This document shows positions 1 through 33,387 of a DNA stretch of 33,387 nt, piece by piece. The translations under genes and the position numbers were made by a program. The DNA lies in contig JAJVIN010000053.1 in assembly GCA_022071945.1 (NCBI GenBank), positions 1-33,387 on the forward strand. The letters run 5' to 3'. The stretch comes from Thermoanaerobaculia bacterium (GTDB taxonomy: Bacteria; Acidobacteriota; Thermoanaerobaculia; UBA5066). The notes under the pieces are model-generated. The model ran no database searches. It worked only from the letters and a program-made list of their open reading frames with translations, and was not told the origin of the DNA. Every line of letters begins with the position of its first letter. Position 1 is the stretch's first letter.

Positions 1-147
1 TCGCGGAGCGAACAATATAGGGTAATACAAGAGTCGAGCCGGGGCCTCGCCTGTAAACCCCTCTACTGGCAGCACTTATCGACCGAGACCGCGGGGCGAC
101 ACCCGCTTCTCAGTAAACTCCCGCTAGAGAAAGCCGCCGATCACACC

Positions 148-498
148 ATGGACATCGGTATCTGGATGGCCCCGGAAGTCCTCGCCCACAAGCTCCAAGC
201 CCGAGCTCACAGAAACCCTGAAGAGGCCTGGAACCTCACCCGCTGGCCCAGCGCACTCTCCGAGCCCGGCCCACACCGCTTGTTCGTCGCTTCCGACGGC
301 GCCTGGCGCGGCTACTTCGTCCTGGCCGCTGAGGCCCTCTACAACCCCAGCGACCCAAAGGCCCCCTTCACCCTCCTTTTTGACACACGCACCTGGCGCG
401 CTATCTCGCCTCTCCCCGTCCTCCGCTTCCGGGGCTTCACCCGCGATGTTCCCTCGGCAACGACGTCCGTCTCGCCCCCAGTCCCCGTCACCGAATAA
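148..498 (+). CDS. Hypothetical protein, about 116 aa
   Basis: I do not recognise this small protein with certainty. It has a coherent globular composition in its first 100 residues, including an aromatic stretch around residues 45-75 (LFVASDGAWRGYF, then LYNPSDPKAPF) that looks like a compact beta-rich fold, and a Pro/Ser/Thr-rich tail. No signal peptide or membrane segment is visible. No clear ribosome binding site precedes the ATG. The composition reads like a real protein rather than a shadow frame, and no better frame competes with it here. It stands alone upstream of the beta-helix gene with about 180 nt between. Upstream sequence 1-147 and the gap 499-675 show nothing I can name. Confidence 0.5.
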   Translation: MDIGIWMAPEVLAHKLQARAHRNPEEAWNLTRWPSALSEPGPHRLFVASDGAWRGYFVLAAEALYNPSDPKAPFTLLFDTRTWRAISPLPVLRFRGFTRDVPSATTSVSPPVPVTE

Positions 499-675
499 GG
501 GACCACCGCCGGTCAGCCGATTTCCGCGCCACCGTCACTGAAGCCCGATTCCGTGCCGAGGTTGGTTCACTGCAGTGGGGCGGGGAAGGAAGCTGGGACC
601 TTCCCACTCCAACCTGGAGGCCGTTCGTAGTCGGCTCATCCAGACGGCAATAACCTGGCAAAGGCGAGGAGTTTC

Positions 676-2481
676 ATGCGGGACCAGACAGATAGCCCTG
701 GATCTTCTCCAGTCCTCGAGGTGCCCAGAGACGGCGACCTGGCCAGTGTGCTGGAGCGAGTTCCGGATTGCGGAACCGTATTGCTCAGCGCTGGCGAACA
801 TCCGATCGCTCTACCGCTCTTGATACGCAAGTCGGTCACCGTCATCGGGTGCGGGCCGACGCGTTGCACGATAACCTGCAGTGAGGCGGAATCCGTGATG
901 ACCTTCTGTGGAGCAGGAAGCCTCCGCCTCGAAGAACTGGCTCTCCAGCATTCTGGCGACCGGCCGGCCGACGTACTCAGATTGACCTCAGGGACCTCTC
1001 GAATCGAAAGGTGCTTCTTCCGAGGGGGAGTTGCGGCCGAAGGCGAGATGTCAATCGATGGCGCTGCTCTCAACTGCTTCGAGGATGCGACCGTCGCGAT
1101 CGTCGCTTCGGACTTCGCCGACAGCGAGTATGGAATAGTGCTGGGGGGAGACGTTAGGGCGACGCTGGACAATTGTTCATGCCGCGACAACAGAAAGAGT
1201 GGTCTGGCGTTGTTCCGTCGAGCAGGCGGCTCCGTCTCACAGGGCCGTTTTCTCAATAATGGAGTCGATGGAGTAACCGTCTGCGGCGAGTCCCGGCTAG
1301 CGATGGACGCTGGTCTGATGACCAATAACGGAAGAGCGGGGTTAGCTTTCGTCGCTCGGGCTTCCGGGGAGGCCAGGGGGTGCTTGACACGGGAGAACGG
1401 TCAGTTCGGTATCTACGTGGCCGAGGAGGCGAAGCCGACTCTGGTGGGTGGGATATCCGAGCGGAACAAAGTGGTGGGCATCGCATACAAAGGAAAGTCC
1501 GGTGGAGTCGCCAGCGGGTGCCTTTGCCGGGCGAACGAGAAACACGGAGTCTCCGTGTCGGACCGAGCACGACCGACTCTGGAGAACGTCACGTGTGAAG
1601 AAAACAAGAGATCAGGCATTGTCTATTCCGACGACTCCGGTGGAACGGCGCGCCGGTGCCTCTCCCGGGAAAACGAAGGAGACGGAATCGCCGTATCGGA
1701 CCGAGCCCAGCCGACCCTGGAGAACCTCACGAGTGAGGGAAACGATCCGTCTGGCATCGCCTATTCCGACGACTCCGGTGGAGCGGCGCGCGGGTGCCTC
1801 TGCCGGGCAAACGAGAAGCACGGAGTCATCGTAGGCGGGCGGGCCAGACCGAGCCTGGAAAACCTCACGTGTGACGGAAACATCGGGTCGGGAATTGCCT
1901 ATACCGACGACGCCGGCGGCGTGGCGCGAGGGTCCATTTGCCGGGAGTGTAGAGGAGGCGGAGTCTCCGTAAGTGGGCGAGCAAGGCCGACACTGGAGGA
2001 CCTCACGTGTGAGGGGAACGATCTGTCAGGCATCGCCTATGACGACGACTCCGGTGGATTGGCGAGCCAGTGCACGTGCCGGGCGAACCGCGGACCCGGA
2101 GTCGTCGTAGGAGGCCGAGCCCAGCCGACCCTGAAGAACCTCACGTGTGAAGGCAACTCGGGACCAGGCATCGCGTATGACCTGGACGCTGGGGGAACGG
2201 CACACGGGTGCATCTGCCGGGCGAATAGTACTTTCGGGGTCTCCGTAGCCTGGCGGGCCCAGCCGACGCTGGAGAACCTCACGTGTGAAGGCAACGCGTG
2301 CGCAGGCATCGCGTATATCGAAGACGCCGGGGGAACGGCAAGCGGATGCATATGCCGGGCTAACAAATCTTGCGGGGTCTTTGTAACAGGCCGAGCCGAG
2401 CCGAGGCTGGTGAATCTCACGTGTGAAGCAAACGAGGACGGAGGAATCTTCACTTACAGAAAGCCCATCCCTTCAGCATGA
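676..2481 (+). CDS. Right-handed parallel beta-helix repeat protein, Cys-rich, no signal peptide
   Basis: The protein (601 aa) has the repeating short-strand and Gly/Asn-turn pattern of pectate-lyase/NosD-type parallel beta-helices. Residues 1-250 hold degenerate coils. From about residue 250 the coils become near-identical 46-residue units, each equal to two helix turns, with motifs such as GIAYxDDxGG, GCxCRAN and LTCEGN. Each unit places Cys at equivalent positions, so the helix should carry a ladder of stacked cysteines. No signal peptide or transmembrane segment is seen, so a cytoplasmic location is likely, which is unusual for a fold often used outside the cell. The start is supported by GGCGAGGAG at 663-671, four bases before ATG. 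Substrate and function are unknown. Its convergent neighbour is a giant Ser/Thr kinase, so being a kinase substrate or scaffold is possible but unproven. Confidence 0.88.
   Translation: MRDQTDSPGSSPVLEVPRDGDLASVLERVPDCGTVLLSAGEHPIALPLLIRKSVTVIGCGPTRCTITCSEAESVMTFCGAGSLRLEELALQHSGDRPADVLRLTSGTSRIERCFFRGGVAAEGEMSIDGAALNCFEDATVAIVASDFADSEYGIVLGGDVRATLDNCSCRDNRKSGLALFRRAGGSVSQGRFLNNGVDGVTVCGESRLAMDAGLMTNNGRAGLAFVARASGEARGCLTRENGQFGIYVAEEAKPTLVGGISERNKVVGIAYKGKSGGVASGCLCRANEKHGVSVSDRARPTLENVTCEENKRSGIVYSDDSGGTARRCLSRENEGDGIAVSDRAQPTLENLTSEGNDPSGIAYSDDSGGAARGCLCRANEKHGVIVGGRARPSLENLTCDGNIGSGIAYTDDAGGVARGSICRECRGGGVSVSGRARPTLEDLTCEGNDLSGIAYDDDSGGLASQCTCRANRGPGVVVGGRAQPTLKNLTCEGNSGPGIAYDLDAGGTAHGCICRANSTFGVSVAWRAQPTLENLTCEGNACAGIAYIEDAGGTASGCICRANKSCGVFVTGRAEPRLVNLTCEANEDGGIFTYRKPIPSA
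1431..2450 (+). repeat. 138-nt tandem coding repeats inside the beta-helix gene
   Basis: A tandem array with a 138-nt period (46 codons). The recurring DNA core resembles ccgaccctggagaacctcac and recurs near 1569, 1707, 1845, 1983, 2121, 2259 and 2397, with a more diverged copy near 1431. Units are conserved at structural positions but differ at the codons flanking the GIAY and GRA motifs. The unit number could change by recombination. Confidence 0.85.
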
Positions 2482-2660
2482 TTGGAGCGCCCGTATCCGG
2501 CGATCTTCGTCCTCACCCTGAACTTGCGTTCCGACGGCTTGGACGCCGTGGCGACCCGGCGCTCGCCGCTGAGATCGTGCGCGTTGTCCTCGATCCAGAC
2601 GAGTGGCTTCCTCGCGAGGAAGCTGGCCACCCGGCACAGGGTTGTCAGGTTGCTGCCGGC
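2454..2660 (-). pseudogene. Possible remnant of a HAD-like hydrolase C-terminus
   Basis: The minus-strand reading contains a piece (RKPLVWIEDNAHD, then FRVRTKIAGYGRSNHAEG) that resembles from memory the RPLAWIDDD...LVRTDPxVGLT C-terminal region of a family of small HAD-like proteins. No N-terminal DxDxT part is visible, and the frame overlaps the 3' end of the beta-helix gene, so it is at best a degraded fragment. The rest of the gap between the beta-helix and kinase genes (2482-2870) holds no gene I can support. Confidence 0.25.
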
Positions 2661-2870
2661 CAGCCAGACTCTCGGGCAAGGTGGTCCGGGCAGAGAGTTC
2701 GGCCGACCACCGCCGAGGGCCTTGGCCGACGCCGCCAAATACCCGGCCTTGACTGGCACACCTGCCCCGAGACCCGAGTTGAATGACTCAAGCCTTATCC
2801 TCATTCGCTGAGACGTTCCAGGAGATGGGGCGTACGAACGCGGCAGGCCCATCTCAATCCGACAAAGTTC

Positions 2871-5800
2871 TCAGCGCCGGATCCGGAGTTCCTCGAAGTT
2901 CACGATGGGGAAGAAGAACGTCGTGGCCAGCCCTTCCACCTCCGGCCTGGCGAGCCGCCACTGGTTCTCATGGAAGAGCGGGATCAGCCGGACCTCCCTC
3001 TCGAGAATGTCCTCCATCTGGATGTACCGCGCCCGCCGAGCGCCGGAATCAGCTTCGAACTGCGCCTCATCGATGAGCAGGTCGAGTTCGGCCGACCCGC
3101 AGAAGGAGCCGATGATCCCAGTCTCGGAGTGGATGACATCTCCCGCAAAAGAGTGTGAGTCTGGGTAGTCGGCGATCCACCTCAGGAGCCGGATGTCAGC
3201 GTTGCTACGCTCCATCGATTCCGCGAGCCAGGAAACAAGGAAGCCGCCCTGACGGAGCTGCCGTTCGAGTTCCGCCTTCAGCTCAGGGTAGACGTGGTCG
3301 AAGGCGGGAAAGGTCCCGAACCGAAACTCCAACGTCTTGACTGGCCTGTCGCCGGAGGAAGGAATCCGCCTCACGTATCCCGGTGGGCGGTTCCCCGGAA
3401 GGCCGGGTGGGATCAAGCTCGACGCAGGGGTGGCGCAACGGCCGGCCAAGCGAACTAGCGCTGGAACGTCGATGGCGTCGCGTACCCGCTGGCGCGTCGA
3501 CAGGTCCGCCATGGGACCTCGGTTCGCGCTGAAGACGAGGAAATAGGTCGAGAGGGCGGGAGATTCCCGATAGCCCTTCGAGAGGTTCGAGTCGTGCCGT
3601 AGCCGCTCGAGTTCAGGCGGAGTCAGACCGGAAGCGATCGAGAGCCTGCCCTTCTCGAAGCCATCGAGGATTTCTTCCGAAGAGAGACCGAAGTGGAAAC
3701 GAAGTCCCTCGCTTCGAGGAAGACCCTGCCGCCAGTAGCCCGGGTTCCGTTCGAGTTCGAGACGAACGCCAGGCTCGAAGTGAACGACCCGGAACGGCCC
3801 GGTTCCCATGAGACCGGTCTTCCAGTCCCGTCCGGACAGGGGCTGAGCACCCTCAGGCAGGATCCCAACAATGAGGTTGCTGATGATGACGGGAAAGATC
3901 GGATATCGCCGCTCCATCGTGAGGACGACCTCCCGGGGGTCACTGTCATCCAGGCCCTCGAGCCGATCCGTCTCCCCTCTCGCAAAGATCGACGCCCCTC
4001 GTATGGGCTGCAGGTAGAACTGGTTCGCCCCGGGCGCTTCTCGAAGGAACCGCTCGAAGGTCCACCGAACGTCTGCCGAAGTAAGGATGCGGCCATCGTG
4101 GAAACGGACGCCGTCGCGAAGATGAAATCGGAACCGCAGACCGCCTTCCTCGACCTGAACGTCAGAAGCGAGCCATGGAATGACCCGGCCGTCGGTCGTC
4201 ACACGGACGAGAGTCTCGAAGACGTTCTGGGCAGCCTCTGCTTCCTCCAACGCCGTGATCGCTGCAGGGTCGAGCTGGAGTACCGGCCGGCTCAAAGGTA
4301 TCTGGAGGACCCCGAAGGGGATCTCGCCGGATCTATCTCTCTCTTCCACGGGTGAGAGGTTGTCGGCCTCGCGCGTCAGGCGCTCAGCGGCGGCGGAATC
4401 ACCCCGCAACCCTTCCAGTGTCGCCCCCAGCCGCAGAAGTCGCGCCCGCACCGAATCATCCTGCCCAACGGAAGCGGCGGTGAGACCTTTCTCGACGAGC
4501 TTCCGGGTCCTCTCGACCGACCTCCCTTCCCATGCAGCCTCCGCGGCAAGGGCGAACGCTTCAGCGTTTCGCGGGTCGCCGAGTTTTTCGAAGATCGTCG
4601 CGGCTGCTTCAGCTTCCGTAGCGGCGACCTCGAACTCACCTGAGAGACGTTGTGCTCTGGCAAGAACGAGCCGCGTCTGGGCTTGTGTGACCTCCTGGCT
4701 GGCAAACCGGAGAACGGCAGTCGCCACATCCGCCGCCATCGTCGGATTGCCCGAACGCACGGCGTTCTCTGCCGTAGCAAGTCCGCAGGAGACGGCTTTC
4801 TCCGGGACGTCACCCGCCGCGAAATGGCGAAACAACTCAGCTTCCGGTCGGTCGGGCCGGCCAGAGAAGCGCTTCTCCAGCAGCTCTCCGAAACCTCGAT
4901 GAAGCGAGCGACGGCGTCGACGCGGGAGGTCCGCATAGGCAACGTCTTGAAGAATCATGCTTGCGAAGGAGAGCTGGTCTCCCGGAGCCGACGTCTTCTC
5001 CTCGAGGATCCCTTCCTCCAGAAGCGACTCGAGATCTTCCTCAGAGATCTCCCCGAGTCCGGAGACACTGAGTACGGATACCAGGTCGAACGACCGCCCG
5101 GCTACGGAAGCCGCCGAGAGCAGTGCTCTCACCTTCTCCGGAAGTCGCTGGAAGATCCGCTCCTCCGCTCGGCGCAGGGCCAGAGGAACCTCGCACTTCG
5201 ACATCGCATCCGGGCTCACGGCCTGAAAGAGGCCCCTCTCGTTCCTTCGGATCGTTCCTGAGGCTCTAAGCGTCGTCAGCAGCTCACTGGCGAAGAGAGG
5301 ATTCCCCGTGCTCGCCGCGGCCAGGGCCCGGACCAGCCCGACATCCGGCGGTCCACCTAAGACCCGCGAAGAGAGTTGGGTCAGGTCGCTCTCAGAGAGC
5401 CCGAGCAGATTCAGAGACACGACTCGGGAATCACCGCTCAGGCTTGCCAAGAATCGCCGAAGGGGATGCTCCTTCGAGGTCTCTCCGCGACGATAGGTTC
5501 CCACCACCAGGATCGGGTACGACGAAAGGCGCCGAAGGAACTGCCGGAGGACCTGAATCGAGATGCCGGCATCGTGGAGATTCTCGAGCACCAGCAGCAA
5601 GCTCTTCCCTCCGGAGATGCGGCCTACCGCACGAACGATGAGGTCAGCGTCCTTGACGACGTCTCTCTCTCCGGCCGCCGCCACGCGGCTGGCTCCGGAT
5701 TCCTGCTCCGCCGAGAGGAAGGCCTCGATCTCCCCGAGAGTCGGGAAGAGCGTGACCAGCTCGTCTGCCATGTCCCCGAGTTCCGAGCGCGCCCCGCTGC

Positions 5801-6929
5801 GGCTTCGTCCCCGGAAATGCCTGACCAAGGCCTCCTCGAAACCCTCGTAAGGAACCGCGGAATCGCCGCTGAGAAACTGGCCAGTCAGGACGAGAAAGCC
5901 CCGGTCTCGTGCGGCCTTTTCCAGCTCACCGATGAGCACACTCTTCCCGGCGCCGGCAGGACCCTCGACGACAACGAACCTCAAACCCTTCGTGATCACG
6001 GCGTCGAGGCTTTCCAGGAGAGACGACACCTCGCGTTCGCGACCGCTCGAGCGAGGGACTTCTCGAGGGATCGCCGCGGTCAGCTCTGCCGTCACGTCCG
6101 AAGGACTGGCAGCTTCCCGGATCCGGCGGAGTGTTCCGGCAAACTCGGAGAGTCCTGATGGCCTCTGTGCCGGGTCCTTGGCGAGAGATCGGAGGATCAG
6201 TTCCTCTAGCTGAGGGTCGATGTCGAGCCCCGAGGCGCTCGGAGGCTTGGGACGTTCGTGAACGATCCGATAGAGGACGGATCCGGCGTCGCCTTCGAAG
6301 GGAGGAGCGCCGGCCAGCCCCTCGTAGAGGACGGCTGCCATCGCGTAGAGGTCCGTCCTCGCGTCGACGGACCGGCCCTCAACCTGCTCCGGACTGAGGT
6401 ACGAAAGCGTGCCGCAGATGACGCCGCTGCGTGTGAGCCGAGGGGTCGACGACGAGATCGCTAGCCCGAAATCCATGAGCCTCGCCCGCCAGTGCCCGAC
6501 GGGGTCGAGTACCACCATGATGTTCTCGGGCTTGACGTCTCTATGAACGACCCCGTGGGCGTGGCTGTGGGCCAGCGCCTCCGCTACTTGACCGCAGACG
6601 TCAAGAAGGTCACCTCGGCGGAGACTCCCCTTTGCCAGAACTCGCCTCAAACTGGCCCCTGGGACCAGCGGCATGACGAAGAAGACGTGCTCTTCGTGCT
6701 TTCCCGAGTCGTAGACCGGCACGATTCCCGGATGGTCCAGGCGAGCCGCGGTCTTCGCCTCCCTGATGAAGCGCTCGACGGCTTCCGGGGTCAGGTTCGC
6801 AGCTGGGAGAACCTTAACGGCCACCTCCCGCTCGAGGACGCGGTCGAGTGCCCTGTAGACGACTCCCATCCCGCCACGGCCGATTTCGGCGCTTACCTCG
6901 TAGCGTCCGGCCAGAATGGTGCCGATCAT
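2871..6929 (-). CDS. Ser/Thr protein kinase - AAA ATPase - helical repeat - solute-binding-protein (family 5)-like fusion
   Basis: A 1352-aa multidomain protein. Residues 10-270 are a Hanks-type kinase with all catalytic motifs: glycine loop G17-RGGMG22, Lys39, Glu57, HRD 129-131, DFG 153-155 and SPE 179-181. Residues 295-560 are an AAA/STAND-like ATPase with Walker A GPAGAGKS at 323-330 and a Walker B-like LLLVLEN near 444-450. Residues 580-860 are helical, TPR-like. Residues 872 to the end resemble the oligopeptide-binding SBP_bac_5 fold (GVRFHDG, GTGPFRV, YPD). Those proteins are normally periplasmic, yet here there is no signal peptide and no transmembrane segment anywhere, so the whole protein should be cytoplasmic. 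A role as a ligand-sensing kinase with an internal binding domain is an inference. Related kinase-AAA-TPR architectures are known in Acidobacteriota and Myxococcota. The gene converges with the beta-helix gene. Confidence 0.93.
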   Translation of the reverse strand: MIGTILAGRYEVSAEIGRGGMGVVYRALDRVLEREVAVKVLPAANLTPEAVERFIREAKTAARLDHPGIVPVYDSGKHEEHVFFVMPLVPGASLRRVLAKGSLRRGDLLDVCGQVAEALAHSHAHGVVHRDVKPENIMVVLDPVGHWRARLMDFGLAISSSTPRLTRSGVICGTLSYLSPEQVEGRSVDARTDLYAMAAVLYEGLAGAPPFEGDAGSVLYRIVHERPKPPSASGLDIDPQLEELILRSLAKDPAQRPSGLSEFAGTLRRIREAASPSDVTAELTAAIPREVPRSSGREREVSSLLESLDAVITKGLRFVVVEGPAGAGKSVLIGELEKAARDRGFLVLTGQFLSGDSAVPYEGFEEALVRHFRGRSRSGARSELGDMADELVTLFPTLGEIEAFLSAEQESGASRVAAAGERDVVKDADLIVRAVGRISGGKSLLLVLENLHDAGISIQVLRQFLRRLSSYPILVVGTYRRGETSKEHPLRRFLASLSGDSRVVSLNLLGLSESDLTQLSSRVLGGPPDVGLVRALAAASTGNPLFASELLTTLRASGTIRRNERGLFQAVSPDAMSKCEVPLALRRAEERIFQRLPEKVRALLSAASVAGRSFDLVSVLSVSGLGEISEEDLESLLEEGILEEKTSAPGDQLSFASMILQDVAYADLPRRRRRSLHRGFGELLEKRFSGRPDRPEAELFRHFAAGDVPEKAVSCGLATAENAVRSGNPTMAADVATAVLRFASQEVTQAQTRLVLARAQRLSGEFEVAATEAEAAATIFEKLGDPRNAEAFALAAEAAWEGRSVERTRKLVEKGLTAASVGQDDSVRARLLRLGATLEGLRGDSAAAERLTREADNLSPVEERDRSGEIPFGVLQIPLSRPVLQLDPAAITALEEAEAAQNVFETLVRVTTDGRVIPWLASDVQVEEGGLRFRFHLRDGVRFHDGRILTSADVRWTFERFLREAPGANQFYLQPIRGASIFARGETDRLEGLDDSDPREVVLTMERRYPIFPVIISNLIVGILPEGAQPLSGRDWKTGLMGTGPFRVVHFEPGVRLELERNPGYWRQGLPRSEGLRFHFGLSSEEILDGFEKGRLSIASGLTPPELERLRHDSNLSKGYRESPALSTYFLVFSANRGPMADLSTRQRVRDAIDVPALVRLAGRCATPASSLIPPGLPGNRPPGYVRRIPSSGDRPVKTLEFRFGTFPAFDHVYPELKAELERQLRQGGFLVSWLAESMERSNADIRLLRWIADYPDSHSFAGDVIHSETGIIGSFCGSAELDLLIDEAQFEADSGARRARYIQMEDILEREVRLIPLFHENQWRLARPEVEGLATTFFFPIVNFEELRIRR

Positions 6930-7801
6930 TTGCCCGAGATCCTACCGCTCGGATCTCAGACACGCCCACAACCGCGCGGATCGAGAGGAACGGACCCGAG
7001 GATGGGGAAGGACTTTCCTGTAGCGGCCACCGACGAAGGCTCGCCGGCGACCGAGTGTGAAGGACTCCAGCTCAGCGTTTCCCCTGGAGCGAGCGACCCC
7101 AGTCTTCGCACAGATCCAGGAGGTAGCGCTGAAGATCGGAATCCCCTTCGTAGCTAGGAAGACCGCAGCGAGCCCCATCCTGAGCCCCACCAGGCGTTCG
7201 CCCCCAAGGAAGCCTGGGTAATCCGCCCTCGCTCCAAGTCCTCGCGGCTGCTTGGTCCCCTCCGGACGAATCCGAGAATCAGCCGGAAGCGATCGTCTTC
7301 GCTTGACACCCTTATCCGTTCTTGCTCTGGAGACGGGCCCATGGTGATCTCCTGGCGCTCACACGGCCTCGAAGGCCGCTGAATCCGGACATCATGCAGA
7401 AGTGGTGAGCGCGGGTGATTATTGCCGTTTCCTCTCGATGCCGGGAGGCGTTAGAAGACTTGCGCCGACGTCCACGGGCCAAGGGCGATCCACAGGACGT
7501 TCTATGTCCACTTCGAACACGGGCCCTGCGGGTTTGCGACTCTCCTCCAGTCAATCGGTGCCGTCAAGGAGGCGTCCAGGACCAAGCGTCGGCCCTGTCT
7601 CGAGACCTACGCCAGAATTCCACTCCAATCTGGTCTCTCTGAGAGTCCCGGATGCGTGGGAACGGATGGCTCTTGGGCAGTGGAACGACCGCTTTCTCAG
7701 GCGTCACGCGAAGGCCCGTGACGGCGAACCACGGGGCCAGGCAGCGGCTTTCGACGGAATGGCCGGAAAATTTTGAACTCGATTTTGAACTCGCTCGCCC
7801 C
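6930..7801. other. Gene-poor region upstream of the kinase
   Basis: About 870 bases with several short overlapping open frames on both strands and no frame that looks convincingly coding. A minus-strand frame ending at 7078 (tail YEGDSDLQRYLLDLCEDWG) reads like the C-terminus of a protein, but it is closed upstream by a stop after about 66 codons and I cannot identify it. The kinase promoter must lie near 6930-7000. No clear -35/-10 pair was found. Confidence 0.4.
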
Positions 7802-7833
7802 AGAAACGAAACCGCCCGGGAGTAACCCGGGCG
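7802..7833 (-). terminator. Rho-independent terminator behind the tRNA-Pro fragment
   Basis: On the minus strand a perfect 9-bp stem CCGCCCGGG / CCCGGGCGG with loop TTACT is followed by TTTCGTTTCT. It lies 28 nt past the CCA end of the tRNA-Pro piece, in the right orientation to be that tRNA's native terminator. This suggests that sequence to the left is the original chromosomal flank. Confidence 0.75.
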
Positions 7834-7860
7834 GAAGTCGTTGATTTTCTTCGAGTTAAT

Positions 7861-7905
7861 TGGTCGGGACGCCGGGATTTGAACCCGGGACCCCTTGAAC
7901 CCCAT
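7861..7905 (-). tRNA. 3' half of tRNA-Pro(GGG): probable attachment site (displaced tRNA end)
   Basis: Read on the minus strand, the piece starts at position 32 of a proline tRNA: anticodon loop ATGGGGT (anticodon GGG), 3' anticodon stem TCAAG, variable loop GGGTC, T arm CCGGG-TTCAAAT-CCCGG, acceptor strand CGTCCCG, discriminator A and encoded CCA. The sequence on the 5' side (7906-7950) has no D arm and cannot pair with the anticodon stem or acceptor strand, so the gene is cut at the anticodon loop. Tyrosine recombinases often integrate at exactly this place in tRNA genes, leaving a displaced 3' half at one end of the element. A functional tRNA cannot be made from this copy. Confidence 0.85.
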
Positions 7906-7977
7906 CGGCGCCTCCTGTCTGCGGACAGCCGCAACTAGCCTTATATCATAGATTTACGCTGGCACGATTCTTTCCCT

Positions 7978-8018
7978 GGGTATCTAGGGACAGCTTGGGA
8001 CAACGAAATTAGATACCC
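7978..8018. promoter_or_regulatory. Inverted repeat upstream of the ArsR-rhodanese gene
   Basis: Perfect 9-bp arms GGGTATCTA (7978-7986) and TAGATACCC (8010-8018), separated by 23 nt, lie about 65 nt upstream of the ArsR-rhodanese start. The long spacer is unusual for a single ArsR dimer site. It could be a looped operator, two half-sites, or an RNA hairpin. No convincing -35/-10 pair is seen beside it. Confidence 0.4.
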
Positions 8019-8084
8019 CCAGACGCGAGCCTAGCCTTTCCGCATCGAGATACTCTACTATTCAATTGAGGCTGCGTAGACACG

Positions 8085-8759
8085 ATGCGCGGACGTGAGT
8101 TCAAGGACGCCCTCTTCGGACACTTCGCGAGGATCGGCAACGCGTTCGCGAGCGAGAAGCGGATCGAGATCATCGACCTGCTCGCGCAGGGTGAGCGCCC
8201 TGTCGAGGCCTTGGCGCGCGAAACGCGGATGTCGGTCGCGAACACCTCCCGCCACCTCCAAGTCCTGAAGGCCTCCCGGCTCGTCTCCTCACGCAAGGAC
8301 GGAGTCCACGTCTTCTACGGCCTCGCCGACCCGATGGTCCTTCGCGGCTACCGCACTCTCCAGGCCCTCTCGGAGGCGCGGCTCGCAGAGGTCGGGAAAC
8401 TGGTCGACGACTACTTCGGCAGCGTCGACGGGCTGGAGCCGGTCGAGAAGGAGGAGCTTCTCCGCCGCGCCCGCCAGCGGGACGTCGTGGTCATCGACGT
8501 CCGCCCGGCCGAGGAGTACGCCGCCGGTCATATCCCCGGGGCCGTCTCCATCCCCTTCGGCGAGCTCGAGCAGCGCCTCGACGAGATTCCGCCAGGGCGG
8601 AAGGTGGTCGCCTACTGCCGCGGGCCCTACTGCGTCCTCGCCGCCGAGTCGGTGAAGGCGCTCAGGGCCCACGGCGTTCGCGCCGTGCGTCTGAAAGACG
8701 GCTTCCCCGAATGGCGCGACGCCGGCCTCCCCGTCGAGACCCAGAACGACAACCCGTGA
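8085..8759 (+). CDS. ArsR-family regulator fused to a rhodanese domain
   Basis: The 224-aa protein has an ArsR-type winged helix-turn-helix at about residues 15-85 (recognition region SVANTSRHLQVLKASRLVSS) and a rhodanese domain at about 125-218 (DVRPAEEYAAGHIPGA) with the predicted catalytic Cys178 in CRGPYC; Cys183 ends that loop. The HTH part has no cysteines, so sensing probably works through sulfur chemistry at the rhodanese cysteine rather than by a classic ArsR metal site. This two-domain family is known. It would repress or derepress the DsrE-like gene that follows 19 nt later and perhaps the metal operon beyond. The ATG lacks a strong Shine-Dalgarno (TTGAGG lies 14 nt upstream). Confidence 0.92.
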   Translation: MRGREFKDALFGHFARIGNAFASEKRIEIIDLLAQGERPVEALARETRMSVANTSRHLQVLKASRLVSSRKDGVHVFYGLADPMVLRGYRTLQALSEARLAEVGKLVDDYFGSVDGLEPVEKEELLRRARQRDVVVIDVRPAEEYAAGHIPGAVSIPFGELEQRLDEIPPGRKVVAYCRGPYCVLAAESVKALRAHGVRAVRLKDGFPEWRDAGLPVETQNDNP

Positions 8760-8778
8760 TCTGGAAGGGGTGATTGCG

Positions 8779-9132
8779 ATGAAGTTCCTCGTCATCCTGA
8801 ACGACGCGCCCTACGGCACGGAGCGCACGTACAACGGACTCCGCCTTGCCGCGAACCTCCTATCGAAGATCGAGGGAGCCCACATTACGGTGTTCCTCAT
8901 GGGCGACGCCGTCGGCTCAGCGAAAGCGGAGCAGAGGACGCCCAACGGCTACTACAACGTCGAGCGGATGCTCAAGGGACTCCTGGGCCGCAAGGGAGAA
9001 GTGCTCCTCTGCGGGACCTGCATGGACGCCCGGGGAATCACGGAAACCGAGATCGTGGCGGGGAGTCGCCGCAGCACGCTCGACGAGCTCACGGAGAAGA
9101 CCGCCTCGGCCGACAAGGTCCTGGTCTTCTGA
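8779..9132 (+). CDS. DsrE/DsrF-like sulfur-relay family protein
   Basis: A 117-aa cytoplasmic protein with the DsrE/F fold pattern: N-terminal MKFLVILNDAPYG strand, TVFLMGDAV strand and a CGTC pair (Cys78, Cys81) in LLCGTCMDARG, which is the expected sulfur-carrying position. Such proteins accept or pass persulfide sulfur. I chose ATG 8779 over the in-frame GTG at 8770 because GGAAGGGG (8763-8770) then lies eight bases upstream and the protein begins at the conserved first strand. It follows the ArsR-rhodanese gene and precedes the fragment of a flavoprotein gene, which together suggest a former sulfide- or persulfide-handling operon. Confidence 0.88.
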   Translation: MKFLVILNDAPYGTERTYNGLRLAANLLSKIEGAHITVFLMGDAVGSAKAEQRTPNGYYNVERMLKGLLGRKGEVLLCGTCMDARGITETEIVAGSRRSTLDELTEKTASADKVLVF

Positions 9133-9150
9133 ACGGGCAGGGGGCAAGGC

Positions 9151-9240
9151 GTGAAAGAGCAGGCGATTCCGATTCTAGGCGGCGGGATCGGCGGCGTCGT
9201 CGCAGCGAACCGTCTGCGCAAGCGCCCACGACGTACATAA
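9151..9240 (+). pseudogene. N-terminal stub of an FAD/NAD(P)-dependent oxidoreductase
   Basis: From GTG 9151, preceded by a purine-rich AGGGGGCAAGG, the frame reads VKEQAIPILGGGIGGVVAA and stops after 29 codons. The GxGxxG dinucleotide-binding motif directly after a beta strand is the first element of sulfide:quinone reductase-like flavoproteins (about 400 residues). Nothing of the remaining 370 residues is present downstream, so the gene has been deleted after its first Rossmann turn. Linkage to rhodanese and DsrE genes makes a sulfide:quinone reductase-like ancestor likely, but the stub is too short to prove which flavoprotein it was. Confidence 0.7.
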
Positions 9241-9388
9241 CCAGCACGAACACGAGAGCCCGGTCCGGGAGCCGCACAGTCACCAGCACCGGCGCCTGCC
9301 CATTGCCCACGATCATCCTCACGTTTCCTATGCTCACCACAGGCATACACACCTTCGCACGCCGAAAGACTCGGCCGGCTACCCCTGA
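9239..9388 (+). pseudogene. Histidine-rich C-terminal tail of an unidentified protein
   Basis: A frame different from the flavoprotein stub reads a dense His tract (QHEHES, PHSHQH, AHDHPH, AHHRHTH) over about 35 residues and stops at 9388. Such tails occur on metal-handling proteins. There is no start codon of its own and upstream in this frame lies the flavoprotein stub. This looks like the second half of a deletion scar that joined the start of one gene to the end of another near 9230-9240. It could also be a chance frame, since CAC/CAT-rich DNA is needed. Confidence 0.4.
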
Positions 9389-9545
9389 GGGACTTCGCTT
9401 GCACAGTCTCTCTTGCAAAGAGCTGCGGATGGCTTTGGACGACGAGTCCAGAGACCATCCCGGCCAGCCTCAGAGCTCGAACCCGCAGGCACGGCCTGCA
9501 CCACCTCACGCATGCCGAAGCAACCCTGTGCTATCTTCCGCGCCG

Positions 9546-9848
9546 GTGTTGAGAAGGCTCCTCTTTCTGGTTTTCGCCGTCTTCCTGATCCAGGAGACGA
9601 ACCTCGGCTCCCTCCTCCTCGGGGCCGAGTGCGTGGAGACCTGCCCCGACGACACCAGCCCAGGCCATTGCCCGCCGACGTGCGCCACATGCAGCTGCGG
9701 CACCCATGTCAACCCGGTGGTGCCGAAAGTGGCCGCCCTCGCAAGTCCCGCCCCGCGCCCGTGCCGCCCCTCGTTCGAGGCGACCGTGCCTCCTGCCTCC
9801 CGGCACATCGGCGAGATCCTGCACGTCCCGAAACCGGCCCTCGCGTAG
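9546..9848 (+). CDS. Small exported Cys-rich protein preceding the efflux operon
   Basis: From GTG 9546 the protein (100 aa) starts with a hydrophobic segment MLRRLLFLVFAVFL, a likely signal peptide or membrane anchor. A cluster of six cysteines (Cys29, 33, 42, 46, 49, 51) and histidines (41, 54) follows, then a Pro/Ala-rich tail. I do not know its function. Binding metal in the periplasm is a reasonable inference from the Cys/His cluster and from its place just upstream of czcC. The open frame extends further upstream (to 9303), but that part is low-complexity and lacks a signal peptide, so the later start is preferred. No Shine-Dalgarno is seen, and a TATCTT box lies close upstream, so a leaderless transcript is possible. 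Confidence 0.65.
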   Translation: MLRRLLFLVFAVFLIQETNLGSLLLGAECVETCPDDTSPGHCPPTCATCSCGTHVNPVVPKVAALASPAPRPCRPSFEATVPPASRHIGEILHVPKPALA

Positions 9849-9870
9849 CAGCGGCTGAAGGGAGGCCCCA

Positions 9871-9906
9871 TCCGGAAGCGTCGCGCAAAGAGCGACGCTC
9901 GCCGGA
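9871..9906 (+). promoter_or_regulatory. Strong hairpin between the Cys-rich gene and czcC
   Basis: A perfect 8-bp stem AGCGTCGC (9877-9884) / GCGACGCT (9892-9899) with a 7-nt loop, extended by TCCGG / CCGGA (9871-9875 / 9902-9906). There is no T-run, so it is probably an mRNA processing, stability or attenuation element rather than an intrinsic terminator. The 230-nt gap 9849-10078 holds nothing else I can name. Confidence 0.5.
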
Positions 9907-10078
9907 GGCGGCATTCCCTCAGACCTCTTCGCTGACGGGTCGGCCATCCCGGCCGGCACGCCGCCACCGCGACGGGTCGACGCACGCGAATCCCGGGCGG
10001 ATTCACTCGAATCCCGACCTGGGCCCTCGGTCAAGACCGGGGAGCGCGCTTCTCTCCCGCCGCTTCCAGGAGGACGGA

Positions 10079-11332
10079 ATGGGAATTCGATCGCATGGCC
10101 GCTGGATGCTCGCGCTCGCAGCTCTGGTCGGCACTCTCGAAGCGCACGCGGACGACGGGCTCCGAATGGACGACTACGTCCGGCTCGTCCTGCAGTCACA
10201 CCCGGCCGCGGGGGCGGCGGCGGCGCTCGACGCGAGCGCCTCGGCAGAGTCGAAGGCGGCACGTCTCCTCCCTGACCCGACGTTCGAGGTGAGCCTCGGG
10301 AAGGGCCAGGCCTCGGACGGCTCCGGCTCCGCGAAGACGGAGAAGGGCTTCTCCGTCTCGCAGTCGATCCCGTGGCTTCCGGCCCGTTCAGCGTCGATCG
10401 AGGCCGCGGATCACGAGGCCAGGGCGCTGCGTGCCGAGGGACTCGCGACGCGGTGGGGCCTCGAGCTCGACGCGCGAGTCGCGTACGCCCGTCTCCTCTT
10501 CGCCCGGGCGCAGGTCGAGGTGAGCCGGGCCTCCACGGCGGACGCTGCGTCCCTCCTCGACCTGATGACCCGGCGTGAATCCCTGGGCGAGGCGCGCGAG
10601 GTGGACCGGATCAAGTCGCGCGTCGAGTGGCTCCGGCAGGATCGTGAGCTGAGCGCCGCCTACAGGGAAGAGCTCGCCGCGGAAGGCATCCTGCGGACGC
10701 TCGCGGGAGCGCCGCTCCCCGATCCGCTACGCCTCGAGGGAGAGCTGCCGCGGCACACCGACGCCATGCGCGCCCTCCTCGACGCGAAACCCGAGAACCT
10801 CGAGAGAAGCCCGGCGCTGATCCGTGCCCGCGCCGAGGCTTCCCGCGCCTCGTCGCTCCTCTCGAGCGCCCGCCGAGGTCGGATCCCGGACCTCGGCTTC
10901 TCCTTCTTCCGGCAGAACGAGCTCGATCGCGAGGCATGGGGCGGCGCGCTCGGCCTCTCCCTGCCGCTCTGGAACGCACGGCGTGGAGACGTCGCGCGCG
11001 CCGAGGCCGAGAGCCGCCTCCGGGCCGCCGATGCCGAGCGCGTGCGCCTTTCTCTCCTCGCCGACCTCGCGACACGCCGCCGCGACGTCGAAACCCTGGC
11101 CGTCCAGGTTGCCTCGCTCGAGGGAGACCTCCTTCCCTCCGCTGCCGAGAGCGTCCGTCTCGCCCGCCTCCTCTTCGAGGAAGGCGAGACCTCCCTCCTC
11201 GACCTCCTCGACGCACAGCGCACGGCCCGCGAGGCCCGCCGCGAGGAGATCCGCGCCCGCTTCGAGCTGATGACCGCGATCGCCGAGCTTCAGCGGCTCC
11301 TCGGTCCCAACGACGCCCCCTCCGGGAGATAG
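10079..11332 (+). CDS. czcC: CzcC-like outer-membrane efflux channel (TolC family)
   Basis: A 417-aa TolC-family protein with an N-terminal signal peptide (about residues 1-24, ending LEAHA). Two duplicated halves of long alpha-helices follow, with the familiar LLPDPTFEVSLG segment and a C-terminal LARLLFEEGETSLLDLLDAQ motif. It forms the outer-membrane exit duct for the RND pump encoded downstream. The open frame extends far upstream, but AGGAGG at 10068-10073 lies five bases before ATG 10079 and the signal peptide begins there. Only 3 nt separate it from czcB. Length matches CzcC/CusC relatives. Confidence 0.92.
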   Translation: MGIRSHGRWMLALAALVGTLEAHADDGLRMDDYVRLVLQSHPAAGAAAALDASASAESKAARLLPDPTFEVSLGKGQASDGSGSAKTEKGFSVSQSIPWLPARSASIEAADHEARALRAEGLATRWGLELDARVAYARLLFARAQVEVSRASTADAASLLDLMTRRESLGEAREVDRIKSRVEWLRQDRELSAAYREELAAEGILRTLAGAPLPDPLRLEGELPRHTDAMRALLDAKPENLERSPALIRARAEASRASSLLSSARRGRIPDLGFSFFRQNELDREAWGGALGLSLPLWNARRGDVARAEAESRLRAADAERVRLSLLADLATRRRDVETLAVQVASLEGDLLPSAAESVRLARLLFEEGETSLLDLLDAQRTAREARREEIRARFELMTAIAELQRLLGPNDAPSGR

Positions 11333-11335
11333 ACG

Positions 11336-12583
11336 ATGACGAAGACTCTCACTGCCTCATGGCTTCTTGCCGCGATCCTCGGCCTCACCCTCGCGCTCTC
11401 CGGGTGCGGGAAGACGAAGCCGGCTCCCGGGAAGGGGGAAGAGGCCGGGCACCCTGCGGAATCCGGAGAGGAGACCCACGCCGCCGAGATTCCTGACGAG
11501 GTCCGGATCACCGCCGCCGCCATCTCCGAGGCGGGAATCGCGACCTGGAAGGTCCAGGTCGTCGACCTCGCGCACCTCCTCTCCCTCAACGGGACGGTCG
11601 GCTACGACGAGAACCGCCTCCTCCAGGTCGCCGCGAACGTGAAGGGGCGCGTCGCCTCGATCCCGGTCGACCTCGGCTCGAGTGTCGCGAAGGGTCAGCC
11701 CCTCCTCGTCATCGAGAGCGTCGACCTCGGCCGGGCGCGCGAGGAGTTCTTGCGGGAGCTCTCCGCATTCAGCGTCTCGGCGCGCGCTTTCGAGCGGGCC
11801 CGGAAGCTCGTGGAGGAGAAGGCGATCAGCGCCGGGGAGTTCCAGTCCCGCGAGGGCGATTACCTGGCGCGGAAGGCAGGCCTCGCCTCCGCCGAAAGGA
11901 CCCTCCACCTCTACGGCGACGACGACGAGGCGATCCGCCGCCTCCGCGCTGCCGCCGCTTCGGACGCGCACACCGCCGAGGACGGCGCCGCCCTCACGCT
12001 TCGCGCGCCGTTCGCCGGGCGCGTCGTCGAGCGCAAGGTCACCCCCGGCGCGCTCTTCGAGGCGCTTCAGCCGCTCCTGACGCTCGCCGACCTCTCCACG
12101 GTCTGGGTCTTCCTCGACGTCTACGAGAAGGACCTCTCGCAGCTCCACGAGGGGCTCGCGGTCACGCTTCGGACCGAGGCGTACCCGCAGGAGACCTTCC
12201 CTGGGAAGATCGACTTCCTCGGCGGAGCCATCGACGCCCAGACGCGGAGCACCCGCGTCCGTGCGACCGTCATGAACCGCTCCGGAAGGCTGCGGCCCGG
12301 CCTCTTCGTCAAGGCCCTGGTCGACGTCCCCCGGCCGAAGAGCGAGTCCCATCCCGTCGTCGCCGTCCCGCAGGGGGCGATCCAGTCGCTCGAGGGGCGG
12401 CCGACGGTCTTCGTCCAGAAGGAGCCCGGAGTCTTCGTCCGGCACGCCGTCGAGACGGGCCACACGTTCGAGGGTTTCACGGAGGTCCTCTCCGGCGTGA
12501 AGTCGGGAGACGTCGTGGTGACGGAAGGGAGCTTCGTCCTGAAGTCGGAGTTCGCGAAGGCCTCGCTCGCCGAGGAGCACTGA
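11336..12583 (+). CDS. czcB: CzcB-like periplasmic adaptor (membrane fusion) lipoprotein
   Basis: A 415-aa RND membrane-fusion protein. The N-terminus has a lipoprotein signal with lipobox LSGC (Cys24), followed by a charged linker with a few His and Asp/Glu residues. Then come a barrel-sandwich/lipoyl hybrid (around 95-120 and 220-245), a helical hairpin (around 140-205) and the C-terminal beta-barrel domain (VWVFLDVYEKDLSQL, then GAIDAQTRSTRVRATVMN). It bridges the CzcA pump and the CzcC channel across the periplasm. It sits between czcC (3 nt upstream) and czcA (1 nt downstream, TGAGATG), so translation is probably coupled. Confidence 0.94.
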   Translation: MTKTLTASWLLAAILGLTLALSGCGKTKPAPGKGEEAGHPAESGEETHAAEIPDEVRITAAAISEAGIATWKVQVVDLAHLLSLNGTVGYDENRLLQVAANVKGRVASIPVDLGSSVAKGQPLLVIESVDLGRAREEFLRELSAFSVSARAFERARKLVEEKAISAGEFQSREGDYLARKAGLASAERTLHLYGDDDEAIRRLRAAAASDAHTAEDGAALTLRAPFAGRVVERKVTPGALFEALQPLLTLADLSTVWVFLDVYEKDLSQLHEGLAVTLRTEAYPQETFPGKIDFLGGAIDAQTRSTRVRATVMNRSGRLRPGLFVKALVDVPRPKSESHPVVAVPQGAIQSLEGRPTVFVQKEPGVFVRHAVETGHTFEGFTEVLSGVKSGDVVVTEGSFVLKSEFAKASLAEEH

Positions 12584-12584
12584 G

Positions 12585-15500
12585 ATGCTCCGGAGGATCG
12601 TCGACCTCAGCCTCGAGAACCGCGCCCTCGTCCTCCTCGCCTCGCTCCTCCTCGTCGTCGGCGGAGGGTACGCCCTCACACAGCTCCCGATCGACGCCGT
12701 CCCAGACATCACCAACGTCCAGGTCCAGGTCCTGACGAAGGCCCCGGCCCTCGGCCCGGTCGAGATGGAGCAGTTCGTCACCTACCCGGTCGAGGCGGCC
12801 ATGAACGGCCTCCCGCGGCTGAAGGAGATCCGCTCGGTCTCACGCTATGGCCTCTCCGCCGTGACGATCGTCTTCGAGGACGGGGTGAACATCTTCTTCG
12901 CCCGACAGCTCGTCGCCGAACGCCTCGTACAGGCGCGGGAAGCGATTCCCGAAGGGCTCGGAAACCCGGAGATGGGACCGGTGACGACGGGCCTCGGCGA
13001 CGTCTTCCAGTTCACGGTCGAGGGCGAGGGGGTCTCGGCCATGGAGCGCCGGTCGATCCTCGACTGGATGATCGCGCCTCGCCTGCGTGCCGTCCCCGGC
13101 GTCACCGAGGTGAACACCTGGGGCGGCCTCCCGAAGCAGTACCAGGTCCTCGTCGACCCGGCCCGGCTCCGGGCGCACGGCCTTTCGCTCCGCGAGGTCT
13201 TCGAGGCGGCGGAGCGCGGGAACGCGAACGCCGGAGGCGGGTACATCGAGCACAACCGCGAGCAGTACATCGTGCGGGGCGAGGGGCTCGTCGGCTCGAT
13301 CTCCGACATCGAGAAGATCGTCCTGAAGGCCGACGAGCACGGGACCCCCGTGACCGTCGGGAGCATCGCGCAGGTGCGCGAGGGATCGATGATGCGGATC
13401 GGCGTCGCGACGAAGGACGGCCACGGCGAGACGGTCATCGGGCTCGTCCAGATGCTGGCGGGCGAGAACGCCCTGGATGTCGCCACCCGGGCCCGCATGG
13501 CGGTCGAGGAGCTCCAGCCGACGCTGCCGAAGGGCGTCAAGATCGTCCCCTACTACGACCGGGCGTCGTTCGTGAGGCGCGTCATCCGAACCGTGGAAAC
13601 GAACCTCCTCGAGGGGAGCATCCTCGTCGTCGCCGTTCTCTTTCTCTTCCTCGGAAACGTTCGAGCAGGGCTCATCGTGGCCTCGGCGATCCCGCTCTCG
13701 ATGCTCCTCGCCTTCACGGGAATGGTCGAGACGCGCATCTCCGCGAACCTCATGAGCCTCGGCGCCATCGACTTCGGGCTGATCGTCGACGGCGCGGTCG
13801 TCCTCGTCGAGAACGTCGTCCGCCGCCTCTCGGAGCCGGAGGGGCGGGAAAAGACGGTCCGACAGCTGACGGCGGAGGCCGCCCACGAGGTCGTCCGGCC
13901 GATCACATTCGGCATCGGCATCATCGCCCTCGTCTACCTTCCGATCCTCAGCCTCGAGGGTGTCGAGGGGAAGATGTTCAAGCCGATGGCCTGGACGGTC
14001 GTCTTCGCCCTGGCCGGCTCGCTCCTCCTCACGCTCACGCTCACGCCGGTCCTCGCGTCGCTCTTCCTGAAGAAGACGGGGCACGACCACGAGCCCCGCT
14101 TCGTCGGCTGGCTCCGCGTCCGCTACCTCGCGCTCCTCGACATCAGCCTGAAGCAGCGGGTCCCCGTCATTCTCTCGGCCGTCGTCGCGGTCGTCGCCGG
14201 CATCCTCGTCGGCTCGCGCCTCGGCGGCGAGTTCCTTCCGAGGCTGGACGAGGGGGACCTCTCCATCTCCGCCATCCGCCCCCCGTCCGTCGGCATCTCC
14301 GAGGTCGCGGCGTCGACGGGGCGTATCGAGCGCGTCCTCAAGCGCTTTCCGGAGGTCGTCACGGTCGTCAGCCGCTCGGGGAGCCCCGAGCTCGCGACGG
14401 ATGTCATGGGGATCGAGCAAGGCGACGTCTTCGTCATCCTCAAGCCGAAGAAGGAGTGGACCTCGGCGCGGACGAAGGGCGAGCTCGTCGAGAAGATGGA
14501 GCACGCTCTCGGCGAGTCGGTGCCCGGCGTCGGCTTCTCCTTCCTCCAGCCGATCGAGATGCGCTTCAACGAGCTCATCGCCGGAGTGAGGTCCGACATC
14601 GGCATCAAGCTCTTCGGCGACGACCTCGAGGTCCTGCGCGAGAAGGGCGAGGAGATCGCCAGGGTCGTCGCCACCGTCCCCGGCTCCGCGGACGTCAAGA
14701 CCGAGCAGACGGCCGGCCTCCCGGTCCTCCGCGTCCGGGTCGACCGCGACCGTTGCGCCCGCTACGGCATCTCGATCTCCGACGTCCTCGACACCGTCGA
14801 GGCGGCGCGCGCCGGCAAGATCGTCGGGACCGTCTTCGAGGGTCAGCGCCGCTTCACTCTCGCGGTGCGGTTCGAGGACGCGACGGCCCGAACGATCGAC
14901 TCCCTCGCGAACGTCCCCGTCGCCGCGCCGGGGGGCGCCCTCGTCCCGCTCGGCCAGCTCGCCGAGATCACCCTCGACACCGGACCGGCGCAGATCTCCC
15001 GAGAGGCGGTGCGCCGGCGCATCGTCGTCGAGACGAACGTGCGCGGCCGCGACGTCGCCTCGTTCGTGAAGGAGGCGAAGGAGCGGATCGCTCGCGAGGT
15101 CACGCTCCCCGGCGGCTACTACATCACCTGGGGCGGGCAATTCGAGAACCTCGAGCGGGCCTCCCGCCGCCTCGCCGTCGTCGTGCCGCTCGCCCTCGCC
15201 CTCATCTTCGCGATGCTCTACTTCACGTTCGGCTCCTGGAAGCCGGCCGCCCTCATCTACCTCAACGTCCCGCTCGCGGCCACGGGCGGCGTCTTCGCTC
15301 TCTCGCTCCGGGGCCTCCCGTTCTCGATCGCCGCGGCCGTCGGCTTCATCGCCCTCTTCGGCGTCGCCGTCCTGAACGGCGTCGTCCTGATGACCCAGAT
15401 CCGCGACCTGGAGGCGCGTTCCGACGCCGGCATCCTCGACGTCCTCCGCCGCTCCTGCGGCCTGAGGCTGCGGCCCGTGCTCATGACGGCCTTCGTCGCG

Positions 15501-15689
15501 TCGCTGGGGTTCGTCCCGATGGCGCTCGCGACGGGCTCCGGCGCGGAGGTCCAGCGGCCGCTCGCCACCGTCGTCATCGGCGGCCTCGTCACGTCGACGC
15601 TCCTGACGCTCTTCATCCTCCCCACCGTCTACTCCCTCCTCGGCCGTCCCGGCCGGGGCCCCGACCCGGAGGTGGCGCATGAGTCCTGA
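12585..15689 (+). CDS. czcA: CzcA-type heavy-metal RND efflux pump
   Basis: A 1034-aa inner-membrane RND transporter of full family length with 12 predicted membrane segments and two large periplasmic loops. The transmembrane-4 signature reads DFGLIVDGAVVLVEN, giving the charged residues Asp396, Asp402 and Glu409. That DFGx3DGAx3VEN pattern is the one described for divalent-cation (Zn/Co/Cd, sometimes Ni) HME pumps and differs from the monovalent Cu/Ag (CusA) type. It exports metal using proton motive force together with the CzcB and CzcC proteins. Its 3' end overlaps the PII-like gene by 11 nt. Long antisense open frames here are shadows of its strong codon bias. Confidence 0.96.
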   Translation: MLRRIVDLSLENRALVLLASLLLVVGGGYALTQLPIDAVPDITNVQVQVLTKAPALGPVEMEQFVTYPVEAAMNGLPRLKEIRSVSRYGLSAVTIVFEDGVNIFFARQLVAERLVQAREAIPEGLGNPEMGPVTTGLGDVFQFTVEGEGVSAMERRSILDWMIAPRLRAVPGVTEVNTWGGLPKQYQVLVDPARLRAHGLSLREVFEAAERGNANAGGGYIEHNREQYIVRGEGLVGSISDIEKIVLKADEHGTPVTVGSIAQVREGSMMRIGVATKDGHGETVIGLVQMLAGENALDVATRARMAVEELQPTLPKGVKIVPYYDRASFVRRVIRTVETNLLEGSILVVAVLFLFLGNVRAGLIVASAIPLSMLLAFTGMVETRISANLMSLGAIDFGLIVDGAVVLVENVVRRLSEPEGREKTVRQLTAEAAHEVVRPITFGIGIIALVYLPILSLEGVEGKMFKPMAWTVVFALAGSLLLTLTLTPVLASLFLKKTGHDHEPRFVGWLRVRYLALLDISLKQRVPVILSAVVAVVAGILVGSRLGGEFLPRLDEGDLSISAIRPPSVGISEVAASTGRIERVLKRFPEVVTVVSRSGSPELATDVMGIEQGDVFVILKPKKEWTSARTKGELVEKMEHALGESVPGVGFSFLQPIEMRFNELIAGVRSDIGIKLFGDDLEVLREKGEEIARVVATVPGSADVKTEQTAGLPVLRVRVDRDRCARYGISISDVLDTVEAARAGKIVGTVFEGQRRFTLAVRFEDATARTIDSLANVPVAAPGGALVPLGQLAEITLDTGPAQISREAVRRRIVVETNVRGRDVASFVKEAKERIAREVTLPGGYYITWGGQFENLERASRRLAVVVPLALALIFAMLYFTFGSWKPAALIYLNVPLAATGGVFALSLRGLPFSIAAAVGFIALFGVAVLNGVVLMTQIRDLEARSDAGILDVLRRSCGLRLRPVLMTAFVASLGFVPMALATGSGAEVQRPLATVVIGGLVTSTLLTLFILPTVYSLLGRPGRGPDPEVAHES

Positions 15690-16068
15690 TTCGATGCACG
15701 TTGTCGTGGCGTTCGTCCAGCCGTTCCTCCTCGAGGAGGTCGTGGACGCTCTTCGGCTCGTCCGGAACTTCCCGGGGATGAGCGTGAGCGAGGTTCGCGG
15801 CTTCGGCCGGCGCTGCGCCCACGCGCCGCTCCGTGGGGAGGCGACCGAGGTGGAGCCTTTCGAGGAGCGTGCTCGGATCGAGATCTGCTGCCGGGAGTCC
15901 GAGCTGAAGCCGATCCTCGACACGCTCTGGAGATCAGCACACACTGGCAACGCCGGCGACGGGAAGATCTTCGTCCTCCCGCTCCAGCGCGCCATCCACA
16001 TCCGGACCCGTGAGGAGGGCTCCGAGGCCCTCGTCTGCGGATACCCCGCCGAAGACCCCCATGGCTGA
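15679..16068 (+). CDS. PII-like signalling protein of the metal efflux operon
   Basis: A 129-aa protein with the PII ferredoxin-like fold: VVAFVQPFLLEEVVDALR at the start, a T-loop-like segment with RCAHAPLRG, and the C-terminal signature GNAGDGKIFVLPLQRAI. The canonical uridylylation Tyr of GlnB is not evident, so it is not a standard nitrogen regulator. PII-like proteins recur beside CzcA-type pumps and may bind a nucleotide or metal to tune transport. That role is inferred from context. It overlaps czcA by 11 nt and the ATPase by 8 nt, so the genes are translated as a unit. Confidence 0.85.
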   Translation: MSPDSMHVVVAFVQPFLLEEVVDALRLVRNFPGMSVSEVRGFGRRCAHAPLRGEATEVEPFEERARIEICCRESELKPILDTLWRSAHTGNAGDGKIFVLPLQRAIHIRTREEGSEALVCGYPAEDPHG

Positions 16069-17980
16069 TGTCTCCCCTCCTGCGCCGGTTTCCTACTGGC
16101 GGTCGCCCGTCGCCCGCCGCGTCCTCGCTGGCGGTGTCCTCCTCGGCGCGGGGCTGCTCGCGGAGCGGCTCGGCGCCGGCCATGTGTGGACCATTCCGCT
16201 CTATGTCGCCTCGATGCTCCTCTCGGGGCTGGACTGGCTCCGTCACGGTTGGAAGGAGCTGGTCCATTGCCGAGAAATCGGGATCGAGCCGCTCATGGCC
16301 GCTGCCGCTGTCGGCGCCGCGGCCCTCGGGCTCTGGGACGAGGCTGCCGCGCTCGTCTTCCTCTACGGCCTGGCGGAGTCCGTCGAGCATCTCACCTACG
16401 ATCGGGCCAAGCGCGCGATCGAGCGCCTCCTCGACCTCGTCCCGGACGAGGCCACCCTCCTCCGGGACGGAAGCGAGGTCGTCGTTCCGGCCTCGCTTCT
16501 CGAGCGTGGGGACCGGATCCGGGTCCGCCCGGGTGAGACGATCGCGACAGACGGCGTCATCGAGGAGGGCGAGTCGACGGTCGACGAGTCGAGCCTCACG
16601 GGAGAGTCGATGCCGATCGCCAAGGCACCCGGAGCGCGTGTCTTCGCCGGCACGCTGAACCAGACGGGGAGCATCGTCTTCCGGGCGACGGCGACCACGA
16701 GCGAGAACTCCGTGAGCCGCCTCGTGAGGCTGGTCGAGACGGCGCAGAAGTCCAAGGGCCGAAGCCAGCAGCTCGTCGAGCGGTTCACGAACGTCTACTC
16801 GCCTCTCGTCCTCGGGGCGGCCGTCCTGCTCCTCCTCGTCCCGGTCGTGACCGGCGGCGACTTCTCCCGATGGGGGCGCTGGGCCGTCGTCCTCCTCGTC
16901 GCAGCTGCTCCCTGCGCCCTCGCGATGTCGACGCCCGTGGCGTTCGCGGCGGGCATCTCGGCGGCCGGCCGGCACGGCATCCTGATCAAGGGCGGCCGCT
17001 ACCTCGAGACGCTCGGGCGGATCCGCACCGTCGTCTTCGACAAGACGGGGACCCTCACCCGCGGTCGGCCGGAGCTCGTCGTCCTCGAGCTGGCGGATGG
17101 CGTCACCGAAGTGGAGCTCCTGTCGAAGGCTGCCTCCCTCGAGGTCCGATCGGAGCATCCGCTGGCCGCGGCCGTCGTCCGGGCGGCGGAGCAGAAGGGC
17201 GTGGCCACCTCCGGTGTCCTGAGCGGCTTTCGCGCACTCCCCGGGTCGGGAGTGGAGGGCATCGTCGACGGTGAGCGCATTCAGATCCTCCAGCCGAACG
17301 CCGGTGGTTCACCCTTCGGTGCCCTCTCGCGCCGCCTTGAGGAGCTGGCCGGTAAAGGCGTCACGCCGGCTGTCGTACTAGCTGGAGATCGGCTCATCGG
17401 CATCCTGGGATTCCGAGACGAGCCACGACCCGAGGCCGCCGAGACGGTCCGTCTCATTCGGTCGGCGGGCGTCAGCAGGCTCGTCGTCCTCTCGGGTGAC
17501 CGGCCGCTCGTGGCCCAGGGCGTCGCGCGATCCGTTGGAATCGAGGACGCTCGCGGAGGGCTGAGCCCCGCCGACAAGGTCCAGGCTGTCCGGTCGCTCG
17601 CCTCGGAGTCCGGACCGCTCGCTATGGTGGGCGACGGGATCAACGATGCTCCCGCGCTGGCCACGGCCGACGTCGGCATCGCCATGGGCGCTCTCGGGAG
17701 CGACGCCTCGATCGAGGCCGCCGACGTGGCCCTGATGGCGGACAGCCTCGAGCACCTCGACGAGGCCTTTCTCATCGGCAGGCGCGTCCGCTCGATCGTC
17801 CGGCAGAACGTCGTCTTCTCGATCGTCGTGCTCGCGGTCCTGATTCCGGTGGCGCTCACCGGGGCGATCACCATCACGATGACGGTCGTCGCGCACGAAG
17901 TCGCGGAGCTGCTCGCGGTCGCGAATGGCCTTCGCGCCCTGCGCGGCGGACGCGACCACGCAACAACGGCCGCGACATGA
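16061..17980 (+). CDS. P1B-type metal-transporting ATPase with an APC motif
   Basis: A 639-aa heavy-metal P-type ATPase without an N-terminal HMA domain. Visible motifs are TGES (180-183), phosphorylation site DKTGTLT (327-333), SEHPLAAAVV and GDGINDAPA. The membrane metal-site motif is Ala283-Pro284-Cys285 instead of the usual CPC, SPC or CPH. The last membrane helix has HEVAELLAVANGLR, reminiscent of the HEGxTLLVxxN motif of P1B-4 pumps. The substrate therefore cannot be read off directly. A divalent metal such as Co, Zn or Cd is plausible from the operon. I chose ATG 16061 over an in-frame start at 16010 because the upstream part is read inside the PII gene and is not conserved-looking. 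The gene ends in a strong terminator. Confidence 0.93.
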   Translation: MADVSPPAPVSYWRSPVARRVLAGGVLLGAGLLAERLGAGHVWTIPLYVASMLLSGLDWLRHGWKELVHCREIGIEPLMAAAAVGAAALGLWDEAAALVFLYGLAESVEHLTYDRAKRAIERLLDLVPDEATLLRDGSEVVVPASLLERGDRIRVRPGETIATDGVIEEGESTVDESSLTGESMPIAKAPGARVFAGTLNQTGSIVFRATATTSENSVSRLVRLVETAQKSKGRSQQLVERFTNVYSPLVLGAAVLLLLVPVVTGGDFSRWGRWAVVLLVAAAPCALAMSTPVAFAAGISAAGRHGILIKGGRYLETLGRIRTVVFDKTGTLTRGRPELVVLELADGVTEVELLSKAASLEVRSEHPLAAAVVRAAEQKGVATSGVLSGFRALPGSGVEGIVDGERIQILQPNAGGSPFGALSRRLEELAGKGVTPAVVLAGDRLIGILGFRDEPRPEAAETVRLIRSAGVSRLVVLSGDRPLVAQGVARSVGIEDARGGLSPADKVQAVRSLASESGPLAMVGDGINDAPALATADVGIAMGALGSDASIEAADVALMADSLEHLDEAFLIGRRVRSIVRQNVVFSIVVLAVLIPVALTGAITITMTVVAHEVAELLAVANGLRALRGGRDHATTAAT

Positions 17981-17989
17981 ACGGTGAAA

Positions 17990-18042
17990 GGCTGGACGGC
18001 CGTTCGCACGTGCCGTCCAGCCTCACTTCCCGGCGTGAGGCT
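17990..18042. terminator. Overlapping bidirectional terminators between convergent genes
   Basis: Hairpin 1 is an 11-bp perfect stem GGCTGGACGGC (17990-18000) / GCCGTCCAGCC (18012-18022), followed by TTTC on the minus strand. Hairpin 2 is an 8-bp stem AGCCTCAC (18019-18026) / GTGAGGCT (18035-18042), followed by TTTCTGC on the plus strand. They share bases 18019-18022 and so exclude each other. Hairpin 2 fits the plus-strand efflux operon and hairpin 1 the minus-strand Met-rich gene. Confidence 0.8.
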
Positions 18043-18050
18043 TTCTGCGA

Positions 18051-18959
18051 CTACTGGGCGGCACCCATTCCCATGCCGCCGCCCATGCCCCGGCCGCCGT
18101 TCATCATCGAGCCCATGACGACGTAACCGTCGTTCGTCGCGTTGTCGTTCACGACTGCGTACGCCATGACCATGCCGGACGTTCCCTGGTTCATCCGCAC
18201 CCGAACCTGCAAGCCGGCATCGCCTGCCGCGAACTTCGAGTGAACGTCCGCGAGCACGTCGTTGAACTGGTGGGAGGAGTAGCCGGCGAGAGTGAACGGG
18301 AGGCTCTTGGCGCCGGTGCCGCTCGGTGTGGATCCATCGGCATCGACGATCTCGAGGACGCCGGTCGCCCCGCTGGACGAGGTGGCGACGACGTTCACGT
18401 TCACACGGTTTCCGGGCTCGGGCAGGAGGCCGAGCATGTACATCGCGTACTGGTCCATCCCGTAGCCGCCGCCCATCGGCATCGAGTTCATCCCCATCCG
18501 CGCCGGCATCCCCATGAACGCGAGGCCGTAGGCGCCGGCACCGGTCTGGTTGTAGACGCGGATCGTCGCCGCAATCGGGAAGGTCGCGGAGACGCGCAGA
18601 GCGCCAAACCCGGCGTTGAGGCCGAAGTTCTTCTGGAGCACGTCCGGGAGGTACGTGATGGGCTGAGAGAGGTTCACCGTGGTCGTCGCCGTCGGCGCCG
18701 ACGACGCAGAGTCGGCCGCGTGGTAGTACACCGTCGCCGTCCCTGACCCCGAGGCCTTGATCCAGAGATCAGTCACGAAGAACGAGCTGAGCTTCCCTGC
18801 GCCGCGGACGGCAGCCGGGATGACCAGATCTTCGTTCCCGTACGTCATGCCGTCCCCCGGACCGAAGCCCGGCCCCCCGCCCATCTGGGCGAAGGCCGGC
18901 GCACCGGTAAGCGCAGCGGCGAGAGCAACTACTCCAAGGACCGTCCCGGACTGTCTCAT
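18051..18959 (-). CDS. Exported Met/Gly-rich protein, possible metal-binding
   Basis: A 302-aa protein with a clear signal peptide (MRQSGTVLGVVALAAALTGA, cleavage after AFA). The mature part looks beta-rich, with Ser/Thr/Val strands, and has two methionine-rich clusters: one in the middle (MGMPARMGMNSMPMGG, about residues 150-175) and one at the very C-terminus (MGSMMNGGRGMGGGMGMG). Met clusters of this kind bind Cu(I) or Ag(I) in several periplasmic proteins, so copper binding is a reasonable but unproven idea. I do not recognise the family. ATG 18959 is preferred over an upstream in-frame ATG because GGAGG lies just before it and the signal peptide begins there. It converges with the efflux operon. 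Confidence 0.82.
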   Translation of the reverse strand: MRQSGTVLGVVALAAALTGAPAFAQMGGGPGFGPGDGMTYGNEDLVIPAAVRGAGKLSSFFVTDLWIKASGSGTATVYYHAADSASSAPTATTTVNLSQPITYLPDVLQKNFGLNAGFGALRVSATFPIAATIRVYNQTGAGAYGLAFMGMPARMGMNSMPMGGGYGMDQYAMYMLGLLPEPGNRVNVNVVATSSSGATGVLEIVDADGSTPSGTGAKSLPFTLAGYSSHQFNDVLADVHSKFAAGDAGLQVRVRMNQGTSGMVMAYAVVNDNATNDGYVVMGSMMNGGRGMGGGMGMGAAQ

Positions 18960-19030
18960 CTGACCTCCTTCTCTTCCTTCGGGCTCGGCCGCCTCGGATC
19001 GAGGGTCGGGATCCGAAGATCTCCCATATG

Positions 19031-19058
19031 ACCATACTGTCTTGCGACGAGAAGTCAA
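19031..19058 (-). promoter_or_regulatory. Sigma-70-like promoter of the Met-rich protein gene
   Basis: On the minus strand TTGACT (19053-19058) and TATGGT (19031-19036) are separated by 16 nt. Transcription would start near 19024, leaving a 5' leader of about 65 nt before ATG 18959. No inverted repeat typical of a MerR-family site was seen between the boxes. Confidence 0.55.
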
Positions 19059-19395
19059 CTAGCGCCAGCCCCGTTGTGGGCCGCTACGCTTCATTCCGTC
19101 CCCGAAGCGGCCGTCATAGCGCCACGACAACCGTCATGGCGAGTCCGGTCACTCCGCTGTCTCTTCCCACGTGCTGGAGGTTCTGCCGATGGGCATTCAC
19201 GTCACGGGCTTGTTTGCGTCGAGGAGCGCGTCGTACTGCCCCCCAGACGCGGCGCCCTGGGGCTGCGGCCGGCATGGCCGGGACCCGGCTCTTTGTACAT
19301 GGCCGACTGCTGGTTGGGGCGTTGATCTGAGTTCGACCGAGTCCATGCTCTAGGGCCCGTGCCCCCTACCGTCCTCCCATCGAAAGGAGGACGGC
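19059..19395. other. Junction region between metal module and mobility module
   Basis: About 340 bases with only short, low-quality open frames on the plus strand. No RNA gene, repeat or att-like sequence was recognised. It must contain the promoter for the plus-strand operon that begins at 19396, but I see no convincing -35/-10 boxes. Confidence 0.35.
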
Positions 19396-19623
19396 ATGCA
19401 CACCCTCACCATCTCGATCCAGGGCGCCGCGAACGACTCGACGAGCGTCGAGCTCCCGGACGACCAGGCGCTCCCCGTATACGTGAAGCTCAAGGAGGTC
19501 GTGGCCGGGACCCGGGCGGCCCGGCGGTCCAGCCGGAGGGAGGCCGGCGCCGCCGCTGACGGCAGCGCGGCTGACGCGGGGAAGAACGGGACCGGCGACC
19601 TGTCGGCCGACCTGGACCACTGA
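19396..19623 (+). CDS. Small hypothetical protein opening the mobility operon
   Basis: A 75-aa protein. The first half (MHTLTISIQGAANDSTSVEL, then LPVYVKLKEVV) looks like a short beta-alpha domain. The second half is an Ala/Gly/Asp-rich disordered tail. The start is well supported by GAAAGGAGG just upstream (19382-19390). It is the first gene of a tightly packed run of plus-strand genes. I cannot assign a function. Confidence 0.7.
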   Translation: MHTLTISIQGAANDSTSVELPDDQALPVYVKLKEVVAGTRAARRSSRREAGAAADGSAADAGKNGTGDLSADLDH

Positions 19624-19630
19624 GGCGCCG

Positions 19631-20041
19631 GTGATCTCCCTCCTCATCGCGGGGGCCTGCGTCGCCTTCGTCCTGTCCCTGCCGATCTCGGCGACGCGGG
19701 CTGGGCAGACGCTCCGGAGGTGGGCCGGCGTGCTCTTCCTCCTGGCCCTCGCCCCGGCGCTCTTCATGGGGCTCGTCGGCACCATGGGCGGAACCGTCGC
19801 CGCCTCTCAGGCGACCGGGGGCGGGATCGGAGACCTCCTCGGGACGGTGCTCGGGCTCCTGATCCTCTCCCCTCTCGCCTACGGGATCCTCCAGCTGCGG
19901 AAGCGGTTCAGCCCGAAGAGCCGCGACCCCTGGGCGGACTACGTCGACCGGAAGGCCGCTGGGAAGAAGGTCGTGGACCCGAAGGCGGCCAAGCCCGTCC
20001 TGCCCGGCGGCACCTTCGGCCCGTTCGGGGGCACGCCGTGA
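19631..20041 (+). CDS. Small membrane protein with three predicted transmembrane segments
   Basis: A 136-aa protein from GTG 19631 with hydrophobic segments at about residues 2-21, 31-55 and 64-88, then a basic cytoplasmic tail (RKRFSPKSRDPWADYVDRKAAGKK) and a Pro/Gly end. The N-terminal two segments with a Gly-rich loop could resemble a small TrbC/VirB2- or VirB3-like subunit, but no specific motif proves it. Its stop overlaps the start of the following ATPase (GTGA), and that ATPase has no membrane segment of its own, so this protein may be its membrane anchor. Confidence 0.75.
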   Translation: MISLLIAGACVAFVLSLPISATRAGQTLRRWAGVLFLLALAPALFMGLVGTMGGTVAASQATGGGIGDLLGTVLGLLILSPLAYGILQLRKRFSPKSRDPWADYVDRKAAGKKVVDPKAAKPVLPGGTFGPFGGTP

Positions 20042-21654
20042 ACCTCCTCGACATCGTCGGCTCGCTTCTCCACCGGGAGCGAAAGCGCGCGTACGAGCAG
20101 GCGGTCGGGGCCGAGCTCCCGAAGCTCGCTCCGCCGAAGCCGTCGTCGACGGTGATGGAGGAGGTCCGCGGCCGGCTCGCCGGTCCGGGCGCCCTGACCT
20201 TCGGTCGGCTCCCCTCGGGAGAGATCGTCAGGGTGAAGGGCGAGACCTCGCTCAAGAGCGCCCTCGTGATCGGCGCGCCAGGCTCGGGAAAGACGAGGTT
20301 CCTCCTCGGGCTCCTGACCGAGCTGATCGCGCGGGCGCTCCGCGACGAGGCGGAGATCGAGCTCGTCGACCCCAAGACCGAGACCTACAGCCTCACATGT
20401 CAGATCCTCGCAGCGCTCTACCTCGACGGCGACACGGCTCTACGCGACGCGATCCGGCGACGGGTTCGCGTCATCGACTGGTCCCGCGATGCGGTCTCCC
20501 CCGTCACGCCGTTCGACAACGCCGAGGGGATCGTCTCGAACGCCTACCTCGCGCACCTCCGCACCGACGCCACCGTCCAGGCGAGCCCGCAGACCTACAC
20601 AGAGTCGCTGAAGCAGGCCCTCTTCATGCTCTCGTGGTTGCTGACCGAGAAGGGCTTCCCCCCGAACCTCCGGTTCGTCTCGAAGCTCTACTCCGATCCC
20701 GCGTTCCGCGCGAAGGTCATCGCCGACGTCGCCGAGCCCGACCTCCGGAACTACTTCGCCGAGCTGGACCGCCACATGGCACGGCCCACGGCCGACGCGC
20801 TCCTGCGGCGGTTCCAGCACGACCTGTCGTTCCCCGAGGTGCGGCTCTCGATCGGCATCCCGCCGGGATCGCTCCGGAACATCCTCCCGGCCGGCTCTCC
20901 TCGGATCACGCTCGGGAACTACGGCTCGGGGATGGCGCTCCCCGCGTCCGTCGGGAAGGAGCGCGCCGCGCACCGGGTGACCGACGTGCTGCTCCGGGCA
21001 CCGCGCAGAAACCCGAAGCGTCCGGGGCTCCTCTTCCTCGAGGAGGCGCCGACGCTCCTGGCCGGCGGGAGCGAGCTGGTCGAGCCCCTGACGACGGCCG
21101 CCCGGACGCTCCGCTCGGTCGGCTTCGGCGTCGTCTTCTGTGGGCAGGACGTGGCGAACGCCCTCCCGGGCCCGATGGTCCGGACCCTCCAGCTCAACAC
21201 CTGGTGGTGGGCGATCTTCCGGTCCCACGAGGAAGCCGACTGGATCTACCCGCACCTCCTCGTCGACTCGGCTGGCGCCGCGCTCTCCGAGGGGGACCGG
21301 CAGAAGGAGTTCCGGCGCCTTATGGTCGGGCTCCCGCGCCAGAAGTACTTCCTCCACGTGAAGGGCGAGCCGGCTCTGCCGATGCGCGCGCCGACCGTGC
21401 CAGATCCGTCAGCCTCCGCGAAGCGCTCGGAGGCCGAGCTCCTCGAGGTCTTCCGCCGGGAGATCGCCTCGGTCTCGATGGTTCCGGCCGCGACGGCGGC
21501 TGACCTCATCGCCCGATTCGAAGCGACCGTCGTCGACCGCGCGACGATTCCTCCGCCCCCGCCGAAGAAGGCCGCGCCGAAAGGAGCCGCGCCCGTCCGC
21601 GGCATCGCGGACCTCCTTCGGATGATGGGCGGCGGGCCGGGGACGGGAGCGTAG
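20038..21654 (+). CDS. HerA/VirD4-type DNA-transfer ATPase (first copy)
   Basis: A 538-aa P-loop ATPase of the HerA/FtsK/VirD4 class: Walker A GAPGSGKT (79-86), a VDPKTETYSL strand after it, Walker B GLLFLEEAPTLL (about 328-338) and a sensor-like segment GFGVVFCGQDVANALPG. Members couple ATP hydrolysis to DNA translocation, often as coupling proteins of conjugation. It lacks N-terminal transmembrane helices, unlike typical VirD4, and ends in a Pro/Lys/Ala-rich linker plus a short helical tail. Start GTG 20038 overlaps the preceding stop by 4 nt. Upstream extension of the frame runs inside the previous gene and is a shadow. Substrate and partners are unknown. Confidence 0.87.
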   Translation: MNLLDIVGSLLHRERKRAYEQAVGAELPKLAPPKPSSTVMEEVRGRLAGPGALTFGRLPSGEIVRVKGETSLKSALVIGAPGSGKTRFLLGLLTELIARALRDEAEIELVDPKTETYSLTCQILAALYLDGDTALRDAIRRRVRVIDWSRDAVSPVTPFDNAEGIVSNAYLAHLRTDATVQASPQTYTESLKQALFMLSWLLTEKGFPPNLRFVSKLYSDPAFRAKVIADVAEPDLRNYFAELDRHMARPTADALLRRFQHDLSFPEVRLSIGIPPGSLRNILPAGSPRITLGNYGSGMALPASVGKERAAHRVTDVLLRAPRRNPKRPGLLFLEEAPTLLAGGSELVEPLTTAARTLRSVGFGVVFCGQDVANALPGPMVRTLQLNTWWWAIFRSHEEADWIYPHLLVDSAGAALSEGDRQKEFRRLMVGLPRQKYFLHVKGEPALPMRAPTVPDPSASAKRSEAELLEVFRREIASVSMVPAATAADLIARFEATVVDRATIPPPPPKKAAPKGAAPVRGIADLLRMMGGGPGTGA

Positions 21655-21656
21655 GC

Positions 21657-21962
21657 GTGGACCCGACGATCCGAACCGCGCTCCGGCTGTCGGCGCTCGC
21701 GATGCTCTACATCTTCGCCGCGCCGGTCTACCTCGTCCTCGCGATCGGCCAGTGGCGCAAGGTCGCCCGCGGGCTCGCCATCGTTCGGCAAGGCTCGATC
21801 GCCTGCCCTCACTGTCGCTTCGTGAATCCCCTGAACGTCCTCTCCACCTGCCACCGCTGCGGCGTGACGGAGTTCGGGAGCCGCCTCTACTGCTCCAACT
21901 GCCGCCAGGTCACGCGCTGGTTCGACTGCGCGCGCTGCCACGCCACCATCAAGGTCTTCTGA
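21657..21962 (+). CDS. Membrane protein with a double zinc ribbon
   Basis: A 101-aa protein from GTG 21657. One hydrophobic segment lies at about residues 10-32, followed by a short basic stretch and four Cys pairs: CPHC, CHRC, CSNC and CARC. The four CxxC pairs should form two zinc ribbons on the cytoplasmic side. Only 2 nt separate it from the ATPase gene, so it is probably a partner that tethers the ATPase or binds DNA at the membrane. I do not recognise a named family. Confidence 0.82.
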   Translation: MDPTIRTALRLSALAMLYIFAAPVYLVLAIGQWRKVARGLAIVRQGSIACPHCRFVNPLNVLSTCHRCGVTEFGSRLYCSNCRQVTRWFDCARCHATIKVF

Positions 21963-22035
21963 TCGTGATCACGCTGTCATTCACCCGTCGTAGGAAGGAG
22001 GCGCCGAGCCGTATAGCCCCTACCACCGCCTCTGT

Positions 22036-22326
22036 ATGTCCGAAAACCACTACGGGATCCTCGTCCCCGCCATTCAACCGCCGACAGGCGTCCTCGATAT
22101 CGCCGACAGCGACTGGGAGCCGCTGCGATCGATCGTCCGAGAGAAGCTCGACGGGAGAGTCGAGATCACGACGCACCGTGCCCTTCGAGTGCTCCTCCTT
22201 GGAGGAATCCTCGAGGTCCCCACGCATCTCGTTCGCGTCTGGTCCACGCACCCGCTCGAAGACATCGCGGCCGTCGTTCGTCCGGAGCTCGTCCGGATCG
22301 CCAACACCCACATCGAAGCCGTCTGA
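22036..22326 (+). CDS. Hypothetical protein, 96 aa
   Basis: A small soluble alpha/beta protein with no recognised motif (MSENHYGILVPAIQPPTGVL, then ALRVLLLGGILEVPTHLVRVW). Codon use is GC-rich at third positions like the neighbours, which supports coding. No Shine-Dalgarno precedes the ATG; instead there is a pyrimidine-rich leader (accaccgcctctgtATG) like those of two other genes in this module. The gap after it (22327-22577) holds no gene I can support. Confidence 0.6.
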   Translation: MSENHYGILVPAIQPPTGVLDIADSDWEPLRSIVREKLDGRVEITTHRALRVLLLGGILEVPTHLVRVWSTHPLEDIAAVVRPELVRIANTHIEAV

Positions 22327-22577
22327 CGGCCCAACCCGGCCGACCGCCTCCCCCCGCACGATGCCACCGGCCTCGCCGGAGTCGCCTGCCGCACGAACGA
22401 CCTCCCGCGCCTCGTCGCCCGAATCGAGCGCCACGACCGAGGGAGCCCATCAGGAGTGCCGCCGGCCTCCGGCGAGGCGCGGAGCATCGCCCGCCCCTCT
22501 CGATATCACCCTTGGGCGGACGACGGAGTCGGCCGCGCGCGTAGGTCCCACGGTTCCGTTCCTACCCCATCACCCCT

Positions 22578-22796
22578 ATGGACCAGCACCCCTCAAAATC
22601 TCCGGCACCGCCACCGAAGCGGCGCCGCCGTCGCCCGTTCTGGCTGCGGCTCACGTTCCGGCTCCTGCACCTCGTGTCCGTTGCACTCTTCATGTTCACG
22701 AAGTTCATGGAGACGGCGCTCCGCGAACCGCTCGCCTGGGCGATCCTCGGCCTCGCGGTGGTCCTCCGGACCCTCTACTCACACTGGCTCCAGTAA
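22578..22796 (+). CDS. Small membrane protein, 72 aa
   Basis: The N-terminus has a Pro-rich, strongly basic segment (PPKRRRRRPFW). Two hydrophobic stretches follow, at about residues 24-45 and 50-66. A cytoplasmic basic N-terminus with a helical hairpin in the membrane is expected. No family recognised. The start ATG follows a pyrimidine-rich leader (ccccatcacccctATG) rather than a Shine-Dalgarno. It may be another membrane component of the ATPase module. Confidence 0.65.
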   Translation: MDQHPSKSPAPPPKRRRRRPFWLRLTFRLLHLVSVALFMFTKFMETALREPLAWAILGLAVVLRTLYSHWLQ

Positions 22797-22906
22797 TCGC
22801 AGGGACGAACACCGACACAAACCTCTCACAGGGTCCGTGCGTGCTCCCGTCGCCGGTCGCCCCGCTCAGGTTCCCCTCAGCCCCGTCGGCCCTCTGCGTC
22901 GTGCGA

Positions 22907-23677
22907 ATGCTCCGGGCGGCGCCGGTCCGTGACGCGCTCACGGCCGCCTCGTCCGGCCCTGCCAGGAGCACGCCGTACGGCCGACGGGCGCTGAGCCCCG
23001 GGACGCCCTTCCCCCAGGTCTCCACTCTTGAGCGACAGACGCATCCGACCACACATCCCTCCCCCTCTTTCGCGGTTCCCCAGGTTTCTTTCCCCCTCGG
23101 CGTGGACCGAACGCGGTTCGTCCACATCCGAAGCGGGACGGGGCGGCTCAGCCTTGCGTCGGTCCACGAGGTGGCGAGTCGGTTCCTCGACGACCCCACG
23201 ATTCGAGAACTCCTCCTCGGCTACCTCGCGTTCGACGTCGAGGGATGCCGCGGGAAGCTCAGCGGCCGGGTCCAGCTCGACGACGCGGCTCGGGAGACCG
23301 CGAGCACGTTCCTCCGAAACCTCCCGTCGCTTCTGGTTTCGGGCGGCGGCGTCCTGCTCGTCGATTCGAGTCCCGCGCGCTCGGCAGGCGTCCTCGGTGT
23401 CATTGAGGAGACCGCCCGCGCTCGGGGCGTCATCGTCCACCGCGAGCGGGCGTCAGCGGGTCTCAGCCTCGATCGCCGTCGCGCGCTCCTCTCCGCGCCG
23501 CTCGTGATTGTCGACGGCTCTTCGTCACTACGAGAACCCGTCGCTGACGTCCTCATACGAAGATCGGAGGCCGCGCGGCTGACGTTGGCCGCGTGGCAAC
23601 CGAAGCCTTCCGAAGTGCCCCCGTCACCTCTCGATACGTACCGACATCTCCGCCTCCCCCAACTCGTCCGTGCATAG
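22907..23677 (+). CDS. Hypothetical protein with a possible Rossmann-like C-terminal part
   Basis: The frame ends at 23677. The coherent part begins around residue 60 (VDRTRFVHIRSGTGRLSLAS) and contains alternating hydrophobic strands and helices (GGGVLLVDSSPARSAGVLGV, then APLVIVDGSSSLREPVADVL), which suggests a nucleotide-binding-like or flavodoxin-like fold without a recognisable P-loop. ATG 22907 gives 256 aa but with a Pro/Ser-rich N-terminus. GTG 23102 would give about 192 aa starting at the conserved-looking part and may be the true start. It overlaps the winged-helix gene by 8 nt, so they probably act together. Confidence 0.6.
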   Translation: MLRAAPVRDALTAASSGPARSTPYGRRALSPGTPFPQVSTLERQTHPTTHPSPSFAVPQVSFPLGVDRTRFVHIRSGTGRLSLASVHEVASRFLDDPTIRELLLGYLAFDVEGCRGKLSGRVQLDDAARETASTFLRNLPSLLVSGGGVLLVDSSPARSAGVLGVIEETARARGVIVHRERASAGLSLDRRRALLSAPLVIVDGSSSLREPVADVLIRRSEAARLTLAAWQPKPSEVPPSPLDTYRHLRLPQLVRA

Positions 23678-24431
23678 CACCGACCGCCTCCATGTCGTCC
23701 ACCCCGCGACGGAGCCGTCGCTCGGTCTCTCGCTCCTCGGGATCGACCTCGGCGCGTTCTTCCTGGCGGTCCGCGAGATCGGCCCGGACCCGGCCCTCGT
23801 CCTTCTCGTCGCGCGGGCGCTCGCCCTGCGAAACCGCTCAGCAGTCTCGTTCCGCACCCTCGGGTGGGTCCTCGGGATGCGCCGCGCGGCAGTCCTTCGG
23901 TCGCTCCGGAAGCTCTCGGACGCGGGAGCGATCGTCTGGCACGACGAAGCCGACCGCGGCGTCATCGCCGTCGAGGTCATCGGCGAGCTTCCAGGGGAAC
24001 GCCCGCTCTTCGGCCCGGACGACGTGCCGCCGTTCTCCACCCACGCGATTCCGACCTACTGGTTCGTGCAGGTGCTCCCGCTCGGAGGTCGCCGCGCGTT
24101 CCTCGCCTACCTCTACCTCCGGAGCCGCGAACGCCGCGATGGGCTGACTCCACCTCTGATGGTCACGGCACTCGTCCGGGCGTGTCGCCTCCGGTGGCAG
24201 TGGCAGGGTCGGTTGGTCCTCGCGCGGCTCCGCAGGAGGGGCCTCGTCTCCCCCATCGGCGGGAGCCGGTACGCGGTGCTCGATCCCCGACCACCGTCCG
24301 GTCGGGAACGTCGCTTCCTGCGCTCCCTCGACCTCGGCCTCCTCCCTCCGACGGCGACGGGACGGCTCGCCCTCGTCGCGGCCTTCGTCATCCCGCTCGC
24401 CCTCGTTGCTACCGCCCTCTTCCTCCTATGA
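23670..24431 (+). CDS. Winged-helix protein with a C-terminal membrane segment
   Basis: A 253-aa protein from GTG 23670. A winged helix-turn-helix is likely at about residues 45-95 (VSFRTLGWVLGMRRAAVLRS), and a second one around 155-200 (GLTPPLMVTALVRACRLRWQ). The last 25 residues are a hydrophobic segment (LALVAAFVIPLALVATALF), a tail anchor. Two winged helices in tandem are found in replication initiators of plasmids and mobile elements; a membrane-anchored version would hold DNA at the membrane. It overlaps its neighbours on both sides (8 nt and ATGA), placing it in the same unit as the second ATPase. Confidence 0.72.
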   Translation: MHSTDRLHVVHPATEPSLGLSLLGIDLGAFFLAVREIGPDPALVLLVARALALRNRSAVSFRTLGWVLGMRRAAVLRSLRKLSDAGAIVWHDEADRGVIAVEVIGELPGERPLFGPDDVPPFSTHAIPTYWFVQVLPLGGRRAFLAYLYLRSRERRDGLTPPLMVTALVRACRLRWQWQGRLVLARLRRRGLVSPIGGSRYAVLDPRPPSGRERRFLRSLDLGLLPPTATGRLALVAAFVIPLALVATALFLL

Positions 24432-25873
24432 GCCAACCGATGCCGCTCACCCTCACCTTTCGGACCCGCCAGACCCGGTACTGGCAGGCGATGGCGTCCT
24501 TCTACAGGGCACGGGACCGCTTTCTCCACGAGATGCTGCGTCGGGAGGGCGACGGCGAGCGCTTCGGCGAGTACCTCGCCGCCGACGGCTCCCGCGTCCC
24601 CTGCCGTCTCACGGGAACCGACCTCCGCCAGCACGCGTTCGTCCTCGGGGCGACCGGGTCCGGCAAGTCCTCGCTCCTCGAGTCGATGGCCCGTGCCCTC
24701 CTGGCTCGGGCCCACGCGTTCGCCGTCATCGACCCGCACGGCGACCTCGCCGAACGAATCGAGCGCTGGGCGCGGATCTCGGGTCAGCTTCGGGTCGTGT
24801 CCCTCGATTTCACGGCGGCAGCCCGCCTCCCGTCGTGGAACCCGCTGCTGCCCATGGAGGGCGTTGACGCGGGTCGCCAGGTCGACCTCCTCGTCTCGGT
24901 CCTCCGGCGCCTCTACAGCGCCGAGCGAGCGTCGTCCTGGGCGTGGGGCGTGAAGGTCGAGGAGATCGTCCGCATGGCGCTCCGGGCCTCCATCGAGAGC
25001 CAGATCCCCGTCACCCTCGCGGACCTGGACCGCGTCCTTCTCGATGCTCGCTTCCGAAACGAGGTGCTCGCGTCGGCAGGTGAGGAGGTCCGGCAGTACT
25101 TCCTCACTCGCTTCGGCGCCATGGAGGAAATGTACGTTTCGGCGGTCGTGAACAAGCTCTCGCCGTTCATGGGGTCGGCGGCGGTCCGCCGGTTCCTCGG
25201 GAGCGGCGGCGAGCCGATCGACCTCCTCTCCCTCCCCGATCGTCCCGTCGCCCTCGTCGTCAACCTCGCGCGAGGCGTGCTCGGATCGGCCGCAAACGTC
25301 CTCGGGCGGCTCCTGATGAACGCCCTCCTGCTCTCGGCGCTCCGGCGGACCGGGACCGTTCCCGAGACCCGTCGTCACTTCGCCCTCCTCGTAGACGAAG
25401 CCCACAGCTTCGCGGGTGCCGACGGCGGGCTCGAGGACCTGCTCGTCACCGGGAGGAAGTACCACTTCGCCCTGACGATGGCGTCGCAGGGCCTCTCGCT
25501 CTTCCCCGCCCACCTGCGACCGCTGCTGCTCGGGAATACCGCACGCCAGTTCTTCTTCCGCCTCCCGTACGCCGAGGCCCGCCTCCTCGGGCCTGACATC
25601 CTCGAACCCCTCGGGAACGTCGGCCGCCAGCAGGTCCGCCCCTACGACGATCTCTCCGACCCCCTTCTCGACCCGAAGGAGGAGGTGGACGCCCGCATAC
25701 GCGAGCTCTCTGACCTGCCCGTCGGCGCCTGCTACTGGGCGCTCCGGGGCGGGAAGTTCAAGGCGCGGCGGATCAAGGTGAACCGGCCCGAGACGCCGCC
25801 GTCGGCGCTGTCCGAGACGGCGGAAGAGCGGATGGCCGCGCAAGAAATCAGTTTCGACGCCGGCACACCATGA
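24428..25873 (+). CDS. VirD4/TraD-like type IV coupling ATPase (second copy)
   Basis: A 481-aa P-loop ATPase with Walker A GATGSGKS (74-81), FAVIDPHGDLAERI after it, Walker B FALLVDEAHSF (about 317-326) and the motor motif FALTMASQGLSLFP. The order and spacing match the VirD4/TraD/HerA ATPases that pump DNA. It lacks N-terminal membrane helices. ATG 24428 overlaps the preceding stop (ATGA), and its own stop overlaps the first recombinase (ATGA). Coupling of an ATPase with an integrase in one operon suits an element that processes its own DNA. No relaxase gene was found in the window. Confidence 0.9.
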   Translation: MSQPMPLTLTFRTRQTRYWQAMASFYRARDRFLHEMLRREGDGERFGEYLAADGSRVPCRLTGTDLRQHAFVLGATGSGKSSLLESMARALLARAHAFAVIDPHGDLAERIERWARISGQLRVVSLDFTAAARLPSWNPLLPMEGVDAGRQVDLLVSVLRRLYSAERASSWAWGVKVEEIVRMALRASIESQIPVTLADLDRVLLDARFRNEVLASAGEEVRQYFLTRFGAMEEMYVSAVVNKLSPFMGSAAVRRFLGSGGEPIDLLSLPDRPVALVVNLARGVLGSAANVLGRLLMNALLLSALRRTGTVPETRRHFALLVDEAHSFAGADGGLEDLLVTGRKYHFALTMASQGLSLFPAHLRPLLLGNTARQFFFRLPYAEARLLGPDILEPLGNVGRQQVRPYDDLSDPLLDPKEEVDARIRELSDLPVGACYWALRGGKFKARRIKVNRPETPPSALSETAEERMAAQEISFDAGTP

Positions 25874-26985
25874 TCTGGCCAGAATCCGAGCAGGCCGGCG
25901 CGAGCCCGTTCGATCAAGGCGAAGCCCCTCCAGCAACAGGCGCGCTATCCACCACGTTCGGTGGCGCCTCGACCAAGCAGCCGTTCTCGTGGACAGCGCC
26001 GCTCGGCCGCGGGCTCCCGCTCCTCGTCGCGCAACCCGCGCCCTTCGTGGCCCCGTCGTTCGATCACGTTGACCTCCTCGTGAGGCATGTCGTGAAGCGC
26101 GCCCGAGAGACGGAGGGTCTGCGCGAAGGGACGACGCGTCGATGGCTCGTGGCGTACCACGCCTTCCGGCGGTACCTCGGCACATTACCTCGGTCGGACA
26201 GATTTCTATCAGGCGACGGCCGCGTGCAGCGTCGCATCCTCGAGGACTGGATCGCCTGGATGCGGACGACCGGACTATCGCGGAATGCCATCGCGACCTA
26301 CTGGCGCAGCGTCGGGGCGCTCTTCGGGCGCATCGCTCGCGAAGGCGGGATGCTGAACCCGCTCCTCCTCGTCCCAGCGCCAAGGGAGAATCTTCCACAG
26401 CCGTCCTACCTCACACGCGAGCGCGCCGAGGAACTCCTGCGCTTCGTCGCGAACCGACAGGACATCTCGGCGCTCGAGCGAAGCCGCGACCTCTGCCTCG
26501 TCGGCCTCATGGTCATGGCTGGGCTCCGGCGTCAGGAAACGCTGAACCTCCTCATGAGCGACGTCGATGACGGCGCCGGGACCATCAGAATCCGCGCCGG
26601 GAAGGGGCGCCACGGAGGGCGCGACCGGACGGCCTACATGACACCGCAGCTCCAGACCCTCGTACGTAGCTACCTTGCGCAGCGGCGGCTCCACCACCGG
26701 GCCCACCCGGAGTTCCTCACGGCCGTTCGACGCGACGGGCCGATGGGCCTCACAGCCCTGCGGCGCATCTTCTCTCGCGCCTCAAAGTACTTGGGAGTTC
26801 GCCTCACCCCGCACCAGCTGCGCCACAGCTACGCGACGTTCCTCCGCCAAGCCGGCGTCCCCGACCGGATCGCTATGGAGCTTCTCGGCCACAAGAGTCC
26901 CGCGATGCTCTATCGATACTCGCACGTGCTCGACGACGAGCCTGCTCGGGAAGCAACCCGTCTCCAGCTTCACCTCGACACGTAG
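25870..26985 (+). CDS. Tyrosine recombinase (integrase), first
   Basis: A 371-aa site-specific recombinase. An N-terminal SAM-like DNA-binding domain lies at about residues 55-165, the catalytic domain at about 180-360. Catalytic residues are visible: Arg in GLRRQETLNL (about 219), Lys in the beta-hairpin GKGRHGGRD, His315 and Arg318 in HQLRHSYA, His341 in LLGHKSP and the nucleophile Tyr350 in LYRYSHV. The gene overlaps the ATPase by 4 nt and belongs to that operon. It is intact and probably active in integration or excision. Confidence 0.94.
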   Translation: MIWPESEQAGASPFDQGEAPPATGALSTTFGGASTKQPFSWTAPLGRGLPLLVAQPAPFVAPSFDHVDLLVRHVVKRARETEGLREGTTRRWLVAYHAFRRYLGTLPRSDRFLSGDGRVQRRILEDWIAWMRTTGLSRNAIATYWRSVGALFGRIAREGGMLNPLLLVPAPRENLPQPSYLTRERAEELLRFVANRQDISALERSRDLCLVGLMVMAGLRRQETLNLLMSDVDDGAGTIRIRAGKGRHGGRDRTAYMTPQLQTLVRSYLAQRRLHHRAHPEFLTAVRRDGPMGLTALRRIFSRASKYLGVRLTPHQLRHSYATFLRQAGVPDRIAMELLGHKSPAMLYRYSHVLDDEPAREATRLQLHLDT

Positions 26986-27154
26986 ACCTCCGCACGCTGG
27001 TCGTTGGAGACGCAGCCCCACGCTTGCCCGGGAGCGTCGGGGATGGTTCACTGTGGGAGCACCTTCACCGAATCGGTCCTAGTCCAGGCACGGATGTGTC
27101 CCACTTGGCTCGGCCCCGGGAGACAGGATCGCTTCTGGAAGCCGCGAAACATAT

Positions 27155-27195
27155 GCCCCTGTAGCTCAGTTGGTAGAGCGCGTCCATGGTAAGGA
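27155..27195 (+). tRNA. 5' half of tRNA-Thr(GGT), truncated after the anticodon
   Basis: The sequence has a 7-nt acceptor strand GCCCCTG, D arm GCTCAGTTGGTAGAGC, anticodon stem CGTCC, loop ATGGTAA (anticodon GGT) and the first three bases of the 3' stem (GGA). After 27195 the expected ..CG, variable loop, T arm and acceptor strand CAGGGGC are absent; I looked for them through the window and did not find them. The break therefore lies at the anticodon stem, a usual crossover place for tyrosine recombinases. A short inverted repeat GGAAC-ATC-GTTCC (27193-27205) straddles the break. The surrounding gap (26986-27380) has no gene. Confidence 0.85.
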
Positions 27196-27380
27196 ACATC
27201 GTTCCACCTGGCCGCAAGAGGCACGCTCGATGGCTACCAGAAGCGGTAAACCCAGCCGACTACGCGTTGTAGCGGCCTTCGCATCTGACTCATCCGTGAT
27301 GTCCGGACTGCGCTCACCTTCGCCGGTGAGCCGCGGACTCCTTTCGGTGGAGGGGCAGCCATTCTTCCCCCTCCTATCCC

Positions 27381-28430
27381 ATGATTCACCCTGGCATCTT
27401 CGGAGCACATCCGGACCGCCCGATCGACGGAGCTGCTTCCTCACAGACTGCGCCGCCTCGCCGCCACTACTCCGCTGGCACCGCCTCCACCCGGATCGCT
27501 GACGTCCCCGCACGCGTCGACTGGACGCTCGACGACCTGGACCGGCGCTTCTACTCGTTCGTCGAGGAGTGTCAGCATGTCGACGGGCAGAGCCCCTACA
27601 CCCTTCGCTCGTACCGCGTCAGCTACTCGAACTTCCGGAAGTTCCTGATATCGAAGGCGGGCCTTGGCGCCAGCCTCGGCCTCGCGCTCTTCGCCATTGA
27701 GGAGTGGACCGGCTGGAACCGGCGGAACGGAGTGCAGCCGACGACCTTGAACAGCTACTGGCGGAAGCTCCGATCCTTCTTCAACTTCCTCGAGAAGCGC
27801 TGTGACGTCCCAAACCCATTCTCTGGACTCCGACAGCCCGCGCTCCCCGCGCGCATCCCGAAAGCGCTCGCGCCAGCCGACTGCCGGCGCATCCTCGACG
27901 CCGCGGCAAACATCCCCTGGGAGAACGCTTTCGATCGCACGCGCGCCGTCGCGATCGTCGCGGCGGCGCTCTTCGCCGGCCTACGACGGTCCGAGGTGCT
28001 GAAGCTCCAGTATCTGGACGTCGACCTCCAGGCCGGAACTGTCCGAGTGAACCAAGGGAAGGGCCGTGGCGGCGGAAAGGATCGTGTCGTGCCCATGGCG
28101 CCCGAGCTCCGGTCTGCTCTCCTCGGCTACCTCCGCGAGCGCCGCCAGCACGGCCTCACGGCACCCGAGTTCTTCTGCTCGCTTAAGGAGCGCCGCGGGA
28201 TCTCCCTGACGACGTTCCGGCGGATCGTCGCGCGGGTCCATGCCGCTTCCGGACTCCGGTTCACCTTCCACGCGCTTCGGCATTCGTTCGTAACGCAGCT
28301 CCTGCGCTCCGGCGTCCCGCTCCACACGACCAGCGCCCTGGCGGGCCACAGTCAGATCACGACGACGGCCGGCTACCTACGGGTCTTCGACGAGGACAAG
28401 GAGGACGCGGTGCGGGGGTTGAGATTCTGA
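27381..28430 (+). CDS. Tyrosine recombinase (integrase), second
   Basis: A 349-aa recombinase, clearly related in fold to the first but not a recent duplicate. The core-binding domain is near residues 55-150 (SPYTLRSYRVSYSNFRKFL). The catalytic residues are present: Arg in GLRRSEVLKL, Lys in GKGRGGGKDRV, HxxR in FHALRHSFVTQ, His in LAGHSQI and Tyr in TAGYLRV. The first 45 residues are Pro/Ala-rich, so translation may start later, but no better start codon with a Shine-Dalgarno was seen; the ATG follows a pyrimidine-rich leader. It starts about 185 nt after the tRNA-Thr fragment, so it may be the enzyme that used that site. Confidence 0.9.
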   Translation: MIHPGIFGAHPDRPIDGAASSQTAPPRRHYSAGTASTRIADVPARVDWTLDDLDRRFYSFVEECQHVDGQSPYTLRSYRVSYSNFRKFLISKAGLGASLGLALFAIEEWTGWNRRNGVQPTTLNSYWRKLRSFFNFLEKRCDVPNPFSGLRQPALPARIPKALAPADCRRILDAAANIPWENAFDRTRAVAIVAAALFAGLRRSEVLKLQYLDVDLQAGTVRVNQGKGRGGGKDRVVPMAPELRSALLGYLRERRQHGLTAPEFFCSLKERRGISLTTFRRIVARVHAASGLRFTFHALRHSFVTQLLRSGVPLHTTSALAGHSQITTTAGYLRVFDEDKEDAVRGLRF

Positions 28431-28516
28431 GCTCTCACGACCGGCGTGGTCGAACCGAAGAAGCCCATCACTGGGATCCCGGCGGCCTCGTGGCCACGAA
28501 CGGAGTGAGTTGTCGA

Positions 28517-29377
28517 TTAGCGACGCCCCGGCCAGTGTCGGCGGCCAAGTCCGAATTCGTCGGGGTCCAGTTCACCATCGTCAGCAGGTTCATAACCGTG
28601 GCGGTCGTCCAGGAATGAGGTTGCGAGGAGGAGCGAGAGCGTCGCGTCGTAGCGGGGCAGCGCGCGCGTCCACTCCTGGAGCGTCGCTCCCGCGATGAGA
28701 CCTTCCGGGTAGAGCCACGCAGTCGCCGGGACGACTACCCAGGCATCGGGCGGATTCGTGCCGCGGAAGCTATCGGCTGCGACCGTCTCGGCCGAGAGGT
28801 CATCGACACGAACCGCCCGGTGAAACTCTGCGGACCGACGGAACCACCGAACGCGACCGCCCTCGCTCCAAACGAGAGCGAGGGCGTGCGCGGACGCCTC
28901 GACCAGGCGGTAGGCACTCGCGGTGAGGGAGGTCCCGCACCGTGCAGCCAAGTCCTCGACGACCGGAAACGACGGGGCCGTCGCGGAGAGTGGCTGTAGG
29001 ACGTCGTCGGGCATCGTGAGCGCAGCGGCGAAGAGGTTCGCCTCGGCCTCGCGATCGCCCGCGCGCCCCTCGAAACGCTCCAGGTCACGCGGGCGACACG
29101 GGCTGGACTCGCGATCGTGGCCGGGCAAGACGTAGTGGCCGAGCTCGTGGGCGAGCGTGAAGAGCCGCCGCTGGACGTTGCGCTGAGCGCGATTCAGGAG
29201 GATGACACCTCGCGCCACGCCTGCGGCGCGGACGAGGGCGCCCTCGAAAGCGTCAGCGTCGATCTCGCGGATCGTCAGGCCCAACTTGGAGGCGAGCTCC
29301 GGGAGACGGCGTGCGCAGTCCGTGCCGTGCTCGGCAATGAATGCGCGAGCAAAGGTGACTGCGTCAGCCCTTGTCAT
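28517..29377 (-). CDS. ImmA/IrrE-family metallopeptidase
   Basis: A 286-aa protein with the zinc-protease motif HELGH (TLAHELGHYVLPGH) and a downstream metal ligand region REAEANLFAAALTMP, both hallmarks of the ImmA/IrrE (DUF955) family. The C-terminal 130 residues look like an extra sensory or substrate-binding domain. Family members cleave a repressor or anti-activator when the cell is stressed (ImmA on ICEBs1, IrrE in Deinococcus). ATG 29377 was chosen because the protein then begins MTRADAVTFARAFI, the usual helix before the fold; the frame upstream lies inside the preceding gene. It overlaps that gene by 14 nt. No Xre-type repressor partner is present. The 86-nt gap to the integrase (28431-28516) holds no clear terminator. 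Confidence 0.9.
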   Translation of the reverse strand: MTRADAVTFARAFIAEHGTDCARRLPELASKLGLTIREIDADAFEGALVRAAGVARGVILLNRAQRNVQRRLFTLAHELGHYVLPGHDRESSPCRPRDLERFEGRAGDREAEANLFAAALTMPDDVLQPLSATAPSFPVVEDLAARCGTSLTASAYRLVEASAHALALVWSEGGRVRWFRRSAEFHRAVRVDDLSAETVAADSFRGTNPPDAWVVVPATAWLYPEGLIAGATLQEWTRALPRYDATLSLLLATSFLDDRHGYEPADDGELDPDEFGLGRRHWPGRR

Positions 29378-29822
29378 TCTTCTCGGGCTCCTGGCGCAAG
29401 GTGTCGGCAGCCTCGTCGAGAGCAGCGCGGTCGCGCTCCGTGAGCTCCGCATCGCCCTTCCGGTAGGCTTCGACCACGCGGAGGCCGCCAACTGGTGGGA
29501 CGACGGCCTGGCCCAGCGCCTTGACGAATCGCGCTGCCTTGGCGAGCGCCGCGGCGGGGTCGCGTGGGAGCCTCGGGCTGTCGTCCATCGCTTCCGCGAA
29601 AGCGGTCAGTGCCTTCGGCGCAGCGTGCCCTGCGCGTCGGTGACCGGCTGCAACCTCATTGGCCATCGTGTGGAGCCGGCGCCGAATGTCGGCGAGGTCA
29701 CAGGCGCCGTCCTCGTGGAGGCGGTCGACCTCAGGCTCCGAGAGGGACTCGACGTCCGGGAGCAACGCGTCGAGCACGGCCTCAAGCCTCTTCTCTTCCT
29801 CGCGCTGACGCTTCTTCGACAT
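29364..29822 (-). CDS. Charged helical protein between the sigma factor and the peptidase
   Basis: A 152-aa protein, mostly alpha-helical and highly charged (MSKKRQREEEKRLEAVLDAL, then DIRRRLHTMANEVAAGH), with a Lys/Glu-rich C-terminus. No known family recognised. It has a good Shine-Dalgarno (AAGGAAGG) before ATG 29822. It starts 14 nt after the sigma-factor gene and overlaps the peptidase gene by 14 nt. Its place between a sigma factor and an ImmA-type protease makes it a candidate anti-sigma or protease substrate, but nothing in the sequence proves this. Confidence 0.8.
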   Translation of the reverse strand: MSKKRQREEEKRLEAVLDALLPDVESLSEPEVDRLHEDGACDLADIRRRLHTMANEVAAGHRRAGHAAPKALTAFAEAMDDSPRLPRDPAAALAKAARFVKALGQAVVPPVGGLRVVEAYRKGDAELTERDRAALDEAADTLRQEPEKNDKG

Positions 29823-29836
29823 AGGTGGCCTTCCTT

Positions 29837-30448
29837 CTACGTTCGCGCCCGGGCTGCCGCCTGCGGCTGACGCGCTCGAGCGAGGATCCGGCCGAGGCGC
29901 TTCTTGATGTTCACGACGTCCGCTGGGGTGACTCCGAGCTCGACGGCGGCCTCGGCGTTCTGGTACGGGCCGCCTCCATCAACCTGGAGGTCAAGGTAGA
30001 GGACCACCTCGACGTCGTCCTCAGCCTCTGCGATGAACCTCGCACGGCTGTAAAGCTGGGTGACGAGGATCTGGTCAACGAGGCGCTCGCTACTCCCCGG
30101 AGATCCCGCCGGAGCGGGTCCGAGCGATCGGGCATCTTCGCAATCGGTGCCGGAGACCACGCCGGGCGCGGTGTGGGTGTACGCCCCCTTGCGGAGGCAG
30201 TCGAGGAAGTAGTTCTTCAGGACGACTTTGAGGTACCCGACGACCGCCGGGACGGTCGGCGAGCCCTTGTCCGCGCTCCACTTCACGGTCGTCGCGGGGT
30301 CCCAGAGCCGTCGGAGCGTCTCGTAGACCAAGTCCTCTGGACCAATGCCGAGTCCTGCGACCACGTCGACAGACACGAGGGTCTTCGCGAAGGCGCCGAG
30401 GCGTTTCAAGACGCTCCGCCACTCCTCTGAGGAAAGGACGACGTCCAC
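29837..30448 (-). CDS. Sigma-70-like (ECF-type) RNA polymerase sigma factor
   Basis: From GTG 30448 the protein has 203 aa. A region-2-like segment (GPEDLVYETLRRLWD, then VPAVVGYLKVVLKNYFLDCL) resembles the EDLVQETFLRLW...WLYRIARNLLRDRLR pattern of ECF sigma factors. A region-4-like helix-turn-helix follows (YQNAEAAVELGVTPADVVNI, then KKRLGRILARAR). GGGAGG lies upstream of the GTG. The frame stays open to 30667, but the extra 73 residues are low-complexity and cross the promoter region of the divergent operon. Region 4 is shorter than usual, so the match is good but not perfect. It heads a three-gene minus-strand operon. Confidence 0.78.
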   Translation of the reverse strand: MDVVLSSEEWRSVLKRLGAFAKTLVSVDVVAGLGIGPEDLVYETLRRLWDPATTVKWSADKGSPTVPAVVGYLKVVLKNYFLDCLRKGAYTHTAPGVVSGTDCEDARSLGPAPAGSPGSSERLVDQILVTQLYSRARFIAEAEDDVEVVLYLDLQVDGGGPYQNAEAAVELGVTPADVVNIKKRLGRILARARQPQAAARART

Positions 30449-30511
30449 GTACTGCTGGCCTCCCAGGGTCCCCTCCTTGAGCCCGACCTCTCGAGCCTCC
30501 TGTAGAGGATA

Positions 30512-30562
30512 CGAGGGAGCCAGGCTTGTTTTGCCACCGCCACTCCCTCGGGGACGGCAAAA
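30512..30562. promoter_or_regulatory. Interleaved inverted repeats in the divergent promoter region
   Basis: Two perfect inverted repeats overlap between the sigma-factor gene and the ubiquitin-like operon. One is CGAGGGAG (30512-30519) / CTCCCTCG (30543-30550). The other is TTTTGCC (30529-30535) / GGCAAAA (30556-30562). They are interleaved, so both cannot fold at once as RNA, which suggests protein-binding sites or a switch. The whole intergenic space is 30449-30623. No standard sigma-70 promoter was recognised, which would fit use of an alternative sigma factor. Confidence 0.5.
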
Positions 30563-30623
30563 GCGGCCGCCCTGACTCGTACAAGGTGGGAGCGCCCCTG
30601 ACGGGGAGCCGAAGGAGACGCAT

Positions 30624-30890
30624 ATGGATGCCCTTGCAGCGAAGACCGACCACGGCCCCCACCCCACCGAGATCCCGATCCAGATCGACCACCGGCCCTA
30701 CAAGGCGCCGAAGTCCGGCATGACCGGCGCGGAGCTGAAGGCGCTCGCAGGAATCACGGGCGACTACGACCTGTGGTACGAGACGCCCGGCCCGACCGAC
30801 GACGTCAAGGTCCGAGACGACCAGCCCTTCGCCCTCCACCCCGGGGCGCACTTCTATTCGATGCCCCGGACGATCAACCCGGGGAGCTGA
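30624..30890 (+). CDS. Ubiquitin-like protein (multiubiquitin-type domain, single copy)
   Basis: An 88-aa protein. After a flexible N-terminus of about 16 residues there is one beta-grasp domain (IPIQIDHRPYKAPKSGMTGA, GDYDLWYE, DDVKVRDDQPFALHPG, HFYSMPR). This matches the pattern of the bacterial multi-ubiquitin domain, in which the V.LHPGxHFYS.P motif is typical. It ends in NPGS, so the probable conjugation glycine is Gly87, followed by one residue. Many relatives carry tandem domains, whereas this has one. GAAGGAG (30611-30617) lies seven bases upstream. It is the first gene of a four-gene operon and should be the modifier attached by the enzymes that follow. Confidence 0.85.
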   Translation: MDALAAKTDHGPHPTEIPIQIDHRPYKAPKSGMTGAELKALAGITGDYDLWYETPGPTDDVKVRDDQPFALHPGAHFYSMPRTINPGS

Positions 30891-30894
30891 CGCC

Positions 30895-31275
30895 GTGGCG
30901 CTCCCGGCCGCCGACGCGGCGTTCCTGACGGCGAAGGGGTACACGCACGAGCTACTCGCGGGCGCCGGCCCCGAACTGCTCCTCGTCCTCCGCGCCGTGC
31001 CCCTGGCGCCGGGGAGGTTCGACCAGCCGGCGACCGACGTCCTCGTAAAGATCCCGCCCGGCTACCCGGCGACGCCGCTCGACATGTTCTGGGTCTGCCC
31101 GCCCCTCCGGTACCCGACGGGCGCCACGCCGCCCGCGGCGGACAACTACGAGACGCACGAGGGGCGCAGCTGGCAGCGCTTCTCCCGGCACCTGGCCGGC
31201 GGGGCATGGCGGCCAGGGATCGACTCTCTTCGGACGTTCCTCCCCGTCGTCCTCGCGGAGCTCGTCGGACCGTGA
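30895..31275 (+). CDS. E2-fold (UBC-like) protein, prokaryotic E2 family E type
   Basis: A 126-aa protein with features of the bacterial Prok-E2_E family: VLVKIPPGYPATPLDMFWVC corresponding to the YPxxPP strand of UBC folds, and the C-terminal signature GRSWQRFSRH...WRPGIDSLRTFL. It would accept the ubiquitin-like protein from the E1 and hand it on. The only cysteine is Cys68, directly after MFWV, which is earlier than the usual catalytic cysteine, so the chemistry may be non-canonical. GTG 30895 follows the modifier gene by 4 nt, and its stop overlaps the next start (GTGA). Confidence 0.85.
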   Translation: MALPAADAAFLTAKGYTHELLAGAGPELLLVLRAVPLAPGRFDQPATDVLVKIPPGYPATPLDMFWVCPPLRYPTGATPPAADNYETHEGRSWQRFSRHLAGGAWRPGIDSLRTFLPVVLAELVGP

Positions 31276-32654
31276 GCGCGCCTGGCGTGACCCTCACCCT
31301 CCGATCCGAGCACCTCGCGTCGCTCGGGGCCCTCCTCTTCGATCGCACCGACGTCGAGTCGGCAGCGTACGTGCTCTGCGGCAGGAGCGCTGGGGAGGAC
31401 GGTAGCGAGAGGCTGCTCTCCCGGGCCGTGGTTCCTGTTCGTCCCCAGCACTACCGGCGCCGGGAGCGCGACCGGCTCTCCGTCGCTGACGAGTCGTTCG
31501 TCCCGGTCGTGAAGCGCGTCCGCACCGAGGGCGGCGCGCTCCTCCTGGCTCACAGCCACCCGGACGGGCCGCTCGCCTTCTCTGAGCAGGACGACCGCGA
31601 GGAGGCCCGCCTCTTCGCCGCCGTGCAGCGACGCGCACCGGGGCCGCACGGCTCCCTCGTCTTCACGGCACCGGACGAGCTCGTTGGGCGCGTCTGGCGG
31701 CCCGATGGCCGAACGGGGCCCATGGCGCGGGTCACCGTCGTCGGGGAGCGGCTCCGGGTCCTCGTCGGAGGCGCCGAGGACGTCTCGCCGATCTTCGACC
31801 GTCAGGTTCGCGCCTTCGGGCCGGACGTCCAGCGGGTGCTCGCTGACCTCACCGTGGGCGTCGTCGGGCTCGGGGGAACGGGCTCCGCCGTCTTCGAGCA
31901 GCTGCTGCGACTCGGGGTCGGGCGCCTCCTCCTCATCGACGACGACCGCTTCGACGGGACGAACGTGAACCGCGTCCACGGCTCGCGCCTCACCGACGTC
32001 GGCCGGCCGAAGGTAGAGATCGCGAGCCGGACCGCTGCCGACAGCGGCCTGCCCACGCGCGTCACGGCGATCGACGGCAGCGTCTTGGACGCCTCCGTGG
32101 CACGCCGGCTCCGGGGTTGCGACGTAGTCTTCGGCTGCACGGACCGCCAGCTCCCCCGGCTCGTGCTGAGCCGGCTCGCCACGCGGTATCTCATCCCGGT
32201 GATCGACGTCGGGGCGCTCGTCGACGCCCACGACGGGACGATCCGGTCCGTGGCCGGGCGCGTCACGACGCTCGTGCCGGGAGCGTCCTGCCTGCTGTGC
32301 CGCGGTCAGGTCACCGCCGACGGCCTCCGCGCCGAGGCCCTGAGTGCCTCGGACCGAGAGCGCCTCGCCGCCGAGGGCTACGTCCGCGGACTGGACGCCC
32401 CCTCACCCGCCGTCGTGCCCTTCACGACCGTCGTGGCCTCCCTCGGCGTGGCCGAACTCCTCCAGCGCCTCACGGGCTTCATGGGCCCACGAGCCAGTAC
32501 CGAGACGCTCCTGCGCTTCGACCTGCCGAAGCTCGCCACGAACGCGGTCCCCCCGAGCGCCTCGTGCGACTGTGCCGATGCCTCGACGTGGGGGCGGGGC
32601 GACGAGGAGCCGTTCCTCGGGCTCACGTGGCGCCAGGAGGCGCCGGCGCGGTGA
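31272..32654 (+). CDS. JAB/JAMM protease - E1 (ThiF-like) activating enzyme fusion
   Basis: A 460-aa two-domain enzyme. Residues 5-150 are a JAB/JAMM metalloprotease with Glu29, His94-Ser-His96-Pro, Ser104 and Asp107 (AHSHPDGPLAFSEQD), all metal-site residues present. Residues 175-430 are a ThiF/E1 adenylation domain with GLGGTGS (199-205), DDDRFDGTNVNR (223-234), DR at 291-292 and a Cys pair CLLC (340-343) that could bind zinc with CDC (432-434). No cysteine lies in the region where E1 enzymes carry the thioester cysteine; the remaining ones are Cys36, Cys283 and Cys289. The enzyme should both activate the modifier and process or remove it. GTG 31272 overlaps the E2 stop. Confidence 0.92.
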   Translation: MSAPGVTLTLRSEHLASLGALLFDRTDVESAAYVLCGRSAGEDGSERLLSRAVVPVRPQHYRRRERDRLSVADESFVPVVKRVRTEGGALLLAHSHPDGPLAFSEQDDREEARLFAAVQRRAPGPHGSLVFTAPDELVGRVWRPDGRTGPMARVTVVGERLRVLVGGAEDVSPIFDRQVRAFGPDVQRVLADLTVGVVGLGGTGSAVFEQLLRLGVGRLLLIDDDRFDGTNVNRVHGSRLTDVGRPKVEIASRTAADSGLPTRVTAIDGSVLDASVARRLRGCDVVFGCTDRQLPRLVLSRLATRYLIPVIDVGALVDAHDGTIRSVAGRVTTLVPGASCLLCRGQVTADGLRAEALSASDRERLAAEGYVRGLDAPSPAVVPFTTVVASLGVAELLQRLTGFMGPRASTETLLRFDLPKLATNAVPPSASCDCADASTWGRGDEEPFLGLTWRQEAPAR

Positions 32655-33013
32655 TCGAGCGGCTCCTCGGAGTCGTCCGGCGCGTCCTTCCGGCGGCCGC
32701 CGCCCGGCTCCTTCGGCGGAGGCACTACGGCGCGGGGACGCGGTGCCCCAGGACCGCCGCACCGGAGGCGGAACGCCTCGCACGGCGGGGTCGCCTCGTC
32801 ATCCTCCTGAAGGGCACGCACCCGACGTGGCTTCTCGCGCCATGCCCGTGCCGGTGCGGCGAGATCCTCCGCGTGAACCTCATGCCTTCGGGAGCGCCGG
32901 CGTGGCAGCTGTCCGAGGACGCCAGCGGTAGGATCACGGTCTGGCCGTCGTTGATCGTCACCGCCTGCGGAAGCCACTTCTGGATCACCGCCGGAAGCGT
33001 CCGTTGGGTGTAG
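32651..33013 (+). CDS. DUF6527-type Cys/His protein of bacterial ubiquitin-like operons
   Basis: A 120-aa protein. After a basic helix (residues 1-25) it shows the pattern I associate with the DUF6527 family: CPCRCGEIL (Cys65, 67, 69), a WQL/ITVWPS strand pair and CGSHFWITAGSVRW (Cys106, His109). The Cys/His set probably holds a zinc ion. DUF6527 proteins recur as the last component of E1/E2/Ubl operons in bacteria; their exact role (protease or target selection) I cannot settle from sequence. GTG 32651 overlaps the E1 stop by 4 nt, so it is translated with it. Confidence 0.8.
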   Translation: MIERLLGVVRRVLPAAAARLLRRRHYGAGTRCPRTAAPEAERLARRGRLVILLKGTHPTWLLAPCPCRCGEILRVNLMPSGAPAWQLSEDASGRITVWPSLIVTACGSHFWITAGSVRWV

Positions 33014-33332
33014 GTTCACGCCGTTGATGGCTGAGGAGGACCATCTCGCGGCCGGTCCGCGCCGCGATGCCGCGTAAGCACAGGTGATCGGCACTGGCGG
33101 GCCGGTTCCCCGGAAGCTCGCATGTCCCTCTCTAATCAGCGATTGTCTTCCCAGCCATGCCCCGCCTCCAGGACGAACAACGATCGGGACGCCACGACAC
33201 CTCGCGGGGTGCGCGGATCTTGCTTGTGCGTCCTCCTATTCAACTCGAATGCTCCAGCTTCCCTCCGTGCCAATATGGATGAGACACGAGATCCCGGAAA
33301 ATTAGTGAGCAGGGCGGGGAGGTGAGACCCCG
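33014..33332. other. Intergenic region after the ubiquitin-like operon
   Basis: About 320 bases with only short poor frames. No intrinsic terminator with a T-run and no tRNA or repeat was found. It should hold the end of the upstream transcript and the promoter of the gene starting at 33333. Confidence 0.35.
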
Positions 33333-33387
33333 ATGGCGAAAACGGAGACGGTACCTGACAAGGGCTCGGCCGAAGTGCTCGAGAGGG
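33333..33387 (+). CDS. Start of a further gene, cut by the window edge
   Basis: A purine-rich GGGGAGGTGAG (about 33316-33326) precedes ATG 33333, and 18 codons are open to the edge (MAKTETVPDKGSAEVLER). The Lys/Glu-rich start gives no identity. It is on the same strand as the ubiquitin-like operon and could be a further cargo gene. Confidence 0.5.
   Translation, partial: MAKTETVPDKGSAEVLER

What the first reader, a model, noticed from the sequence alone, without database searches (positions are those of the whole stretch)
30624..33013. Compact ubiquitin-like conjugation operon: Ubl, E2-fold, JAB-E1 fusion, DUF6527
Four genes overlap or nearly touch (gaps of 4, -4 and -4 nt) and encode a modifier, an E2-fold protein, an activating enzyme fused to a deconjugating protease, and a Cys/His accessory protein. 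Such operons were predicted by comparative genomics, and related systems (Bil and Bub types) have been linked to phage defence. This one combines a single Ubl domain with a JAB-E1 fusion and lies beside two integrases, which suggests mobile defence cargo.
Basis: partly seen in the sequence, partly recalled or inferred. Interest (0 to 1): 0.9.

Follow-up and report, generated by a model that had tools for sequence, protein, structure and literature searches.

The report
Bub-type bacterial ubiquitin-like conjugation operon
Four tightly packed genes encode a complete bacterial ubiquitin-like tagging system of a known but little-studied kind (Bub, operon type 6e); its E2 enzyme carries a serine where most E2s carry a cysteine, and in relatives a sigma-factor switch that we found in no list of immune controllers sits beside this and other bacterial immune operons.

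Summary
At 30624-33013 lie four touching genes: Ubl, E2-fold protein, JAB-ThiF fusion and DUF6527. Each matches its family, and the E1 and E2 match solved Citrobacter BubCD and BubB. The set is the 'fifth operon type' (6e) of Iyer et al. 2006, now called Bub: a new member of a known kind, in a clade apart from the Citrobacter member.

An invariant Ser (Ser97) aligns with Cys in archaeal members, and the E1 has no conserved Cys at the usual thioester site. This points to a serine-oxyester relay (inferred). Phage defence by Bub operons has not been shown (PMC13373217).

New lead: in relatives a divergent module of ECF-like sigma factor, middle protein and CapP-like peptidase borders Bub, CBASS, Bil and 6A-MBL operons, with a shared promoter motif facing both ways. 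The papers we could read do not list it among immune controllers. The window has the CapP-like gene and the same layout, but its sigma-like and middle genes are not recognisable by sequence, so its membership is only suggested.

The parts
30624..30890 (+). Ubl (BubA-like), one Multi_ubiq domain; C-terminus INPG-S, likely trimmed after Gly87
   Evidence: PF14452 1.3e-8; C-termini of relatives
30895..31275 (+). E2-fold protein (BubB-like), Ser97 in WQRFSRH at the active-site column
   Evidence: PF14462 1.8e-32; solved BubB; alignment
31272..32654 (+). JAB protease fused to ThiF-type E1 (BubCD-like); JAMM Glu29/His94/His96/Ser104/Asp107, ThiF Asp223
32651..33013 (+). DUF6527 protein with C-x3-C-x36-C-x2-H
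   Evidence: PF20137 6.5e-17
28517..29377 (-). CapP-like M78 (ImmA/IrrE) peptidase, HELGH motif
   Evidence: PF06114 3.7e-16; PADLOC capP 6.6e-49; 9.5e-29 to profile of relatives
29364..29822 (-). middle gene of the divergent cluster, 152 aa, family unrecognised
   Evidence: position only; not recovered by profile
29837..30448 (-). possible diverged sigma-like protein, 203 aa, family not proven
   Evidence: position and size; 5.2 bits, rank 2 among itself and 500 shuffles
30510..30535 (-). candidate promoter element GGCAAAA-N13-CTCGTA towards the divergent cluster
30556..30581 (+). candidate promoter element GGCAAAA-N13-CTCGTA towards the Ubl operon

Best explanation
The four genes are a Bub (operon type 6e) ubiquitin-like conjugation system. 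Likely cycle: the JAB domain trims the Ubl after Gly87 and later removes it from targets; the ThiF domain adenylates the Gly C-terminus; the Ubl passes, without an E1 thioester, to Ser97 of the E2 as an oxyester; the E2 hands it to target proteins, with the Cys/His DUF6527 protein helping in target choice, transfer or removal. Expression is probably controlled by the divergent cluster, in which a CapP-like peptidase would be the stress (ssDNA) sensor. Family membership, gene order and active-site conservation are shown here; the processing site, serine chemistry, DUF6527 role, targets and regulation are inferred.
For: Family matches for all four proteins. E1 and E2 match solved Citrobacter BubCD and BubB. 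The anatomy equals the fifth operon type of Iyer 2006. Same order in relatives of several phyla and on plasmids. JAMM and ThiF residues are invariant. Processing: a Gly is kept and followed by nothing, a variable tail, or a fused E2 that must be cut off, as in L015, L035, L038 (Citrobacter), L040 and L096. Serine: Ser97 is at least 90% invariant, present in solved BubB, and replaced by Cys in archaeal E2s of L041 and L099, which match Prok-E2_E and weakly UEV. E1: the only invariant Cys residues are 283 and 289, and 283 is absent from Citrobacter BubCD. Regulation: capP match, and relatives with CapH+CapP-type pairs in the same place.
Against: Iyer et al. read the missing Cys as an inactive, RWD-like, Ubl-binding E2; alignment alone cannot prove that Ser97 is catalytic, and no residue-level structural superposition was possible. 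The DUF6527 fold matches nothing solved, so its role is a guess. No phage-defence result exists for Bub. The full text of the Bub mechanism paper (Ye et al. 2026) was not available.
Confidence: 0.7

Rival explanations
1. The E2-fold protein is catalytically dead, as proposed in 2006: it only binds the Ubl, and the E1 transfers the Ubl straight from the adenylate to targets (like E2-less archaeal SAMP systems), or the system activates the Ubl for another chemistry such as sulfur transfer.
For: No catalytic Cys; the original authors' reading.
Against: Ser and the neighbouring His are nearly invariant and Ser swaps with Cys in archaea, which is unexpected for a mere binding protein; E2 and E1 co-occur throughout; no rhodanese or sulfur gene in the operon.
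Confidence: 0.2
2. The operon is not anti-phage but a general stress response (for example DNA damage) that tags host proteins.
For: Bub protection against phage has not been shown, and the authors of PMC13373217 name this possibility; the CapP-type control responds to DNA damage in known cases.
Against: Patchy and plasmid- or prophage-borne distribution; the same controllers border CBASS and Bil operons.
Confidence: 0.35
3. The divergent cluster has nothing to do with a sigma factor: the CapP-like peptidase cleaves the middle protein or another repressor and the third gene is unrelated.
For: The window's sigma-like and middle genes are not recovered by the relatives' profiles; the relatives' motif is absent.
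Against: Same order, size and orientation as in relatives; CapP-like gene recovered at 9.5e-29; an inverted bipartite motif in the intergenic region.
Confidence: 0.4

Closest known systems
Bub operons; Citrobacter BubA/BubB/BubCD (PDB 9EA4, 9EA5, 9EA8, 9EAE, 9EAV)
   Same: Same E1 architecture over its full length, same E2 family with the same QRWSRH motif, multi-ubiquitin-type modifier, DUF6527 gene next
   Different: The Citrobacter plasmid relative L038 fuses a multi-Ubl protein to the E2 and has CapK/CapS-like genes upstream; the window has one free Ubl ending INPG-S, about 28% E1 identity, and lies in another clade
Operon type 6e of Iyer, Burroughs and Aravind 2006 (PMC1779556)
   Same: All described parts
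   Different: Nothing defining; the paper read the E2 as inactive and gave the Cys/His signature as ending H-x2-C, here C-x2-H
Bil (BilABCD)
   Same: A Ubl, E2, JAB and E1 set
   Different: Ubl and E2 have no PADLOC match at all; JAB and E1 are fused here and DUF6527 is present
CBASS Cap2/Cap3 and 6A-MBL
   Same: E1, E2 and JAB parts; E1 has E1-E2 matches of up to 3.5e-16
   Different: No cyclase, effector or MBL gene; separate E2; own Ubl
CapH+CapP controller
   Same: CapP-like peptidase in the divergent cluster
   Different: No HTH (CapH-like) gene beside it in the window; two unrecognised genes instead

Membership tests
Bub / operon type 6e | Multi_ubiq-type Ubl, one to three repeats | tested here: met
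   PF14452 1.3e-8, one repeat
Bub / operon type 6e | Prok-E2_E protein without the classical Cys | tested here: met
   PF14462 1.8e-32; Ser97 at the site, the only Cys is the unconserved Cys68
Bub / operon type 6e | JAB fused to the N-terminus of a ThiF-type E1 | tested here: met
Bub / operon type 6e | Cys/His (zinc-finger-like) protein, DUF6527 | tested here: met
   PF20137 6.5e-17; C-x3-C-x36-C-x2-H
Bub / operon type 6e | Ubl conjugation to proteins | not testable with these tools
   needs biochemistry
Bil | BilA-D profile matches | tested here: not met
   Ubl and E2 match no PADLOC model; no Bil model among the 25 of 32 E1 matches shown
CBASS | CD-NTase and effector in the operon | tested here: not met
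   operon ORFs carry neither; the downstream side is cut by the contig end
Classical E1-E2 thioester cascade | catalytic Cys in E2 and in E1 | tested here: not met
   E2; E1: no conserved Cys at the usual site by alignment
CapH+CapP controller | HTH repressor gene next to capP | tested here: not met
   capP itself met; neighbours have no HTH or capH match
sigma-middle-CapP module of relatives | recognisable ECF-like sigma gene | tested here: inconclusive
   5.2 bits, rank 2 among itself and 500 shuffles; other members left out in turn score 110-150 bits
sigma-middle-CapP module of relatives | recognisable middle protein | tested here: inconclusive
   5.1 bits, within shuffles
sigma-middle-CapP module of relatives | CapP-like gene in the same order and orientation | tested here: met
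   9.5e-29

The most novel reading that the evidence does not exclude
A controller class that is not among those listed in PMC13373217 (CapW, CapH+CapP, CapK+CapS): a divergent module of ECF-like sigma factor, middle protein and CapP-like peptidase that drives itself and the neighbouring immune operon (Bub, CBASS, Bil, 6A-MBL) from a shared bipartite promoter; CapP cleavage of the middle protein would free the sigma factor after DNA damage. The window carries a strongly diverged form of it.
Probability: 0.5. Interest if true: 0.78.

Novelty: new member of a known kind. Interest (0 to 1): 0.56.

Why it matters
Bub operons are among the closest bacterial counterparts of eukaryotic ubiquitination, and their purpose is not established. 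This member adds a clade with a single free Ubl, and the natural Ser/Cys swap between bacterial and archaeal E2s makes oxyester against thioester transfer testable by one mutation. If the sigma-CapP module of the relatives is real, it is one switch shared by several bacterial immune systems, working by activation through a dedicated sigma factor instead of release from a repressor, and its promoter motif could be used to find further immune operons.

Tried and rejected
Classical E2 with catalytic Cys: rejected on the alignment. Cys68 as the nucleophile: not conserved. Profile comparison of the E2 alignment with a single CBASS E2 gave nothing (uninformative). PDB search with the DUF6527 profile: no match; its AlphaFold2 model gave no Foldseek match below E 0.5 and only SH2-like rows at Z about 4, taken as no evidence of fold. 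AlphaFold2 of the window's sigma-like protein: mean pLDDT 47.6 from 3 sequences, not used. The window's sigma-like and middle genes as proven module members: rejected after leave-one-out tests. The relatives' motif TGTCCG-N18-GCATAGG is absent from the window (5 mismatches each way, no better than shuffles). The missing upstream half of the closest relative's operon (G397/L003) in other contigs: nothing found. Phage genome records: no E1 match. DUF6527 in the paper library: no paper. A sigma factor as known immune controller: not found in the papers searched; Lau et al. 2022 and an ECF classification paper were not held.

Full report
1. Observation. The four genes are present at the stated coordinates with gaps of +4, -4 and -4 nt. 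Pfam assigns Multi_ubiq, Prok-E2_E, ThiF plus Prok-JAB, and DUF6527, each over its cut-off. The window is the whole of contig C54 (33,387 bases) of a 6.17-Mb genome, so the operon ends about 370 bases from a contig end and its downstream side is unknown. The closest relative, 78% identical in E1 (L003; G397, same family, another genus), is cut by a contig end near the start of its E1 gene.

2. What it is. The E1 matches solved Citrobacter BubCD over nearly its full length (2.3e-44), and the E2 matches solved Citrobacter BubB (2.9e-9; profile 8.8e-29). [quoted passage not shown] Relatives with the same order occur in several phyla and on plasmids. In a tree of 30 E1s, the window and L003 fall in a supported set of 10 (100/98) apart from the Citrobacter member.

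3. Modifier processing. The Ubl ends INPG-S. In relatives a Gly (NPG, TEG, TAG, NNG, VFG, QAG) is followed by nothing, by a short tail, or by a fused E2. Exposing the Gly is needed before adenylation, and the JAB domain, with all JAMM residues (Glu29, His94, His96, Ser104, Asp107), is the obvious protease. This is inference; no cleavage was measured.

4. Chemistry. In the E2 family a Ser in W-Q-R-W-S-R-H is at least 90% invariant (also in most of the sequences) and is present in solved BubB. In two haloarchaeal members (L041, L099) the same column is Cys (KYCIHH, KYCIHT); these match Prok-E2_E (1.5e-5, over the cut-off, and 0.005) and weakly UEV, an E2 variant. The motif lies shortly before a conserved Trp, as does the catalytic Cys of classical E2s (established knowledge). 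In the E1 only Cys283 and Cys289 are invariant, and Cys283 is missing in Citrobacter BubCD; Cys289 sits in the C-T-D motif shared with MoeB and ThiF, which is not the thioester site (established knowledge). An E1 adenylate passing the Ubl directly to an E2 serine is therefore the best reading, at about 0.65. Ye et al. 2026, which treats a Bub mechanism, could not be read. From memory, unverified, it reports chemistry that is not the usual thioester relay; if so, this point confirms it and is not news.

5. DUF6527. Cys65, Pro66, Pro83, Trp85, Pro99, Ser100, His109 and Trp119 are invariant in 14 sequences. The AlphaFold2 model is confident (mean pLDDT 85.5) but no solved structure matches well. 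A zinc site, and a part in target choice or deconjugation, are guesses.

6. Controllers in relatives. Genes divergent to or upstream of Bub operons fall into kinds: HTH plus M78 peptidase, as in CapH+CapP (L005, L009-L011, L034-L036, L045-L047); GNAT-like plus HTH plus M78 (L004, L007); genes like CapK+CapS (L038); and a sigma-like gene, a middle gene and a CapP-like peptidase (L014, L039, L043, L096; remnant in L097), with a 450-478 aa protein in place of the peptidase in L012 and L040. The sigma-like proteins match TIGR02937 sigma70-ECF below its cut-off (2.2e-8 for L087, 2e-7 for L014, 1.4e-7 for L082, 4.1e-7 for L012; none for L084, L091 or L040) and Sigma70_r2; some are annotated as sigma-70 family factors.

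7. The same module elsewhere. It lies divergent to CBASS (L081: cyclase 2.6e-201, E2, SAVED-HNH effector; L095), to an E2 plus TIR-effector set (L085), to Bil (L091: BilC 2.7e-12, BilD 6.8e-19), to a set like 6A-MBL (L087) and to other E1-bearing sets (L092, L093). Not every module has a recognised immune neighbour (L080, L082-L084, L094). In Acidobacteriota, 7 of 7 strong sigma matches have a CapP-like gene within their 3.6-kb loci, against 1 of 23 weak (ordinary ECF) matches; two of the 7, the window and G107, were in the profile. In the E1 tree the module appears in five places that supported branches keep apart, so it seems to be swapped between operons.

8. Promoter motif in relatives. 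The intergenic regions hold TGTCCG-N17/18-GCATAGG in both directions: summed mismatches of the two best sites are 0 to 5 in L014, L039, L040, L043, L080-L084 and L086, against shuffle means of about 9. In six plasmids, 880 kb in all, 11 sites have at most one mismatch, and 10 of them lie in the module's intergenic region. The motif was first read off some of these same regions, so this is a description of specificity, not a blind test. L087, L093-L096 and L092 fit poorly or not at all.

9. The window's own cluster. The CapP-like gene 28517-29377 is well supported (6.6e-49 to PADLOC capP; 9.5e-29 to the relatives' profile). The two genes before it have the order, sizes and orientation of the module, but profiles of 16 sigma and 15 middle proteins do not recover them. 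With filters off, the sigma-like protein scores 5.2 bits, second among itself and 500 shuffles, and the middle protein 5.1 bits, within shuffles; other members left out in turn score 110-150 and 72-89 bits. The intergenic region has GGCAAAA-N13-CTCGTA in both orientations; 1 of 100 shuffles had as good a pair. These are the only two exact sites in the genome, but so few are expected by chance for 13 fixed bases, and with two mismatches allowed the pattern is no commoner than its reversed control. Control of the window's operon by a diverged sigma module is thus a hypothesis.

10. Defence or stress. The immune company and the patchy, mobile distribution favour defence, but protection against phage by Bub has not been shown (PMC13373217).

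Verdict. A real, apparently intact new member of a known operon kind, with one testable point of chemistry and one regulatory lead that comes from its relatives.

Noticed in passing
L081 6983-8768, L095 5419-7278, L085 about 7001-8696, L091 6748-8587, L087 6989-8753: Sigma-like, middle and CapP-like genes divergent to CBASS, TIR-effector, Bil and 6A-MBL-like operons.
   Followed up: partly
L012 2832-4184, L040 1682-3118: A 450-478 aa protein that by eye starts like a proteasome-type (Ntn) hydrolase stands where the CapP-like peptidase would be; no significant family match.
   Followed up: no
L099 3468-4957: Haloarchaeal plasmid with two Ubl-E2 pairs before one E1; one E2 has Cys at the active-site column, the other does not.
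   Followed up: no
L096 2969-7721: Bub operon with the divergent module in an IMG/VR contig, next to what looks like a Mu-like phage gene.
   Followed up: partly
L093 6250-6549, L034 4097-4324, L082 4844-5359: Small DUF3892 or DUF2188 proteins, or unnamed ones of that size, recur next to these immune operons and modules.
   Followed up: no
L092 7924-9575: E1-like protein without the JAB N-terminus, followed by a DUF6527 domain, beside a sigma-CapP module.
   Followed up: no
L039 3676-4947: IS256 element between the E2 and E1 genes of a Bub operon.
   Followed up: no
window 9413-17980: Outer-membrane efflux protein, HlyD-type protein, AcrB-type pump and P-type ATPase: an efflux cluster.
   Followed up: no
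window 2871-6929: 1352-aa protein joining a Ser/Thr kinase, an AAA ATPase and an SBP_bac_5 domain.
   Followed up: no
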